From a virus, in the IMG/VR virus record IMGVR_UViG_3300030202_003023, positions 1-64,000 of that record: a stretch of DNA of 64,000 bases. One strand, written 5' to 3'. The first letter of the stretch is position 1. Every line of letters starts with the position of its first letter. The notes below the pieces were generated by a model, which searched no databases, was not told where the DNA came from, and saw only the letters and a list, made by a program, of their open reading frames with translations. Both the position numbers and the translations under genes were made by a program. Below, piece by piece: positions 1 to 64,000 of the stretch.

Positions 1-1659
1 TTTAAACCTCTGTTAGAGGATAAGAATAAGCTGTTTTTATTGCAGAATGCCAAGTTTGATTTAAAGTTCTTGTTTAAGCACGGTATAGAAGTCAGTAATG
101 TGTATGACACTATGCTTGCTGAGTGTTTACTTACTGCAGGACATGAAGATAGGTCAGTTGGTTTAAAGACTCTTGCTATGAAATACCTTGGTGTAGACCT
201 GGACAAGAGTGTCAGAGGTAGTATACACAAAGAAGGATTATCTGATAGAGTTATTATTTATGCTGCTGATGATGTTAGGTATCTAACGCCAATCAAAGAA
301 GCACAGATGAAACAAATCAAAGAGTTACAGCTTGAGAATGTACTTAATCTTGAGAATGAAGTTGTTAAAACATTTGCTAGAATGGAGTATACAGGTGTGC
401 TTATTAACCAAGAAAAATGGTTAGAAGTTGCTATACAGGCAGAAAATAACGTAGAAACTTTAGTAACGCAATTAGACGCTATTATAGATGAAGACATTAA
501 ACTTGTTAAGTATAAACCTAAATGCATACAAGGTAATTTATTTGGTATAGAAGAACGTCATCACACTGTTAACTGGAGTAGTCCTAAACAAAAACTAGAG
601 ATTATAAAAGACTTAGATATAAAAGTAGATGATGTATCAGATAGGACGTTACAAAAGAACAAAAGAAAACATCCTATTATAGGATTACTTATTGAGTATA
701 GTAAGCAAGCTAAGCTTGCAAGCTCATTTGGTAGAGATTTTCTCAAATTTGTTAATCCTAAAACTAACAAGATACACCCTAACTATTGGCAAATATTGTC
801 AACAGGTAGGATATCTGTGTCTGAACCAAACGTTAATCAAATACCTGCAAGAGGTGAGTTAGGTGGTAAAATTCGTTCTGCATTTATACCTTCTCCAGGT
901 AAAGTTATAGTTGGTGGTGATTACAGTGGTATGGAATTAAGAATTATTGCAGCATTAAGTAAAGATCCGTTGTGGGTTAATGCTTTTAAAACTGGGCAAG
1001 ATTTGCATTCTGTATTATGTGCTGCAACATTTGGTATATCTATAACAGATGTTAAAAAACCTTTTCCAGAGAAACCTGAAAAGTCATACAGAGATGTACA
1101 GAAGACAATCAATTTTGGTTTAGCTTATGGTATGTCAAAGTTTAAGCTAGCAGATACAATGGGTATTCCTGTTGGTAAGGCTGATGAAATCATTAAAAAG
1201 TTTTTTAATGTAGTACCTGAAGTAAAGAAATTTTTAGACATGCTAGGAAATTTAGGTAAAGCTAGAGGATATATAAGAACATCTTTACCTTATAGACGCA
1301 TGAGAAGATTTAAGAAACTAGAAGAATATGTAGACCAAGTAGGTTCTAACCAAGGCTTCTATGATTTTGCTTATTTAGGTAGTGTAGAACGTGCTAGTAA
1401 AAATATGCCTATTCAAGGTACTAACGGTGATGTGATTAAACTTGCTTTATGTAGAGTTAGTGACGTAATTAAAGCAGAGAAGTGGCCTGTCAATATATTA
1501 TTGTCTGTTTATGATGAAATACAAACAGAATGTGATTATGCCAGTGCAAAAAAGTGGAAAAACAGACTTGATCAAATTATGATAGAAGCTGCAGAAGAAG
1601 TAATTAAAGACATTCCAATAGTAGTTGATTGTAGTATATCAACACATTGGAGTAAATAA
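1..1659 (+). CDS. polA: DNA polymerase, family A, with 3'-5' exonuclease domain (5' end cut by window)
   Basis: Replicative phage DNA polymerase. The frame is open from base 1, so the protein starts left of the window; the TTG at 40 is only an internal codon. Residues are numbered from that TTG. The first ~90 residues match the end of a DEDD exonuclease domain, with NAKFDLKFL just inside the window and AADDVRYL as Exo III. The polymerase domain has motif A (DYSGMELRI, D294), motif B (K355 to Y363, ending NFGLAYG) and motif C (VYDE, D492), with Tyr where His is usual. All catalytic acidic residues are present, so it should be active. It is followed after 15 bases by small genes and two helicases, as in other phage replication operons. 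Family assignment is secure; only the missing N-terminus is unknown. Confidence 0.96.
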   Translation, partial: FKPLLEDKNKLFLLQNAKFDLKFLFKHGIEVSNVYDTMLAECLLTAGHEDRSVGLKTLAMKYLGVDLDKSVRGSIHKEGLSDRVIIYAADDVRYLTPIKEAQMKQIKELQLENVLNLENEVVKTFARMEYTGVLINQEKWLEVAIQAENNVETLVTQLDAIIDEDIKLVKYKPKCIQGNLFGIEERHHTVNWSSPKQKLEIIKDLDIKVDDVSDRTLQKNKRKHPIIGLLIEYSKQAKLASSFGRDFLKFVNPKTNKIHPNYWQILSTGRISVSEPNVNQIPARGELGGKIRSAFIPSPGKVIVGGDYSGMELRIIAALSKDPLWVNAFKTGQDLHSVLCAATFGISITDVKKPFPEKPEKSYRDVQKTINFGLAYGMSKFKLADTMGIPVGKADEIIKKFFNVVPEVKKFLDMLGNLGKARGYIRTSLPYRRMRRFKKLEEYVDQVGSNQGFYDFAYLGSVERASKNMPIQGTNGDVIKLALCRVSDVIKAEKWPVNILLSVYDEIQTECDYASAKKWKNRLDQIMIEAAEEVIKDIPIVVDCSISTHWSK

Positions 1660-1674
1660 AAACTAAATATTATT

Positions 1675-1959
1675 ATGGAGAATTTAAAACAACTTCATTT
1701 AAAAGCTGCTGAGCTTTATGAAAAGCATGAAAAATCTTCAGAATATGAAAAATGTGACTATCATTTAGTGGAAACATTTGATTCTGGAGGGTATGGATAT
1801 GGTCAAAACAGAAGATTGATGTTAATAGACATTTCAACAAAGAAAATATTAACAGACGGTGGTCTAAAAAGAATTAAATCTTATATGAATCTCAGAAAAA
1901 TAGACGCTGCAAATGTCTATGACTGGGATAAACTTGTAAATCAAAACAAGGATGAGTAA
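1675..1959 (+). CDS. hypothetical protein, 94 aa
   Basis: Not recognised. A small charged soluble protein with a helical N-terminus (residues 1-25), a Gly/Tyr-rich stretch (GGYGYGQN) near residue 42, and no membrane segment or Cys cluster. It begins 15 bases after the polymerase stop behind an A/T-only leader. Its end overlaps the next gene by 8 bases (ATGAGTAA), which suggests translational coupling. Its position between polymerase and helicase suggests a replication accessory role, but this is only inference. Confidence 0.75.
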   Translation: MENLKQLHLKAAELYEKHEKSSEYEKCDYHLVETFDSGGYGYGQNRRLMLIDISTKKILTDGGLKRIKSYMNLRKIDAANVYDWDKLVNQNKDE

Positions 1960-2188
1960 AGAATTTGACGAATTTATGGATAGTGTAGAAAATATGCACT
2001 CAAACAGAAAAAAAATGACTAGAGATGCAATATACCGCCTATTAAGAGGTACTTTCCACAGTCAAAGTGGGTTATTCTTAAACAAAGAGCAATGTATGGC
2101 ACTTTGTATGGTGATTTACAATTTTAAACAAAATCAAAATTATGAGCGTTCAGAAAAACAAGGACAAAGTCCAGAGGGAAGCCCTTAA
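1952..2188 (+). CDS. hypothetical protein, 78 aa
   Basis: Not recognised. A small basic, helical protein with a Met- and Arg-rich first half (MTRDAIYRLLRG). The start overlaps the previous gene by 8 bases. The 3' end overlaps the SF2 helicase start by 47 bases in another frame, so either this gene uses its full length or the helicase starts slightly later. The only ORF on this stretch, it fits the tight packing of the operon. Confidence 0.65.
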   Translation: MSKEFDEFMDSVENMHSNRKKMTRDAIYRLLRGTFHSQSGLFLNKEQCMALCMVIYNFKQNQNYERSEKQGQSPEGSP

Positions 2189-3272
2189 TGCTTGGGTTCT
2201 TGCTGGATGTGAAGGTACTATTGAAGCTGCAACAGCTTTTGGTAAGACAAGAGTTGGCGTGTTAGCTATATCTTATTACGCCAAAAAAGCTGATTACAAG
2301 TTTAAAGCTTTGATAGTTACTCCTACAACTGCTATTCAAGAAGAATGGCGTAAGGAGTTTAAAAAATGGGGTGAGTCCCGTGTATTAAAAGAGTGTGTAG
2401 AAGTTTACTGTATAAATACTGCTAGGGAATTTGTTGGTTGCTGCTATAACATAGCAGTATTTGATGAAATCCATAACTATATTAACGGTGAAGTTAACTA
2501 CAAAGTGTTTAAGAATAATGTATTTGACAAGATTTTAGGTCTTTCAGCTAGTATTGATAATTCTATTATGTCAAGCTTAAATGAAGTAGCACCAATATGC
2601 TATGCTTTGACAGTGTATGACGCATTAGAATTAGAACTAATTAGTGAATTTACTGTGTATAATTTACCAATAGCTTTAACTGAAGAAGAAAACATGCAAT
2701 ATAAATCTCTTTCAAATGCTATAACTTATACTTGGGAAAGATTTGGTAGACAAGCATGGAAGAAGATAGGTGAACGTAAAGACATCCTTTACAAAGCAGC
2801 TAATAAATTAGATATAGTAGAGGAAATTTCAAAGTATTTTAACGGTAATTACGGTATAGTATTTAGTCAAACTAAAAATTATGCTGACCTTGTTCAAGAT
2901 ACTATTGGAGAGACTTGTGTATCACATCATTCTGGTATAACTGCCAAAAACAGACTTTTGAATCTTAAAAGGTTTGCTGATGGTAGAACAAAAGTTAAGC
3001 GTATATCTTCAGCTAAAACATTAGATGAGGGTGTTACACTACCAAGACTTGAGTTTGCTGTTATAGCATCAGGTAGTTCTAAGCCTAAGCAAATGATCCA
3101 GAGAGTTGGTAGATGTTTACGTTTAGATGTAGAGGGTAAACACGCAAGTATAATTAGGTTGTATGTTAAAGATACCGTTGAAGAAAACTGGATATCTAAT
3201 GCACAGAAAGGATTTAAAGTTGTAAATATTAATTCTATAAATGAAATAAATGTCAGTGCAGAAAATTGTTAA
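2142..3272 (+). CDS. superfamily 2 DNA/RNA helicase (DEAD/H-box fold)
   Basis: ATP-dependent nucleic-acid helicase or translocase. Helicase signatures occur in order: a Q-like segment (residues ~10-20), Walker A as TAFGKTR (31-37) in place of the usual TGxGKT, motif Ia around TPTTAIQEEW, DEIH box (108-111), motif III as SASID instead of SAT, and motif VI QRVGRCLR at about residue 320. At 376 aa it is a minimal two-RecA-domain enzyme without accessory domains. Similar short helicases accompany phage polymerases and are proposed to act in replication or recombination. It overlaps its neighbours on both sides by tens of bases. The Walker A and motif III deviations are real, but Lys36 and the DEIH acidic pair are kept, so activity is likely. 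Confidence 0.88.
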   Translation: MSVQKNKDKVQREALNAWVLAGCEGTIEAATAFGKTRVGVLAISYYAKKADYKFKALIVTPTTAIQEEWRKEFKKWGESRVLKECVEVYCINTAREFVGCCYNIAVFDEIHNYINGEVNYKVFKNNVFDKILGLSASIDNSIMSSLNEVAPICYALTVYDALELELISEFTVYNLPIALTEEENMQYKSLSNAITYTWERFGRQAWKKIGERKDILYKAANKLDIVEEISKYFNGNYGIVFSQTKNYADLVQDTIGETCVSHHSGITAKNRLLNLKRFADGRTKVKRISSAKTLDEGVTLPRLEFAVIASGSSKPKQMIQRVGRCLRLDVEGKHASIIRLYVKDTVEENWISNAQKGFKVVNINSINEINVSAENC

Positions 3273-3522
3273 GTTAACTAGAGAAAAGCTACAAATCATG
3301 TTCCATTTAATGGAGATTAAAAATGCGGACTTTAGAAAACAAGAGTATGAAGTAATGGCGCAACAGATATCAGAGGAATTTGATGTCTGTTGTACTGTTA
3401 AAATTTTAGAAGACTACTGTTATAGTAGTTGTAATTTTGAAGATTGGGAATTAGAATCTAGAAAAGTAGAGCATAATTATCACTACAATAGTCAGTATTA
3501 TGAAGATAGAAATAGACATTAA
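3250..3522 (+). CDS. hypothetical protein, 90 aa
   Basis: Not recognised. It begins inside the last 23 bases of the SF2 helicase gene and ends inside the next one. The C-terminal third is rich in Tyr, His and Asn and there are four Cys (two in FDVCC, two at YCYSSC) that could bind metal, though no known zinc-finger spacing is evident. No signal peptide or membrane helix. Confidence 0.65.
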   Translation: MSVQKIVKLTREKLQIMFHLMEIKNADFRKQEYEVMAQQISEEFDVCCTVKILEDYCYSSCNFEDWELESRKVEHNYHYNSQYYEDRNRH

Positions 3523-4048
3523 AAGGATAAGTACATATGATATAACTCCTAATGAATATGTGTTTCTTTTGTTAAGGATTTTGAAGAGACCAGTGCCTGA
3601 AATTGTAAATAATTCCGTATCTTTAAAGGTACTTCAAGACAAAGGTTTTATTAAAATAGTTGAAGGAGGCTTTGCTAAAAGACCAAAGCTTTCCAGGCTA
3701 TTTAACTCTGTAATAGAAACCTCTGAAGTAGAAAGTTGGATAGAGGAATGGCGCAGTCTGTGGCCTTCAGGAATAAAGAGTGGCGGTAAATTAGTCAAAG
3801 GTTCTAAAACTGATTGCGTTAAAAAAATGAAAGAGTTTTTAGCTAGAACTAATTACAGTAAAGATGAAATATTTGCAGCAACATTAGCTTATGTTACAGA
3901 ACGCAAAAATCATAGTTACAAATACATGTCATTAGCAAATTACTTTATTCAGAAGAACAATGATTCACCATTAGAAGCATGGTGTGAGCAAATTGCAGAA
4001 GACACTACTAGGGAAGATACTTATGGTGCTTTTCATAAAGAAATTTAA
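3500..4048 (+). CDS. hypothetical protein, 182 aa (possible helicase-loader or DNA-binding protein)
   Basis: Not firmly recognised. The N-terminal ~75 residues look like a winged-helix segment (an LLLRILKRP helix, then KVLQDKGFIKIVEGG, a typical helix-plus-wing pattern). The C-terminal half (KMKEFLAR, YKYMSLANYFI) resembles helical segments found in phage proteins encoded just before DnaB-type helicases. It is directly upstream of such a helicase with a 10-base gap. A helicase-loading or origin-binding role is inference from position and fold impression only. Confidence 0.7.
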   Translation: MKIEIDIKRISTYDITPNEYVFLLLRILKRPVPEIVNNSVSLKVLQDKGFIKIVEGGFAKRPKLSRLFNSVIETSEVESWIEEWRSLWPSGIKSGGKLVKGSKTDCVKKMKEFLARTNYSKDEIFAATLAYVTERKNHSYKYMSLANYFIQKNNDSPLEAWCEQIAEDTTREDTYGAFHKEI

Positions 4049-4058
4049 AACTTAATAT

Positions 4059-5132
4059 ATGAAGAGTGTATTTGATGAGGTTATTAATGAAGTTGATAGA
4101 GGTAGAGAAGGTTTAAACGTAGGATTACCTATGGGTTTTAAACGTTTAGTAGAATATCTACCTAATATTCAACAAAGTACTTATTATTTAATAGGTGCAG
4201 GTACTAAGGTAGGTAAGACTACTTTAGCTGATGATTGTTTCTTGTACAATCCATATGATTATCTTAAAGCTAACCCAGATTCACCTATTACATTAGACAT
4301 TGATTACTTTTCATATGAGATAGAAAAGAAAGTAAAGATAGTTAAAGGTGTAGGTAGAAAACTGTGGTGGGATCATGGTATAATAGCTGATGTAAATCAA
4401 ATATTATCTAGAGGTAACAACCATTGTTCAGATGAGCTTTACAACCTTGTAAAAGGTTATAGAGATTACTTTGAAGAAATGGAAGATGTTGTTACTATCC
4501 ATGACATGCCAGACAATCCAACTGGTATAAACAAGTATCTGTACAGAAAAGCTAATGCTTTAGGTAAAGTAGAGTACCAAGTAATAGGTAAGGACGCTGA
4601 AGGTAAAGAGATTACAAGGTTTAAGAAGTATACTCCTAATGACCCTAACAGGTACTGGATTATATTTATTGACCATATTGCTTTAATGAAAGCAGAACGA
4701 GGATTTGGTACAAAGCAGAACATTGATAAAATGTCTCAGTATTTTGTACAGCTTAGGAATAATTATGGTGCAATACCTGTAGTTATTCAGCAGCTAGCAT
4801 TTGATAGTGAGAATGACGAGCGTCATAAATCAGGTAGACTTACACCAGCAATTAAAGATTTTGGTGACAGTAAGTACACTACTAGGGACGCTAACGTTAT
4901 TATGGCTTTATTTGATCCTTCTAGGTATAATTTAGATAGATTTCAGAATTATGATATTAGAAGACTAGGAAATACATATAGAAATCTAGAAATATTAGCC
5001 AACCGTGATGGTGAACCTAATGTTAATATAGGACTTAATTTTATTGGTCCTGCAGGTACATTTAGAGAATTACCAAGAGCATCTGAAATTACAGATGAGC
5101 ATTATATGAAAGCTTCAAGTATGGAGCGTTAA
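4059..5132 (+). CDS. dnaB: DnaB-like replicative helicase
   Basis: RecA-fold hexameric replicative helicase, DnaB C-terminal domain type. Walker A is GAGTKVGKTT (residues 46-55), Walker B is IIFIDHIAL at about residue 205, and VVIQQLAF follows as the sensor/Q-loop strand. The late Arg-containing segments (RLGNTYRNLEI) fit the C-terminal subunit interface. At 357 aa it lacks the DnaB N-terminal scaffold domain, as many phage versions do, and has a long insertion between Walker A and B (residues ~65-200). The leader is A/T-only (TTAATAT before ATG). It would unwind DNA ahead of the family A polymerase, with the TOPRIM primase further downstream. Confidence 0.88.
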   Translation: MKSVFDEVINEVDRGREGLNVGLPMGFKRLVEYLPNIQQSTYYLIGAGTKVGKTTLADDCFLYNPYDYLKANPDSPITLDIDYFSYEIEKKVKIVKGVGRKLWWDHGIIADVNQILSRGNNHCSDELYNLVKGYRDYFEEMEDVVTIHDMPDNPTGINKYLYRKANALGKVEYQVIGKDAEGKEITRFKKYTPNDPNRYWIIFIDHIALMKAERGFGTKQNIDKMSQYFVQLRNNYGAIPVVIQQLAFDSENDERHKSGRLTPAIKDFGDSKYTTRDANVIMALFDPSRYNLDRFQNYDIRRLGNTYRNLEILANRDGEPNVNIGLNFIGPAGTFRELPRASEITDEHYMKASSMER

Positions 5133-5150
5133 ATTTAAATTTAAATAAGT

Positions 5151-5888
5151 ATGATTGAAATTAAATTACCTACTAAGTTAGTAAAGAGTAGTACTAGTAA
5201 TCCTAAACTTATGCTAATGTACAGTCCTCCTAAAACAGGTAAGACTACATTGTTAGCTAAGTTAGACAATTGTTTAATTATTGACCTTGAAGATGGTGCA
5301 AAGTATTTAGATGCGCTTAAAATCAATGTTAATAGTTTAGAAGAATTACAAGCTGTTGGGACAGAAATTGTCAAAGCAGGTAAGCCGTACAAGTATGTTG
5401 CAATTGACACATTAACAAGATTAGAAGAGATGTGTTTGCCAGTTGCTAAAGCTATGTACAAAAAGTCACCAATGGGTAAGAACTTTGACGGAGATTCTGT
5501 CTTAGAACTAGCTAATGGTGCAGGTTATTTATGGTTACGTAAAGCTTTTCAGTTGTGGTTAGGTAAAATTAAACATTTAGCTGATCATGTTATTCTTGTT
5601 GGTCACATTAAGGATAAATTTATTGAGAAAAAAGGTAAAGAGGTACAAGCTAAAGATATTGACTTAACTGGTAAGCTTAAACAAATCACATGCTCTGACG
5701 CAGATGCTATTGGATATTTACACAGAGGAGACAACAATGAGCTGTTGTTAAATTTCCAAAGTTCTGATGTTATTAATTGTGGTGCAAGACCTTCTCATCT
5801 AAAAGGCAAAGAAATAGTTATGGCTGAATATGATGAGAAGAATAATGATCTCAAGAACGTTGCTTGGGATAAAATTTATGTTGATTAA
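5151..5888 (+). CDS. Sak4-like RecA-family ATPase (recombination mediator)
   Basis: Single-domain RecA-fold ATPase of the phage Sak4/AAA_24 type, which promotes single-strand annealing together with a phage SSB. Walker A is SPPKTGKTT (residues 25-33), followed by the family's CLIIDLEDGA strand (41-50). Walker B is YVAIDTLTRLE at about residue 85, and a hydrophobic strand with polar end (HVILVGHIKD) comes at about 150. Length (245 aa) is normal for the family. The SSB candidate lies two genes downstream, which is the usual Sak4 neighbourhood. The leader is made only of A and T. Confidence 0.85.
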   Translation: MIEIKLPTKLVKSSTSNPKLMLMYSPPKTGKTTLLAKLDNCLIIDLEDGAKYLDALKINVNSLEELQAVGTEIVKAGKPYKYVAIDTLTRLEEMCLPVAKAMYKKSPMGKNFDGDSVLELANGAGYLWLRKAFQLWLGKIKHLADHVILVGHIKDKFIEKKGKEVQAKDIDLTGKLKQITCSDADAIGYLHRGDNNELLLNFQSSDVINCGARPSHLKGKEIVMAEYDEKNNDLKNVAWDKIYVD

Positions 5889-5902
5889 TTAAACTTTTAA
5901 AA

Positions 5903-6259
5903 ATGGTAGAGATTTCTATTAAAGCAGTGCTACAGCACTTAGAGAATGGTGTAACAAGAACCACAGACAGTAAGAACTATAACCCAGAACTTAGATCTAT
6001 TGAAGAGATTTATGAATTATCTAAAGCAGATGTAAGAGAGATGTTTAAGCATCCTTTATTAATGAACAAGAAGACAAAGCCACCAAGAGCTTTTACATTA
6101 ATTGATGATCTTACTGCAGAATTAGAAGCAGCACAAGCAGCACAGCAAGCAGCTACACCTTCTTATGGTGCACGTCCTGCACAAACTACTCAGTTGCCAA
6201 CAAATACAAACACAACTGATATTTATTTAACTGGAGAGAATTCAACAGAGCAACACTAG
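5903..6259 (+). CDS. hypothetical protein, 118 aa
   Basis: Not recognised as a named family. The first ~75 residues form a charged, mostly helical domain. A short basic patch (MNKKTKPP) and an Ala/Gln-rich helix (EAAQAAQQAA) precede a disordered Pro/Thr/Asn-rich tail. It lies between the Sak4-like ATPase and the putative SSB, so a role in single-strand DNA handling is plausible but unproven. One of the few genes here ending in TAG. Confidence 0.75.
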   Translation: MVEISIKAVLQHLENGVTRTTDSKNYNPELRSIEEIYELSKADVREMFKHPLLMNKKTKPPRAFTLIDDLTAELEAAQAAQQAATPSYGARPAQTTQLPTNTNTTDIYLTGENSTEQH

Positions 6260-6304
6260 TTGCTTCATTATTATTAATTTTTTATTTTTAAAACCCAAGT
6301 AAAC

Positions 6305-6871
6305 ATGTACGGAAGTAGATTAGACAGTAAAGGAGAAGCTATTCAAGAGAATAGCCAGTACGCAACTCCAATAGCAGGAGAAAGAGTTCAAGGCAACACT
6401 TTAGAAGGAATTGCATTAGCTGAAGACAAGGATGGAAACATTGTTGAAACTAGAGCAAATGTAGTGTTTAAACAAGCTAATGGTTCAACAGTACGTTGGA
6501 CTATCTTTGAAGCAACAGAAGATTGGCAGTTTGATAGCCTTAATAAAAATATCAAGCATTTAGCTACTAAGCTTATGACTGAAGAAGAGTACTATGCTGG
6601 TATTGAAAAAGGAGGAGCACCTACAGACTTTGTTAGTTTTATTGACAGATTATCTAAGTTATTAGTTCCTAAAGCAGCTGGTAAAATGTTCACTATTAAG
6701 TTTGTATACAAGAAAGGATATGTTACCATTCCTACTTTTCCAAACTGGATTGCATTACCAGAAAATGAAAACAGTTTAACTACTAATCCTAAGTATGATA
6801 AGTATGTTAAAGAAGAACCAACTGCTGAAGAAGATGTAGCTTCTAGTACTGTTGGTACAGATGTGTTTTAA
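6305..6871 (+). CDS. ssb: putative single-stranded DNA-binding protein
   Basis: Proposed SSB. What is seen: a 188-aa protein with beta-rich central part (TRANVVFKQANGS, VRWTIFEA), a Lys/aromatic-rich segment (KMFTIKFVYKKGYV), and an acidic disordered tail ending in DVF, like the acidic, Phe-terminated tails of bacterial SSBs that recruit partners. The neighbouring Sak4-like ATPase supports the role, since the two families usually co-occur. It has no canonical SSB signature readable by eye, so this is a context-plus-architecture call. A strong terminator follows, making it the last gene of the first transcription segment. Confidence 0.6.
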   Translation: MYGSRLDSKGEAIQENSQYATPIAGERVQGNTLEGIALAEDKDGNIVETRANVVFKQANGSTVRWTIFEATEDWQFDSLNKNIKHLATKLMTEEEYYAGIEKGGAPTDFVSFIDRLSKLLVPKAAGKMFTIKFVYKKGYVTIPTFPNWIALPENENSLTTNPKYDKYVKEEPTAEEDVASSTVGTDVF

Positions 6872-6898
6872 GCATGTCTATTTAATTTTTTAGAATTA

Positions 6899-6930
6899 GC
6901 AGGGGAACACTATAGTTCTCCTGCATTTTT
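6899..6930 (+). terminator. Rho-independent terminator after the SSB gene
   Basis: A 10-bp stem (6899-6908 pairing with 6915-6924, one G-U pair) closes a 6-base loop and is followed directly by a run of five T. It separates the polymerase-to-SSB segment from the primase gene starting at 6939, so the primase probably has its own promoter or depends on read-through. Confidence 0.85.
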
Positions 6931-6938
6931 GTCTTTAT

Positions 6939-7943
6939 ATGTATGGAAAAAGAGAGCTTACAATAGAAAACGTTAGAAATAGAGTTAATAGCTTTGATTT
7001 GTTTTCTTACTATTGTTCAACTTTTAAAGATATAAACGTAAGATTTTGCAGTGAATTAAGAGATGATAAATATCCAACATGCTGTATATATGCTTATAGT
7101 AATAAACTTTTCTATAAAGACTTTGCAACGGGTGATTCTTATGATGATATTGGGTATATTAAGGCAAAATATAATGTAGATTTTTTTACAGCTTTAGCCT
7201 ATATTAATAGAGATTTTAATTTAGATTTATGTGCAAAAACTTTAGAAGGAACTCCTACAATGCAGTTCTTTGGAGTACCAGATAAATCAATTAATCTTAA
7301 AAAATACATAAAGGAAACGTCTGTTATAAAAGTACAGGTAAGACAGTGGGGAGAAGAAGACAAATCTTTTTGGAAAAATAAATATGACTTTACTTCAAAA
7401 CAACTTAATTTTTACAAAGTATATCCAATAAAATTCTTTTGGATAAATGAAATAATGTATAGTTGTAAAAAGAACAGTTACGGTTATTATTTAGGAAATA
7501 GACAAGGTATTGCAAGATGGAAAATATATCAACCTTTGCAGCCTAGAGAAAGTAAATGGTTTTCAAATATAAATAGAGAAGACGTACAAGGAGTTACTCA
7601 ATTACCAGAAACAGGAGACACTCTATACATAACTTCAAGCTTAAAAGACATCATAGTTTTACGTAAACTTGGATTAAGTGCCGTTGCACCAAGTGCAGAA
7701 ACTACTATCATACCAGAAGATATTATCACTATGCTGAAAATAAGATTTAAAAAGCTAGTTATTTTCTATGATAATGATAATCCAGGTATAGTTGCTTCAA
7801 ATAAGCATTCAAAAATATATGGAGCAAGTGAAATATGTATACCTTTTAAACATTTATCTGAAAGCATAAAAGACCCAAGTGACTTTGTTGAAAAATACGG
7901 TTACGAGAAACTTTTAAATGTTATAAAAACAGAAGAAAAATGA
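6939..7943 (+). CDS. DnaG-like primase (TOPRIM domain)
   Basis: Makes RNA primers for replication. The N-terminal ~110 residues resemble the DnaG zinc-binding/primase entry region (RDDKYPTCCIYAYSN, then LFYKDFATG) but without a full CHC2 zinc motif. A TOPRIM fold follows at about residues 225-290: ITSSLKDIIVLRKLGL, a SAVAPSAET strand, then LVIFYDNDNPG with the DxD pair near 277-279. The Glu expected in the first TOPRIM strand is Ser here, a variation that I believe also occurs in other phage TOPRIM primases. No helicase domain is fused, consistent with the separate DnaB-like gene. Starts right after a terminator; the last 4 bases (ATGA) overlap the next gene. Confidence 0.8.
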   Translation: MYGKRELTIENVRNRVNSFDLFSYYCSTFKDINVRFCSELRDDKYPTCCIYAYSNKLFYKDFATGDSYDDIGYIKAKYNVDFFTALAYINRDFNLDLCAKTLEGTPTMQFFGVPDKSINLKKYIKETSVIKVQVRQWGEEDKSFWKNKYDFTSKQLNFYKVYPIKFFWINEIMYSCKKNSYGYYLGNRQGIARWKIYQPLQPRESKWFSNINREDVQGVTQLPETGDTLYITSSLKDIIVLRKLGLSAVAPSAETTIIPEDIITMLKIRFKKLVIFYDNDNPGIVASNKHSKIYGASEICIPFKHLSESIKDPSDFVEKYGYEKLLNVIKTEEK

Positions 7944-8083
7944 ACGAAAAACAAAAAGAAATATCACCAGCAGAAAAAATAATAGCATTATTTTTACACT
8001 TGAAAAAAACTATTCCAAATGATAGAGAGTTTGGTACAAAAATGCGTTCTGTAATGGATGCATTATTAGAAAAGAAAGCATAA
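7940..8083 (+). CDS. hypothetical small protein, 47 aa
   Basis: Not recognised. A short basic helical protein (begins MNEKQKEISP, ends ALLEKKA) with Lys-rich ends. The evidence for it being real is arrangement: the start overlaps the primase stop as ATGA and its stop overlaps the resolvase start as TAATG, filling the gap exactly between two good genes. Confidence 0.65.
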   Translation: MNEKQKEISPAEKIIALFLHLKKTIPNDREFGTKMRSVMDALLEKKA

Positions 8084-8457
8084 TGATATTTATAAGTGGA
8101 AATGTTCCAAGTAGTAAAAATAGCAAGCAATGGACAGGTCGTATGCTTATAAAATCAAAGACCACCTTGCGCTATGAAAAAGCTACTAAGGAGCAGTGGG
8201 AAGAAAACAAAGAAACATTCCTAAAATTGATTGATGGTAAGACCGTACCATATCAAATAGGATTTTATTTTGTGAGGGGAACTAGACATAAATATGATTG
8301 GGTTAATCCTGTTCAAACTATACAAGACTTAATGGTACGTTATGAGTGGTTAGAAGATGATAACATCACTATAATGTATCCAAAGCCTTTTAAAATAAAA
8401 GGTAAAATGGGACACTATGATAAAGGATGTCCTGGAGTATATATTAAAGTCTTTTAA
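8083..8457 (+). CDS. rusA: RusA-like Holliday junction resolvase
   Basis: Structure-specific endonuclease that resolves branched DNA. RusA-family features are visible: the N-terminal GNVPSSKNSKQ segment, a KYDWVNPVQTIQD element giving D72 and D82, and the LEDDN pair (D92, D93) that completes the acidic metal-binding site in DxxNxxKxxxD...DD order. The usual Lys of that element is Gln here. Length of 124 aa is normal. Translationally coupled to the 47-aa gene upstream (TAATG). Fits with Sak4-like and SSB proteins as a recombination-linked replication set. Confidence 0.8.
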   Translation: MIFISGNVPSSKNSKQWTGRMLIKSKTTLRYEKATKEQWEENKETFLKLIDGKTVPYQIGFYFVRGTRHKYDWVNPVQTIQDLMVRYEWLEDDNITIMYPKPFKIKGKMGHYDKGCPGVYIKVF

Positions 8458-8459
8458 AA

Positions 8460-8681
8460 ATGTTTAGTGACAATGTTGAAAAACAATTACGTGTTTTAGA
8501 AATTAATACTGACAAGCCTATAAACGAGATAAGGTTATTGTTAGAAACAAAATTAGATGAAACTAAAAATCTAATTAATACAAAAAGCCATCACAAGTAT
8601 GAAGAAGTGAAGGATGCTTATTCTGTATTTATGGAAGAATACACCCGCATTCTTGATCTTGGAGATGCATTATTACCATAA
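8460..8681 (+). CDS. hypothetical protein, 73 aa
   Basis: Not recognised. An all-helical, acidic 73-aa protein with heptad-like leucines and isoleucines (VEKQLRVLEINTDK, then EIRLLLETKLDETKN), probably a small coiled-coil protein. Starts 2 bases after the resolvase stop. Lies immediately upstream of the ubiquitin-like cassette but on sequence there is nothing linking it to that pathway. Confidence 0.65.
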   Translation: MFSDNVEKQLRVLEINTDKPINEIRLLLETKLDETKNLINTKSHHKYEEVKDAYSVFMEEYTRILDLGDALLP

Positions 8682-8706
8682 TTATTTAATTTTAAATTTT
8701 ATTACA

Positions 8707-8934
8707 ATGAGAAAAGTTACTGTAGTATCTACCGCAACAGGTGGAAAGAATGAAGTTTTATCAAGTGCAACTACTTGGGGAGAATTAAAAGGTCAAATCT
8801 CTGAATATATGACAGGTGAAATGAAAGTTACTGTTAGAGAAACTAGAAATGATTTATCTAATGCAGATGCAATTTTACCTGAAGGTGATTTCACTTTATT
8901 CTTATTCCCTGTAAAAGTTAAGTCAGGTAGATAA
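8707..8934 (+). CDS. ubiquitin-like modifier (beta-grasp, Ubl)
   Basis: Small beta-grasp protein, 75 aa, interpreted as the modifier of a phage ubiquitin-like pathway. The start at 8707 is chosen over an in-frame ATG at 8614 because the longer version overlaps the previous gene and adds 31 unrelated hydrophobic residues. Beta strands MRKVTVVST and MKVTVRETR, a WGELKGQI helix and a terminal strand (FTLFLFPVKV) fit the fold. The C-terminus is KSGR, so an exposed Gly would require removal of one Arg. E2-like, JAB and E1 genes follow within 3.3 kb, which is the main support for the assignment. Preceded by an A/T leader; its stop overlaps the next start (TAATG). Confidence 0.75.
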   Translation: MRKVTVVSTATGGKNEVLSSATTWGELKGQISEYMTGEMKVTVRETRNDLSNADAILPEGDFTLFLFPVKVKSGR

Positions 8935-9089
8935 TGGCTAAGAAAAAGAACAAAGTTACTGTTACACATCCTTTTTCTTCTGTAGAAGAGCACTACAAAC
9001 ATTTACAAAAAAAGTATGATACTTATTTTAATGAGCGCTTAGAAAAACTAGAAGAAATAGGAAAAGAACTTCGTGCAGATATTAATTAA
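8934..9089 (+). CDS. hypothetical small protein, 51 aa, coupled to the Ubl gene
   Basis: Not recognised. Very basic N-terminus (MAKKKNKVTV), then a helical stretch with coiled-coil character (FNERLEKLEEIGKEL). Its start overlaps the Ubl stop as TAATG, so the two are probably translated together. It could be a Ubl partner or substrate, but no sequence feature proves this. Confidence 0.6.
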   Translation: MAKKKNKVTVTHPFSSVEEHYKHLQKKYDTYFNERLEKLEEIGKELRADIN

Positions 9090-9098
9090 ATCAATAAT

Positions 9099-9129
9099 AA
9101 GAGAGGGCTACATGTCCTCTCTTTAATTT
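9099..9129 (+). terminator. hairpin between the Ubl pair and the E2-like gene (weak terminator or attenuator)
   Basis: Perfect 8-bp stem, AAGAGAGG at 9099-9106 with CCTCTCTT at 9116-9123, 9-base loop, followed by a short T-rich tail (TAATTTT). It has terminator geometry but a broken T run, so partial termination is likely. It would give more Ubl mRNA than enzyme mRNA, which makes sense for a modifier. Confidence 0.5.
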
Positions 9130-9136
9130 TAAATTT

Positions 9137-10354
9137 ATGGGAGAAGCAGAAGATGAATTTGCAGAAGCAGAAGCATTATTACAACAGCTGCAATCAGAAG
9201 AAGAACAAAGAGAAATTCAAGCACAGCAAGAAGTTGAAGTTATTGAACTTAATGATACCAATACAATGGAAATTGCACCAATACAACCAGTAGTAAAAGA
9301 AGAGCCAAAAGACACAGATGTTATAGCTTTTTTGAATAAACGCGTTACTGAAATGGCAACATTGTTAAACGCTATATATCCAGACAATTGGCACATATAC
9401 AGAAACCAAGAGTATATAAAACAAAATCCGTTTTTAAACAAGGTTATAACTGATGATGAATATCACACTAATCATACAATAATTGCAATTAGATTTCCTG
9501 AAATAACTATTACTAACACTAGAGGACATAGTAATGTAATTAAAGATTTATTTGTGTTTATGAGCATGTGTATTTATAAAGGTTCAGCACCTGAAAGTGA
9601 AGCTATTATTATGTTTGATAGTAGAATGTGTGGTACTAGATCAACTTTAAGAGAAGAAGAGTTTAATAGTAATTATATACATTCTCATCTTCCTAGACGT
9701 ACTTCATCTAGCAGTGTAGAAAAACCATATACAGCTAATGTAAATGTTAGTTATTTTTGTTTAGGTGGAGGTACTGAAACATCTGCAGCTTTAGCTGATT
9801 TAAATTACAATTTTGATATACTAAAGTTTGAATTGTTTTTATATCAGTTGTCTACGTATGTTACGCATGAAAGCTTAGGAGGCGGTCCTTACATTAGAAT
9901 GGATAGTATAAGAATGGGATCAGGGCCTAGATTTAGTTCAGAAAATAACAATAGTTGTAAAAGTACATTTTTTCACTATGTTGATAAACTTGATTCTTTT
10001 CCTCTTAAATCTTGTGTTAAAGATGGAGAAAACGCACTTGTGTATGATGAAAACAACGAAGAGCATTTAAAAGTGCTAGGTAAACTAACTGATTACCCTT
10101 ATGAAAGGCTTGAAAATAACAGATTAGTTCCTTTTACTGAAAATGTAATAACTAAAACTGAAGAACAAATTAAAGAATTAGAAGGATTGATGTTTGATTT
10201 TAGGGGTGAATCAGTATTTTTTAAAATAACACCTTATCCTAAATCTACAATAAAAAACCCTATTAAGTATCCTTCAAACAAGTTGTTGTCTTATATATCT
10301 TCTTGTATTAATAATAATATTAAAACATTTAATTCATTGCTTTATGCAGAATAA
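9137..10354 (+). CDS. putative E2-like conjugating protein of the Ubl pathway
   Basis: Proposed ubiquitin-conjugating (E2-like) enzyme. Residues 1-65 are acidic and disordered or coiled (Glu/Gln/Ala-rich). The next ~150 residues have an E2-like pattern: strands HTIIAIRFPEITITNT and VIKDLFVFMSM, then YIHSHLPR (H182, H184) and a Cys in YFCLGGG (C208) as the candidate active-site cysteine. HSHL followed by CLG is a pattern I associate with prokaryotic E2-like families found beside JAB and E1 genes. The C-terminal ~180 residues show no known domain. The 3' end overlaps the JAB gene by 11 bases. Placement between Ubl and JAB/E1 is strong context; the fold assignment from sequence alone is moderate. 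Confidence 0.6.
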   Translation: MGEAEDEFAEAEALLQQLQSEEEQREIQAQQEVEVIELNDTNTMEIAPIQPVVKEEPKDTDVIAFLNKRVTEMATLLNAIYPDNWHIYRNQEYIKQNPFLNKVITDDEYHTNHTIIAIRFPEITITNTRGHSNVIKDLFVFMSMCIYKGSAPESEAIIMFDSRMCGTRSTLREEEFNSNYIHSHLPRRTSSSSVEKPYTANVNVSYFCLGGGTETSAALADLNYNFDILKFELFLYQLSTYVTHESLGGGPYIRMDSIRMGSGPRFSSENNNSCKSTFFHYVDKLDSFPLKSCVKDGENALVYDENNEEHLKVLGKLTDYPYERLENNRLVPFTENVITKTEEQIKELEGLMFDFRGESVFFKITPYPKSTIKNPIKYPSNKLLSYISSCINNNIKTFNSLLYAE

Positions 10355-11486
10355 AAAAATTTTAAAAAAGTATGAAGAGCATACTTTACCAGAAAATTCT
10401 ACTATCATATTAAGTCAGAATTTATTAGACCAAGTAGACTACTTACATAAAGTAGTTGGAAAAGTAGAATGGAGTGGTGTACTTGTTTATAGAACTATAC
10501 AAGGCTCTATTGAAAACTATAAAAAGTTTGTAGTAGAAGCTGTAGAAATTCTTCCTATGGATGTAGGTACATCAGGATACACTGAATATGAAATAGAAGC
10601 AGCAGATGAGTATGTGTTTAAAAACTTACTTGAAAGAGTAATGCTAGATGATGATTTAAAAATAGGTCATATACATACACATCATGGTATGGATTGCTTC
10701 TTTTCAGGTACAGATATGTCAGAGTTGCATGAAAATGCTCCTAATCACAACTACTATCTGTCTTTGATTGTTAATTTTCAAGACTACACTAATTGGAAAG
10801 CTAAGATTGCACAGATTAAAACAATGAAAACAAAAGGTTCTGCAGTGTATTCTTACAAAGGTACTAATGGTACAGTTGAAGAAAAAGTATCATTAAATGG
10901 TGAAAAAGAAATTATGTCTTTGATTAATTTAAAGATAGAGCCTGAAACTACTTTAGAAGATGAGTTTATAAAAAGAGTTAAGGAACTTAAAACAGAACAA
11001 GATAAGTTTGTTAAACAAAAGCCTTTGACAGGTAACACTGATTGGACTGGTTATTACGGTAAGCCTACTGAACAAGCTACTTTGTTTGATGTACTTAATG
11101 AAAGCCTTGCTCCTGATTCTGATGACTTGTCACGTGTTTTTGTAGATGTTTCTGAAGAAAGTATAACTATGTTTTCTTTAAAGCTTCTTGCTCAATCTAC
11201 TGAACCTTTAGGTAGTTTAGAAAATACTTTAAATGTTTTAGACCAAGCTTTTTTAAGTGAGGAATACGGTGCTATGGATTACTATATGGAAACTATAGTG
11301 GATAATTTTGATGCGTTGTATTTAGAGCATTTTAAAACTACACCTTCTACAGTATCTAAAAAACTTGTTGTTGAAAAAGTAGCTGAAGTTTTAGAGAAAT
11401 TTGAAGAAAAACATAATTACACATCAGCTTTAGTTGAAACTACAATTGACACACTAAGGCTAGATCTTATTTTAGAACAAGAATAA
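10344..11486 (+). CDS. JAB/MPN-domain metallopeptidase (putative Ubl-specific protease)
   Basis: Zinc isopeptidase/peptidase of the JAMM class. The full metal-binding motif is present: E42 in KVEWSGVLVYR, HTH at H111 and H113, exactly seven residues, then SGTD (S121, D124). Known roles in this family are removal of ubiquitin-like proteins from targets and trimming of the modifier's C-terminus, both fitting the Ubl with a KSGR end. The catalytic domain takes up roughly residues 15-190; the remaining ~190 residues are helical and unassigned, perhaps a partner-binding region. Overlaps the E2-like gene by 11 bases and is followed after 13 bases by the E1 gene. Confidence 0.85.
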   Translation: MQNKKILKKYEEHTLPENSTIILSQNLLDQVDYLHKVVGKVEWSGVLVYRTIQGSIENYKKFVVEAVEILPMDVGTSGYTEYEIEAADEYVFKNLLERVMLDDDLKIGHIHTHHGMDCFFSGTDMSELHENAPNHNYYLSLIVNFQDYTNWKAKIAQIKTMKTKGSAVYSYKGTNGTVEEKVSLNGEKEIMSLINLKIEPETTLEDEFIKRVKELKTEQDKFVKQKPLTGNTDWTGYYGKPTEQATLFDVLNESLAPDSDDLSRVFVDVSEESITMFSLKLLAQSTEPLGSLENTLNVLDQAFLSEEYGAMDYYMETIVDNFDALYLEHFKTTPSTVSKKLVVEKVAEVLEKFEEKHNYTSALVETTIDTLRLDLILEQE

Positions 11487-11499
11487 AAAATAAAAAAAA

Positions 11500-12237
11500 A
11501 TGGAAGATACAAATCAAATGGTTTCTATTGAAGGCGTAAATACAAATGAAAATGAAATAAATCTGAATCCTAGACATGCTAGGTTTTCAGATTTAATGTG
11601 GTATGATTCTAATAATCCTCCTCACGCACTTGTTGGTGGCGTGGGAGGTATAGGTTCTTGGCTATCTTTTTTACTAGGTAGAATGGGTTGTCATCTTTAT
11701 TTGTTTGATAATGATGAAATTGATGAGACAAATATGGGAGGACAGCTGTACCAACCTTCTCAGATTGGTATGACTAAAGTAGAAGCTGCACATCTAAATA
11801 TCTATAATTTTACTGGTAACAGTGATATAGAGACTTTTAGCAAGTACACTGAAGAATCAGAGTTTTGTCCTATAACATTTTCTTGCTTTGATAATATGAA
11901 ATCAAGAAAGATTATGTTTGATATATGGGCAAATAGCCATGACGGTAATGGTATTTTCATTGACGGTAGAATGCTTGCAGAGTCTTTTCAGATTTATGCA
12001 GTACTTCCTGGAAGTGAAGATAAGTACAGAGAAACGTTATTTGATGATAGTGAAGTTGAAGAGCAACCGTGTTCTGCAAAAGCAACTTCACATACTGCAG
12101 CTATGATTTCAAGCATGATGGTAGGTATATTTACAAACTATTTATCTAATATAAAAACAGAAATGAATATTAGAGAAGTTCCGTTTTTTACCAGCTTTGA
12201 AACACATTTACTAATGCTTAATTTGGAATTACAATGA
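11500..12237 (+). CDS. E1-like ThiF/MoeB-family adenylyltransferase
   Basis: Ubl-activating enzyme that would adenylate the modifier's C-terminus. Rossmann ATP-binding loop GGVGGIGS (residues 46-53), LFDNDEIDETN with D70 and D72, GGQ at 80-82 where the usual Arg-Gln has become Gly-Gln, and K93. The D131-N132 strand end and QPCSAKATSHTAA (C191 as candidate thioester cysteine) match E1-like enzymes of prokaryotic Ubl systems. At 245 aa it is a single-domain E1. The loss of the ATP-contacting Arg is the main oddity. The leader is nearly all A; the stop overlaps the next gene by ATGA. Confidence 0.85.
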   Translation: MEDTNQMVSIEGVNTNENEINLNPRHARFSDLMWYDSNNPPHALVGGVGGIGSWLSFLLGRMGCHLYLFDNDEIDETNMGGQLYQPSQIGMTKVEAAHLNIYNFTGNSDIETFSKYTEESEFCPITFSCFDNMKSRKIMFDIWANSHDGNGIFIDGRMLAESFQIYAVLPGSEDKYRETLFDDSEVEEQPCSAKATSHTAAMISSMMVGIFTNYLSNIKTEMNIREVPFFTSFETHLLMLNLELQ

Positions 12238-13271
12238 ATATTGATTTTAGTGATAAAAGACCTGAGCAATTAGTAGATGATTCAGGCAAGTTCTCAAATT
12301 TATTTACTTTTAACTTAGATAGAACCTCATATTTAAGGCATTTAACTATAAAAACATCTGATTATGTACCTTTGTATTCATTGGGGTTTTTTAAACCTGC
12401 ACGTGATTACAGTGTGATGCATTCTAGTAGATTTATTGGGTATAATGATTTTACTGAAATTACAAAAAACTATTTAGTTAAAATTAAATACTATAAAAAA
12501 CAAGACGGTCAGATAAAAAACAGTATAATAAATAGATTTCTTGATAATAATATTGGTTCACATGATTGGTATGTATTAAGGGGTGAGTATTCTTCTAAAG
12601 AATTTAATTTAGAGTTAATTGACAAAGAGATAGAAATACATAAGGAGAATTTAAAAGAAGTAAAGGAAAAATTACTCTGCAATTCATCTTCTTTGTCTCT
12701 TGGTAATATATACCCAATGTATGGAAGGGCTTCTTATTCTAATGTTTTTAATAGTGTTAATGGATTAGGACGTGGTTATTATGGATCAAATCTTTTTACA
12801 AGCGCTGCACATTCTTTAAGAAATGCAGATTATTTAACTAACCTTGGATTTACAGCAAAATTTAATTCTAATAATATAGAAGTTCTTTTTTCTTATATGG
12901 TAAAAGTAGAAATGATTCCTTATATTAGATTATGTATGCTCTTAGGAGAAGAGCCTCATCCAGACAGTTTAGAATTATGGGTTAATGATACATTAGATGT
13001 ACCTAGAGGCCCACATAAAAACATACGTCCAAGATACCGTAAAGAAGTTAAACTTTTTGCAGAAAGTAGAGGCATTAAAATAGAAGAATCTTCTAATTTA
13101 AATGCAGACATTTTTAAGTCATATAAGTTACCAACTTTTAAAAATATGGTAGAAAGAAGACAGTGGTATAATTTTATAGGCAGCGCTGTTTTAAATGGGA
13201 TGAAAAAAAGCAGAAATGGAGACGGTTTTAAAATAAAAGGCGATAAAAAAACAATTAAATTAAAATTATGA
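12234..13271 (+). CDS. hypothetical protein, 345 aa, coupled to the E1 gene
   Basis: Not recognised. A soluble, basic protein with many aromatic residues; a helix-rich coil (DKEIEIHKENLKEVKEKL) near residue 130, a Gly/Ser/Tyr-rich middle, and a basic C-terminus (GDKKTIKLKL). No catalytic motif seen. It shares ATGA junctions with both the E1 gene before and the exonuclease gene after it, so it is translationally coupled to the Ubl cassette. It may be a target or specificity factor, but that is inference. Confidence 0.75.
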   Translation: MNIDFSDKRPEQLVDDSGKFSNLFTFNLDRTSYLRHLTIKTSDYVPLYSLGFFKPARDYSVMHSSRFIGYNDFTEITKNYLVKIKYYKKQDGQIKNSIINRFLDNNIGSHDWYVLRGEYSSKEFNLELIDKEIEIHKENLKEVKEKLLCNSSSLSLGNIYPMYGRASYSNVFNSVNGLGRGYYGSNLFTSAAHSLRNADYLTNLGFTAKFNSNNIEVLFSYMVKVEMIPYIRLCMLLGEEPHPDSLELWVNDTLDVPRGPHKNIRPRYRKEVKLFAESRGIKIEESSNLNADIFKSYKLPTFKNMVERRQWYNFIGSAVLNGMKKSRNGDGFKIKGDKKTIKLKL

Positions 13272-14026
13272 GCAAAACATTGTTAATAGATGGAGATTCT
13301 TTGATGTACTATGAAGCTTTTAAAGAACAATCAGAAGAGAAGGCTATAGAAAGTATAAATAAAAGACTCTTATACATGTGTGAGCAAAACAGTGCTGATA
13401 GATATCTTGGATTTTTGACTAAAGGTAGTTGTTTTAGATATAAAGTAGCAAAATCAAAAGGCTATAAAGAGTCAAGACCAAGAGAAAAACCAAAACTTCT
13501 TTTACAATTAAGGGATTATTTACAAAACACACTTAAGTTTGAGATAGTACCACAACTAGAAGCAGATGATTTAGTCTGTTATTGGAATAATCAATTAGAA
13601 GAGGAGACAATTATTTGTTCTCCTGATAAAGATGTTTTGAAACAAATACCAGGAAAGCATTATAATTATAGATGGACAACAAAAACTAGAGGTTGCTGGG
13701 TTACTACTTCTGAAAAAGACGCTGAAAAATTCTTATGGCAGCAAGTCTTAATGGGAGATTCTACAGATTCTATACCAGGATTACCTGGAGTAGGAGAAAA
13801 GACAGCACTTAAGATTCTTGAGAATAAAGAATCACCTCTAAGTGGTTGTGATAAAACTTATAGTGCACTAGTACTGGGGGAGTACGTTAAAGCATTTGGA
13901 ATATCTGAAGGTATAAGCAGGTTTGCTGAGACTTTTAAATTAGTATATATGCTACGTACTCCAGAAGACGTGAAGAGAGAAACTGATTTGGTGCTAGAAA
14001 AGCCCCAGATTAAGTTATTGAGGTAG
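13268..14026 (+). CDS. 5'-3' exonuclease / flap endonuclease (FEN family)
   Basis: Removes RNA primers and 5' flaps during phage replication. FEN-family signatures in order: N-terminal LLIDGDSLMYYEAF, PQLEADDL at about residue 100, the SPDKD metal-binding element at about 120, and GDSTDSIPGLPGVGEKTA at about 170-190, combining acidic metal ligands with a helix-hairpin-helix DNA-binding turn. Length of 252 aa is normal for a T7 gp6/T5-type enzyme. It provides the 5' nuclease missing from the short phage family A polymerase. Starts with ATGA overlap on the upstream gene. Confidence 0.92.
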   Translation: MSKTLLIDGDSLMYYEAFKEQSEEKAIESINKRLLYMCEQNSADRYLGFLTKGSCFRYKVAKSKGYKESRPREKPKLLLQLRDYLQNTLKFEIVPQLEADDLVCYWNNQLEEETIICSPDKDVLKQIPGKHYNYRWTTKTRGCWVTTSEKDAEKFLWQQVLMGDSTDSIPGLPGVGEKTALKILENKESPLSGCDKTYSALVLGEYVKAFGISEGISRFAETFKLVYMLRTPEDVKRETDLVLEKPQIKLLR

Positions 14027-14043
14027 AATTTTTTATAAAAATT

Positions 14044-14841
14044 ATGACTAGTACTATAAAATGTGATAAAGTGGGAAAAGTAGTAACTGTTAAAGTATAT
14101 TCATCTAGACAGTTACACCTTCTTCCAATTTATAAAGGAGGAGAAGTTTATGACGACAAAGGAAACCTTGTAGAAATAAACTATGATGATGAATTTTTAG
14201 TAAAAGTAGGAGAAACGGTTTCTATTAAAAGACATAAATATAAAATACAGAAAATTACTAAGATGGTTAGCTTAGAAGGTATTCATGTATCAGGTTATTA
14301 CTTGCATACATCTACTTTAAGCAAATCTTCTATGTTTGTGTTTCCTTTGTTAGGCTATACTCGTACTTTTTTTGAATGGAATTCTAGTTTTATAAACTCT
14401 TTTATATGGAAAGAAGGCGGTGAAGAAGGTAGGTTTATTTATTTATGGTATAAATTTGTACCATCTTTAGAGATGGAAGAATTTGAAGAAAAGCTAAAAA
14501 ATAATATAAACTTTATAGATGCAGAAGATGTTGATGATTATCATGTATTGTATAGATTTATGGTTCCTGAAAAATTTGAAAAAGATTATGATAAAATTAT
14601 AAAAGGAAAATACTCTTACATTACAGAAAGTGCAAAAGAACGTATACTTGATTTTCATTTTTCTAGTCCAGACAGACCTATAGGTAAAATACTTTATAGA
14701 GATCCTGAAAGAAGAGAAAAGATGGAAAAAGAGTTAGGAATTAAAATTCCTGAAGAGCAGGATTTGCATGATCCATTTTATAAAGAAGAAGATACTTTCT
14801 TTAATAGGTATAAAATAATAAAATCAAGACTTGGATGGTAA
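14044..14841 (+). CDS. conserved-looking phage hypothetical protein, 265 aa
   Basis: Function unknown. The N-terminal ~90 residues are beta-rich and may form a small barrel; the second half (FIYLWYKFVPSLEMEEFEEKL, YRFMVPEKFEKDYDKIIKGK) resembles a family of uncharacterised proteins often found near replication genes of Bacteroidota phages, but I cannot name it. No membrane segments or catalytic motif. Overlaps the uracil-DNA glycosylase start by 7 bases. A/T-only leader. Confidence 0.75.
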   Translation: MTSTIKCDKVGKVVTVKVYSSRQLHLLPIYKGGEVYDDKGNLVEINYDDEFLVKVGETVSIKRHKYKIQKITKMVSLEGIHVSGYYLHTSTLSKSSMFVFPLLGYTRTFFEWNSSFINSFIWKEGGEEGRFIYLWYKFVPSLEMEEFEEKLKNNINFIDAEDVDDYHVLYRFMVPEKFEKDYDKIIKGKYSYITESAKERILDFHFSSPDRPIGKILYRDPERREKMEKELGIKIPEEQDLHDPFYKEEDTFFNRYKIIKSRLGW

Positions 14842-15530
14842 AAAAAGAAAATTTTGAACCATTGATGGACATTGGCTGGCTAGAACATCTCTGGCCAGCT
14901 TTGTCTTCATCAAAAATGAAGAGCAACTATGCTCTCATTAGTAATGAAAAGAAGAAAGGGTATCATATATTTCCTAAGTATACAGATACTTTTAATGCGT
15001 TTAAGTATACTCCTTGGAATAAAGTAAGAGTAGTTATACTTGGACAAGATCCTTATCACACAACAGGTATGGCACATGGATTAGCTTTCTCTACACAGAG
15101 TGATCTTACACCACCATCTCTAAGAAACATATTAAAAGAAGTAGAAGATGACGTGTATGAAGGCTTTAACTTACAGAGAAGCGTAACAAATGATTTAACT
15201 AGTTGGGCTGAACAAGGTGTTTTACTTTTAAATACAGCTTTAACAGTTAAGTTAGGGTGGCCAGGCAGTCATTTGCACCACTGGGAAGATTTTACTGCAC
15301 ATACTTTAAAAGAATTAAGTAGGTGGAAAAGCGGTGTAGTATATTTGTTGTGGGGAGCAAAGGCACAAGGATTTAAAAAATACATTAATACAAAACAAAA
15401 CCATGTTTTAGAGACAACACATCCGTCTCCTTTTTCTGCACATAAAGGGTTTTTAGGATGTAAGCACTTTTCTAAGACAAATGAGATATTACGGAATATG
15501 AACGGAAAAGAAGAAGAAATTGTATGGTAA
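14835..15530 (+). CDS. ung: uracil-DNA glycosylase, family 1
   Basis: Cuts uracil bases out of DNA. Diagnostic features: the water-activating loop GQDPYH (residues 70-75, catalytic D72), LLLNTALTV (131-139) with the uracil-binding Asn, and the DNA-intercalation loop HPSPFSA (196-202). Full length (231 aa) and all key residues present, so it should be active. In a phage it implies thymine-containing DNA; probably repairs cytosine deamination in the AT-rich genome. Overlaps its upstream neighbour by 7 bases and the downstream 59-aa gene by 7 bases. Confidence 0.96.
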   Translation: MVKKENFEPLMDIGWLEHLWPALSSSKMKSNYALISNEKKKGYHIFPKYTDTFNAFKYTPWNKVRVVILGQDPYHTTGMAHGLAFSTQSDLTPPSLRNILKEVEDDVYEGFNLQRSVTNDLTSWAEQGVLLLNTALTVKLGWPGSHLHHWEDFTAHTLKELSRWKSGVVYLLWGAKAQGFKKYINTKQNHVLETTHPSPFSAHKGFLGCKHFSKTNEILRNMNGKEEEIVW

Positions 15531-15703
15531 CTGAAGAACAAGACGTTACTCACCGTCAAGGTAGAGGAGAAATGAAGTATGAAGTTTTAAAAGAGTTACA
15601 AAAATTAGATAAAGAAGTAGCTTTAACTCCAATGAGTAACATAAATAAAAGAAGCCTTCGTAGTTTTATAACTATTTTAAAACGGAGATTAGAAAAACTA
15701 TAA
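15524..15703 (+). CDS. hypothetical small protein, 59 aa
   Basis: Not recognised. Small basic protein, helical, with an Arg/Lys-rich C-terminus (ILKRRLEKL). Its start lies inside the last codons of ung, and it ends 3 bases before the sigma-factor gene, filling that gap exactly, which is the main evidence for it. A nucleic-acid or sigma-factor partner is possible but speculative. Confidence 0.6.
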   Translation: MVTEEQDVTHRQGRGEMKYEVLKELQKLDKEVALTPMSNINKRSLRSFITILKRRLEKL

Positions 15704-15706
15704 TTA

Positions 15707-16201
15707 ATGGAAAAGTCTTTAGTTGATCATATAAAGAAAGACATGAGTTTTTTGTACTACTGTGCTTTTAAACATTCTCTTAATACACAAGATGCAGAAG
15801 ATGTAGTTCAAGAAAGTATTATTAAAATGCATAGGTACTATAAAGAAGAAAAGTTTACAAGAGGCTGGATGGGAATGGTAGTGTCTTCTGTAGCTTTAGA
15901 TAAAATAAGGATAAATAATAAGCATGCTTATCAAGATATAGAAGACAGTGAATTAGAAGAAGCTATGTCTTTTTTTAATTCAAAAGATTATCAAGAAGGT
16001 TTACTAGAAGGGTTAGATGCAGCAATAGATACATTAGAGGATGATGTACAAAAAAGAGTCCTTAAAGAAGCTAGAAAAGGGACACTAATAACTGATATCA
16101 AACTTGAAGATGTTACTAGTTGGAAAGTTAAAGACTCTTTCCGTAAAGGTGTAAAAGAAATTAGAAAAGTATCAAATAAAATATTTGAAATTTACAGCTA
16201 A
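15707..16201 (+). CDS. ECF-type sigma-70 family RNA polymerase sigma factor
   Basis: Likely directs host RNA polymerase to phage promoters. Region 2 is readable: an N-terminal helix (LVDHIKKDMSFLYYCAFKH), then DAEDVVQESIIKMHRYY (polymerase-binding helix, with the DAEDVVQE pattern of ECF sigmas) and GWMGMVVSSVALDKIR (promoter -10 region helices). After an acidic linker, residues ~105-160 fit a diverged region 4 (LEDDVQKRVL, TSWKVKDSFRKGVKEIRKV), weaker than usual in the helix-turn-helix. The length of 164 aa is typical. As the last clear gene of the + block it could serve the switch from early to later transcription. Confidence 0.8.
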   Translation: MEKSLVDHIKKDMSFLYYCAFKHSLNTQDAEDVVQESIIKMHRYYKEEKFTRGWMGMVVSSVALDKIRINNKHAYQDIEDSELEEAMSFFNSKDYQEGLLEGLDAAIDTLEDDVQKRVLKEARKGTLITDIKLEDVTSWKVKDSFRKGVKEIRKVSNKIFEIYS

Positions 16202-16252
16202 TAATTTGCTTTTTTTATACATTCTTCGTATGGTATAATAAACAACTTTACC

Positions 16253-16327
16253 ATGCTAGCTTGCTTCTTATTTTTTTCTATTTGCTGCTTAATATGGTCT
16301 TATGCATTCAATAAATTTGGTAATTGA
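16253..16327 (+). CDS. possible 24-aa hydrophobic peptide
   Basis: A short frame starting MLACFLFFSICC and ending AFNKFGN, essentially one membrane-spanning helix with three Cys. It is the only content of the 155-base gap between the sigma factor and the opposing block, and its stop runs into the terminator stem. There is no clear ribosome-binding site and such short frames occur by chance, so this is tentative. Confidence 0.25.
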   Translation: MLACFLFFSICCLIWSYAFNKFGN

Positions 16328-16350
16328 AAGGGGCTTTTGCCCCTTTTTTA
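16327..16350. terminator. bidirectional terminator between the convergent gene blocks
   Basis: An 8-bp stem, AAAGGGGC at 16327-16334 with GCCCC and TTT at 16339-16346, with a TTTT loop, and a T run on the + strand side. The other strand has a shorter T run after the same stem. It sits 6 bases from the stop of the last - strand gene, ideal for stopping transcripts from both directions. Confidence 0.88.
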
Positions 16351-16356
16351 CTTCCC

Positions 16357-19300
16357 TTAATTTTGATACCATTTAAGTGTTTCTTTTGGATCTCTGAAAA
16401 GTGCTTTCCAAGGTGTAATTTTTTTAAGTTTTACTACAGCTTTATTTTTATCCTTGTGTTTACCTCTTTCATATCTTTCTGTTGGATCAAAAACTATTTG
16501 CATAAGAGCATCAACAGTCCCTTCTAACAAGTTTAAAGATACGGCAGGAGACCTAAATGTACGTTGCCACTCTCTAGGGTCTACATAAGTAAGTAATTCT
16601 GCTTGTAGTCTTCTAGCGTAAAAAGTAAGAAGAAGTATTACAAAATCATCATCATCATCTTCTGCTAAACCACTAAGTATCATCTGTGCTATTATACAAG
16701 ACACAACTAAAGCAGCTTCTGATATTGTTCTGTGTATATTCTTTTTTTCCATAAGAGTCAGATTGTTCCAATCTGCTGCTACTATAGAAAGTTTTAATTT
16801 TAATAAGTTTTTAAGATTACCGCTTATATATCTAAGTGTAGAAACATACATACCTTCTTCAAAAGATTGTGTTTCATGGTTATAGTGCAAGTCAATGTGT
16901 TCACGTAATTCAGTGTTTCTTATAGTTCTAAGCGGTATAAAATCAAGGATATTTTTTTTATTTTCTACTTTATCTCTTATCCATAAAGTTTTGTGACCTC
17001 TAAATCTTTTGTAAAGCCCTGGTAGCATCCACTGCCTCATATGAGTTACTAAACTACCTACTGCTGTTCTTTCAAATTTACTTTTATTTTCTCTGTCATA
17101 GTTACCAAACAATTCTCTGTTTATTCTACGTATAACACTAGATATTTTAAAAAGATTTAAATCATCACTTCTGTCTGTACTAGCTACTTTTTCATTTAAA
17201 TGTAGTACACCTACAAAATAATTCTTTTTCTCTTTTGCACTTAATCCGTTGTAAGTATCATTACTTATAGTCTTTTTAGTTTTTTTGTTTTGATAACCAA
17301 CAGAATAAGCTTCATCTAAAGACATTGCGTCTTTCCTATCTTCTACAACTTCTCCTTTTTTGTTAATGTATTTACCGTCTTTGTTTTTTACTTTAATGTT
17401 ATCAAGTACAGCATACATACCAATAGATTGCGCCCAATGTTCTGCTGTAGAGTTAGCAATTAATCCAGACCCTATACTAAGTTCTCTTTTAAACACGTTG
17501 TTTTTTGAAAACGCTTCATTTAAAATAGAATCAGCACTGTTTGCATTAAATAGTTCTACTAAAAGATTTGTTTTAGATAGATCTTGTCTTCTACCAACAT
17601 CTGCAGCTATATTTATGCTGTCTTTTCTGTATTTTCCTGCAGCACTTATTACATTTCTTTTTCCATAAAAACTTCCACCTGCTCCTTCCATAAATACCAT
17701 AGAAAGACCTTGTAATAAGTTAGAACCACCTGAAAGGTAATTACCAAACAAGTTAGTTATAGATACATATTTTCTAACACTGGCTACAACTTTGTTTACA
17801 GTAGGATCACCTGTCATTTTAACATCATATATTCTATTTTCAATTAAACTTTGTAGCGCTTTATAAACATTAGAATCACCTTCTTTTATTTGAATTTCAT
17901 CATACTGATCTACTTTAAGTAAATTTTTGTACCCTCTATCATAAACAGTAGCCTCTTTTACTCTGTCTAATACGTATTCTACTTTATTAGTTAATGTAAA
18001 TTTGTTGGCATAATTATTTGCTTGATGCGCTTCTAATATAATTAAAGACAGTACGTCAAAAGATCTTTCATCGTCTTTTATAGTTTCCTCTCCTCTAAAA
18101 TGTATAGGAATTAGCTTTTTTTCTTGTCCTCCTTTTACTAATACCTTTATAGTATCAGTTAAACTTTTTTTAGCTGCAGCGTCTGTTTCTTCAATTACAC
18201 CAAAACCTGTATCTTCTTTTCTGAGTTTAAACAAATCAATAGTACCTTCTTTAATTGCTTTAAGTATACCTGTATCTGCAACTCTTTCATAAAAGTTTTT
18301 GTTAACAACAGATAATTTTTTACCTAGCCTAAATGTTTTTGGTATTTTTTTATCTGATTCATTTTGAGTTTTTACAATAAAATCATACAAATCTTCTACT
18401 GCAGTGTTTTTGTACTTTCCTTGTTTTATCTCTTTCCATTTTTCTAAATCACCTTCAATGTCTCTAGAGTTACTAATTATTCTAGGTGCTAAAGAACCAT
18501 CTGAATTTTTACTAAGAAACGGTTCCCACTGTTCTTTAGGATTATTCTTTTTACCAAAATATGCTATATAATCAGCATATAAACTTTCAGCCTCTTTTAC
18601 AAGAGCTATAGACTCCATTCTAGTTTTAAAATCAGCTTCATCAATCCATAAAGAAACTGTTTGTATAATATCATTGCTAATGTCTTTAGGGTTTTGTACA
18701 AAACTTGCCCAAATACTAATATCTTTTTGTACTATATCTAAAAAATCATCTAAATATTTTTCAGTTGCATCTTTAATTTCTTGTTCGTTTTCTTTAAGGT
18801 ATTTATCTGTAAACTCTTCTAATTTATCTACACGTTCTTGCCCTCTTAGTTTTTTAAAATTTTCATCTTTTACAAACTCAAGTTCTGCTCTTCTTTTAAA
18901 GATGTCTCTAATTATTGTTATATCAGGCTTTATAACGTTTTTTATATATTTATCCCCTAGTTTTTTATAAGATTCTTCAAGCTGTCTTATAGATGTTGTT
19001 ATTTTATTCATAACTTCTGTAAGATCTTGGTCTGCTAGTTCACGCTGTATGTCTTCAATTAAAGCTATATCATAACCTTGTGCAGTATCTCTAAGGTATT
19101 TTATAGTATCTAATTCAGGAACTTCTTTATTAGTGTCATATGCAAGTGCATATTCTTTGAATTTAAGGTTTATGTAGTCTAATTGGCCGTCTGCTTTTGT
19201 TACATAAGCTAATAAAGCTTGTTCTGTTTCATATTCTTCAAGCTTAAGTTCTAAAAGATTTAGTTGATGTGATACATCCGTATCTTCATCAGTAGTAATT

Positions 19301-20067
19301 TTTTTTCTTTCTAATTGGGCTATTTTATCTTTTACAATGGCTTTTGCTTTTGAGACTAATCTTTCTTTTTCAGTAAGTTGCTGATGATTAGGTCCTTTTG
19401 CTTTTTGTAAATAAAACTCTTCTTCTATAACACCTTTTAATTCAGATTCATGTACATGTTCTGATAAAAGTTTAGAAGCTAAATACCTAGCTTCATTTCT
19501 TTCAATACCTATAAGCTCTTTTAATTTTCTAAAAATACCATTTAACCATCTTCTAAAAGCAGATTGCTTTTCTTCATTAGAAAAAATTTTACTTCCCTCT
19601 ATACCTATTGCTCTTGCTAGTATTTCTTTGTCTTGCTTTTGTTTAGGTTCTTCAGCATATTCTTCTCTTACTTCTTTTTCAATTGTTGATCCTTGTAGTC
19701 TTGCAATACCTGCTTTAATTATAGGATTTTCTAACCCTCCTAATAAATCTATAAAAACATGTCCAAATTCATGTATAATAGTATCTCCTTGTAATAATTC
19801 AGGATTAATCTCTACTCTTGCTGTTCTTTCCCCTTCTCTAATTACTTTACCAGAAACATCTAAATCTGAATTTATTACAACAGAAACTCCAGGTAACACT
19901 CTTTGTAGACGTGTAACTAATTTATCTATTTGCCCCATATTAAATTCAGGGATACCTTTAGCTGCTTTTTGATCTTCAGCCCATATACGGTAAGCTTCTT
20001 TTGTATTTCCGTCTAATTTAGCTACTAAGTTTTTCCACTCTTTACTCTTTTTATTTGGACAAATCAT
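16357..20067 (-). CDS. giant virion (cargo) protein with N-terminal zincin-like peptidase motif, 1236 aa
   Basis: Last gene of the - strand block and one of three giant proteins around the virion RNA polymerase. Near the N-terminus is a zinc-metallopeptidase motif, IIHEFGHVF (HEFGH, residues 99-103), with acidic residues downstream (EILARAIG) that could supply the third ligand. Residues ~230-480 are coiled-coil-rich. Near the C-terminus are hydrophobic helices (AALVVSCIIAQMILSGLA), then an Asp run. In crAss-like phages, proteins in this position are packaged and ejected with the DNA. The start overlaps the RNA polymerase stop as ATGA. The peptidase could process virion proteins, but I cannot tell whether it is active. 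Confidence 0.75.
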   Translation of the reverse strand: MICPNKKSKEWKNLVAKLDGNTKEAYRIWAEDQKAAKGIPEFNMGQIDKLVTRLQRVLPGVSVVINSDLDVSGKVIREGERTARVEINPELLQGDTIIHEFGHVFIDLLGGLENPIIKAGIARLQGSTIEKEVREEYAEEPKQKQDKEILARAIGIEGSKIFSNEEKQSAFRRWLNGIFRKLKELIGIERNEARYLASKLLSEHVHESELKGVIEEEFYLQKAKGPNHQQLTEKERLVSKAKAIVKDKIAQLERKKITTDEDTDVSHQLNLLELKLEEYETEQALLAYVTKADGQLDYINLKFKEYALAYDTNKEVPELDTIKYLRDTAQGYDIALIEDIQRELADQDLTEVMNKITTSIRQLEESYKKLGDKYIKNVIKPDITIIRDIFKRRAELEFVKDENFKKLRGQERVDKLEEFTDKYLKENEQEIKDATEKYLDDFLDIVQKDISIWASFVQNPKDISNDIIQTVSLWIDEADFKTRMESIALVKEAESLYADYIAYFGKKNNPKEQWEPFLSKNSDGSLAPRIISNSRDIEGDLEKWKEIKQGKYKNTAVEDLYDFIVKTQNESDKKIPKTFRLGKKLSVVNKNFYERVADTGILKAIKEGTIDLFKLRKEDTGFGVIEETDAAAKKSLTDTIKVLVKGGQEKKLIPIHFRGEETIKDDERSFDVLSLIILEAHQANNYANKFTLTNKVEYVLDRVKEATVYDRGYKNLLKVDQYDEIQIKEGDSNVYKALQSLIENRIYDVKMTGDPTVNKVVASVRKYVSITNLFGNYLSGGSNLLQGLSMVFMEGAGGSFYGKRNVISAAGKYRKDSINIAADVGRRQDLSKTNLLVELFNANSADSILNEAFSKNNVFKRELSIGSGLIANSTAEHWAQSIGMYAVLDNIKVKNKDGKYINKKGEVVEDRKDAMSLDEAYSVGYQNKKTKKTISNDTYNGLSAKEKKNYFVGVLHLNEKVASTDRSDDLNLFKISSVIRRINRELFGNYDRENKSKFERTAVGSLVTHMRQWMLPGLYKRFRGHKTLWIRDKVENKKNILDFIPLRTIRNTELREHIDLHYNHETQSFEEGMYVSTLRYISGNLKNLLKLKLSIVAADWNNLTLMEKKNIHRTISEAALVVSCIIAQMILSGLAEDDDDDFVILLLTFYARRLQAELLTYVDPREWQRTFRSPAVSLNLLEGTVDALMQIVFDPTERYERGKHKDKNKAVVKLKKITPWKALFRDPKETLKWYQN

Positions 20068-23000
20068 ATATCACATCTTTTAAGTATTTCTTCAAACTCT
20101 GCATTTCTTCTAGCTTTTTCGTAGCTATCTGATAGATTTCTACTTATGCCTTCTCTTAGTGTACTTGCTATTTCCTTAGAGCCAACAAGTCTAAAGCTAC
20201 TTATTGCAGCGGCTGCTTCTTTGTTTAAAGGGTCTATTTTGTTTTCTTCAAATATAGTACCTGAAGAATCAAATATACTAACATTATCATTAGACAATAT
20301 AGTTTGTACACCATATTCTTTAATTGCTTTTCCTGCTGAATTAAATCCTAGTTTAGGTATTTGTCTGTATACAGCAGTGTTACTTTTGGTATATCCTACA
20401 AGTTTAAAAAGATTGCTTTTTGAATCTCTTACATATCTTGCATATTCTACTTCACCAATATCATTTTTTCCTATACTAAAATCAGTACTGTTATTTAAAG
20501 CAAATAATTTATTTGTACTTATCCCTTTACCTAAAGGTTTTTTGTCTGTATTAGGTACTGTTTTTAATATTCTACTATTTTCAGATAAATGTTTAATGAT
20601 AGTTTCTTCTGCTTTTTCACCAAGCAATCCAGGATATCCAGCTGCTGTATTAAGATCATTCATAAAAGATACAAACCCTGATTTTATATAAGTATTAGTA
20701 GGGATGTATTGGTAAAAACTAAATAAGTTTCTGTTAAATCCTGTAGCATGAAAAGCGTATTTTACTAATTCATCTGCCAGTTCTTCATTTACTTCATACA
20801 GTTCTTCCCATGCTTGTTGGTATAGTTCTCTGTCTTGGTTTTTGTTTCTAAACTTAATATAATCTAATCCAATACCAATACTTTCATCTTTAAAAATAAT
20901 AGTCATATCACTTAAAAGAAGGTTATTTTCTACAAAAGTAGGATTTGATCTTTTAAATCTTTCCATTTTTCTGGCGGTGCTTTCTCTACCAAAAAACAAA
21001 GATTTAAAATTACCGTCTGTAATACCAGCTAATTCAGTACTAGCAATATAAGAGTATATTTCATTTGAAATATCATCAATAGCTTTACTGTCATGTATCT
21101 TATCAGGGTTAACTGCAAACAATATATTAAATAAGGTACTTCTAACTGCATTAGATGACATTAAAGACATGTTAGAAAACATTTTGTTTATCTGCTGTAT
21201 TGCATTTTTATGGTAGCTACCTACCATTCTACTGTCATCAATGTTAAGATATCCTCCAGGACCTGTAATTTGTCCGTTTATTTCTACAACTCCAAATGCT
21301 TTTTGTACATTTTCTATTTTATTATCTGCAATAACTTTAGCAAGATTTAATTCTCTTATGTATGCTTCAGTTAAGTTTTTACCTATTGATACATCTGATT
21401 TAGCGGCTCTAATAACTTCATTTAAATCTTTAGCTTTTTCTTTATAGTCAAGAAAAGCAGCTAATATTAAAGCTTCACGTCTTGGAGATGCTGCAAAAGG
21501 ATTTTCTACCATTTTTTCTAAATCTTCTAATGATAATTTTCCTATATTTTTTAGTGCTGTTTTTTTGATTTCATTAAATCCGTTTTTAAACGTGTCTATT
21601 CCACTTTGTTCTAAATCTTCATTTATTTCTAATATAAGCTGATCTTCTCCTAAAAGTCTTCTTCCTTTTTTGTCGTATGATTTTTTTGCAACTTTACTTT
21701 CATCTTTGTTCTTTTTTGTTACCAACCTACGTAGTACAGGTTGTCCAATAAAAGCATTTACCCACTTTATAGGTACTCCTGCTCTTAACAACATAAATGC
21801 TACAGGAGCTGTATAATTATTAATATTGGCTTTTGCTATGTACGGATCTTTAGCTGCATCTACAATAGCGTTCATATACAAACTTAGCCAATTAGATACT
21901 ACATTACCTTCTGTATCTGATATACTTGATACGGGACTTTTACCATCTACTATCTTACCTACACCTAAATACTCAGAGTGTAGTAAATTGTCCATTTGTG
22001 TAGAGTTATGGTGGCTTAAGTGGTTGGCAACAACTCCTACAAGACCTTTAGATTGGTCAAATAGTACTTTAATTTTTCTTTGAGTAGTCCCTTTAAAGAA
22101 ATGTAAGTTATTTCCAAATTCTGTGCTTTGGTCATACAGTCCTTTAGCTGCATCTTCCAATACTGGACTATCTAAAGAAGCCATAGCTGATGGATAAGTT
22201 TTTACATCAGTAAGTAAAGCCTGCATTAAGTCTAATCTATAGTTTTCTAATGCGGCATTAGTATGCCTTTTAATAGCTGGATAATTTTTAAACTCTTCGT
22301 AAGTAGGCATTACCTTTTCTTCTTGTAGTTTAGCTATTACAGCTTTTTTATGAGCATCATTTAACTCTTGTAATTCTTTTTTTATACTTACTATACTATT
22401 TTTAATAGTTTTAGCATCATCTAAAGTAAACTCATCTCCTAGATCTATGCCTTCACTTATAACGTAGTCTACAGACTTTTGTATTTGATCTGCATATTCT
22501 AGTAATTCAGTAGAATACAATGCTGTAAATTCTTCTTCATTTGCTATTTTGCCTAAAGCAGCTTTAATTCTAGCTTTTTTAGCAACAAACTTTAAAGCGT
22601 TTTGTATTTTAATCTTTTTTGATTTTTCAGGAGATTCTAGTTCAGTAAAAAGTTCTCTTGCTCTTACTGATTTTAACCAGTCTTTTTTAGTTTTTTCTTC
22701 GTAAGCCTCTTCTACAGTCATTTCATGCTGGTATCTTGGTCTAGTTATTTTACCGTCTCTGTATTCTATATTAGGCATTACTACAAAAGCTTTATCAATA
22801 TCAAAGTCAGACCCAGTTTTTGCAGTGATTTCATTGTATGCTATAATAGTATCTCCCATATGACTTGGAAGTATACCTACAATTTCAAAAGAATCATTAG
22901 ATGATGTAGCCTGGTTAGGAATACGGTAACTAATACCTTCAAGTGCAGAAGGATCAATTGCATCTTTTATCTCTTGTGGAGTCATTGACTTGTACTTAGG

Positions 23001-26000
23001 ACCTATTAAATTTAATAAAGCACTATGTGCTATAAGTACTTGAGCTTTTTTAGTGTAAAATACCCCTTCTTTTTCTTCTAGCTTCATTGGACTTAGACCT
23101 TCTCTAGGGTCTTTGAACCATATGATGCCGTCTTTGGTCTCTTTATCTAAAGAAATAGTATCTTGTAAAGTACCAAAATTAGACATTTGTATAAAAGCAC
23201 CTCCTGTTTGTTTTAATTTTACAGAAGCTTTTAATACTTCTGCTGCTATTTTGTTTTCTAGTTTTTTTCTAACTGCAGGCATTGCATCTATTGATACTCC
23301 TGTATCTAATAAAGCTTTTTCAGAATTAGTTAATTCGTCAGTAAGTGCTTTACTTAAAAAATCATTAAATTTTTCTTTGTTTATAGTTCCATTTAAATGA
23401 AATCCAAAAGTCTGCTCTAGTTTATCTTTACCTATTTTAGATAATTCTGAAATTACTCTATGATATTCAGCAACTAACATTTCTCCTGTCATTTGCTGTG
23501 TAATTCCTCCAAAGTTTACTTCATAAAATCCATTTTTTAATATTTGAGAAAGTAAATTCTTTACTAGCTGAGAACCTACAAGAGTGTCGTCCATCCCTTT
23601 AGCTTTTAAATCTTGCTGTAAGTATACGTACTTAGTCTTTAGTTGAACAAAAGGCATTTCTGCAGCAACTAATTGGTCTCCATCATTTATTTTAGTAACA
23701 CCACTAGCTCCAACTTTTTTACCATCTATAGTCACAAAATGGTCTGTTTCTGGATTAGCTTCTTGTAATGCGTCTAATGCAGCAAACATTCCAGGAACTA
23801 TAACAGCTTCAGACTGTTTATGGTAATGTGTAGTTCTGTGTCCGTGCTTAAGTACAGGCTCAACATGTACAGTTTTTATAGGTTGCATAAATAGCTTAGT
23901 GTCTTGAAATAAAAGCTCTCCGTTTTTTAATCTGTTATAAGCTTCTTCATGTTCATCACTCCATTTAGACCAAGATAACATTCTCTGTCTGTATAAGTCT
24001 AAAGTAATCCAAGCTTGAGCATCTGCAATATTTATGTTTTTATACCCTTTTACCCATTCAGTAATTTCTGCTGCAGTAAGTTGTTCGTCTTTTTCCTTGC
24101 CCATGTTAAAGGCTTTGGTCATTCTATCAATTAAGGCTGTATTGAGGTTTCTTTTGCTTAATTCAGCTAACATTTTATCTCCAAAAACTACATTGCTAGG
24201 TATTGGAAATTTACCAAACATATCAGCTAATTCTTTTAGACTTTTCTTATTTAAATTAACGTCTGAATTATAAGGTATAATAAAATTTTTATCAGGATTA
24301 TCTCTTGCTACTTCATAAAGTTTTTCAATTTCAGTAAGCATTTCTGCTTCATTTTTAGGAGTACCTATTTTTAATCTTCCGTTTTGAACAGACGCATTTT
24401 TAGTTACTAATCCGTATCCAGTACCTTTATTACCTTCAGTTAATCCAACTTCTCCAGCAATAGCAAAATCGCCTACTTTTTTACTCTGAATGTCATTAAC
24501 TAAATTAGGATTCCAGCTACGGTAGTTTTCTGTAGTGTTTGCATAAGCTAAAGCTGCAACACCTTGTCCATGACCGCCTGCTGAATTTGCTCCAAATACC
24601 ATAACATCGTTTTCTCCAAACATTTCTTGAGAAACTTGGTCTTCAAATGCAGGAGCAGTCTGTTTTGTTTTTCTAGGAAAAAAATAAGCTGAAGGAGCAA
24701 TAACTTCATCTGTAACGCTTGTAGTATAGGTAGGTTTTACATCACCATAAATTCTAGACATAGTACCCCCCGCATTAACAAAAGATGCTCTCTTTTTAAA
24801 ATCAGAAAACAAATCTAAAGGTTCTCCTGTTTCCTTGTTAGTTTTAGGTTTAAATCCAGCAGGATCACCGTGGAATAACATAGTCATTTCAATACTACCA
24901 ATTATACTATTTAGAGTATAATCTGCAGCAGCTTCTCTTATGTCATCATATCTAGCAGCAACAGTAGTATCAATTGCTTTATTCACAGCAACTACTTTTT
25001 CTCCTTGCTGTGTAATGCTAATAACATCAACTTCTTCTAATACTTGTAAATCACTTTGTACAGCATTTACAAAAGCTCTTCTAATTCTTAGCCTAAGTTC
25101 TTTGTTGTTACCAGTTTCTTCTGTAACTTTTTTTGCTACTTTTTTACCATTTATAGTTTCAACTAATCCTAATTCTTCTAAAAGCGTTTCTCCTTCTTCG
25201 TTAGTTTTACTAAATTCAGGAAACAAATAGGATTGTAATAAATTTCTGTCTGTATGTAAGTATTCTATGTACTCTGATTTATCAATTTTATTTTCACCGT
25301 ACATATTTTCATAAATTAACCTCATCCTGGTTAATTCAGCTTTAAAGTACTCCATTAAAATATTAACAGCATTGTCATTACTAACTGTTATTTTTCCTTG
25401 TTCGTTAAAAGTTAATCCAGCTTTTTCAAACTTACCGCCTTTCATAGCAACTTGTTCCTGCTTATCTGCTTCTGCAATACCTGTATAAACAGCCGTTTTA
25501 TTATCCATTAAATGAATATTTACATCAGCTATAATTGCTTCTATTTCAGAAAGTTTACTAACTTTTATACCTTGGTCTCCTTTATCAAGACTTTTAAAAT
25601 TATTAAAAACAAAAGTTCTTATTTTTCTACTTGGATCTTCTTCCATCCAATTTAAAGTTCTAGAAATTGAACTCCAAACAGCACTTCTTATTTCACCTGA
25701 AGCTTTTTCAAAGTCAGTATTAAGTTCATTTACTAGTTGTGAAATTAAAGAAGGGTCACTATAAAGTGAATATTGATTACCTTCTGGACCTAATGTAGTA
25801 GCGTCACCAAAATTAAACATTACTTCACCTTGTCTTATTGCTAAAGTTGTTATTATTTGGTTGTCTTCTATTACGTTATTTCCTTTTCCTTGCTCTATAA
25901 TTGTATCACCGTAAAGTACTATTTCTTCTTTTTTAGCTGCTATATCATTAAACACTCCTTGCATTTCTCTACTAGTCAGCATAGCATGTACAGACATAGC

Positions 26001-27188
26001 AGTTGTAGCATTGCCGTATTCTTTTCTTAAAAAATTATTTAATCCAGGAGAAGTTAGTTCTATACCTATTACTTTATTAAAAAACTCTATGACTTTACTT
26101 TTAAGTACTTTAACGTCATTTTCACTTACAGCATTTCTTCTACCTGGTTTTTTTTCTTTTGTTTTTAATTTTTCAACTTCTTCTTTTAACTCAGCATATC
26201 TTTCTAAAATAGTTGTAAGTCTACCTCCTTTGTCACTTTCTTGGTAAAATGTCTTACTACCAACATCATTACCATTAATCATCTTAAAATTTTGAAACCA
26301 CTCTTCTTTTAACATTTCTGTTTTAGATGAAGGATCAGAAGTACTTATTCTATATTTTCTACCTTCTTCTGCTTCTTCAGTAACTAGAGTTAAATAAGAT
26401 ACAGATGCGTTAGCAAATACATTAAAAAAACTTGTTCTTAATTTTTCATCAAAAACTTGTTCTTCTTGTTTATTGATGATTTTTTGTTTTAGTCCATCTA
26501 CTACTCTGTTTAAATGTGGTTTAACTTTACCTTCCTCTTCTAGTAATTTAATCATTTTACCCAAAGTAGGATTGGCCATATCTGTTAAGATGGTTTGTAT
26601 ATCATTATACATTTGACCTTCTTCAACAAACTTAGGTGTCCCTAAAAATGTATCTGTATTGTTTACAGTTCCTCCTTTTGCACTTTTGACTTGTTCAGGA
26701 ATCATTGAAATAAATGCCCTTACTTGTGCGCTAGCTTTGCTTTTAGTAGTTAGAGTTAGTTTATTTTCTGTAAAAAAATTACCGTCTTCATCTTCTACTA
26801 AAGATTCAGATATTGAAATTCCTTTTGATTTAAAAAACTTTTTAACTTCTTGTACAAAGAAAGGAACCATTTCTCCTACTTCTTTAAATCTATCTCTATA
26901 AACACTGCCTGCAGGCTTGCTTGCTGATGCTTTTAATACCCAGTCTGTTAAAAGCTCTGTAAGATCCATATCAGCAATAGCTTCAACATTTCTACCTGCT
27001 GAAAGGTATACAAAGTATGCACCAGAATTAGTTATTTCTTTTTGCTGCCCACTAGTAAAACTAGAATCTACAGTGTAAGTAATTTCTCTTTGTAAATTGA
27101 CTCCCCTTATGTCATTATCCCTTAAATAATCTTTAAGTTCATTTTGATTTTGGAACTCTTTTCCTTTGTAATTTATAACACATTTCAT
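20064..27188 (-). CDS. crAss-like virion RNA polymerase, 2374 aa
   Basis: Single-chain DNA-dependent RNA polymerase carried in the virion to transcribe the first phage genes. The key evidence is the catalytic loop GSDFDIDKAF: D1461, D1463 and D1465 form the DxDxD metal-binding triad of two-barrel RNA polymerases, in the exact DFDID form known from Cellulophaga phage phi14:2 gp66, whose structure shows similarity to eukaryotic RNA-interference polymerases. This protein is somewhat longer than that ~2180-residue relative. The segment before the motif (ILPSHMGDTIIAYNEITAKT) matches the expected barrel strands. There is no sigma domain. It is between two other giant proteins and overlaps the downstream gene by 4 bases. 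Confidence 0.92.
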   Translation of the reverse strand: MKCVINYKGKEFQNQNELKDYLRDNDIRGVNLQREITYTVDSSFTSGQQKEITNSGAYFVYLSAGRNVEAIADMDLTELLTDWVLKASASKPAGSVYRDRFKEVGEMVPFFVQEVKKFFKSKGISISESLVEDEDGNFFTENKLTLTTKSKASAQVRAFISMIPEQVKSAKGGTVNNTDTFLGTPKFVEEGQMYNDIQTILTDMANPTLGKMIKLLEEEGKVKPHLNRVVDGLKQKIINKQEEQVFDEKLRTSFFNVFANASVSYLTLVTEEAEEGRKYRISTSDPSSKTEMLKEEWFQNFKMINGNDVGSKTFYQESDKGGRLTTILERYAELKEEVEKLKTKEKKPGRRNAVSENDVKVLKSKVIEFFNKVIGIELTSPGLNNFLRKEYGNATTAMSVHAMLTSREMQGVFNDIAAKKEEIVLYGDTIIEQGKGNNVIEDNQIITTLAIRQGEVMFNFGDATTLGPEGNQYSLYSDPSLISQLVNELNTDFEKASGEIRSAVWSSISRTLNWMEEDPSRKIRTFVFNNFKSLDKGDQGIKVSKLSEIEAIIADVNIHLMDNKTAVYTGIAEADKQEQVAMKGGKFEKAGLTFNEQGKITVSNDNAVNILMEYFKAELTRMRLIYENMYGENKIDKSEYIEYLHTDRNLLQSYLFPEFSKTNEEGETLLEELGLVETINGKKVAKKVTEETGNNKELRLRIRRAFVNAVQSDLQVLEEVDVISITQQGEKVVAVNKAIDTTVAARYDDIREAAADYTLNSIIGSIEMTMLFHGDPAGFKPKTNKETGEPLDLFSDFKKRASFVNAGGTMSRIYGDVKPTYTTSVTDEVIAPSAYFFPRKTKQTAPAFEDQVSQEMFGENDVMVFGANSAGGHGQGVAALAYANTTENYRSWNPNLVNDIQSKKVGDFAIAGEVGLTEGNKGTGYGLVTKNASVQNGRLKIGTPKNEAEMLTEIEKLYEVARDNPDKNFIIPYNSDVNLNKKSLKELADMFGKFPIPSNVVFGDKMLAELSKRNLNTALIDRMTKAFNMGKEKDEQLTAAEITEWVKGYKNINIADAQAWITLDLYRQRMLSWSKWSDEHEEAYNRLKNGELLFQDTKLFMQPIKTVHVEPVLKHGHRTTHYHKQSEAVIVPGMFAALDALQEANPETDHFVTIDGKKVGASGVTKINDGDQLVAAEMPFVQLKTKYVYLQQDLKAKGMDDTLVGSQLVKNLLSQILKNGFYEVNFGGITQQMTGEMLVAEYHRVISELSKIGKDKLEQTFGFHLNGTINKEKFNDFLSKALTDELTNSEKALLDTGVSIDAMPAVRKKLENKIAAEVLKASVKLKQTGGAFIQMSNFGTLQDTISLDKETKDGIIWFKDPREGLSPMKLEEKEGVFYTKKAQVLIAHSALLNLIGPKYKSMTPQEIKDAIDPSALEGISYRIPNQATSSNDSFEIVGILPSHMGDTIIAYNEITAKTGSDFDIDKAFVVMPNIEYRDGKITRPRYQHEMTVEEAYEEKTKKDWLKSVRARELFTELESPEKSKKIKIQNALKFVAKKARIKAALGKIANEEEFTALYSTELLEYADQIQKSVDYVISEGIDLGDEFTLDDAKTIKNSIVSIKKELQELNDAHKKAVIAKLQEEKVMPTYEEFKNYPAIKRHTNAALENYRLDLMQALLTDVKTYPSAMASLDSPVLEDAAKGLYDQSTEFGNNLHFFKGTTQRKIKVLFDQSKGLVGVVANHLSHHNSTQMDNLLHSEYLGVGKIVDGKSPVSSISDTEGNVVSNWLSLYMNAIVDAAKDPYIAKANINNYTAPVAFMLLRAGVPIKWVNAFIGQPVLRRLVTKKNKDESKVAKKSYDKKGRRLLGEDQLILEINEDLEQSGIDTFKNGFNEIKKTALKNIGKLSLEDLEKMVENPFAASPRREALILAAFLDYKEKAKDLNEVIRAAKSDVSIGKNLTEAYIRELNLAKVIADNKIENVQKAFGVVEINGQITGPGGYLNIDDSRMVGSYHKNAIQQINKMFSNMSLMSSNAVRSTLFNILFAVNPDKIHDSKAIDDISNEIYSYIASTELAGITDGNFKSLFFGRESTARKMERFKRSNPTFVENNLLLSDMTIIFKDESIGIGLDYIKFRNKNQDRELYQQAWEELYEVNEELADELVKYAFHATGFNRNLFSFYQYIPTNTYIKSGFVSFMNDLNTAAGYPGLLGEKAEETIIKHLSENSRILKTVPNTDKKPLGKGISTNKLFALNNSTDFSIGKNDIGEVEYARYVRDSKSNLFKLVGYTKSNTAVYRQIPKLGFNSAGKAIKEYGVQTILSNDNVSIFDSSGTIFEENKIDPLNKEAAAAISSFRLVGSKEIASTLREGISRNLSDSYEKARRNAEFEEILKRCDI

Positions 27189-27227
27189 AAGTAGGAATTT
27201 GTATAAAATTAAAAAATAAAACCTTGG

Positions 27228-30200
27228 TTAACAACGCTTTTTAGTAATATTGTTTACCTGTTCAATCACTCCAGCTTGCATCATTAAGTCAATGCTTTCT
27301 GCTTTATTAAACTTACCTTGCTGTATTTTATCAAACAAAGTTTTATAATTTTTAGGTCTTTGTATTATCTCTTTTAACCAAGTAAATAACCTTTTAAATA
27401 AATTTTCATGTTTAGTTTTAGGCGTTATTGCTTTATAAGTTTCAGGATTTTTCATAAACAGCGCAAATTCATCAGCTAGTTGTTCTTCATAAAAAAGACG
27501 TATTGCATGTTCTCTACTTGCTTTGTGTCTTTTTTGGAAGTCTTCAATTTGCTCTTCAAGTGGCCCTAAAAACAAGCTTTTAGCTTCTTCTATTAGTTCT
27601 GACTGCTCTGCTTCAGTTAAAGCTGTTCTAAATATTCCGTGAAAAGCTTCATGGAAAGCGTCTCCAGTTTTTGCTAATGTGCTTATTTTAATCATACTAT
27701 CAGTAAACATACCTACAACTCTTCTTCCTCCAGAAAGTAATCTTAAGTAATCTTTAACTACTTCTACTTTCATATTTTCAGGAACTATTTCTTCAACTTT
27801 TCTAATTTCTTCTTCAGTTATAGGAGTAGATTCATCAACTGCTTCTCTAACTTTAAACGCTTCATCAGTATTAGGCGTTTGTTTTTTTGATTCTGTTGAT
27901 TTTTTAAGCGCATCAAGGTTGCTTAATGCTTCATCAATACCTGATTGTTTCTTTTCTACAGCTTTTAATAAATCAGACACATCTCCAACAGGATTACCGT
28001 CTAATCCTACATCTGGAGTATGTGTTATTTTGTTATCTTCAACACTTATGTGCTCTTTACCGCTAGAACTATTAGCAGTAATAGAGTAACCTAAAACATC
28101 ATTTGAAGGAGTGTGCTCAATACTTGTTTTTAAATCTAATACTTTTGTTTTAGTATCATTTTCTTCATATTGTAACTGTATTGGAATTATTTCTAAATTT
28201 TTAGCCAATACTCCGTATGTTTTATACATTAACATTCTGTATAAAGAAAGTTGTTCTTTATGTTTCTGTCTTTCAGATTTAATTTTACCGTTTAAAGTAC
28301 TGTCATATTTAGCTGTTCCAGGGTCACTTTTATAACTTTCTTTTAGTCTGTTACCTTTTTGACCCTTCATGTCATAAATTCTCCAAACACCTTTATTATC
28401 TATTGTGATAAGATCAGTAGTACCAGCTATTCCCATTTCAGTGTTATGTAACGTTATTTCATCAGAAACTACATGTTCATTATTAGCTTCAAATCTACGT
28501 CTTAACACTTTTAACTGCTCTATAAATCCTTCAAACTCTTCTTTATTTGCAAGTTTGTAATGTGTGTGTGATTTTAGTTTTTCATTAAAGAAATCTCTAA
28601 CTACTCTATCAACTTTTCTACCTAAAGCTGCTCCTGTCTCCATAATAGCTGTACGGTTTGTAGTAGGAGTTACTATTTTAGATACTCTAATAAGTTGTAA
28701 AAACTTAGTATCTTTTCCAGGTATATTTTTATGTATATAGAAATCATCATTCTCATTTTCTAACACAACAATTTTAGAGTCTGCGCGCATTTTTTCTAAG
28801 ATTGCTAAAGATTCAGCTGGAATAGCTTCCATCTCTACCCTAATTTTTTCTAGTTCAATACCTAGCTTAGCTTTAATGTATAAGTCTCTTTGATTTAATG
28901 CTTTATACTCTCTTTCTAGTCTATCTATTTCTGCGTCAATTTCTTCAATATTTGTATCTTCTCTTCTTTTTCTTCTAAATAAGAAAAGCACTCCCGCCAT
29001 TCCTATTTGAGTACTATCTTTTGGAGATAGTGGAGAATTTTCTTGAAGATTATTGATTTCTTTTGTACCTAAGTAAACATCAACTTCTTCTGCGTATTTA
29101 AGTACATTAGTTACGTACTCATTAGTTACTTTTTCACCTTTAAATACTTTTGCAGCTGTTTTACGCTGATTAGAATAAAGTAGAGGAAGTATGGTTTTAA
29201 ATTCACTTTTACGTGTAGAAGGTGTTTGGTTAACGTAGATATCTAAAAGTATACCCATAGTAGCCAAAGCAGAGTTTCTGTTATTGTAATTACCGAAAAG
29301 ATCTTCAGTTTTATTTATATTAAACTTTTTTCTTACTTTTTTAGGTACACTAAATATTCTTGTTTGGGTAATACCTACAGAAGGTGTACGAGTTTCTCTA
29401 CCTGTAATTCTATTTATTTCAACTTGTGCCCTATCTCTAAGTAATCCTTCATGTCCTCTAAGTCCTCCATAAGTACCAAATGAAGATTCTTGTCCTAAAA
29501 TACCATAAGCTAATGTTGCAATTTCGTTGTATATATCATTAGATACAGTTGGGAACATCTGCATTAAATCAGATTTGTGATTTGCAATAGTTTGTATGTA
29601 CCCTTTTATGGTTTTTTGTGTTTCAGGAAATTCGTGAAACTGTGATAAATTATTTGCTTTTATTGTAATAGGCTGAGATTCAAAAGAATAAGGAGTTCTA
29701 TTTACTAAACTATCTCTGGATCTGAATACTAACTCATTATCAACAAATTCAAATTTGTTATTTGGATTGTCAGGCAATACATAAACTTTAGAATTAGGAG
29801 CCAATCCTCTAGCGTCTAAATCTTCAAGAGATTTTACATTAAAATTAAAACACCCATTACTAAACCTGTTGTTTGTACTGTCTTTGTCATTTAATTTTCT
29901 TTTTCTTACTACACTGTTAGGTACTTTGTGTAAAATAGATGGAACATTAAGCCCCCCTTCATTCTTTAAAAAGAAAGCCTTATCTCCTTTGTATTTACCT
30001 TTTCTGTCTATTGTGTAGATTCCTGCACCTGTTTGCTTATTACCTTGGGACCAGTTAGTTTTAGAAGTATAACCATCTCTTAAATACCTAGTACCGTTTT
30101 CTAGATATGTGGCTTTTTGCAAACCAACTTCTACTCCTGAAGAATTAAAGTAAGCGGATTTAAGTGTGGTTTGCTTATCCCCCTCAGCTGATCCTGTACC

Positions 30201-33200
30201 TACTTGGTAACTAGTAACCAGTTCTCCGTCTTCATACAAGTGAGCTATTCCTACGCTTTTGTCTACAATAACATATGGCGCAGCTGTGTTTTCATTAGCT
30301 TTTGTAATTTTAGTTACATTGTCTAACTTATTTAACTCATCTTGAGAAAGTTTTACTGATGTAAAAGACTCTAAATTATTTACTACTAAATTATCATAGC
30401 CGTAAGTTCCAACTTGTTCATTACGTACACTGAAAGATGAGGTAGATACTAATGTAGCTGTAATTAAAAACCCTATAAGCATGTTTTTAATAGCAGAAGC
30501 AATTCTTTGTAAAAGGCTAGGCTTTTTAGGAAGTGCAGATTTAGTGTTCATTTGAGACACTATTTCATCTTTAAGGGCTGCTCTAACTTCTTCTTTAGAA
30601 GAAAGATTTTCTTCAGCCATTATCTGCTTAATTTCTGCATCAGTTAGATTACTATCTAAAAGAGCCTCTAAAGTTTTTTCATGTTTTACAGCTTTTAATT
30701 CTTCTAGCTGATTAGTTATTGTTCTTTGTCTTTGTGATATACCTTCCTGTTCTATTTCTAGAGCAGCACGTCTAAGTTTTTCTTCTTTACTTTTAACTTC
30801 TTCCTTTTCTGCTCTATCAGTATCTTGCGCTTCTAGTATTTTTTCATTAAAGCTAGTTAAGTCTTGTCTAGTTAATACAGCATCAGTTAAAACATCTAAT
30901 ACTTCTTGGTTTGTTAATTTACTAAGTATCCACTTAGCAAACTTTTGCCACCATTTAAGCGCTTCTCCTACTTTACCTGTTTTTACAAATTCAACAGCTT
31001 GCTTACCAATAGCTTCTACTAAAGCTTCTTCAGATCCAAATCTTTTTATCCCTTCTTGTACAATAGGAGAACTACGCCACATTCTTATATAGTGGTGTGC
31101 ATATTCATGTGGTAAAGTGTCTTGCTTTTGATTAGCTGCATCAATTAATACAGTAAGTGCTTCTATATTAGCTTGTCCTACAATTTTACCAACAGCATCT
31201 CTTTGGTATAGCAGTGGGGCCGTTTCTTCATAACCAGAAATATCTACTCTATAACCTCCTGTAACAGTACGCCTGTCTTGTGTTCCTGAAGATTCCCAAC
31301 TAATAGTACCGCTTCTATTTAATCCAGGTATTTCTTCTACATATTGTAATTTAACTCCTGGTATTTTTTTAAGTGCTAAGTACATTACACCTACTTTTGT
31401 TGCTAATCCTTTTTTAACTTCTTCTGGACCTGCGTATAAAGCAGCTGATCTTTCGCTACCTTGTGTTAACATAGTAGCTTGCTGTCCTGTAAAGTAAATA
31501 GGAAAGTCTTTACCTTTTTCTTTAATAACGCTTTGTATTAGTTTGTGAAATAATACATTAGCATAAGTAAATTCAATGTTGTTTTTATCTTTAGTTATTG
31601 CTTCAATTTTTTTTCTTTTAGCTTCAATGTTTCCTTCTAATTCTTCTTTTAAACTATTGTACTCTGTAAATAATTTTTCAAAAGTAGCTTCTATTTCTTG
31701 ATCTGATAAAGCAGCATATCTATTATTAGCAGCAAAGTTTTTATTTCCTATTACAGCATTTAATACTTCTTGATTATCTAATTTTATTCTTCTAACAGCT
31801 TCTTTTCTTATTTTAGCTAAAAGAGCAGCAGCAAATTGTTTTCTAGATTTAGCAAAAAGTCTAGCAGGCATCCTTCCAGTTTCTAGATTGTATGTATCTT
31901 CTTCTAAATTACTACCGCTTTTAATTTGGTATGCTACGCCTCTACGTAAAAATTGATCTACACTTATTTGAGTTTGTGGGTTTTCTTCTAAATATTTTAT
32001 TTTTACTTCTTTGCTTTCAAATAAAAGCTCTCCAGGAACTAAGTAGTCAAGACTTGTTTCATTATCATAATAATCTAAAACTACATTAAACCCTTGTAAT
32101 AAATCTGAAATTATATTTGCATTAACTTCTTTTGATACTCTAATGTTTTTTGTAAGACCTTCAGGTAAATGCTTGTCAACAATTTCATTTAATTTTCCAG
32201 ATTGTTGCACTTCTTTTAAATGTCTTAAAAACCTTTTAAGGTTTTCTCTTCTAACTTTTGCTATTTCTACACTTTTTTTATTGTCTTTTATTGAGCTGCT
32301 TAGTAAATTTACTCTTTCTGCTATTCTTTGTCTATATGCCTTAATTTTAAAGTTCTTATCCCAGTTTGTTAAATCTTGGATAGCTGTAGATTGATCAATT
32401 CCTGTATTTTCCCAATCTCTTACTTCTTTTAGTACGTCCTCAAAAGCATCCATTAAAAAAACTGGATATCTTTTTATTTCTGACATTATCCTTATATAGT
32501 CTCCAATTCTTATTTTATTAGGGTCCTGTTCTTTTACACTTTCTCTTAACCTTTCAAAAAAATCATTCTGTATTTCATGCATTAAAACAGCGTCAGGAGC
32601 AAGTGCGTCTTGATAACGTTCTTTATCACTTTCCATTTCATTTATAAAAGCCATTTCTTCTGATAAAGGCATTCCTTCTGTACTTTCTTCACTACTAAGA
32701 GGCTTTGAATTAAAGTAAGTGATGTTACCCCAAGCAGATGGAGATAGAGGAAAATGAGAGTGCATGTTAAAAAACTCATCATTATATCTTAATGATACTT
32801 TTCTGTGCCTAACGCCTGCTGTCCTGTTAAATGTTTGATCTAGTCTGTAAGTTAAATACTGTTTTTCTTGTGCAAACCCTAAAACAAAACCTGCATCTAA
32901 AAATACTTGAACTTCTTTAATAAAGTCTTCAGCTGTAATGCTTTTTAGTTTAGGGTTGTCTACTTTAATACTTTCTCTGACAGTGTTTAAAATATTTAAT
33001 TCTGGTCCTTTAACACCATCAAGTTTTATAGGAGCTGATAAAGCTATTCTTTGTTTTTTATATTTTTCAGCTAGTATTTTAAAAGACTTTAGCCCTGCAC
33101 TTTCTTTTGTATATTTATTTTGTTTTTCTAAACTTTCTATTTCTTTATCTGTTAATTTAATTTTTCTAAGTTCTACTCCTTCATTAGCAACACTCCTTAT

Positions 33201-36200
33201 TGCTTTTTGAATAGATTTTTTAGAAAATCTAGTAGGAGTTGTAAGCCTGTTTATTAGCTTTTCATAATACTCCCTAGCTTTCATTTCTTCAATCTCATTA
33301 GTACTAGCAAAATCCAATACTTCTTGATTAAGTACAGAAGTAGATTCAGTTTCCCAAACAGGATTTTCAGCAATAGTTAATGTAATTTCAGGATAGAGTT
33401 TTTCAAATAGATTTTGTAATTTTTTACCTAATTCAATATCAAAATCTTCTCTTTCAGGATAAGCTTCACTAACATCTCTACTAGTTTCAATAATACTTTC
33501 TGTACTACTTGTGTCTACTACTTCAGTAGTTTCTAGAGAAGTAGGCTGTCCTAATTCAGTAAAAATACCCTCTTTAGTGTTGTTAAGAGAATTTAATAAA
33601 CCTATTTTACCTTGTTTCTTTTCTCTCTTTTTACCATTTTGGTCTATATAGCTTGTAGTAACACTGTCATTATCTACAGCCACTACTGTAACTTCAATAG
33701 TTCCATCAAAGTTCCAATTAAATTTATCCCCAACTTTAAAGTCTTTTCTTGTTCCTGGTTTTTGTTCAGTAGTTGTATCAGTTGTAGCTTGGTTTTCTTC
33801 TGCAAGTTTATTTAAACCTATCAAAAGCTTTTTCTCTAAGTCATAGCTTGCGTCAACTTCTTTACGTAAATTTTGCTTTGCAATATCCAGACTATGATAT
33901 ATAATCTTATTACTAAATTCAAACGTAACTTTATCACCATCTTCAAATTCTATTGATATAGGATCACCTAATTCTTTTAAAACATATTCTTTAGCTTCTT
34001 GTCTTTTTTCTTCAGATATATTTGTAGGATTAAAATTATAACCTTCAGTAGCTGTATCAGTTGTAGTTTCTTCTGTTTCAGTTACCTCTTCTTTAGTAAC
34101 TTCTTCTGATTTAGTTTTAAAATTAAAACCGCTTGCAGAAACTGAAGAATCTGCTATTTCTACTTTACTAAATAAAACTGTAGGCTGTTTAAATAAATTA
34201 GATTTACCATCACGGTTTTGTTGTAATCCTTCTTTAACTGTAGTTTGAACTAAGTTATTGTTAACTATAAAGGCTTTATATACAGGGTCTGATAATTTAT
34301 CTATATTAATTTGTCTTCTTTTCTTAGACAATGCTCTTACAAATGATTCTTTACCTTTTTCAGTTAGAAATACATTTGTAGGTATCCAAGTACCGCCTGC
34401 TTGTATTCCTGCAGGGCTAGACAAAAGCCTACCCCCGCCTAATGTTTTAGTATACTTACCTTCAAATACTAACATTGATAGTAAATCTTGAAGTGAAGTA
34501 ACTTCAACATCTACTAAATCTATTAATCCAGAAATTCTTTTATTACTTGATGTTTTTATATAATTTAATAAATCAGTGTGTTTACTTAAAGATTCTTTGT
34601 AAGTGTTTTTGTCTTGTAAAGTCTTAACGTATATGTCATAAATTAAATTAATTTCTTCAATTATAAGGTCTGGAGTAAATAGTCTTAATGGAAAAGCTTC
34701 TCCGTTACCTCTTTGTACTAGCGCATATATAGCTCCTGGAGTAGAAGAAACGTTATCTAATTCCTCAACTTTGTTTTTATTAGAGTCTATATAAATACCT
34801 GTTTTTTGTCCTGGCGCTGCTTTAGCTCCAGCTATAAATTTAATATCTTCAGGAACTACATTTAAAACTAATTCAAGGTTTTTAAAATACCTTTCATTTA
34901 AAGGGTCTTTCATTAATGTACCAGACCTTTGCCCTTCAAACTCTACATACGCTTGTTTACCTGTGTATACAGATTCAATTACTGCTTTTTTAATTTCTAC
35001 AACTTCTGCTCTTGCTATTTCCTGCTTATCTTCTGGAAGACCGTACCACCGCGGAAAAGTAGTATCATGGACTTCCATGTTTAGCTTAACTCCATTTACT
35101 AATACTCTTTCTCCTTTTTTATTTATAATTGCCCCTCTTACTGGAACTATCCCAAGTTCTTCATCTGTAAGAGGCTCTTTGTTTTTAATTTTGTTTGCTA
35201 TAATTGATTTTTGTGAATCTTTTTTAAATTTAGTTGCCCACTCTTCAAGTAGTACAGGGTCTACATAAAGCTGTGCACCGTAATCTTCAACATTTATATT
35301 AGGGTCTTCAAAAAACTGAGTTAAAGCTATAGCTTCTTCAGGGTTTCTAAATAGACTTTTGTCTTTTGTATTTTCTAAATTTGTTGATCTCCAAGCTATT
35401 CCGTATCCTGTTTCAACTATAAAGTTAGGACCGTCTTCTATTTCAGTGTTAATTTCATCATTAGTAGGATTATTAGGAGTACCTATTTCAGTAGAGACTG
35501 CAGTAACTAATACATCATCATGTTTTATAGTATTTTTTCTGTTTTCTTCTTCTCTCTTTTTTGCAATTCTTTCAGCTTGCGCTATTAAATCTGATGCGTC
35601 TGTTGCTTCTTCTTCAGCAATACCTTCTTGTACAGCTTCAGGAGTAACTCCTTCACGTTTAGCTTTTGCTTCTTCAGCTTGTTTTATTAAGCTTGATACA
35701 TCTCCTGCTTCTTCTTCAGGAATTCCAGTGTTTTTATTAGATTTTGGTTTTGATCCTACGCTTACTGTTACTTCAGCTGTTTGTACTTTTTTACCGTTTT
35801 TATTTATTTGCGGTTTTGTAACAAAAGTTATAATTTCTTTACCTTCTTCAATTTCATCACTAGGAACAAAAGTTGCAATAACTTCCATACCCTCTTTGTA
35901 CTCTTGTCCTTCTTCTATAGATGTTTCATAGCCTTCAGCTTCAAGTTCTTTTTCTATTTTTTTAATTGTATTTTTTTGGGCTTCTGTTAAAACTGCTCCC
36001 TTTGCTACATTCGTGTTAATTCTGTTTATTATATTTAATTTTTCTAAATTAGTCTTTGCTTTGTTCAGCTTTTCAAAATCTCTTTTTATTTGCTTTTCTC
36101 CTATTTTTTCAGTTTTTGTAGACGGTTCTTCAGCTTTAGCTTCAATTTTACTAGGAGCTGCTTTTATTCTTTTTGCATAATCACTTTTTATAGCTTTTAT

Positions 36201-39200
36201 GTCATTATCTATTTGACCAAGACGTTTTTTAATTTCAGCAATTCTATCAGCTTTGTTGATACTAAAATAAGTAGCATCTGCAGTTTGTGACGCTGCTTCT
36301 CTTGCTTCAGTATTAGCCTCTGAAACTAATTCATTAAATACATCATATACTTCATCAAAAGCTGTTTTGCTTATTCCAAATAAATCAGCAAAAAACTGCT
36401 TTATTTTACCTAATAATGTTTTAGCTCTTTTAGATTTTACACCTTTTAATTTTTCAACAAACTTAGGATTAGCCAATTCTGCAAGAAGTTCATCTATATT
36501 ATACGTACCGTACAAATTAATATCTGTAAAATTGTACATATCAAATGCACCTAATACTTCTTGAACTTCTTTAAGTATACTTTGTAATCTTTTAACTGCC
36601 TCAATTTGTTTTTTAGTAAGTTTAGAAAGCTCGTTTTTCTTTACGCTATCTGTTATATAAGCCGTAACCCCATGTATAAATTCATGCAGTATAAGTCCAC
36701 TTAGTTCTGATTTTAAATTTGATTTTTTATTAGAAACTTGATACCCAAAGAATGCAACATTTATGTATATTTTATTTTCTTTGAGTTCAAATATTCCAGC
36801 TGCATTTTTGCCAGCTTTAAAATCTGTAGCAAATTCTACTTTAACCCCTAATTTATTAGCAGTACCTTTAATTAAATTCCAAAGTGTTTTACTTAACCCT
36901 GATAAAGACAGCTTATTGCTTATTTCATCAGCTGTGTATTCTTTATTTGTTTCTATTCCATATTCAAGAAGCTTTTTTTCTCCTATTTTAGCATTTTCTT
37001 TTATATCAAATTCTTCTTCTACTTCTTCCCTTATCCAACCTTTTTTACGTTCTAAAGTTTCTTTAATCTCTTCTTCACTAAAGCCTGCATCTCTAAACTC
37101 ATTTTCAATTTCTTCTTTTTCTTCATTAAGTCTTTTTTCAACTTCTTTTTCTATAGCGTCATTAATAGATTTTTTAGGTCCTGTTTTTTCTTCTTCTTCT
37201 AATTTTCTTAATTCTTCTTCTAAGGCTTGACGTTCTTTTTCAAGTTCATCTATTTTTTCATCACGCTCTTCTTTTAGACCTTCTTTAGTTTGTTCTGTTT
37301 CTTCTTCTGGTTCTCTACCAGTTTCTTCACCTGTAGGACCTGTCTTTTCTTCTTCAGTTTCTTCTGTTGTTTCTTCTGTTGTTTCCTCTTCTGCTGTAGT
37401 ACCTGTTTTTTCTTCGTTGTTTCTAGAATTGTTTACAGATTCATTTGCTGCTGCTTCTTCTTCTTCTGAATAAGCGGCTGCTGCGGCTGCTGCTTCAGCT
37501 TCTGCTTTCTTTTTAGCTGCTTCTTTAAACGCGTCTTCTACTACTCTATATGCTTTTTGTCCTTTTTTACTTGTAAGCTTAGCTAGTTCTTTATTATTAG
37601 CGTCTATTAATTCATTTAATAAGATAATTTGCATTTGATGCCCTACAGCACCAGCAGAGTTTACTGCAACTTCGTTTAATATTTTATTATCATCTTGTGC
37701 GTCTATACCTAGAACACGCTTTTCATCAGTCTGTTCTCCTGTTTTAAATGATTCATCTTCTTTTAAGAATGCATCATACTTAGCTTTTTCTTTTGCTAAA
37801 TCATTTTCAAGCTTTGCTTTTCTTCTTTCAAGTTCTGCTACATGTGCAGGAGCTTCTGCAATTTTTTCATTAATTGCTGTTTCTGTTGATTGAATTGCAG
37901 ATAGAATTGCACTTATTTTAACTAGATTATCTAGCTTTTCTTTGCCTCTAGTACTTAATTCATTAAATCTTGGGATGTTCGCTCTTTCTTTTATAAGACC
38001 GTCTTTTTGCTTAGTCAAATTATCAGAATAGTACCTGTTCCAGTATTGGAATGAAGTAATAGGTCTTACTGTACTAGGCTGGTATTTTCTTCTATTTCTT
38101 TTATAGTCTTTTGATACTTTGGCCATTTCACCCTTCATTCTAACTAATCTTTCTCTATAGTTAGGAGCAAAGGCTTGCTTTTCTTCTTCTGTAGCATTGT
38201 CAATAGCCTCAATTAAATTGTCAACACTTGCTTGACCTATTGGCTCAGTACCGTTTTCAGCATGTGTAAAAGCAACGTTAAAAGCATTTTCAGCTTCAAC
38301 TTCTTGGGCCATTTTTTCATCGTTATTTAACAATGCGCTGTTTAACTTCATACCAGCAGCGGTCATTTTTTCAAACCCTTCTTGTGCTACTCTTATTTGT
38401 TCTTCTTCTCTTTCTCTTTCTTCTTTACCGCCAACAAGAGGAAGATTTGTTCTTTTTAATCCTGCTCTACTTGCTTGCATTACTCCAGCACCTAAAGCAC
38501 CAAATAACGCACTAGTCCACAGTTCTCCACTCTTCATGTATTTACTGTAGCGATCTCCTGCGTCTTCTTTGGATATAAGACCTGCATCTGCAAGTGCGTG
38601 ATATCTACTTTCTTCTCCAACTATGTGCTGATAAGCTTCTTCAGCACCTTCAGTAAGCATATCAAAACCATACATTGCACCAATTTGTGCTCTATTAAGC
38701 ATGATTTTTTGATTAGCCATTCCAGCTAACTTAGGGTTTGAAAATTTTCCAGCTTTACCAAAAACTCCAGCACCTATTGAATATTGAAATATATCTTGAA
38801 GTATTAAATTGTAGTTCTTTACGTAAGTTCTACTAGCTGCTTTTGATGCTAAATAGTTAGCTTCATCATAACCTGTACCTCTTTGAAATGCTTCATTTCT
38901 TACTCTTTCCCAAAGCTGATGGCTTTCCATCATGTTTTCCATGTGTCTAGAAACAAAAGCTTGTCCAAAAACAGACATTCCTTTCATTACTGCTGCTCCT
39001 TTTACACCTTTAGCAGTAAGACCCAGAGCTTTACCTATCATTCCTAAACCTCTAATAGTACCTACTGCAGGTATCATAAGTGAAAGTGTAGAACCTACAG
39101 ACACACCATTACTTAACCACCAACCTAAACTACCTTCATCTTGTGCTCCAAATATTGGAAAGTGTTCTCTAGACCCTTCTTTCATTGAAGTACCTAAATT

Positions 39201-39569
39201 AGATAACCAGTTACCCCAATTAGTAAGATCTTTGTTATACATACCTCGCAGCCCTTCAATGTCTCCAAGATAACCAACGCCTTCAATTATACCTCCTAAC
39301 ACTTCTGCCCCTAATTGTGCACTAAAGTTTTTCCATTTTTCTGGTGCGCTTTGTGCTTCTCCTAGTTTGTAAGGAAGATCTCCAGAAAATATATTTACTT
39401 GTCCTCCTAACTTTTCTGCTACTTTTTCAAAGTCAACTCCACCAGTCATTTCTTTTACTTCTCCTGGAAGTAAAGAAGGACTTGTTTTAATTATACTTTT
39501 TCTAGAAACGTTCTTTGCGTATTCTTCTGCTAGTTTATCGTGTAATCCTAGTTTTTTATTATCTCCCAT
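27228..39569 (-). CDS. giant polyvalent virion protein: zincins, L,D-transpeptidase, lytic transglycosylase, PD-(D/E)XK nuclease (4113 aa)
   Basis: A multi-enzyme 'polyvalent' protein, thought to enter the host with phage DNA. Domain order seen: hydrophobic helices (~150-370); Ala/Glu/Thr-rich and coiled-coil region (~685-855); zincin HEFIH (962-966); an MHEIQND element (~2330) of a kind common in polyvalent proteins; zincin HEYAHH (2821-2826); a single hydrophobic helix (~3020-3045); YkuD-type L,D-transpeptidase with SNGC (3237-3240, C3240 nucleophile); lytic transglycosylase with E3361 in GQESSF and SVGITQT; a short hydrophobic patch with basic flank (~3520); PD-(D/E)XK nuclease with D3719, D3733 and K3735; and zincin HEAFH (3973-3977). 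The peptidoglycan domains suggest wall penetration; the nuclease could attack host DNA or process ejected DNA. One intact frame. Domain roles are inferred from motifs. Confidence 0.85.
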   Translation of the reverse strand: MGDNKKLGLHDKLAEEYAKNVSRKSIIKTSPSLLPGEVKEMTGGVDFEKVAEKLGGQVNIFSGDLPYKLGEAQSAPEKWKNFSAQLGAEVLGGIIEGVGYLGDIEGLRGMYNKDLTNWGNWLSNLGTSMKEGSREHFPIFGAQDEGSLGWWLSNGVSVGSTLSLMIPAVGTIRGLGMIGKALGLTAKGVKGAAVMKGMSVFGQAFVSRHMENMMESHQLWERVRNEAFQRGTGYDEANYLASKAASRTYVKNYNLILQDIFQYSIGAGVFGKAGKFSNPKLAGMANQKIMLNRAQIGAMYGFDMLTEGAEEAYQHIVGEESRYHALADAGLISKEDAGDRYSKYMKSGELWTSALFGALGAGVMQASRAGLKRTNLPLVGGKEEREREEEQIRVAQEGFEKMTAAGMKLNSALLNNDEKMAQEVEAENAFNVAFTHAENGTEPIGQASVDNLIEAIDNATEEEKQAFAPNYRERLVRMKGEMAKVSKDYKRNRRKYQPSTVRPITSFQYWNRYYSDNLTKQKDGLIKERANIPRFNELSTRGKEKLDNLVKISAILSAIQSTETAINEKIAEAPAHVAELERRKAKLENDLAKEKAKYDAFLKEDESFKTGEQTDEKRVLGIDAQDDNKILNEVAVNSAGAVGHQMQIILLNELIDANNKELAKLTSKKGQKAYRVVEDAFKEAAKKKAEAEAAAAAAAYSEEEEAAANESVNNSRNNEEKTGTTAEEETTEETTEETEEEKTGPTGEETGREPEEETEQTKEGLKEERDEKIDELEKERQALEEELRKLEEEEKTGPKKSINDAIEKEVEKRLNEEKEEIENEFRDAGFSEEEIKETLERKKGWIREEVEEEFDIKENAKIGEKKLLEYGIETNKEYTADEISNKLSLSGLSKTLWNLIKGTANKLGVKVEFATDFKAGKNAAGIFELKENKIYINVAFFGYQVSNKKSNLKSELSGLILHEFIHGVTAYITDSVKKNELSKLTKKQIEAVKRLQSILKEVQEVLGAFDMYNFTDINLYGTYNIDELLAELANPKFVEKLKGVKSKRAKTLLGKIKQFFADLFGISKTAFDEVYDVFNELVSEANTEAREAASQTADATYFSINKADRIAEIKKRLGQIDNDIKAIKSDYAKRIKAAPSKIEAKAEEPSTKTEKIGEKQIKRDFEKLNKAKTNLEKLNIINRINTNVAKGAVLTEAQKNTIKKIEKELEAEGYETSIEEGQEYKEGMEVIATFVPSDEIEEGKEIITFVTKPQINKNGKKVQTAEVTVSVGSKPKSNKNTGIPEEEAGDVSSLIKQAEEAKAKREGVTPEAVQEGIAEEEATDASDLIAQAERIAKKREEENRKNTIKHDDVLVTAVSTEIGTPNNPTNDEINTEIEDGPNFIVETGYGIAWRSTNLENTKDKSLFRNPEEAIALTQFFEDPNINVEDYGAQLYVDPVLLEEWATKFKKDSQKSIIANKIKNKEPLTDEELGIVPVRGAIINKKGERVLVNGVKLNMEVHDTTFPRWYGLPEDKQEIARAEVVEIKKAVIESVYTGKQAYVEFEGQRSGTLMKDPLNERYFKNLELVLNVVPEDIKFIAGAKAAPGQKTGIYIDSNKNKVEELDNVSSTPGAIYALVQRGNGEAFPLRLFTPDLIIEEINLIYDIYVKTLQDKNTYKESLSKHTDLLNYIKTSSNKRISGLIDLVDVEVTSLQDLLSMLVFEGKYTKTLGGGRLLSSPAGIQAGGTWIPTNVFLTEKGKESFVRALSKKRRQINIDKLSDPVYKAFIVNNNLVQTTVKEGLQQNRDGKSNLFKQPTVLFSKVEIADSSVSASGFNFKTKSEEVTKEEVTETEETTTDTATEGYNFNPTNISEEKRQEAKEYVLKELGDPISIEFEDGDKVTFEFSNKIIYHSLDIAKQNLRKEVDASYDLEKKLLIGLNKLAEENQATTDTTTEQKPGTRKDFKVGDKFNWNFDGTIEVTVVAVDNDSVTTSYIDQNGKKREKKQGKIGLLNSLNNTKEGIFTELGQPTSLETTEVVDTSSTESIIETSRDVSEAYPEREDFDIELGKKLQNLFEKLYPEITLTIAENPVWETESTSVLNQEVLDFASTNEIEEMKAREYYEKLINRLTTPTRFSKKSIQKAIRSVANEGVELRKIKLTDKEIESLEKQNKYTKESAGLKSFKILAEKYKKQRIALSAPIKLDGVKGPELNILNTVRESIKVDNPKLKSITAEDFIKEVQVFLDAGFVLGFAQEKQYLTYRLDQTFNRTAGVRHRKVSLRYNDEFFNMHSHFPLSPSAWGNITYFNSKPLSSEESTEGMPLSEEMAFINEMESDKERYQDALAPDAVLMHEIQNDFFERLRESVKEQDPNKIRIGDYIRIMSEIKRYPVFLMDAFEDVLKEVRDWENTGIDQSTAIQDLTNWDKNFKIKAYRQRIAERVNLLSSSIKDNKKSVEIAKVRRENLKRFLRHLKEVQQSGKLNEIVDKHLPEGLTKNIRVSKEVNANIISDLLQGFNVVLDYYDNETSLDYLVPGELLFESKEVKIKYLEENPQTQISVDQFLRRGVAYQIKSGSNLEEDTYNLETGRMPARLFAKSRKQFAAALLAKIRKEAVRRIKLDNQEVLNAVIGNKNFAANNRYAALSDQEIEATFEKLFTEYNSLKEELEGNIEAKRKKIEAITKDKNNIEFTYANVLFHKLIQSVIKEKGKDFPIYFTGQQATMLTQGSERSAALYAGPEEVKKGLATKVGVMYLALKKIPGVKLQYVEEIPGLNRSGTISWESSGTQDRRTVTGGYRVDISGYEETAPLLYQRDAVGKIVGQANIEALTVLIDAANQKQDTLPHEYAHHYIRMWRSSPIVQEGIKRFGSEEALVEAIGKQAVEFVKTGKVGEALKWWQKFAKWILSKLTNQEVLDVLTDAVLTRQDLTSFNEKILEAQDTDRAEKEEVKSKEEKLRRAALEIEQEGISQRQRTITNQLEELKAVKHEKTLEALLDSNLTDAEIKQIMAEENLSSKEEVRAALKDEIVSQMNTKSALPKKPSLLQRIASAIKNMLIGFLITATLVSTSSFSVRNEQVGTYGYDNLVVNNLESFTSVKLSQDELNKLDNVTKITKANENTAAPYVIVDKSVGIAHLYEDGELVTSYQVGTGSAEGDKQTTLKSAYFNSSGVEVGLQKATYLENGTRYLRDGYTSKTNWSQGNKQTGAGIYTIDRKGKYKGDKAFFLKNEGGLNVPSILHKVPNSVVRKRKLNDKDSTNNRFSNGCFNFNVKSLEDLDARGLAPNSKVYVLPDNPNNKFEFVDNELVFRSRDSLVNRTPYSFESQPITIKANNLSQFHEFPETQKTIKGYIQTIANHKSDLMQMFPTVSNDIYNEIATLAYGILGQESSFGTYGGLRGHEGLLRDRAQVEINRITGRETRTPSVGITQTRIFSVPKKVRKKFNINKTEDLFGNYNNRNSALATMGILLDIYVNQTPSTRKSEFKTILPLLYSNQRKTAAKVFKGEKVTNEYVTNVLKYAEEVDVYLGTKEINNLQENSPLSPKDSTQIGMAGVLFLFRRKRREDTNIEEIDAEIDRLEREYKALNQRDLYIKAKLGIELEKIRVEMEAIPAESLAILEKMRADSKIVVLENENDDFYIHKNIPGKDTKFLQLIRVSKIVTPTTNRTAIMETGAALGRKVDRVVRDFFNEKLKSHTHYKLANKEEFEGFIEQLKVLRRRFEANNEHVVSDEITLHNTEMGIAGTTDLITIDNKGVWRIYDMKGQKGNRLKESYKSDPGTAKYDSTLNGKIKSERQKHKEQLSLYRMLMYKTYGVLAKNLEIIPIQLQYEENDTKTKVLDLKTSIEHTPSNDVLGYSITANSSSGKEHISVEDNKITHTPDVGLDGNPVGDVSDLLKAVEKKQSGIDEALSNLDALKKSTESKKQTPNTDEAFKVREAVDESTPITEEEIRKVEEIVPENMKVEVVKDYLRLLSGGRRVVGMFTDSMIKISTLAKTGDAFHEAFHGIFRTALTEAEQSELIEEAKSLFLGPLEEQIEDFQKRHKASREHAIRLFYEEQLADEFALFMKNPETYKAITPKTKHENLFKRLFTWLKEIIQRPKNYKTLFDKIQQGKFNKAESIDLMMQAGVIEQVNNITKKRC
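37010..37520 (-). repeat. low-complexity Ala/Glu/Thr-rich and coiled-coil segment inside the 4113-aa gene
   Basis: DNA of simple composition (GCTGCTG-like and CTTCTTCT-like triplets on the + strand) encoding an Ala run, Glu/Thr repeats such as TTEETTEETEEE, and then a long charged coiled coil. It probably acts as a flexible spacer separating the N-terminal hydrophobic part from the enzyme domains, and may vary in length between related phages through slippage. Confidence 0.7.
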
Positions 39570-39584
39570 TTAAGTTGGCTTCTT

Positions 39585-42248
39585 TTAATCTATTTTTAAT
39601 ATACCTGCTAAAAGTAATGTTAAATTCTTTGTTTCATTTACATCATTATAGCCTAATATAGGTCTATTTTTAATTGCACTTGCTAGTTCTTTTTCTGAGT
39701 TAGTTAAAGTAGTACCGCTAAAAAACTTATTTAGTATTTGATAAACTTGCCCTCCGTCAGGGTTACTATCAGTAGGAGGTAAATACATGTTTCTTGTATT
39801 TTCACCTTCTAAAGCTTTTGGTCTGGTATAGCTTAAATTATGTGCAAAAATTCTTGCAAACATGTCTGCATTTTTAGGTTTCATTTGTGCTCCTTTCATG
39901 TCTTTCATTACTTTACCTATTGATACTGGAATTTTTGATTGACTGTAAGTAAACATAGAAGGTGTTGCAGGATTAGAATAAGAAGTATATCCTCTAAAAT
40001 CATTTATTTTAAGCCCTATACCTTTGTTTTCTATCTCTGCACTTTCGTTAGCATCAAATAACCTGTTAAATCCTCTTATATTTAAAACACTTTTACTGTT
40101 ATCTGTTAGAGTTTGTAACCCTTGTATAGCAGAGGCTTCATCATAAGTACCTTGTCCTAAGTATGAATCATATAAATATTTCATCACACCAGATGCTTCA
40201 TTTGAATTTTCTTGTATTTGGTATTTTTTTACAGAGTTTTTAATTAGCGTACCATGTTCTGTGTATTGAGGACTGGTTGTAACTTCTAAAAATTTATCAC
40301 CTTCTACACCTATTCTAGTAGTAAATTTATTTTTATTTGCGACACCTTTTCTAAATGCTTTGTAACCATCATCAGTTGGGGATAACATTACTGGTAACCC
40401 TTCATCACTTATTTCAAATACTGTAAATTCAGCGTCAAAATTATCTCTTCCAAGTACATCACTTATATCATCAGCAGCTTTTGGATCTGTAGGCATCCAA
40501 ACTTTTTGAGGAGTTACAACAGTACCGTCTGAAAGTTCATCTCTTTTTTTAGCTATGTCATAAGCTATATTTTTTATATAGTCTAATGCATCATCTGAAT
40601 AAGCCATGGTTTTATCCACAGCACTGCCTTTTTCATCTACATAAGAATTAAGTACATCTCCAATTGCTCTAGCCACTTTATTAGGCTGTTTAGTATCTAG
40701 TGGTCCTCCATAATGAGGACCCATAGCGTCTGCAATAAACTGCATACCTTCTTTTGATTTAGTATCTATGCCCATTTCGTTCCACCTAAATACTTCAGAA
40801 CTGCCTCTAAATGCAATACCTTCTTCAGTTACTTCAGCAACGTTACCAAACAGTGCGCTTCCAGTAGTAGGAAAGCCGTAATTTTCTGAGCTATCAAATG
40901 TAAGATTATCAAAAAATTCAGTGTTACCTGCACTTGCTTCTTTTTCAATTAACTTATATATGTTATTTTTAACATAGTTCTCAAGTTTTTTTACATTATC
41001 TTTTCCATTTAATTTGATATGATCAAATGCACCATCAAATGCGCCTTCTCTTGCTAAAGTCATTCCTCCTTGTGAAGGTTTTTCTCTAACACTACCGTCT
41101 TTATTAAGTACTGCTTTACCAGTTGTAAGTGCTTTTATCTTGTCTCTAGACCCAGATATAGTTGGATCTTTGTCCATTTTATCATGTATCTGTGCTAGTA
41201 AAGACTGTGCTTGTACAGACGCGTTACCTTTACCTTCTGATGCTAGGTCTATTAAGTCCCAGTAACTAGTGTCTTCAAGAGTTCCTGATTGTGTTCTAGT
41301 TATTACACCATCTTGTGGGTTTTTTGGTTTTCCGCTTAGTTCATTTAATCCTTTATTAAAGCTTATAGTTGATTTATTATGTACTCTTTCTAATCCTGTA
41401 CGCACCATTTGGTCTAATACATATCTAGATCCATCTGTAATAGGTTTACCAAATCTATCTGTAGGAGTTTGTCCAGTTTTAACTAAATAGTCATAGTAGT
41501 CAACATCTTGTTGTCCTGCATTACTAGCTAAATAATCACTAAATCCTAAATTAGCAAGGCTTTGTATTTGAGCTGTATCTATTCCTCCTACTCCAACTTT
41601 CATTATTAGACCTTCTATATTTTTAAAGCCTTCATGGAAACTTGCAGAAGCATTATTGAAAAAAGCTTCTCTTGCTTTACGTCTATCAAGTTCTTTTTCT
41701 ACAAATAAATCTCCTATACTTGATACTTCTCCTGCAGTGTTTGTGTAGTTGCTTATTTGTTGTATTGCAGTTGCATAAGAAGGTGTAAATAGCTCTTTCT
41801 TTTTTCTTAACTCTGCAGCTTCTTCTTTTAATTTTTGTACAGCAGCTAAGTTTTCTCTTGCTATTTTTAATTTTTTATCTTGTTGTATTTTAGTTGCAAA
41901 TCTAAATGCTTCTCTAGCTATACTACTATCTGCAAGGTCTTTACCTAAAGTAGAATCAACAAATTTAGACACGTCTTCTTTTACTGAATCAACGTATTCT
42001 GTATCTCTACCTTTAAGAGCATCTTGATCAAAGCTTCCTAACAAGTCAATGCCAGCTTGTGTTTGGTCATATTGACCTTGTTTAGTTACACCTGCCTTTA
42101 ACAAAAGGTCTATAGGTAAACTTTCGTCTACAAAGTGACTCATTGGAGTACTTTGTCTAGGATTGTAAAAAGGATTTATAGCTCCTGCTCCCATAATTTT
42201 TTTTATTTTATCCAGTTGTTTTAAATCTAATCTTACCAGTTTTGTCAT
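39585..42248 (-). CDS. probable virion cargo/structural protein, 887 aa
   Basis: Not recognised by a catalytic motif. Mostly helical N-terminal half, with a coiled coil at about residues 110-150 (KLKIARENLAAVQKLKEEAAELRKKKELF region), and a mixed C-terminal half with Asn/Gly/Ser-rich loops. No membrane helix or signal peptide. It lies between the 1233- and 4113-residue proteins in the cargo cluster, so it is likely packaged or forms part of the internal tail structure. The start overlaps the upstream gene by 41 bases; an internal Met would shorten the overlap. Confidence 0.7.
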   Translation of the reverse strand: MTKLVRLDLKQLDKIKKIMGAGAINPFYNPRQSTPMSHFVDESLPIDLLLKAGVTKQGQYDQTQAGIDLLGSFDQDALKGRDTEYVDSVKEDVSKFVDSTLGKDLADSSIAREAFRFATKIQQDKKLKIARENLAAVQKLKEEAAELRKKKELFTPSYATAIQQISNYTNTAGEVSSIGDLFVEKELDRRKAREAFFNNASASFHEGFKNIEGLIMKVGVGGIDTAQIQSLANLGFSDYLASNAGQQDVDYYDYLVKTGQTPTDRFGKPITDGSRYVLDQMVRTGLERVHNKSTISFNKGLNELSGKPKNPQDGVITRTQSGTLEDTSYWDLIDLASEGKGNASVQAQSLLAQIHDKMDKDPTISGSRDKIKALTTGKAVLNKDGSVREKPSQGGMTLAREGAFDGAFDHIKLNGKDNVKKLENYVKNNIYKLIEKEASAGNTEFFDNLTFDSSENYGFPTTGSALFGNVAEVTEEGIAFRGSSEVFRWNEMGIDTKSKEGMQFIADAMGPHYGGPLDTKQPNKVARAIGDVLNSYVDEKGSAVDKTMAYSDDALDYIKNIAYDIAKKRDELSDGTVVTPQKVWMPTDPKAADDISDVLGRDNFDAEFTVFEISDEGLPVMLSPTDDGYKAFRKGVANKNKFTTRIGVEGDKFLEVTTSPQYTEHGTLIKNSVKKYQIQENSNEASGVMKYLYDSYLGQGTYDEASAIQGLQTLTDNSKSVLNIRGFNRLFDANESAEIENKGIGLKINDFRGYTSYSNPATPSMFTYSQSKIPVSIGKVMKDMKGAQMKPKNADMFARIFAHNLSYTRPKALEGENTRNMYLPPTDSNPDGGQVYQILNKFFSGTTLTNSEKELASAIKNRPILGYNDVNETKNLTLLLAGILKID

Positions 42249-45200
42249 ACTCGTAATTACTTAGAATATTATTAATGGCCTCAAGCTGTATGTCATTTAG
42301 CTTATCAACTTGGTTACTCATTCTTGTATCTTTTAATGCTCCTGCAGCATTTCTACCTAATCCAGCTAATCCAGAAGCAATAGCTTCTTGTGCTTTGGCG
42401 TCTGCCATTAGACCAAGTTCTGTTTCTTTATTGTCAACTCCAATGTTATATTGTTTAGCTTGATTAGCTATTTGAGTATTTGTAGTTTCTTCATCTACAG
42501 CAGATTGTCTTAGTATATTACCTAAATTTTGATCAATTGCTGCTGTACCTGCAGTCATTCCAGCTAATGCTGCTCCTGAACTCTGTGCTGTATTTCTAAC
42601 ATTTTCACGTTGTGTAGCTTGTGAATTAGCAGCATTTACTCTAGCAATGTTTCTTTGCTCTTCTAAACTAATAAAGTCTGGATTAAATTTAGCTAAATTA
42701 ATGTCTTCAGGTCCTCTAATACCTTGATATAAATTGTACAAATCTGGAGCAGAATTAGCAAAAGATCCAAAATATATTTGTGCGTTTCTTTTTCTTATGT
42801 CTGCTTCTTTTTGCCTTTCATTTTCTGCATCTAATAAAGCTTGTTTTCTAGCAGCATCGTCTGCTGCAGCTTGTCTTAGTTCTCTAGCATAAGATGTATT
42901 AGCTGCATTAGGGTCTGATACCTTTGTTGTTGGTGCAAAAACACCAGTAGTGTTTGCTGCAGTTCCTTTTATAGCATCAAAGTCTTTATATTTATCATAC
43001 GCTGCAGAGTATTCTGCTCCAAACCTGTCATCTAATCCGTATTTACTAAACATTCCAGGATCTGTTTTATAAGCGTGGTCAATTACTTGTTTAAGACGTA
43101 CTTGTGATACTGGAGGTAAAGTATATCCTTGTGCTGGAGTAATTCCTCCAATATTGTAAGATATTTTACCACCGTTTTTATATAACATTCCACCATTTTT
43201 TTGCGGCATCATTGATTGAGGCTGTTGCATTATAGACGGGTCCATTGTTCCTGCTCCCATATCTGCTTGTGGCATCATAGGATCTGTCATTGGCGTTTGC
43301 ATAGGACCTTGCGGTGCAGCTCCTTGTGGATTTAATTCATCCATTTTTGCTTGCAACATAGCCATCTTAGTTTCTTTTTGCTCCTCTTGTTGATTAGCAA
43401 GTGCGTATAGCTCTTGGTTCATTGCTCTTTTAGCAGCAGCGTCACCTTCTCTATCTTTGTATTTCTTTTTAACTTTCTTAGATATGTCTGCAAAGGTTTT
43501 TCCTTTTTTACCTTTAGGTCCAAATCTGTCTGAAAAAACAAACTTACCACCTTCTACTAAATCCATAACAGTTTCACCTTCTTCTACTGAAGCGCCTGGT
43601 CCTATAGGTACTCCCCCCATTGGGTTTTGTTCATGTGTTCCTCCGTTTTCAATAGCCGTAAAACCACCACTAGCCATACTTTTTATTTTTCTTTCTTGTG
43701 CTAACATTTCAGCCGTAGGTTCATTTCCAGACCCTGCGTTTGCTCTAATGTTATCCCACATCCCTCTTGGAGAATAAGAACCATCAGCTCTTTTTATCAT
43801 ACCGCCATTTTTCATTTGCTCATGCCCATAACCTTGTTCTTTAAGACTAAGGTGTGTTTCATAGTCATTAGCCATAACCATTTGACCGTCTTTGTACATA
43901 GGATGAGGTTTAAACCCTCCTTGCGCCATTTGTATTAATCCACCATACTGTCTTGTAAAATCTAATTGATTACCAGTATTAAAAGTATTTTGTATGTTGC
44001 CCATATTACTTAAATCTGTTGTTCCTGCTTGTTGCGGAGAAGTTATAATATTCTGTCCTGTATTACCTAAGTTAGTTGATGTCTCTTGAACTACACCAGG
44101 AGTTTCTCCAAGTCCTGCACCTGGACCTTCTGACATTGAAGCATTCATTCCTTCAGTTCCTGTAGGTTTCTTTATACTATTATAACCTAATCCTCCTAAC
44201 ATACCTGCAGCATCAGCGCCCATTTTTAATCTTACTTTTCCTTCACCACTAAGTTCACTACCGTGTGCAATACCTTCACCTAATCCACTAGAAATACTAC
44301 CTATACTATTACCTAATGTTGCTCCACCAGTTGCAACAGCTGAAACAATACCTGCAGCTGCTTGTCCATATCCCATCAAACTTCTTTCTTCTTCTGAAAT
44401 ATCTTTGTCTAAAGCACCATGTAATGAGTCTATTCCCATATTAACAACGTTACTTATTGCTGGAGGTGTAAAAGCACTAACACCACCTTTAATTGCACCT
44501 ACACTAGCTGCTCCAACTTTACTAAGTACTGTACCACCTTTATCCATCTGTTGTCTTTGTGCATTCATCAAAGCAACATATCTATTGAAATCCATGTTTT
44601 GCATATCTGTATCTTTTACAGTACCACCATAGGCTCTTTTATAAGGTACTTCGTTATATTGTAGATTTTTATATTGATCTGTTTGTAGCATGTAATCTTT
44701 AATACCATGTGGTCTACCTTGAAAATCTATATAAAAATATTCTGTAGGCCCAGGAGCACCAACAACTCTTTTAATAGAATTAGGAGTACCTGATCCTGTA
44801 GCTTGTGGTTGTGTTTGTGCTTGTGCTTGTGTAACTGGTTGTGTAGGCTGTATAGCTGGTTGTATAACTGGCTCTTTAATAACTTGGTCAACTACTTTTT
44901 CTTCTTCTTTCTCTTCTTTCTCTTCTTTATTGTATTCTTCCCAAGCGGTTTGTGAGTTTTTACCCCATATACCATCTAAAGTTCCATCATATAAACCTGC
45001 ATCTTTAAGTTTCTTTTGTTTTTCTACTATTTCAGGTGGTGCGTATTTAAATTTTTTTGTAGGTTCATCGTATTTAGGTAACATTACACCAGTCTCACTT
45101 CTCTTTACATATCTATCACCTTCTAAAGTTGTAGTAGGCTCTTCTATTTGTAAATTATGCTCAACGTCAGGAAGTATATTGTATTTAGCATTTAAGCTGT

Positions 45201-45909
45201 CAATTTCTGCTTGTATAGCTGCACCTTTTTCAGGAGTTATTTTGTTTCCTGGATTATAATTATCGTATGTTTTACTCCAATCAGACAAAGCTTTTTTTGC
45301 CTGATAGTTTTTTAATCTTGGATCATTAGGGTCAGTAACATATACTGTACCATCAGGTCCAATTTCTCCTCCAGGACCAAAAGCTATTCTAGGTGTAGAT
45401 AGTCCTTGTGCAGTTATAGGGTCTATGAAGTTATCAATAGTTCCACCCTGCGCCAAGTAAAGATTATCATATAAAGACGCGGTGTTATAAGGTTCAAATT
45501 TTGATATATCAGGCTTTTCATTAAAAGTGTAAATTTTACCTGTAGTCTTGTCTCTGTAAGGAGAATAGCCTGCTTGCATGTCACCTTCAATGGCCATTCT
45601 AAATGTAGGGTGATTTTCTTTTTTTAATATTTCTCCTGTTTGAGGGTTTCTACTAAAAGCGTGGTAATAACCATCAGATTCTTTAGGTTGTGAGTAATCA
45701 AATTGTGACGGCTTACCTAAAGATTCCCAATAACCTCTTAGGTTATAAGTTGAAGTATCTGTACCTCTTAAATTAGACGGTAATGTTTTTACAAAAGTGT
45801 TGTAAGCATTATCATCAGGAGACACAGCTCCACCATTACCATAATATTTTTTCTTAGTTTTTTTCATTTTTATTTTTTTCATTTTTTTCTTTAGATTCAG
45901 ATGAACCAA
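42208..45909 (-). CDS. large virion protein with peptidoglycan-binding-like domain and repeated GG motifs, 1233 aa
   Basis: Features: a very Lys-rich start; a PG_binding_1-like segment at about residues 290-325 (LKDAGLYDGTLDGIWG with TAW downstream); a Gln/Pro/Thr linker (~340-375); a Gly/Ala-rich hydrophobic region (~470-560); and a domain around GGTHEQNPMGGVPIGPGA and FVFSDRFGPKG that recurs in Bacteroidota phage proteins. Short GG motifs (YGNGGAV, AQGGTI, YGGTV, DKGGTV, KNGGM, SGGF) recur through the protein. Probably a structural or ejected protein contacting the cell wall. The true start may be a later Met at 45882 or 45867, since the annotated one overlaps the membrane-protein gene by 56 bases. 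Confidence 0.72.
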   Translation of the reverse strand: MVHLNLKKKMKKIKMKKTKKKYYGNGGAVSPDDNAYNTFVKTLPSNLRGTDTSTYNLRGYWESLGKPSQFDYSQPKESDGYYHAFSRNPQTGEILKKENHPTFRMAIEGDMQAGYSPYRDKTTGKIYTFNEKPDISKFEPYNTASLYDNLYLAQGGTIDNFIDPITAQGLSTPRIAFGPGGEIGPDGTVYVTDPNDPRLKNYQAKKALSDWSKTYDNYNPGNKITPEKGAAIQAEIDSLNAKYNILPDVEHNLQIEEPTTTLEGDRYVKRSETGVMLPKYDEPTKKFKYAPPEIVEKQKKLKDAGLYDGTLDGIWGKNSQTAWEEYNKEEKEEKEEEKVVDQVIKEPVIQPAIQPTQPVTQAQAQTQPQATGSGTPNSIKRVVGAPGPTEYFYIDFQGRPHGIKDYMLQTDQYKNLQYNEVPYKRAYGGTVKDTDMQNMDFNRYVALMNAQRQQMDKGGTVLSKVGAASVGAIKGGVSAFTPPAISNVVNMGIDSLHGALDKDISEEERSLMGYGQAAAGIVSAVATGGATLGNSIGSISSGLGEGIAHGSELSGEGKVRLKMGADAAGMLGGLGYNSIKKPTGTEGMNASMSEGPGAGLGETPGVVQETSTNLGNTGQNIITSPQQAGTTDLSNMGNIQNTFNTGNQLDFTRQYGGLIQMAQGGFKPHPMYKDGQMVMANDYETHLSLKEQGYGHEQMKNGGMIKRADGSYSPRGMWDNIRANAGSGNEPTAEMLAQERKIKSMASGGFTAIENGGTHEQNPMGGVPIGPGASVEEGETVMDLVEGGKFVFSDRFGPKGKKGKTFADISKKVKKKYKDREGDAAAKRAMNQELYALANQQEEQKETKMAMLQAKMDELNPQGAAPQGPMQTPMTDPMMPQADMGAGTMDPSIMQQPQSMMPQKNGGMLYKNGGKISYNIGGITPAQGYTLPPVSQVRLKQVIDHAYKTDPGMFSKYGLDDRFGAEYSAAYDKYKDFDAIKGTAANTTGVFAPTTKVSDPNAANTSYARELRQAAADDAARKQALLDAENERQKEADIRKRNAQIYFGSFANSAPDLYNLYQGIRGPEDINLAKFNPDFISLEEQRNIARVNAANSQATQRENVRNTAQSSGAALAGMTAGTAAIDQNLGNILRQSAVDEETTNTQIANQAKQYNIGVDNKETELGLMADAKAQEAIASGLAGLGRNAAGALKDTRMSNQVDKLNDIQLEAINNILSNYEYDKTGKIRFKTTG

Positions 45910-46105
45910 AGAAATAATTAATGACTGAAACTAATCCTGATCCTACTATAACTCCTAGTACCATGTCTACAATTCTTTGATTGCCAACTGGTATCTCTAC
46001 AAAAAACAGCAAAAGCACCACTAGGGCGCTAAATAAGAATACTGCCATTGCAAGTAAATGAATAAACTGTTTAAACGGTCCTTGCATAGTAATAAAGGTT
46101 AACAC
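45854..46105 (-). CDS. two-helix membrane protein, holin-like, 83 aa
   Basis: A small protein with two predicted membrane helices (residues ~12-38 with FLFSALVVLLLFFV, and ~45-67 with VLGVIVGSGLVSVINYFFG), a short loop (EIPVGNQ) and a highly charged Lys/Glu/Asn tail. This is the layout of class II holins. It sits away from the endolysin, between the muzzle and the cargo genes, so it could also be an inner-membrane partner of ejected proteins. A Met at residue 7 (46087) is an alternative start. Confidence 0.65.
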   Translation of the reverse strand: MLTFITMQGPFKQFIHLLAMAVFLFSALVVLLLFFVEIPVGNQRIVDMVLGVIVGSGLVSVINYFFGSSESKEKNEKNKNEKN

Positions 46106-46170
46106 ACTAATTTAATTACCTAAGCCTTAAGTAACAAGCTTTTACAGGACTTTCTGTTAAATTAACATAC

Positions 46171-49100
46171 TTAGTCTCTTGCTGGAGTATATGATACCAT
46201 TATATCATGTAATACGAGGCGTTTGTTAGTATTGTTACTGTATGATAGTTTCATATATACACTGTAATCTCTAATTCTTGCTTTACTGCTAGAACTATTT
46301 GTGTCTCTACCTATTACATGTCTCCAGTGTCTTATTCTTCTCTTTATATTCGTACCTACTATAAGCGGTATGTTACCAGTAGTTTGATAGTCATTCCAAA
46401 CTTCTAGTTCTGTCAGAGTCTCACTAGGTTGTTGTACATCATTTAATGATATTTCTGAATTGTATTCTATGTTTGTAAATATCTTTGGAATATTTGCATT
46501 AGGAGCAACTAACAATGTAATGTGAGATTTATAAGTTGTACCATAGAATTGTCCGTATATACCTTCATTGTGTACATAGCTTTTATCTTGAAAGTTAGGG
46601 TCTGTAGATATTATTCTTCTACCTGTGTTTAAATACATGTTAGGTACAAAAGAATAAAAAGATTCAAATGCTCCCATCATTTCATTGTAGCTTACAGTAA
46701 AATTAGATACTCCTGTTTTAGGATTAAGGAATGTAAATAAAGCTCTGTTATTTCTATGATCAAATGTACTGTGTACACCTGTAGGAGATACTTCTCTTAA
46801 TGTTTTATCTACTTCAATTATTTCACCATCAACATTATCAGCAAAGAAATTAGATAACCCTTTTAAATCACTAATTGGCTCTTGGCCATTAGGACTCATT
46901 TTATACAGCTTTCTAAGTGTTGCGTCATAATGATATAAAGAACCTGTAGAAGCTACAACACTAAATTGGTGTCTAGTACCTGTTGCAGTAGATACGTATC
47001 TAAAATCTTGTAATACATCTCCAGTACCTAGTGTAACTTGTACACCGCTATTGTCTGTAATAACAGATCTTTCATTTATAGCAGCTATTCCAAATGCTCT
47101 ATCTTGGTAGTAGAACAGTTTGTCTTGGAAGTTTATTACTTTATTAATTGGACCATAAGAACCTTCAACATCTAATATATTAGCAACTTTAAAATTTCTC
47201 CAAGCATCTACTGGTTCTCCATCTATTTTTTCTTCTGATGCCCACAGTCTATGTGGAAATTCTTCAGAGAAATCAGCTGCAAAATCTTTTGCAAAAAACT
47301 TATCTTCTGAATTATTTTGTTGGCTATATATTTGATCAACATTATATGATTCACCTACCCAATCACCTGGCTTTGAACCATTCCTGTCTTTTAAAAAGTA
47401 TTTTCCACTACCTAAGTTTATATTTATATAAGACTCTACAGGAACAATTGCTGTTACTCCTAGCCTTTTTTCCTTGCTGTCTATATCCTCATATTCTCCT
47501 GCAGGGTTCTGTGATGTAAGGTTGTAATACTGGTCTATATAAGTTCTCCCCCAGTAAGCTACATAAGTATCTCCTCCAAAAATTCTAGGAGAAATCTCTT
47601 GTCCATTATTTGTTGCACTTAAAACAGCGCTTGTTATTGGTTGAAAATGTCCTGTAGACATATACTGCTGTTTACTTCTAGCTTCATAGCTGTCTCCTCC
47701 GTATTGTCGTACTAAAGGTCTTGACCAAGCCACTTCTTTGTATTTAAATGTATCAATACTGTTATTTTCTAAATAAACAACACCGTTATCCCATAATCTA
47801 AATCGTTGTTCATTTTCTATTACATTATTATTCCAGTCCATGTCTTTTGGCTCTGTAAATTTAGTTGTAATAACATCTGTACTGTCTTCTAATGTCATTA
47901 AGTAAATATTATTACCTATACCAAAAGGTTGTCCAGGTATTCCTTTATTTATTTCAGTGGTATAACTATACGTAGTATTTACAAAATCAGCTTCAGGATC
48001 TATATTTTGTTTGTTACTTTCCCACTTTTTAGGAATATCATCATCATAAGTACTGTCAGGAATAAAAGAATCATTTGTATTAAGGCGTACACCGTTTCCT
48101 ATATACTTTGTTTTATCTATTTTAAAGTATTCTGGATTGTGTGCAGGTAATTCAAAAGCTCTTGAATAGTACGCCCAAGAACTTGTAAATTGTTTTTTAC
48201 CGTCCAATTCTTGGTATTGTACTAATGCTGTAGTATAGTAACCATTAGTTTTTATATAATCACCTTCTTTAGCTACAAATTGGTTTGTGTCTTTATATAT
48301 AGTAAGCGGAGATATAAATATGGTAAAGTTTTTAGTTTCTGGTTTTTTTAAATGTACTCCTTTGTAACCATTATGGTTAACTCTGTTAAATCCAGGAAAA
48401 TCAGGTAAGTGGAATCTGTTTGCTTTTCTTCCTTGCATACCATTAATATTAAGTTTATTAATACCAGTTTCCATAGCAATGTTTGTTTTTGATACTGCTT
48501 CTGCTAAACTATTTACATATTTATAGTTTTTCCCATACCCAGATCCTCCAGGTCCACTTTTAGTATCATTGTCTCCTCTTCTTCTGTTTGCTATTAAAAG
48601 AAACCCTGTACCTAGTTTAGTCATTTCACTTATAGGTCTTTCTGCTCGTAATATTCTAAACCCTCCTATTTTATCTTTTATGTCACTTATATCAATAGTA
48701 AATTGTATTCCTATACTTCTAACGTATAGCTTTCCACTATACGTATTTGTAGGAGCAGTTACTGCAAATTCAGGATCATCTGCAGCTTCAGGAAACTTAA
48801 TGTCTCCAATCCACTTAACAAAAGTTGTATGCCCTTTCTTTAAATAAAACTCTATACCAAACCTATAAACTTCTCCTCTAGTGTATCCAGTGTAAAGTGT
48901 TTCTACATAAGGATCTGAAAAATTAGGAAACACGTTTGTATATTGTAAGGTTAAAGGATTACCATTAGGTGAAAACATCCCTGTATTTTCTGTAATATTT
49001 GCTCTATCTACATTAACAAAAGGTGCTCTTTGTCTACTAGAACGCTGGTCTGAGCCTCCAAATGTACCGTCTTTATCTACTTCTAAATCTTTGTATACAA

Positions 49101-50499
49101 ATGTATAAGATATGTTTTTACCTTCTCCACCAAGTGTAACACCATCTGTTTTATATTTAAATTGCTGATTTACACTCCAATCAGAAGTTCCTGTTGCAGT
49201 TGTATCTACTCTTCCTGTTTGTGTTTCCTCGTGATTAAAAAGGTTTATAGCATCTGCATCTTCTGGAATACTGTCATAATTAGGTCCTGTAGGATAAGTG
49301 TCGCTATACAATGTTTTGTGTAACGCCCCACTTGCATCATATAGATCAGCTGTAATAAAACCAGTAGCATCGTCTTTCATAAACCTATATGCTCTTGCAT
49401 CCCATTCACTTGTAGGTATTTCTATAGAAGCTGTAGATATATTACCTATAACAAGCCTGTTTCCTTTTGCAGCAAGTGTTTTACATCTCTCAAATCCTCC
49501 CATAGTAGCGGAAAATTCTGGTTCTGTTAGCTGTATTCTAGGCTCATTTCCAGACAATGTTATAGACATCTCATCACTTGTAATACCATCTTCTCCAAAT
49601 TTAAAAATAGTAGGAGCGTCTTTTACTGTGTACAAAATTGCAATATGGTGTATTATTTCATAGCTAGTATCTATACCTTTTAAATTAAAAGTAACAGATC
49701 TTGTATTTTCAGAATCAGCTGCACTTCCAACAACATCAATATAATTAGCTTCTGAACTTGAGTCTGTTCCGTTTAATGTAACTAACTGACTAGTAGGAGA
49801 CATTATTGTTTGTGCTCCATTTTCAGATACTAATCTGTAAGCGTATTGTACTTTACCTCCTGCTGGAAGACTTCCTCCAAATCCTATTTCTTCTACTGTA
49901 GGCTGACAAAACACTAGATTAGGTGTAATGTCTATATCTCCTGGAGTTATTTTAAAAGAGTTTGGATCTAGTATATTAATTGATCTAAGAGGATTAAAGT
50001 TATCTGTCCAATATACATGTATTTTTGAATTGTTTTCATACCTACCTTCTGCTTCTATTCTGTGATTAATAGACAGTCCTATACTGTTGTTGTAGATTAG
50101 ATGATCATCAACATTTAAAGAAGCTCCCCCTCCTGTAGTAATAATAGTGTCTGTTTTTTCTTCATATTGGAATCTCCATATTTGTCCTACTCCTCCACCT
50201 AATGTAGTTGTAAACAGTACTACATAGTTAGAAACAGTGCACCATCCTATAATTCTAAGATTTGTTTGTTCTGGTACAGTTTCAGAATTACCGTTAATGT
50301 ACTCATAAGTAGTTTCTGGTATATTAGGTATTGTAAAAGACAGCTTATTACCTTTCTCTGTTTCTACAGAACCTGTAGACAGCCCTCCATTAGTAATAAC
50401 TTTAATGTTTAAAGCATCATAATAATTACTAGGGTCATACTTAGACCTACTATTATCTTTATTTAAACCTTTTATATATGTATTTACTGATTTAGGCAT
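46171..50499 (-). CDS. tail muzzle / stabilisation protein, 1442 aa
   Basis: Large tail structural protein that closes the short tail of crAss-like podoviruses and gates ejection of cargo and DNA. The N-terminus (YIKGLNKDNSRSKYDPSNYY, then DALNIKV) is the conserved opening of this family as I know it. The rest is beta-rich with many Asn/Gly/Thr turns, fitting a multi-domain beta-propeller/sandwich tail protein. It follows the ring-protein genes, the order known in crAss-like phages. No enzymatic motif. Identification depends on the N-terminal pattern, size and position. Confidence 0.75.
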   Translation of the reverse strand: MPKSVNTYIKGLNKDNSRSKYDPSNYYDALNIKVITNGGLSTGSVETEKGNKLSFTIPNIPETTYEYINGNSETVPEQTNLRIIGWCTVSNYVVLFTTTLGGGVGQIWRFQYEEKTDTIITTGGGASLNVDDHLIYNNSIGLSINHRIEAEGRYENNSKIHVYWTDNFNPLRSINILDPNSFKITPGDIDITPNLVFCQPTVEEIGFGGSLPAGGKVQYAYRLVSENGAQTIMSPTSQLVTLNGTDSSSEANYIDVVGSAADSENTRSVTFNLKGIDTSYEIIHHIAILYTVKDAPTIFKFGEDGITSDEMSITLSGNEPRIQLTEPEFSATMGGFERCKTLAAKGNRLVIGNISTASIEIPTSEWDARAYRFMKDDATGFITADLYDASGALHKTLYSDTYPTGPNYDSIPEDADAINLFNHEETQTGRVDTTATGTSDWSVNQQFKYKTDGVTLGGEGKNISYTFVYKDLEVDKDGTFGGSDQRSSRQRAPFVNVDRANITENTGMFSPNGNPLTLQYTNVFPNFSDPYVETLYTGYTRGEVYRFGIEFYLKKGHTTFVKWIGDIKFPEAADDPEFAVTAPTNTYSGKLYVRSIGIQFTIDISDIKDKIGGFRILRAERPISEMTKLGTGFLLIANRRRGDNDTKSGPGGSGYGKNYKYVNSLAEAVSKTNIAMETGINKLNINGMQGRKANRFHLPDFPGFNRVNHNGYKGVHLKKPETKNFTIFISPLTIYKDTNQFVAKEGDYIKTNGYYTTALVQYQELDGKKQFTSSWAYYSRAFELPAHNPEYFKIDKTKYIGNGVRLNTNDSFIPDSTYDDDIPKKWESNKQNIDPEADFVNTTYSYTTEINKGIPGQPFGIGNNIYLMTLEDSTDVITTKFTEPKDMDWNNNVIENEQRFRLWDNGVVYLENNSIDTFKYKEVAWSRPLVRQYGGDSYEARSKQQYMSTGHFQPITSAVLSATNNGQEISPRIFGGDTYVAYWGRTYIDQYYNLTSQNPAGEYEDIDSKEKRLGVTAIVPVESYININLGSGKYFLKDRNGSKPGDWVGESYNVDQIYSQQNNSEDKFFAKDFAADFSEEFPHRLWASEEKIDGEPVDAWRNFKVANILDVEGSYGPINKVINFQDKLFYYQDRAFGIAAINERSVITDNSGVQVTLGTGDVLQDFRYVSTATGTRHQFSVVASTGSLYHYDATLRKLYKMSPNGQEPISDLKGLSNFFADNVDGEIIEVDKTLREVSPTGVHSTFDHRNNRALFTFLNPKTGVSNFTVSYNEMMGAFESFYSFVPNMYLNTGRRIISTDPNFQDKSYVHNEGIYGQFYGTTYKSHITLLVAPNANIPKIFTNIEYNSEISLNDVQQPSETLTELEVWNDYQTTGNIPLIVGTNIKRRIRHWRHVIGRDTNSSSSKARIRDYSVYMKLSYSNNTNKRLVLHDIMVSYTPARD

Positions 50500-50510
50500 T
50501 TTCCTTAGTT

Positions 50511-51287
50511 CTATTTTTTACTTAAATTATCAAAGTAGTCATCTCTATCTACTTCATTAGAGGATGTTGAGCCGCTTTTAGTTCTTATGTTTCTTTCTTC
50601 TTGTAATCCTATAGAAGCAAAGAAGTCTTGTTCTTGGTTAATTTTAGGAATTAACCTTAAGAAGTTGTTTTTAATATTAACCATCTCATCTACAGACGGC
50701 ATAACTCCTCTTGTTTGCGCTGACCCAAGATACCATAATTGGTCTTGTACTGTTTTTTCATATACACCTTGAGGAAGTTTTCCAGACCTCCAAAGTTTAT
50801 AATCAATTTTTTCTCTTATGTAGAATTCTACAGCTTTAACAAACTTAACATCATCTGGAATAGTAGGCCATCCATTATCATCTGTAGGAAGACCTTTATA
50901 AGCTACCTCTACTGTACCTTTATCAAAGTTTGTAAATACACAGTCATCACTTAATGTATAAGTAACTGTATGTTCACACTTTGTATCAGGAGAAGAAGCG
51001 CAGTGTCTGTGAAAATTGTCTGTAGCATAAGACATTGGAACATAACCATTCTCAGTTTTATATCTAAACTGCATTACTAAATGCAAGTCACACGGTAAAT
51101 TTCCTCTACCGTTAGTTATGTCTATACAAGAAACTTTCTCACTTAAGCTTTGAGGAGAACCAATAAGTTCAATAGCTTCACCTGCCCATTCTAGAGCATC
51201 ATGTAAGTCTACCCCCTCTACTAAGCCTGTATCTCTAAAGACTTTTTCTAAGATAAATTGAATACTTTTTACTTTACCGTTAAACAT
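50511..51287 (-). CDS. head-tail ring/connector protein, 258 aa
   Basis: Likely one of the rings linking portal to tail. Short N-terminal helices (SIQFILEKVFRD, DALEWAGEAIELIG) are followed by a compact beta domain (GNLPCDLHLVMQFRY, TVEVAYKGLPTDDNGWPTIP), then a helix with FVKAVEFYIREKIDYKLW. This helix-beta-helix layout, with Pro-rich 'GWPTIP', is that of phage adaptor/connector proteins (P22 gp4/T7 gp11-like role). The C-terminal tail is disordered. It is 11 bases upstream of the muzzle gene. Similar in layout to the 232-aa protein three genes upstream. Confidence 0.7.
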   Translation of the reverse strand: MFNGKVKSIQFILEKVFRDTGLVEGVDLHDALEWAGEAIELIGSPQSLSEKVSCIDITNGRGNLPCDLHLVMQFRYKTENGYVPMSYATDNFHRHCASSPDTKCEHTVTYTLSDDCVFTNFDKGTVEVAYKGLPTDDNGWPTIPDDVKFVKAVEFYIREKIDYKLWRSGKLPQGVYEKTVQDQLWYLGSAQTRGVMPSVDEMVNIKNNFLRLIPKINQEQDFFASIGLQEERNIRTKSGSTSSNEVDRDDYFDNLSKK

Positions 51288-51290
51288 GAT

Positions 51291-51542
51291 TTATAGATTA
51301 ATGTTCTTAATTGCTTGTGAAACAGTTTCAGGCTCTTTAGATTCTTTATCTGACTTATCTGGTATTGGATCACTTTTAGAAATCCAGTGTTTTTTGTCTA
51401 CTTTGTACTCTTCTCCTTTCATATAGGAAGTAGTAATACAAACTATAAAACCGTTTTCTGCTGTTATTACTTTTAACTCTTTAGTGACACCGTCTTTGGT
51501 AACACTTTTAGTTCTTATTTTATCTTCTTCTACACCGTACAT
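51291..51542 (-). CDS. hypothetical protein, 83 aa, in the ring-protein cluster
   Basis: Not recognised. A small, probably beta-stranded protein (TKELKVITAENGFIVCITT) with a charged, disordered C-terminal third rich in Lys, Ser, Glu and Pro. It is packed between two structural genes with gaps of 3 and 7 bases, so it is probably a minor virion or assembly protein. Confidence 0.65.
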   Translation of the reverse strand: MYGVEEDKIRTKSVTKDGVTKELKVITAENGFIVCITTSYMKGEEYKVDKKHWISKSDPIPDKSDKESKEPETVSQAIKNINL

Positions 51543-51549
51543 AATGCTT

Positions 51550-52134
51550 TTATTTTAAATAGTAGTTGGTATTTATACTAGGGTCTTTAAGTACTTTACT
51601 TAAATCCCTATTCATTGTTCTTGTAGCTTTAAATTTGTAAGCAGATTTGTACTTAAAAGTCGCACATTTTAAACTTAAGTACCAAAAAGGTACATATCCA
51701 TTTGTATGCTCATTAAGATGCCTTACAAGTTTCTTTTGTTTTTTAGATTCTTCGTCTTCTTCCCATAATTCTCTGGTTGCTTTCCAATCTATAGGCATTG
51801 TATTAATTAAATTACCTTCTTTATTGTATTTAAGAATAGGCTTTTTCTTTTTTATACATAAAGTACCCATTCTTGACGGCAGTTTAAATTCAAAGTTGTC
51901 AAAAATTATCTCATCTGTAATTCTAGAGTGTATAAAATCAATTATTTGTCCATATACTTTTCTATCTACACAAAATTTAGAGTTCTTATGTACAATTGAT
52001 TTATTGTTTACTTTCTCTTTAAATGTAGTATCACAGTAGTAGCTATAGAATTCTTTCATTCCAATATCTACTTTAATTTTTTCTTTTTGTTTTCCTCTAC
52101 TTTCCACCTGTTCTCTCATTTGATGCAGCATCAT
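51550..52134 (-). CDS. probable structural protein, 194 aa
   Basis: Not firmly recognised. A Lys-rich protein with a helical N-terminus, central strands (DNFEFKLPSRMGTLCIKKKKP) and basic C-terminal half. Proteins with this type of FKLPSRMGTL segment occur in the tail-structure cluster of crAss-like phages. It overlaps the upstream ring gene by 38 bases; the Met at residue 6 (52119) shortens this a little, and the next one at residue 26 (52059) removes it entirely. Likely a ring or assembly component. Confidence 0.65.
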   Translation of the reverse strand: MMLHQMREQVESRGKQKEKIKVDIGMKEFYSYYCDTTFKEKVNNKSIVHKNSKFCVDRKVYGQIIDFIHSRITDEIIFDNFEFKLPSRMGTLCIKKKKPILKYNKEGNLINTMPIDWKATRELWEEDEESKKQKKLVRHLNEHTNGYVPFWYLSLKCATFKYKSAYKFKATRTMNRDLSKVLKDPSINTNYYLK

Positions 52135-52795
52135 TGCTGTTATCTTCTGGTAATTGTAATGAAGTTATTAATTGCTTTACAACTTGTTCATGTATAAAAG
52201 GAAGCATCCAATTACTTATTGGGTATTCATCATCAAGACTAAAGCATGAACTACTGTCTGTATTACAGAACTTTGATACTTCTGTAGGATCTTCAAATAT
52301 CCCCATTATATTTACTTTTCTTAAAAGTTTAGATTGCTCGCTATTTACTTTAAAATACATTCTTTTATTGTAAATAAAGGCAAAAATAGAATCTTTGTTA
52401 TATTTACCACTACCTGAAAAAGCAGCTCGTTGGTAAGGTATAAAAGAGAAAAAGTAATCTAAATTATCAATAGGTCCTACTTTAGTGATGGCTTCTCTGT
52501 GGTGTAATTCTACCGCTTTTGGTAAATCACACGTAGTTCTTAATACAGTGCACCCTACAGGTAAATTAGGACATTCTGAACTATTTGTAGCTTCTAGTTC
52601 TACACAACCTAAAGACTGTACAATAAAAGGATCAATAGTTCTTCCAGGTTTGTTCAGTTCATTACGTATCCATAAAGATCTTTGTACTCCAATCTTATAA
52701 AGTACTTGTCTTTCACTAATATCTAAATCATCAGTTATGTGACTAGACCTAACATCTTCTAGAATATCAAAAATTATTTCATTTGCTGTTGCCAT
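52097..52795 (-). CDS. head-tail ring/connector protein, 232 aa
   Basis: Likely a ring protein at the portal-tail junction. Helical N-terminus (ANEIIFDILEDVRS, ERQVLYKIGVQRSLWIRNEL) is followed by a beta domain with several Cys (CVELEATNSSECPNLPVGC) and a final helix (MLPFIHEQVVKQLITSL) with disordered tail. The layout parallels the 258-aa protein. The Cys content (at least seven) is high for a cytoplasmic phage protein. Its neighbourhood, leading into the muzzle gene, supports the call; the exact position in the tail cannot be told. Confidence 0.7.
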   Translation of the reverse strand: MATANEIIFDILEDVRSSHITDDLDISERQVLYKIGVQRSLWIRNELNKPGRTIDPFIVQSLGCVELEATNSSECPNLPVGCTVLRTTCDLPKAVELHHREAITKVGPIDNLDYFFSFIPYQRAAFSGSGKYNKDSIFAFIYNKRMYFKVNSEQSKLLRKVNIMGIFEDPTEVSKFCNTDSSSCFSLDDEYPISNWMLPFIHEQVVKQLITSLQLPEDNSNDAASNERTGGK

Positions 52796-52798
52796 CTT

Positions 52799-53695
52799 TT
52801 ATAAGTTCATTGATATTAATATTGGCTGTTTACCGTTTTTAACTACTCCGCAAGATATTGTACTCTTTTTAAAATTTTTACCATACGCCATAGCGTAAGC
52901 AGTATCATCTACACCACAACCTACTTGCATACCAAACACTACATTATGTTTACCAGTGGAAAACTCAATGTATGCTTGTGCATGCAAGTGCCCTTGCACT
53001 TGTGACTGTAGTTCATTCTTCATCTTAGTTTTAGCTGTACCGCCTTCACCGTGATTATAATTAACGTTGTCTATTTCAATTTCTTCTACAAAGTTCCATC
53101 CTGGTGTTCCAAGAACCTCATCATAGTCCCTAACCCATTTGGATGATACTCCAGAAGTTTTAGCTTTTCTAAAAGCCATTCTATCATGGTTTCCAATAGT
53201 AACATATGCTTTTGGAAACACGCTATACCATTCTTGTATTTTATCTATTGCCCACAATAATTCATTATCAGAACCTAAAGCAGTTGTTTCTGTTTCATGG
53301 TAACTAGCGTAATGGTTATCAATTACATCTCCAATAAAAACAACAGTCCCGCAATCATATCTTTCTTGTATTTTCCTTACAAACTGTAGATAACCAGGTA
53401 ATGAAAAAGGCTCATGTATGTCGCCAATAATAAGAACGTTTTTTAAGTTACCTTTTAAATAAGGTTTAGGCAACTTTTTCTTTAGCTTTTTAGGAGGTTT
53501 AAACTTATTCTCTTTAAACTTTTTAAACTCTTCCCATTCTTTATCACTAATTATTTTAGAGTTTTCTAAAGCAATGGCTTTCTTTGCATTTGCTACTTCA
53601 TTTACAGATACTCCAAGCTTATTAGCAAGTTTCTGTTTGCCCCATTTAAGATATCCTGTATTTATTCTTAAAAATTTCTCTATTTCGTTGGGCAT
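52799..53695 (-). CDS. calcineurin-like metallophosphoesterase with N-terminal helix-turn-helix-like segment, 298 aa
   Basis: Metal-dependent phosphoesterase, which may act on phosphodiester or phosphomonoester substrates. All core motifs are present: GDIHEP (91-96), GDVIDNH (122-128), GNHDR (~168), NYNHGEG (~212) and GHLHAQ (~234). The first ~45 residues look like a helix-turn-helix (KQKLANKLGVSVNEVANAKKA), joined by a Lys/Pro-rich linker, suggesting nucleic-acid binding. Similar phosphoesterases occur in many phages with unknown substrate. Odd placement: a catalytic gene between spanin-like and ring-protein genes. Starts 11 bases after its upstream neighbour. Confidence 0.9.
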   Translation of the reverse strand: MPNEIEKFLRINTGYLKWGKQKLANKLGVSVNEVANAKKAIALENSKIISDKEWEEFKKFKENKFKPPKKLKKKLPKPYLKGNLKNVLIIGDIHEPFSLPGYLQFVRKIQERYDCGTVVFIGDVIDNHYASYHETETTALGSDNELLWAIDKIQEWYSVFPKAYVTIGNHDRMAFRKAKTSGVSSKWVRDYDEVLGTPGWNFVEEIEIDNVNYNHGEGGTAKTKMKNELQSQVQGHLHAQAYIEFSTGKHNVVFGMQVGCGVDDTAYAMAYGKNFKKSTISCGVVKNGKQPILISMNL

Positions 53696-53706
53696 ATATA
53701 AACAGT

Positions 53707-54297
53707 TTATCGTTTTATCTTAGTATACACATGTACATTGTGTGTCTTTTGTATTATATCATAACCATATCCAAACATAAATCCTTTTTTGGGGACTCTA
53801 ACTATTGCAGCTGGTTGTAATGTGAATGTGGCGGGATTTCCGCCAACTACACCCCCTACATATAATTCCCAAGGATCTTTTATTATTGTTTTATTGGTAT
53901 TAATCTGCTGTTTAAATGTATCTGTTTTATAAATATATTTAGGAAACTTTGATACATATTTAAAATCAGAAGAAAGTAGTTCTCCTTTTACAACTGAAGT
54001 AAATTTTCCAGAGATTAAAGAGTCTTCTACTGGAGTTGTATAAAAAGAAACGCTATCTCCTGTTGGAGTAACGCTATCTTTTATATACTCAATTACTAAT
54101 TCTTTGTGCCATTTAGTGATAGTATCATGGATAGTATCAGGCTTACCTTTAACATATTGTACTACTGTGTCTGTTTCTATAATAACATTTGGTTCAGTGT
54201 CTTTATTAAAGGTATTTTTAGGTTTTGTACATTGCCTAAACAAACAAAACCCTAAAGTAAATATGACTGTAAGTAATATGTAGTCTTTAAAGTCCAT
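53707..54297 (-). CDS. membrane-anchored spanin-like protein, 196 aa
   Basis: One N-terminal membrane helix (residues 5-20, YILLTVIFTLGFCLF) ahead of a periplasmic-type beta-rich domain with Asp/Thr-rich strands (IETDTVVQYV, DTIHDTITKWH). The last ~60 residues have outer-membrane-like alternating strands (WELYVGGVVGG, GFMFGYGYDI). Coupled to the M15 peptidase by a TAATG junction. A spanin or wall-linking lysis role is inferred from position and topology. I see no proper lipobox; the Cys in FRQC is a weak candidate. Confidence 0.6.
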   Translation of the reverse strand: MDFKDYILLTVIFTLGFCLFRQCTKPKNTFNKDTEPNVIIETDTVVQYVKGKPDTIHDTITKWHKELVIEYIKDSVTPTGDSVSFYTTPVEDSLISGKFTSVVKGELLSSDFKYVSKFPKYIYKTDTFKQQINTNKTIIKDPWELYVGGVVGGNPATFTLQPAAIVRVPKKGFMFGYGYDIIQKTHNVHVYTKIKR

Positions 54298-54830
54298 TAA
54301 TCTAAATCTGGATTTTGTATTAGCTTCTCATTACCTTCGTATGGTATATACTTACCTTTACCTAAAAATATTAAATTTTGTTTTCTGTTCTTACCATCTG
54401 CTCTGTAAGAAACATGTATCCATCCAGGATAACCGTTTACAGGCTTTTCGTAAATTAGCTGATCATAGTCTAGATTTTCTCTAATCCAGTCAGCCATTTC
54501 AGTGTTATTATACTTGTTAATGCCTTTTCTCCAATAGTAATCATCAATGTCCATTGCTGCACCGTAATTACGTTTGGTTTTGTCTAGTCCAACACAGTGT
54601 TGTGAATTTTTTGATCCTCCAATAGCCTTGTTAAGCTCAGGTCCTCTGAATACAGAGTTTATCTTTATTGGTTTACCTGTGTGTTTTCTAAGTTTATCAA
54701 AGACATTAAGACATAACGCTTGTATAAGTAACATCTGATTACTAGTTGGTGTGTTATCTAGTCCTCTACTTATAGCAGTGTTACTATGCGTTACTTCTGC
54801 TAAAGAAACATATTCTGAAACTTTCTCCAT
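54297..54830 (-). CDS. endolysin-type D-Ala-D-Ala carboxypeptidase/endopeptidase (peptidase M15)
   Basis: Zinc peptidase cutting peptidoglycan stem peptides at lysis. The start at 54830 (MEKVSEYVSLAEVTHSN) is preferred over an in-frame Met at 54980, because the longer version runs through the upstream gene and adds 50 unrelated residues. M15 ligands: SQH (H78), D94 in AAMDID and GWIHVS (H139). The family normally has SQHxxGxAxD; here about nine residues (around DKTKRNY) are inserted between the His and Asp ligands. It sits between the XhlA-like and spanin-like genes, giving a lysis cassette order of holin, endolysin, spanin. Confidence 0.88.
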   Translation of the reverse strand: MEKVSEYVSLAEVTHSNTAISRGLDNTPTSNQMLLIQALCLNVFDKLRKHTGKPIKINSVFRGPELNKAIGGSKNSQHCVGLDKTKRNYGAAMDIDDYYWRKGINKYNNTEMADWIRENLDYDQLIYEKPVNGYPGWIHVSYRADGKNRKQNLIFLGKGKYIPYEGNEKLIQNPDLD

Positions 54831-54843
54831 CTTGTTTTCTTTT

Positions 54844-55125
54844 TCAGTTGAACATTCCAAAGAACTTTTGGCAAAGCCCTTTAATTCCAAGTATTGCCCC
54901 TGTACCAAGTGCACCGAGGATAACCATCTTTTTATCAAATTTACGCTGTTTTGTTTCAGCTTTTTTAAGACCGTCTTCAACTTCTTCTATTCTTTTAATA
55001 ATTCCTTTATTCCCCATGGACGGATCTCCAACTAAAGCAACTTCTAATCTTTCTGTTCTTTTTGCAGTATTTATTGCATGTTCTTCTAGTCTTATTAATA
55101 AATCTTTAGTTTCTTTACTGTCCAT
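54844..55125 (-). CDS. XhlA-like holin/lysis membrane protein, 93 aa
   Basis: N-terminal ~65 residues form a charged coiled coil (ETKDLLIRLEEHA, RIEEVEDGLKKAETKQR), followed by one membrane helix (MVILGALGTGAILGIKGL) and a short tail. This is the layout of XhlA-type proteins, which work with holins or endolysins. It is 13 bases upstream of the M15 peptidase start. No second membrane helix, so it may need a partner, perhaps the two-helix protein at 45.9-46.1 kb. Confidence 0.68.
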   Translation of the reverse strand: MDSKETKDLLIRLEEHAINTAKRTERLEVALVGDPSMGNKGIIKRIEEVEDGLKKAETKQRKFDKKMVILGALGTGAILGIKGLCQKFFGMFN

Positions 55126-55139
55126 AACGGCTTTTAATT

Positions 55140-55619
55140 TTAAATGTCTTCAATCATAAAAGATAAAGCACTCATTTGGTCAGGAGTAATAGTTTCTGGC
55201 AATTCTTCTAGTTTAACATACACAATACTAACATTAACATTTTCGTTGTCTAAAGCATCATTATATTTGTCTTCTATTTCTTTAGCCTTATTAAGTACCT
55301 CACTGTTGGCTTCACGCTTTTCTTTTTCTACTTCTTTAAATATTTCTATTTTTTCAGGAGCTATTTGATATTTATTATCTGTAATTACTAGTTCCCCATT
55401 TTCGTCTTTAAGTGCATGTTCTTTAAAAGTTTTTTCCATTTCTTTATTGTACACTAAAAACTCTTCTGGATATACTAAAGTGCTTTTAATTTTCTTTGCC
55501 TCCTCTTCAAATGTTTTTGCGTTTTTAATTAATGCATGTGAAAACTTTACTCCATAAAGTCCTTCTGCATTAAGTTCAGATAACGCAAAATTAATTCCTA
55601 AAACTTCTACATTTTTCAT
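55140..55619 (-). CDS. hypothetical protein, 159 aa
   Basis: Function unknown. The start at 55619 (MKNVEVLGINFALSEL) is preferred to an upstream in-frame Met at 55682, whose extra 21 residues are encoded by A/T-only leader sequence. Helical and acidic, with a long coiled-coil-like centre and a C-terminal strand (VSIVYVKLEELPETITPDQM). It has some general resemblance to small phage proteins of the DUF1617 type, found between tail and lysis genes, but I am not sure. Gap of 14 bases to the XhlA-like gene. Confidence 0.65.
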   Translation of the reverse strand: MKNVEVLGINFALSELNAEGLYGVKFSHALIKNAKTFEEEAKKIKSTLVYPEEFLVYNKEMEKTFKEHALKDENGELVITDNKYQIAPEKIEIFKEVEKEKREANSEVLNKAKEIEDKYNDALDNENVNVSIVYVKLEELPETITPDQMSALSFMIEDI

Positions 55620-55686
55620 AATTTTTTTTCTTAAAACTTCTTTTATAAAAATAAAAGAATTAATCAATAATAGCAAGAGCAATATA

Positions 55687-56382
55687 TCAGCATATTATGA
55701 TACGTCTTCTTGTACTTCCTCCACTTACAGCATCAGGAATTACCCATGCCTGATTAGTTATCTTACCGCTATTTGATACTGTTGTACAAACAGTTGATCC
55801 AGCAGGTAAACTTGTTCCACTATAAGCAACACTAACAAATTTACCATTTACATTATGTTGGTTTACTTCTAAAGCTGCGTTAGCTCCTCCAATAACAAAA
55901 GGATTTGACATACTTTGTGTTGAAATTCCAGAAAGACATATGAGGTCATTTGCTGCTATAGTAATACTTCTACTGTGAGGAGTAGTACCGTCTATTCCGC
56001 CACTAAAGCCTAAATTATATGCGTGTTCAGTAGTTAAGTTGTTTTGACCTACTCCTGTAAAAGACTGTGCATAAATGCTTATTGGATTCCATTGGTTACC
56101 AGTAAAACGAACTTCAAAGTCTAAAGCTACACCTGTTGGTGGATTTGCTAACCAATATCCAACTTGTCTGGTGCTTACCATATTCCTTCTTGTCATTCTT
56201 TGCATTTGAACAAAATTACCATTTGTATCTTTGTAGAATGCATTATTAAAGTTTACTGTATTAGCCATACTAACAACTACAAATAGACCTGGATTTGTTC
56301 CTGGGCTACATGTTACAGAAATTGACTTTTTATTTGCGCCACAAGGTCCACTATATATTGCTTTAAGCCCTAATGTTGCCAT
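55687..56382 (-). CDS. virion/tail surface protein, 231 aa
   Basis: Not recognised. A beta-sandwich-looking protein with alternating hydrophobic strands (KSISVTCSPGTNPGLFVVVSM, SITIAANDLICLSG), aromatic residues and Gly/Asn turns, and little charge. Lacks membrane helices or signal. It probably belongs to the adsorption apparatus because it lies beside fibre genes. Ends with a Ser/Arg-rich tail (SGGSTRRRIIIC). Only one base separates it from the preceding 92-aa gene. Confidence 0.65.
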   Translation of the reverse strand: MATLGLKAIYSGPCGANKKSISVTCSPGTNPGLFVVVSMANTVNFNNAFYKDTNGNFVQMQRMTRRNMVSTRQVGYWLANPPTGVALDFEVRFTGNQWNPISIYAQSFTGVGQNNLTTEHAYNLGFSGGIDGTTPHSRSITIAANDLICLSGISTQSMSNPFVIGGANAALEVNQHNVNGKFVSVAYSGTSLPAGSTVCTTVSNSGKITNQAWVIPDAVSGGSTRRRIIIC

Positions 56383-56383
56383 A

Positions 56384-56662
56384 TTACAATTCGTTTAAAT
56401 GTATTATTTCAATTAAATCTGGTCTTTCAGCATCTGTAACTGTAGATGCTGTATGAACAACGGGAGTAGTTTCAAAAAAAGCACTTATAGAAACTACTTC
56501 ATTTTGTAAGTTAGTTCTATTTTTTCCTATAAATTCTCCCATAGATTCATCGTAACTAATGTTTATTTCATTAATTAAAAAAACGTTTTCTGTATACCCT
56601 ACTTCTGTAGTTACTACTTCTCCGTTATCTCCTAATTCTATCTTCTCTATAATTGTTATCAT
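56384..56662 (-). CDS. hypothetical protein, 92 aa, in fibre cluster
   Basis: Not recognised. A small acidic, beta-rich protein (MITIIEKIELGDNGEVVTTE; VVSISAFFETTPVVH). Separated by one base from the genes on both sides, so it is firmly in the tail operon. Could be a fibre-associated subunit or assembly factor. Confidence 0.62.
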   Translation of the reverse strand: MITIIEKIELGDNGEVVTTEVGYTENVFLINEINISYDESMGEFIGKNRTNLQNEVVSISAFFETTPVVHTASTVTDAERPDLIEIIHLNEL

Positions 56663-56663
56663 C

Positions 56664-57611
56664 TTATTCTTCGTATCTTATGTCAATAGTTATGTATTGC
56701 CCTGCTGTTGCAGTGGCAGGAGCAGTAAACTCTACCCAGACCCATGAGTCTGCTGGAATTGCAGCAGTACTTAAAGTAGAAGCATTTCCAGTTAGTTGGG
56801 TATTAATGTTTTGAGAAGTTGTTAGTGCGTTTGCCGATGCTGAGTTTCTTGTTGGGTGATGGTAAAGTTGGTGAGTTACAGTAGTTCCACTACCAACTAA
56901 TACACTTATTACTTCCTTTACTGTTATAGCTACATCAGTTCTAAATATTGTAATGTCATCACCATTTACAGGCTCTTCTAAAGTTATTGTTTTGTTAAGA
57001 GTTTGAGCAACAATATTATTAACTGTTGTACTATCTCCTACTTTAGTAATGGAAAAAGTATGTATTTCCATTCCCCAAGAATCTTTAATATTTCCAGTAC
57101 CAGTTCTCCAGTGTGCCCAAAATTCTACATACTCTCCTACTGCTAATTCAACAGCAACAGAACCGTCTATGTCATCATGAGAGTCATTATGGCCTGAAAC
57201 ACCTAAATTCTGTGTAACTAATTGACTACCGCCTTTTTTTAGATATACAGAACCCCAACCAGAGCTTGATTCTACAAATAATGAAGCTTGAAAAATATAG
57301 ACACCAGCACCACTTGCACCAACTGTAAATCTATGATTTGTATTATCCCACTCACTATTTACATCAGTACCACCTGTTACACTATCATCAAATTCTATTT
57401 TTGTATGTCCAACAGCAAACGTTTGTACTGTACCACTTCCTGCAAAACTACCAGTTACTAAAACTTTAGTTCCACTTCCTAATGAAGTTGCAGTAGCGTT
57501 TTTTACAAAGCCATTTTCAGCCCACAAATCTCCTGCAGATAAACCAGAGTTTGATGTTGGTAATTCAGAACCATCTATTTTTTTAGGATTTATATTTGGT
57601 GTAGCACTCAT
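56664..57611 (-). CDS. C1q-like tail fibre or receptor-binding protein, 315 aa
   Basis: Candidate receptor-binding fibre. Residues ~45-190 read like a C1q/TNF-type jelly roll: a FDDSVTGGTDVNSEWDN start, then GAGVYIFQASLFVES and SVYLKKGGSQLV, and a final AVELAVGEYVEFWAHW strand, with the typical 'F..P..GvYxF' analogue. A second beta-rich domain (~200-315) follows. C1q-like domains trimerise and are common ends of fibres in Bacteroidota phages. The first ~25 residues (NINPKKIDGSELPTSN) resemble fibre attachment tips. It sits between two other small genes with few-base gaps. Confidence 0.68.
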   Translation of the reverse strand: MSATPNINPKKIDGSELPTSNSGLSAGDLWAENGFVKNATATSLGSGTKVLVTGSFAGSGTVQTFAVGHTKIEFDDSVTGGTDVNSEWDNTNHRFTVGASGAGVYIFQASLFVESSSGWGSVYLKKGGSQLVTQNLGVSGHNDSHDDIDGSVAVELAVGEYVEFWAHWRTGTGNIKDSWGMEIHTFSITKVGDSTTVNNIVAQTLNKTITLEEPVNGDDITIFRTDVAITVKEVISVLVGSGTTVTHQLYHHPTRNSASANALTTSQNINTQLTGNASTLSTAAIPADSWVWVEFTAPATATAGQYITIDIRYEE

Positions 57612-57614
57612 ATC

Positions 57615-57788
57615 TTAAATATTTTCTTGTTTATTTAACCATTCTGTATATTCAGCTGGTGGTTCATCACTCCAAAACCAACCTGCATGTTCGCTTTTAT
57701 TATCTTTTGAAATAACAATTCCGTTGGGAAACCGTACTTTATTTCCTGTTTCCCAATTATCATTTTCTATATCGTAAAAATAAACCAT
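57615..57788 (-). CDS. hypothetical small protein, 57 aa (tail-fibre-associated)
   Basis: A short gene with many Trp/Tyr/Asn residues (MVYFYDIENDNWETGNKV; ending WLNKQENI) and an internal WSDEPPAEYTEWL element, reminiscent of small proteins found next to tail-fibre genes. It fits exactly between the LRR and C1q-like genes with 3-base gaps, so it is probably translated. Function unknown; a fibre chaperone is a guess. Confidence 0.62.
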   Translation of the reverse strand: MVYFYDIENDNWETGNKVRFPNGIVISKDNKSEHAGWFWSDEPPAEYTEWLNKQENI

Positions 57789-57791
57789 ATT

Positions 57792-59501
57792 TTAATTTGT
57801 TACTGTCCAACCTTTAATAATAGCTATATCTTCTTGTGCTGTTGTTAATCCTGCTGAACCTGGACAATTAGAAACATTAATTACTGTTGCACTTGATACT
57901 GTTCCTAAATTAGTAAATATTTCTTCTATTTTAGATTCACTTAAAGCACAACTACTGTAATTAATTTTAGAAGTGTTACCAGTTACTAAAGACTCTCTTA
58001 AATTAAAACAAGCTGAAGCAAATAAATAAGTTTCATTTCCAGAGTTGCAACCACTTAAATCATAAGCAGGTATTTTCTCTAAGTTCCTACAATTTTGAAA
58101 CATTTGTTGAGCATTAGAAATAGTTCCACTTATTGGTGGAGCTTGTTTAAGGGTTCTGCAATAATAAAAAGCAGTTGTAGTATTTGTAATGTTTCCTGTG
58201 TTGATTAAATTAGGAGTTATTTCTAACATACCACAACCTTTAAACATTCCTGCTATTGATGTTAAGTTAGTACAATCAAAAGAAGCTGGTAGTTTTCTTA
58301 ACTTAACACAATCAGCAAACAAACTACTTACACTTGTTGCTGAACTAATATCTATAAAACTTGCGTCTGTTAAATAGTTACCAGAAAACATTCCTGTAAG
58401 GTTTTGACCTGAACTGGTATCTAACCAACCATAATCTCTAATATATCTATTTGTTCCAAAAGCATATCTAAATTCAGTAACAGCAGAAGTATCAAATGGT
58501 TTAATTTCTTTAATTTGATTACAACCAGAAAATAAATAACCTATGCTGGTTAATTGCCCATTAGGTATAGTTAAGCTTGCAACTTCTAAATTTGCACAAT
58601 TCTGAAACATAGTATAAAGATTTGTTGCGTTAGGTAACGTTGCTTCAAATACTTTAATACCCGTACTTTTAAAAGCAGCAGTAAAATTGGTTATTCCCGT
58701 ATAATCTGAAATTGGATTGCTTTTTAAATTATTACAACCATTAAAAGTATTACTTAATGACGTAGCTGCAGTTACAACTATTGGAGGAATATAATCTATA
58801 ATAAAACAATTTAGAAACATACTAGCAAAATTAGTACAACTACTTGTGTCTAATTGAGGAAGAGTGAGTAATTGGTAGCAAGAATTAAAACAACTGGATA
58901 AAGTTGTAACATTTGCTGTATTCCATTGAATTACTTTTTTAAGGTGAGTACATTGTGAAAAAACTTGACTGGCAGTAACTAAATTAGGTGTAGTTCCAAC
59001 ATATTCAAATTCTTCTAAAGCAGTATAATTATAAAAGGCTTGATGTAGAGTAGTAAATCCAGTACCCGCCATTTTAACACTTATAACGCTGTTACTTCCA
59101 CCTCTTGCAGTATCTCCCGTTGCGTGATATGGAGAACTTTGTCTGTTAATTCCTGTTAATGTTGAACCTGATTGTGGAGTAACTGTAACAATTACTTGTC
59201 TAAAACCATGACTTGTTAATGAACTTGGGGAAGCGTCACCCCAAGCAAATTCATGCTCTGCATTTGTAAGCGAAGAATGATTTGTATTTGCTGTACCATC
59301 TCCCCAATCTACTGTGTAATCGCCAGTTATTCTAAACCTAAGAAAATTCTCTCCGTCTTCAAATACTTTAACAAGATAATATATTTTTTCATCTCCTTGA
59401 GATAGCGCAGGCATATCTAACCAGTCACCTGGTCTTTCCCAGGTTTGAGCAGGTACAGGAGTAGTTCCTATTATTCTAGTTTTACTTATAATTATTGACA
59501 T
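57792..59501 (-). CDS. BspA-like leucine-rich-repeat tail protein, 569 aa
   Basis: Likely host-recognition protein. After a beta domain with the PKD/BspA-like YTVDWGDGT element (~residue 62-70), most of the protein is made of ~20-25-residue repeats of the DUF285/BspA-like type: an 'L..lF..C..L' pattern such as LSSCFNSCYQLLTLP, MFLNCFIIDYIPP, YLFSGCNQIKEI, LFADCVKLRKLP and MFKGCGMLEITP, with conserved Phe and Cys. Such repeats are usual in bacterial surface proteins of Bacteroidota and Mycoplasma and in eukaryotic-parasite surface proteins; in a phage they fit an adhesin-like binding surface. Intact in one frame. Free Cys content is high and may be structural. Confidence 0.8.
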   Translation of the reverse strand: MSIIISKTRIIGTTPVPAQTWERPGDWLDMPALSQGDEKIYYLVKVFEDGENFLRFRITGDYTVDWGDGTANTNHSSLTNAEHEFAWGDASPSSLTSHGFRQVIVTVTPQSGSTLTGINRQSSPYHATGDTARGGSNSVISVKMAGTGFTTLHQAFYNYTALEEFEYVGTTPNLVTASQVFSQCTHLKKVIQWNTANVTTLSSCFNSCYQLLTLPQLDTSSCTNFASMFLNCFIIDYIPPIVVTAATSLSNTFNGCNNLKSNPISDYTGITNFTAAFKSTGIKVFEATLPNATNLYTMFQNCANLEVASLTIPNGQLTSIGYLFSGCNQIKEIKPFDTSAVTEFRYAFGTNRYIRDYGWLDTSSGQNLTGMFSGNYLTDASFIDISSATSVSSLFADCVKLRKLPASFDCTNLTSIAGMFKGCGMLEITPNLINTGNITNTTTAFYYCRTLKQAPPISGTISNAQQMFQNCRNLEKIPAYDLSGCNSGNETYLFASACFNLRESLVTGNTSKINYSSCALSESKIEEIFTNLGTVSSATVINVSNCPGSAGLTTAQEDIAIIKGWTVTN

Positions 59502-59505
59502 AATT

Positions 59506-61179
59506 TTATCCTCTAATTAATCTTATCCAAACATTATCATCTACCGCAGTATACCAATAGTTACCGTTACTATCTAAATGTGCTTGTCCTTGATAAGTTC
59601 CAGTTAATGATGTAGAAGTAGCTTTGTAATGTCCATTTACATCCCAATTTGCTGAATCTTCTAATAAAGCAGTATTTGTTCCCGTTGTAAGATATTGTTG
59701 TACTATTGGAATTTCTTGCACTGTTCCTGTTCCTGCTACTGGATTACCTAACATGGTTGAACCACTAGCGTCTTGCATCTTATCATAGGTAACTGTATCA
59801 GGTTGTATTGTAGTTGCTCCAGTATTACTAATAGCAACATCTCCACTCATTGAAACTGAAGCAGCTTGGTTTGAAGCATCACCTACAAACACCTGTCCGT
59901 TATTTAAAGCAGGTATACTAGAAGCTGCTTCCCATTTTAATCCTCCAACTTCTCCTGATCTAGCAGTAAGTACATGTCCATTTGTAGGACTATTACTTAC
60001 TTTTAAATTGTCTTCGTCTACTACATCACTTGCAATAGTTAAAGCCCCAGATCCTTCTACTTCACCTGTATGTGTAGCGTTAGTTACTTTAGCTGTGTTT
60101 AAAGCTATTGCAGTTGTATTTGTTGCAATGTTAGTTGCGTTAGTTGCAATGTCTGTGTCATTAGATGCAATATTAGTTGCATTAGTTGCTATTGCAGTTG
60201 TGTTAGTAGCTATACCTGAAATATCTTGGTCTCCAGTGTTAGTACCACTTGTATTTCCTAAAATAGTTATTTGTCCTGCAGTTAATCCTACTTTAAGCGT
60301 GTTTGCAGTTACTTCATCAAACTTAGCTTTGGACATAACCCCTGCTCTTGTTGTAGAAGCTGCTGCTAAAGTAGCATTTGTACCATCACTTGAATTTACA
60401 TCTACTGTTGTAACAGTAGAAGTTCCTTCTGAGAGGTTAGTAGGTTGATTAGATACTTTTAAAGTATTTGCTTCTATCTCATCAAATTTAGCTTTTGTTA
60501 AAAGCCCTGCCCGTAATGTAGAAGCAGAAACTAGAGTAGCGTTTGTACCATCGCTGGAATTTACATCCACCGTTGTGTTTGTTGCAGTACCTTCTGAAAG
60601 ATTCGTAGTAACGTTAGTTACTTTGGCATTATTGGCTGTAATGTCTGTCTCCATTTGATCCAGGTCTACAGCTTGAGAAACGCTTATGTGTCCTAATTTG
60701 GTAACATCTCCAGCAGTTACAAATTTATTATTACCTTCTGTAATGTCATCAGTGTCATCAGCAGTTTTATCAAAAGCATTTGGATTAGTTATACTGTTTA
60801 CGTTTTTCCACCTAATTTGTCCAGAAGCATTAATTCCTGCTATTTTAGTTATACCGTCTTCTTCTAGTATACCAGACATGAACACATTAGCGCCTTCTGT
60901 TCTAAAAGTAGAAGTACTGGCAATTTGATACGTACCATTTGCTATTGTTAATGTATAACCAGCTAAACTGTGTGTTATATTATCTGATAACGTTAATGGA
61001 CCTGTACTCCAATTAGGAGGATCAATTGCACTACTAACTAAATCAGACGCAAAGAAATCTTTTAAGGTAATCCTTTTTAACTGGCCATCTCTATCTCCTT
61101 CTTTTTTCCAAATAGGTATTTGGAAGTCTAATGTTACGTCTTCATATTTTGTAAGTGACTCTCTGTATATCTGTCCCAT
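59506..61179 (-). CDS. repeat-rich tail fibre protein, 557 aa
   Basis: Elongated fibre. The N-terminus has a short attachment-like segment (MGQIYRESLTKYEDVTLDFQ). Two tandem copies of a 55-residue repeat (NLSEGT, VDVNSSDGTNATL, RAG, KAKFDE, ANTLKV) lie at about 190-300. Then come heptads of the form xATNxTxI (IATNTTAIATNATNIAS), typical of trimeric fibre coiled coils. The C-terminal part is a Gly/Ser/Thr-rich beta domain with WNSTG/VWIRLIRG-type end strands. Probably trimeric; it belongs to the adsorption cluster next to the LRR protein. No chaperone domain recognised. Confidence 0.8.
   Translation of the reverse strand: MGQIYRESLTKYEDVTLDFQIPIWKKEGDRDGQLKRITLKDFFASDLVSSAIDPPNWSTGPLTLSDNITHSLAGYTLTIANGTYQIASTSTFRTEGANVFMSGILEEDGITKIAGINASGQIRWKNVNSITNPNAFDKTADDTDDITEGNNKFVTAGDVTKLGHISVSQAVDLDQMETDITANNAKVTNVTTNLSEGTATNTTVDVNSSDGTNATLVSASTLRAGLLTKAKFDEIEANTLKVSNQPTNLSEGTSTVTTVDVNSSDGTNATLAAASTTRAGVMSKAKFDEVTANTLKVGLTAGQITILGNTSGTNTGDQDISGIATNTTAIATNATNIASNDTDIATNATNIATNTTAIALNTAKVTNATHTGEVEGSGALTIASDVVDEDNLKVSNSPTNGHVLTARSGEVGGLKWEAASSIPALNNGQVFVGDASNQAASVSMSGDVAISNTGATTIQPDTVTYDKMQDASGSTMLGNPVAGTGTVQEIPIVQQYLTTGTNTALLEDSANWDVNGHYKATSTSLTGTYQGQAHLDSNGNYWYTAVDDNVWIRLIRG
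60095..60220 (-). repeat. 21-base repeats encoding fibre heptads
   Basis: A run of imperfect 21-base units (GTTGCATTAGTTGC-like on the + strand) encodes five or six heptads with consensus xATNxTxI. The register Ile/Asn at spacing seven marks a trimeric coiled-coil shaft in the fibre. Confidence 0.7.
60340..60606 (-). repeat. tandem direct repeat encoding two 55-aa fibre modules
   Basis: Two copies of a ~165-base unit (corresponding bases offset by exactly 165, for example TACCATC at 60381 and 60546) encode NLSEGT...DVNSSDGTNATL modules. Differences are mostly at third codon positions, so the duplication is not recent. It probably allowed fibre lengthening by recombination. Confidence 0.75.
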
Positions 61180-61182
61180 AGG

Positions 61183-61803
61183 TTAACAATTACATCCGTT
61201 GCTATTAGTTGTACTACCACCAGCAGTTTTACCTGATGCTGCTGTAGCAAACTTTATTAAATTACATAGTTCTTTTGCTGTTAGACTGTTCCAAATATTA
61301 AGAAGTTCGTCTAAATCAGTTTCAATACTTTTAGAAACTGCCGTTACTTTAGTTGTGCTTGAAGTAGTGGTAGCAGCATCTGCATAAGAAGCACCACTAT
61401 CGTAAGTATAAACATATAAAACATTATCAACCCTTTCTACATTATACGCTATTGTAAGCCCGCCTGCTTTTATAGTTGTTTCAAAGTGTGCAGCAATGTT
61501 AGTTCCAGTACCAGTTCCAGTGTATTGAGTTATTGTGTTGTCTTTTAACTGCATAGTTACTGTTGCAGATGTGGTATCTCCAACTGTTCTAGTAAAAGTA
61601 AACTTGTACGCGTATGTTACGGCACTTTCAAAAGGTTTATACTTCCTTAATACTTCTAATATATAACCTGTAGCTAAATTATACCTATCTAAACATACTA
61701 CTTTACGTGTTCCTGCTTCTAAATGGTCACTTAAAGTAACTCCTAGCGTACTGTGCTTATACTGAATGTTTAGAATATTATTATTTAAACACGTTTTATT
61801 CAT
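61183..61803 (-). CDS. hypothetical virion/fibre-associated protein, 206 aa
   Basis: Not recognised. A middle region of beta strands (KFTFTRTVGDTTSATVTMQL; NVERVDNVLYVYTYDSG) sits between a helical N-terminal part and a helical element near the end (LLNIWNSLTAKELCNLIKF), then a Gly/Ser/Thr-rich tail ending SNGCNC. No signal or membrane helix. Located between the glycosyltransferase and the repeat fibre, so perhaps a fibre base or attachment protein. Confidence 0.65.
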   Translation of the reverse strand: MNKTCLNNNILNIQYKHSTLGVTLSDHLEAGTRKVVCLDRYNLATGYILEVLRKYKPFESAVTYAYKFTFTRTVGDTTSATVTMQLKDNTITQYTGTGTGTNIAAHFETTIKAGGLTIAYNVERVDNVLYVYTYDSGASYADAATTTSSTTKVTAVSKSIETDLDELLNIWNSLTAKELCNLIKFATAASGKTAGGSTTNSNGCNC

Positions 61804-61814
61804 TATAATTTAGT

Positions 61815-62450
61815 TTATGTTATACCATAATTAATTTCCATGCCTCTTATAGTAGAGTAATTCGGTATTGTTGATATTAAATCTACAATTGGAGCGTATG
61901 AATTACCTTTAGGGTGCAGTATTTTACTAGTAATACTATCAATTGGTCTATCAACTAGTTCTAACCATTCTAAATATTCATCATAAACGTTTTCATTTAT
62001 AATGTATATCTGACAAGACCAGGAAGATTTAAGTTGTAATAAATTACGTACCCTATTAAGACGGCCAGAACTATAATTTTGATGTGCTAAATGAAAAAGT
62101 TCCCAGTTTTTAGGCAACGTTTTAAACAAATTTTTAGCTGTTTTATACGCACCATGTCTGAAAACTATATCATCTTCCATAATCATTATGGATTTATACT
62201 TTTTAGCTTTAGCTTCTTTAATAATACCTATTGTAGTATGTACTAAACCTGCTGCACCTTGTGTCCAACCATCATATTTACTGTTCCAGTCATTTTTAAC
62301 CCAGTGAACGTTCTCTTTTCTTCCGTCTATTGCTTCTACTAATTTAAAGTGCGTACCTATTTTATGACATTCGCTATAAATGTTGTTTCTTCTGTCTTCA
62401 CTAGACTTCAGATTAATTGCATACACTTTATCTACTAGTTTATGAAACAT
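61815..62450 (-). CDS. glycosyltransferase family 25 (LPS-type)
   Basis: Putative sugar transferase. The start at 62450 (MFHKLVDKVYAINL) is chosen over 62567 because the longer reading overlaps the upstream gene by 116 bases; from 62450 the junction is one base from its stop. GT25 signatures: VYAINLKSSEDRR (9-21), FKLVEAIDGR (35-44), GWTQGAAGLVHTTIGII (61-77) and IMIMEDDIVF (88-97) with an EDD metal-binding motif. The family transfers sugars in LPS/capsule synthesis; in this place it may glycosylate tail proteins or alter host surface sugars. At 211 aa it is shorter than most GT25 enzymes but keeps the core. Confidence 0.82.
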   Translation of the reverse strand: MFHKLVDKVYAINLKSSEDRRNNIYSECHKIGTHFKLVEAIDGRKENVHWVKNDWNSKYDGWTQGAAGLVHTTIGIIKEAKAKKYKSIMIMEDDIVFRHGAYKTAKNLFKTLPKNWELFHLAHQNYSSGRLNRVRNLLQLKSSWSCQIYIINENVYDEYLEWLELVDRPIDSITSKILHPKGNSYAPIVDLISTIPNYSTIRGMEINYGIT

Positions 62451-62451
62451 A

Positions 62452-64000
62452 TTATTGAAGTTTAGTAGGTGTTTGTACGGCTCCTGAAGAGTTAATACTT
62501 TGTTCCCAAATATCAGTACCGTCTGTTCTATCAAATACTTTTTTACTGTAAGCTGCTGTTGTAACAACTGCTGCTCCTCTAGCTAACACAGACACTTCTG
62601 TAAATCCAAAACCTGCAACTGCATCAACATTTGATATACTATTTCCAATATTGTTGTAAGTTTTAGTTGCTCCTTGCAATCTTATAGCAGAACAGTTGTT
62701 TCCAATTGTATTGTAGTTACAATTTAATCCTCCTAATGTAGCTAGTGCAGTTATGTTTGTTGCGTTATATGCAGGACTAGATCCTGCAAGGTCTACTGTA
62801 CCACTAGTGTAAGTTATAGTGTAACTTGCTATTGAAGGACATCCTATAAAAACATCATTACAGTTATTTCCAACTACATTATTTTTACTACTAACTATTC
62901 CAATATTTGAACATTTTGCTCCTACATGGTTTTCTATGTTTTCAGCTTGTGGTTCACTTATAAGTTCTGCTAATGAACTAGCTACTCCAGTACGGGCTAC
63001 AGGGCTTCCTGCACCTACGTAAGTTCTATTAGAAAGAGTATTCATTCTTGTTCCACCGTTAGTGTCTAAAATAGTATTGTAATTAAAATTACTGTAATCT
63101 CCAGAATTACTAGTTACATTTTTTACGTTTAAAGGACTCATAGTAACATTAGTACAATCATCACCTATTGAACAATTATTATTATATACTAAGTAAATAC
63201 CATCACAGTGGTCTCCAATTTTAATTCTTGTTCCTTTTCTTATTTCTACAATTGAGGAAGCGTCTCCAGTGTAGCACTGATTTGCTGATTCCATTAATAC
63301 ATTACTACTGTTGTGTCCTATTTTAACATCAAAAGACCCATACATTATTAAAGCGCCTACAACATTGTCTCCAATGTGTACATAAGAACTATTAAATATC
63401 TTTGTATTTCTAGTACTACACCCTATATTAACGTGCTGTACGCCAGAAAATTCTAAATGAGTTGCAGAGTCTTTTATGTATACATACTCACAATACATAA
63501 ATGCAAGTCTGCTGACTCTGTTATCAACAGTTACACTTTGTGATGTTTTTATCCAAACGCCTTCACAGTCACTACCTATTAAAATTCCGTCAGAATCACC
63601 AATCCACAAATCTTTACCTCCAGATTTAATTTCTACAGACATATTACTTTCAGCAATTTCAGTTGCAGATAAACTTGTATGTCCTTGTGGAAATGTTTTA
63701 CCTTTACCTCCAGTACCGTTGTGTCTACAGTTTTTTAAATCAACAGTGTCCTGTTTACTTTCTATTTTAACGTCACTAGATGCAGACATTCTTATAACAG
63801 AAGACCAATCTTCTATGTATACATCATAACATTCACTAGCATAGATTGTTGTATTATAACTACCTATAGTAAAATCAGTACACCATTTTTCAAAATGAAT
63901 TCCAAGGTTTGCGTTTCCTATTGTAATACGTCTATTATGATCACAAATCATAATGTTTCTATTACCATTACCAATAACTATGTTTTCATTGAATCCTAGT
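62452..64000 (-). CDS. beta-helix-like tail protein, N-terminus beyond window edge
   Basis: Adsorption protein cut by the right edge. The frame stays open from the Met at 63951 to base 64000, with the same repeat pattern (NIVIGNGNRNIMICDHNRRI), so the real start is further right. It is built of short ~18-22-residue units with 'IGxxC/N..V/I' strands (HVNIGCSTRNTKIF, VHIGDNVVGALIMYG, IGNNCSAIRLQG), a pattern of stacked beta-helix coils. The final ~60 residues (SVLARGAAVVTTAAYSK, IWEQSINSSG) form a separate tail. Likely a tailspike or fibre shaft. No catalytic residues recognised. Confidence 0.75.
   Translation of the reverse strand, partial: LGFNENIVIGNGNRNIMICDHNRRITIGNANLGIHFEKWCTDFTIGSYNTTIYASECYDVYIEDWSSVIRMSASSDVKIESKQDTVDLKNCRHNGTGGKGKTFPQGHTSLSATEIAESNMSVEIKSGGKDLWIGDSDGILIGSDCEGVWIKTSQSVTVDNRVSRLAFMYCEYVYIKDSATHLEFSGVQHVNIGCSTRNTKIFNSSYVHIGDNVVGALIMYGSFDVKIGHNSSNVLMESANQCYTGDASSIVEIRKGTRIKIGDHCDGIYLVYNNNCSIGDDCTNVTMSPLNVKNVTSNSGDYSNFNYNTILDTNGGTRMNTLSNRTYVGAGSPVARTGVASSLAELISEPQAENIENHVGAKCSNIGIVSSKNNVVGNNCNDVFIGCPSIASYTITYTSGTVDLAGSSPAYNATNITALATLGGLNCNYNTIGNNCSAIRLQGATKTYNNIGNSISNVDAVAGFGFTEVSVLARGAAVVTTAAYSKKVFDRTDGTDIWEQSINSSGAVQTPTKLQ

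Follow-up and report, generated by a model that had tools for sequence, protein, structure and literature searches.

Four genes on one strand, encoding a ubiquitin-like protein (Ubl), a 405-residue cysteine protein, a JAB/JAMM metallopeptidase and an E1/ThiF adenylyltransferase, form a conserved unit in the replication region of a crAss-like phage. We consider that this cassette probably specifies a phage-borne ubiquitin-like protein-modification pathway of early or middle infection, in which a Ubl precursor would pass from the JAB to the E1, then to the E2-like cysteine protein and finally to lysines. Where a role has been assigned to a bacterial Ubl system, it is mostly defence against phages (Bil, CBASS Cap2/Cap3). 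In this case the phage itself owns the whole predicted pathway, fixed in its replication region, and the cassette is kept in more than 100 related phages, kin of the viruses that are most abundant in the human gut.

Gene order, host phage and neighbourhood

The four open reading frames are found where the original prediction had placed them, at 8707-12237 of the window, the whole 64,000-nucleotide stretch of DNA analysed here (Table 1). Relatives were fetched by similarity to the E1 or the JAB, which gave 124 distinct loci from IMG/VR and from phages. The order Ubl-Cys protein-JAB-E1, with all four genes on the same strand, is kept in 115 of these loci and the remaining 9 are cut by contig ends; the expected co-occurrence of the genes in relatives is thereby borne out. 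Family searches with the 51-residue ORF gave no match. Two relatives have LAGLIDADG elements lying within the JAMM site and within the ATP loop of the E1; a search of the interrupted JAB against Rfam matched no known intron.

Table 1. Cassette genes and their neighbours, with positions in the window
Feature	Position	Strand	Remarks
DnaG-like primase	6939..7943	+	upstream of the cassette
RusA-like Holliday junction resolvase	8083..8457	+	PHROG 1682, 5.7e-12
Ubl	8707..8934	+	75-aa ubiquitin-fold (beta-grasp) protein
51-aa Lys/Glu-rich ORF	8934..9089	+	between Ubl and Cys protein; not one of the conserved cassette genes; possible gene
Putative E2-like transfer protein, 405 aa	9137..10354	+	invariant Cys208
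JAB/JAMM metallopeptidase, 380 aa	10344..11486	+	intact JAMM site; variable C-terminal region
E1/ThiF adenylyltransferase, 245 aa, single-domain	11500..12237	+	ATP loop and Cys191
345-aa protein	12234..13271	+	start overlaps the E1 stop
5'-3' exonuclease	13268..14026	+	genomic context
Uracil-DNA glycosylase (UDG)	14835..15530	+	genomic context

The record had been taken to be crAss-like, and it is: identity to crAss001 is 40% for the portal, 39% for the MCP and 30% for TerL, and gene order is conserved. The flanks also hold replication, recombination and repair genes as described (DnaG-like primase, RusA-like resolvase, 5'-3' exonuclease and UDG). A homologous primase is the upstream neighbour of the cassette in 113 of the 115 relatives, a UDG-homologous family lies near it in 68/115, and homologues of the 345-residue protein adjoin it in 21. 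In crAss001, a cultured Bacteroides phage, the cassette corresponds to gp79 (Ubl), gp78 (E2-like), gp77 (JAB) and gp76 (E1), two of which bear the existing labels 'metalloprotease' and 'thiamine biosynthesis'; because this phage carries gp79-gp76, the pathway question is open to direct test through expression, mutation and proteomics. Primase and UDG adjoin the cassette in Steigviridae phages. The other Crassvirales tested (phi14:2, crAss002 and cr10_1) are without the E1 and JAB, and the pathway is therefore not needed by all crAss-like phages. A search confined to the open literature found no paper on the cassette in crAss-like phages.

Active sites and folds

Residue conservation was counted over 110-113 distinct relatives (104 for Cys191 of the E1), and because the catalytic motifs are near-invariant across the 110-113, they are not a product of chance. 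The E1 has the GxGGIGS ATP loop and the Cys191 that had been proposed, the cysteine occurring in each of the 104 sequences aligned at that position, and in addition D131 and R136. It matches Pfam ThiF at 2.2e-17 (63.5 bits against a cut-off of 28.1), and its profile matches human UBA5 at 1.2e-15. Outside the crAss group the nearest E1 is that of a Xanthomonas/Erwinia phage locus (5e-11), which falls in the same clade with 99% SH-aLRT support; a viral scan with the Xanthomonas-phage E1 found no relatives. The JAB site proved intact (H111-x-H113-x7-S121-x2-D124), is accompanied by an upstream Glu42, and has its JAMM residues conserved in 112-113 of 113 relatives. Prok-JAB was matched by the JABs of 15/15 relatives, the window JAB's own match lying below the curated cut-off, and the JAB profile matches CSN5 at 2e-4.

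Neither the Ubl nor the Cys protein could be named by scans against Pfam, NCBIfam and PADLOC, and PDB sequence-profile searches with each returned noise only. The beta-grasp fold predicted for the 75-residue protein is nevertheless recovered from its AlphaFold model (pLDDT 83), in which the elements run b-b-a-b-b-b and which Foldseek matches in the PDB to ubiquitin, NEDD8, ISG15 and MoaD at TM 0.6-0.7. Two rows from the phage collection were left out of the structure-model alignments. The window Ubl ends in K-V-K-S-G74-R75, and G74, the predicted conjugation glycine, is invariant (110/110 relatives).

Relation to PRTRC and other systems, and the Ubl tail

The closest known system is PRTRC, group 6d of Iyer, Burroughs and Aravind (PMC1779556). 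Its order is Ubl(C)-[F]-E2(B)-JAB(A)-E1(ThiF), with which the cassette shares Ubl-E2-JAB-E1; both have a separate Ubl, E2-like protein, JAB and single-domain E1, a conserved glycine at the Ubl end and a mobile-element setting, and their E1s (hhalign 9e-25 and 5e-19) and JABs (hhalign 2.4e-5, against PRTRC A) are homologous by profile. We rejected filing the cassette as PRTRC on the defining models. Against the PRTRC ThiF cut-off of 144.75 bits (TIGR03736) the window E1 scores 38.9 and 0/10 phages lie above it; the models for PRTRC C (Prok_Ub) and B (Prok-E2_D) have no match in the cassette, PRTRC controls being positive, and hhalign of the cassette Ubl with PRTRC C also gave none. The PRTRC E, F and ParB models match nothing among the genes examined; the neighbours of the cassette are the primase, RusA, exonuclease and UDG. 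PRTRC A carries a DUF2016 JAB-N domain that the cassette JAB lacks (absent from 15 JABs), the cassette Cys protein has its His before the Cys (HxH...C) whereas in PRTRC it comes after, and the cassette E1s form a clade outside PRTRC in the E1 tree. Unlike PRTRC, the cassette sits in a phage replication module and its Ubl is always tailed.

In none of the 110 relatives is the conserved Ubl glycine C-terminal. It is followed by 1-252 residues (median 123.5), the window tail being the single residue R75, and trimming is therefore needed before E1 use. Bacterial PRTRC cassettes, located by a genome scan with PRTRC ThiF (PRTRC B varies too much between sequences to serve for scanning), have a tailed Ubl in 32/35 loci with a JAB and 0/30 without (Fisher 2e-15, uncorrected); L200, L207 and L214 have a JAB and an untailed Ubl. 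This association rests on few independent changes (sign test p = 0.25): of the independent contrasts in the E1 tree, three agree with it, none opposes it and one is without difference. In one jumbo phage, which has an E1 and a Ubl and no detectable JAB, the Ubl ends exactly in GG. The distribution of PRTRC tails suggests that the JAB is the trimming enzyme, for which BilC maturation of BilA, where a JAB exposes the Ubl glycine, offers a precedent (PMC11354881), and it gives the JAB a testable role in an old, uncharacterized operon type.

Bil (BilABCD) resembles the cassette in uniting Ubl, E2, JAB and E1 in one operon. BilA, however, contains a pair of Ubl domains, and BilD combines an active adenylation domain with an inactive one (PMC11354881), whereas the cassette has one Ubl domain and a 245-residue E1, and the PADLOC Bil models gave no match for P0001-P0004. 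The Ubl-E2-E1 locus of Xanthomonas phages PhiXhv-12/15/16 and Erwinia phage Ep032 has a similar Cys motif (HPH...CLG), but there no JAB was detected, the Ubl ends in GG and the Cys domain is part of an 892-residue protein. Lambdoid TAPI/TAPK likewise provide a phage-encoded Ubl and JAB, used in tail assembly (PMC1779556), but without E1 or E2 and outside any replication module.

Proposed pathway and its rivals

In the pathway that we favour, the Ubl would be made as a precursor with a tail after Gly74 (a single Arg in the window and as many as 252 residues in relatives), and the JAB metallopeptidase would cleave after that glycine. The E1 with ATP would adenylate the exposed glycine and then form a thioester on Cys191, from which the Ubl would be handed to Cys208 of the E2-like protein and joined to lysines of phage or host proteins, most likely of the replication/repair machinery; the JAB may also take the Ubl off its targets. 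Conjugation itself is a prediction. Replication and repair targets are proposed because the cassette lies among such genes, so that infection timing and substrate are guesses from location; no E3 or substrate is apparent. More tentatively, and with rather less than even confidence, we suggest that a large crAss-like branch (Steigviridae, the Flavobacterium Fpv phages and many relatives from the environment) carries a self-contained, reversible Ubl conjugation system in its replication module, with obligatory JAB maturation and a new E2 family, serving replication control or host takeover and not defence.

The step that is most easily disputed is the transfer by the 405-residue protein, which had been called E2-like from its His and Cys pattern. 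The pattern is real (H182-S-H184-L, C208 in F-C-x-G, E245-S-x-x-G249-x-P251), with H184, C208, G210, E245 and G249 invariant in 112/112 relatives, but the family assignment did not find the same backing: Pfam and NCBIfam E2 models do not match it, and Foldseek of its AlphaFold model (pLDDT 85.7), in which a helix is followed by a meander of strands, the Cys loop and a further two helices, returned no E2 from the PDB and, from BFVD, nothing but crAss relatives plus six viral proteins without names. Such a protein might instead be, for example, a Cys-His-Glu hydrolase or a ligase that selects the substrate, with the E1 and Ubl conjugating by themselves as in SAMP/Urm1-type systems; the invariant H184, C208 and E245 would also suit a thiol hydrolase. 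We nonetheless regard this as unlikely, given that the protein occupies the operon slot of PRTRC B (Prok-E2_D) and that its Cys motif matches both PRTRC B (hhalign, about 20 columns, the Cys motif only) and the HPH...CLG protein of a Xanthomonas jumbo phage with Ubl and E1, each above 60/60 shuffles. On our reading the predicted element order also agrees with that of UBC. Support for an E2, limited to operon position, the invariant Cys and these motif matches, points weakly to an E2-like transfer protein.

The other two rivals concern the purpose of the whole cassette. A sulfur-carrier system of the ThiS/MoaD or CysO-Mec+ type, in which the E1 would drive Ubl thiocarboxylation and the JAB would free a product such as cysteine, fits an E1 that is nearest to ThiF/MoeB/UBA5-type single-domain enzymes and the current 'thiamine biosynthesis' annotation, and Mec+ is a parallel case of a JAB acting on a sulfur carrier. 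It is very unlikely in our judgement, as the thiamine and MoeB equivalog scores of the E1 all fall far below cut-off (adenyl_thiF 37.7 against 275.25 bits, which led us to reject a thiamine-biosynthesis ThiF; another score 50.8 against 159), no sulfurtransferase or thiamine gene is present among the genes examined, and a dedicated Cys protein is always there among replication-gene neighbours. The cassette could alternatively modify or strip host immune proteins (Bil, Bub or CBASS conjugates, for instance), an idea that draws on the bacterial use of Ubl-type modifiers against phages (PMC10097602; PMC13373217). We hold counter-defence to be distinctly improbable: a pure eraser would have no need of its own Ubl and E1, PADLOC defence models match at the generic E1 and JAB level only, and the cassette is strictly linked to the primase and is not a variable accessory locus.

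Composition of the cassette

The four open reading frames predicted at 8707-12237 were all found as described, with the frame of the Cys protein (the 405-aa putative E2-like protein) overlapping that of JAB and the E1 stop overlapping the start of the next gene. The full virus record holding the window is 89,735 bp long and is crAss-like, as originally assigned: its remaining part has matches to crAss001 portal (40% identical), MCP (39%) and TerL (30%), and their order is conserved. In the window, two giant ORFs (2374 and 4113 aa) occupy the minus strand at 20064-39569; their size is, we assume, that expected of crAss virion RNA polymerase proteins.

Coordinates of the cassette genes and an intervening ORF in the window
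Feature	Position	Strand	Remark
Ubl	8707-8934	+	ORF
51-aa ORF	8934-9089		Between Ubl and Cys protein; outside conserved set
Cys protein	9137-10354	+	ORF
JAB	10344-11486	+	ORF
E1	11500-12237	+	ORF

Assignment of the E1 was borne out by a Pfam ThiF match (2.2e-17) and by its profile, for which human UBA5 is the best solved relative (1.2e-15). Some related E1s (L018:6989-8134, L001:8767-9777 and L004:8629-9738) are extended at the N or C terminus by ~100-140 residues that the window protein lacks. The JAB has the intact active site claimed for it, with a complete JAMM motif and CSN5 as a solved relative (2e-4); its own Prok-JAB match is under the curated cut-off, and 15/15 aligned relatives match that family. 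A search for a family match to the 75-aa Ubl gave none; its AlphaFold model (103 sequences, pLDDT 83) has the anticipated beta-grasp order and matches ubiquitin, NEDD8, ISG15, MoaD and UBX domains in the PDB (TM about 0.6-0.7).

Conservation among crAss-like phages

Scanning IMG/VR twice, with alignments of E1 and of JAB, and adding phage records yielded 124 distinct loci. Co-occurrence in relatives, one of the checks proposed with the original prediction, was observed: the order Ubl-Cys protein-JAB-E1 on one strand is present at 115, and the remaining nine are incomplete, each cut at a contig end. Since only similarity to E1 or JAB was used to retrieve the loci, the presence of the other genes is informative. 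Gly-74 of the Ubl is kept in 110/110 sequences, His-184, Cys-208, Gly-210, Glu-245 and Gly-249 of the Cys protein each in 112/112, the JAMM residues in 112-113 of 113 and Cys-191 of the E1 in 104/104 where aligned. A homologous primase gene lies upstream at 113 of the 115 loci, and a UDG family gene nearby at 68.

The cassette corresponds to gp79-gp76 of crAss001 and occurs in DAC15, cr111_1 and cr128_1, all Steigviridae, Asinivirinae, as well as in Dulem virus 41, bajarodcaudo virus 1 and Flavobacterium Fpv phages (cultured or complete records). Both E1 and JAB are absent from Cellulophaga phi14:2 (also Steigviridae), crAss002 (Intestiviridae) and cr10_1 (Suoliviridae).

In one relative (L007:4645-6960) the JAB gene is interrupted, inside the JAMM motif (GGIHTH / MNCFFSGTD), by a ~1.1-kb insert in which a LAGLIDADG homing endonuclease gene runs antisense to JAB; Rfam gave no known intron for it. 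In another (L060:5788-7582) an insert with a same-strand LAGLIDADG endonuclease splits the E1 gene inside the GxGGxGS ATP loop (GGAGGIG / SWLSL). Homing elements tend to settle in codons least able to change, and these positions are a further sign of constraint.

The Cys protein and known Ubl systems

The AlphaFold model of the Cys protein (pLDDT 85.7, pTM 0.76) runs from a helix through a strand meander and a loop with H182-S-H184 and C208 to two helices, an order that in our reading would suit UBC. Foldseek against the PDB returned no E2 and nothing significant, so that the E2 label is unproven. Among known E2 families, the match is confined to the Cys motif. The protein occupies the operon slot of protein B (Pfam Prok-E2_D) of PRTRC, the bacterial operon type that is the nearest known system, and in profile comparison the motif alone aligns (trimmed region E 0.003, probability 11%), its score exceeding 60/60 column shuffles. 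A protein of Xanthomonas phage PhiXhv-12 (H-P-H...S-L-C-L-G) likewise scores above 60/60 shuffles against both the Cys protein and PRTRC B. With moderate confidence, from these sequence comparisons, we read the motif as a divergent E2-like active site.

PhiXhv-12, a jumbo phage, has a second phage Ubl system (L252:1742-5618; also in Erwinia phage Ep032), in which the Ubl ends in GG, the E2-like motif HPH...CLG lies in an 892-aa Cys-rich protein and the E1 bears the annotation thiamine biosynthesis; JAB was not detected in it.

Five operon types were described by Iyer et al. 2006 (PMC1779556), of which type 6d, with Ubl, JAB, E1, E2-like and a helical protein, includes B. thetaiotaomicron; from gene order and Pfam names we identify it with PRTRC. 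The phage cassette shares the PRTRC gene order, and profile comparison shows homology for both its E1 (9e-25, 5e-19) and its JAB (2.4e-5). We dropped its filing as PRTRC, since it fails the curated models and does not match Prok_Ub, Prok-E2_D or DUF2016; the phage E1s also form a separate clade together with PhiXhv, although the branches are long and this grouping should be treated with care. By analogy the cassette probably works like a PRTRC/Bil-type pathway, yet it is filed as a member of neither.

Ubl tails and a candidate pathway

The invariant glycine is the last residue in none of 110 Ubls; one residue follows it in 10, including that of the window, the tail is at most 5 residues in 17, and in 90 it is at least 55. 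E1 superfamily enzymes need a free C-terminal glycine. Hence the Ubl must be trimmed, and JAB is the obvious enzyme. Among 65 bacterial PRTRC loci from GTDB genomes and plasmids (L187-L251, L029-L034), the Ubl (protein C) ends exactly at the glycine in 30/30 without JAB, where a search for a JAMM-motif ORF found none, and has a tail of 1-88 residues in 32/35 with JAB (Fisher p = 2e-15, uncorrected). The E1 tree offers four independent contrasts with support; three agree, none oppose and one is neutral, numbers too small to reach significance (p = 0.25). These sequence patterns suggest that PRTRC A is a Ubl-maturing peptidase, and the GG-ended Ubl of PhiXhv-12 fits JAB as the trimmer. In BilA, glycine-exposing maturation is done by BilC (PMC11354881).

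In the pathway we favour, the Ubl would be trimmed by JAB, activated by the E1, transferred through Cys-208 of the Cys protein and attached to target proteins, from which JAB would perhaps remove it again; from the genomic context, the targets may lie in replication or repair. Rival readings are that the system works without an E2, that the Ubl is a sulfur carrier, or that the cassette serves counter-defence. The searchable literature reports conjugation for no phage of the cassette-bearing group.

A helical N-Y-T...L..LL segment recurs in many of the long Ubl tails, among them those of L003, L010, L012 and L017; with JAB as the trimmer, cleavage would release it as a separate protein.
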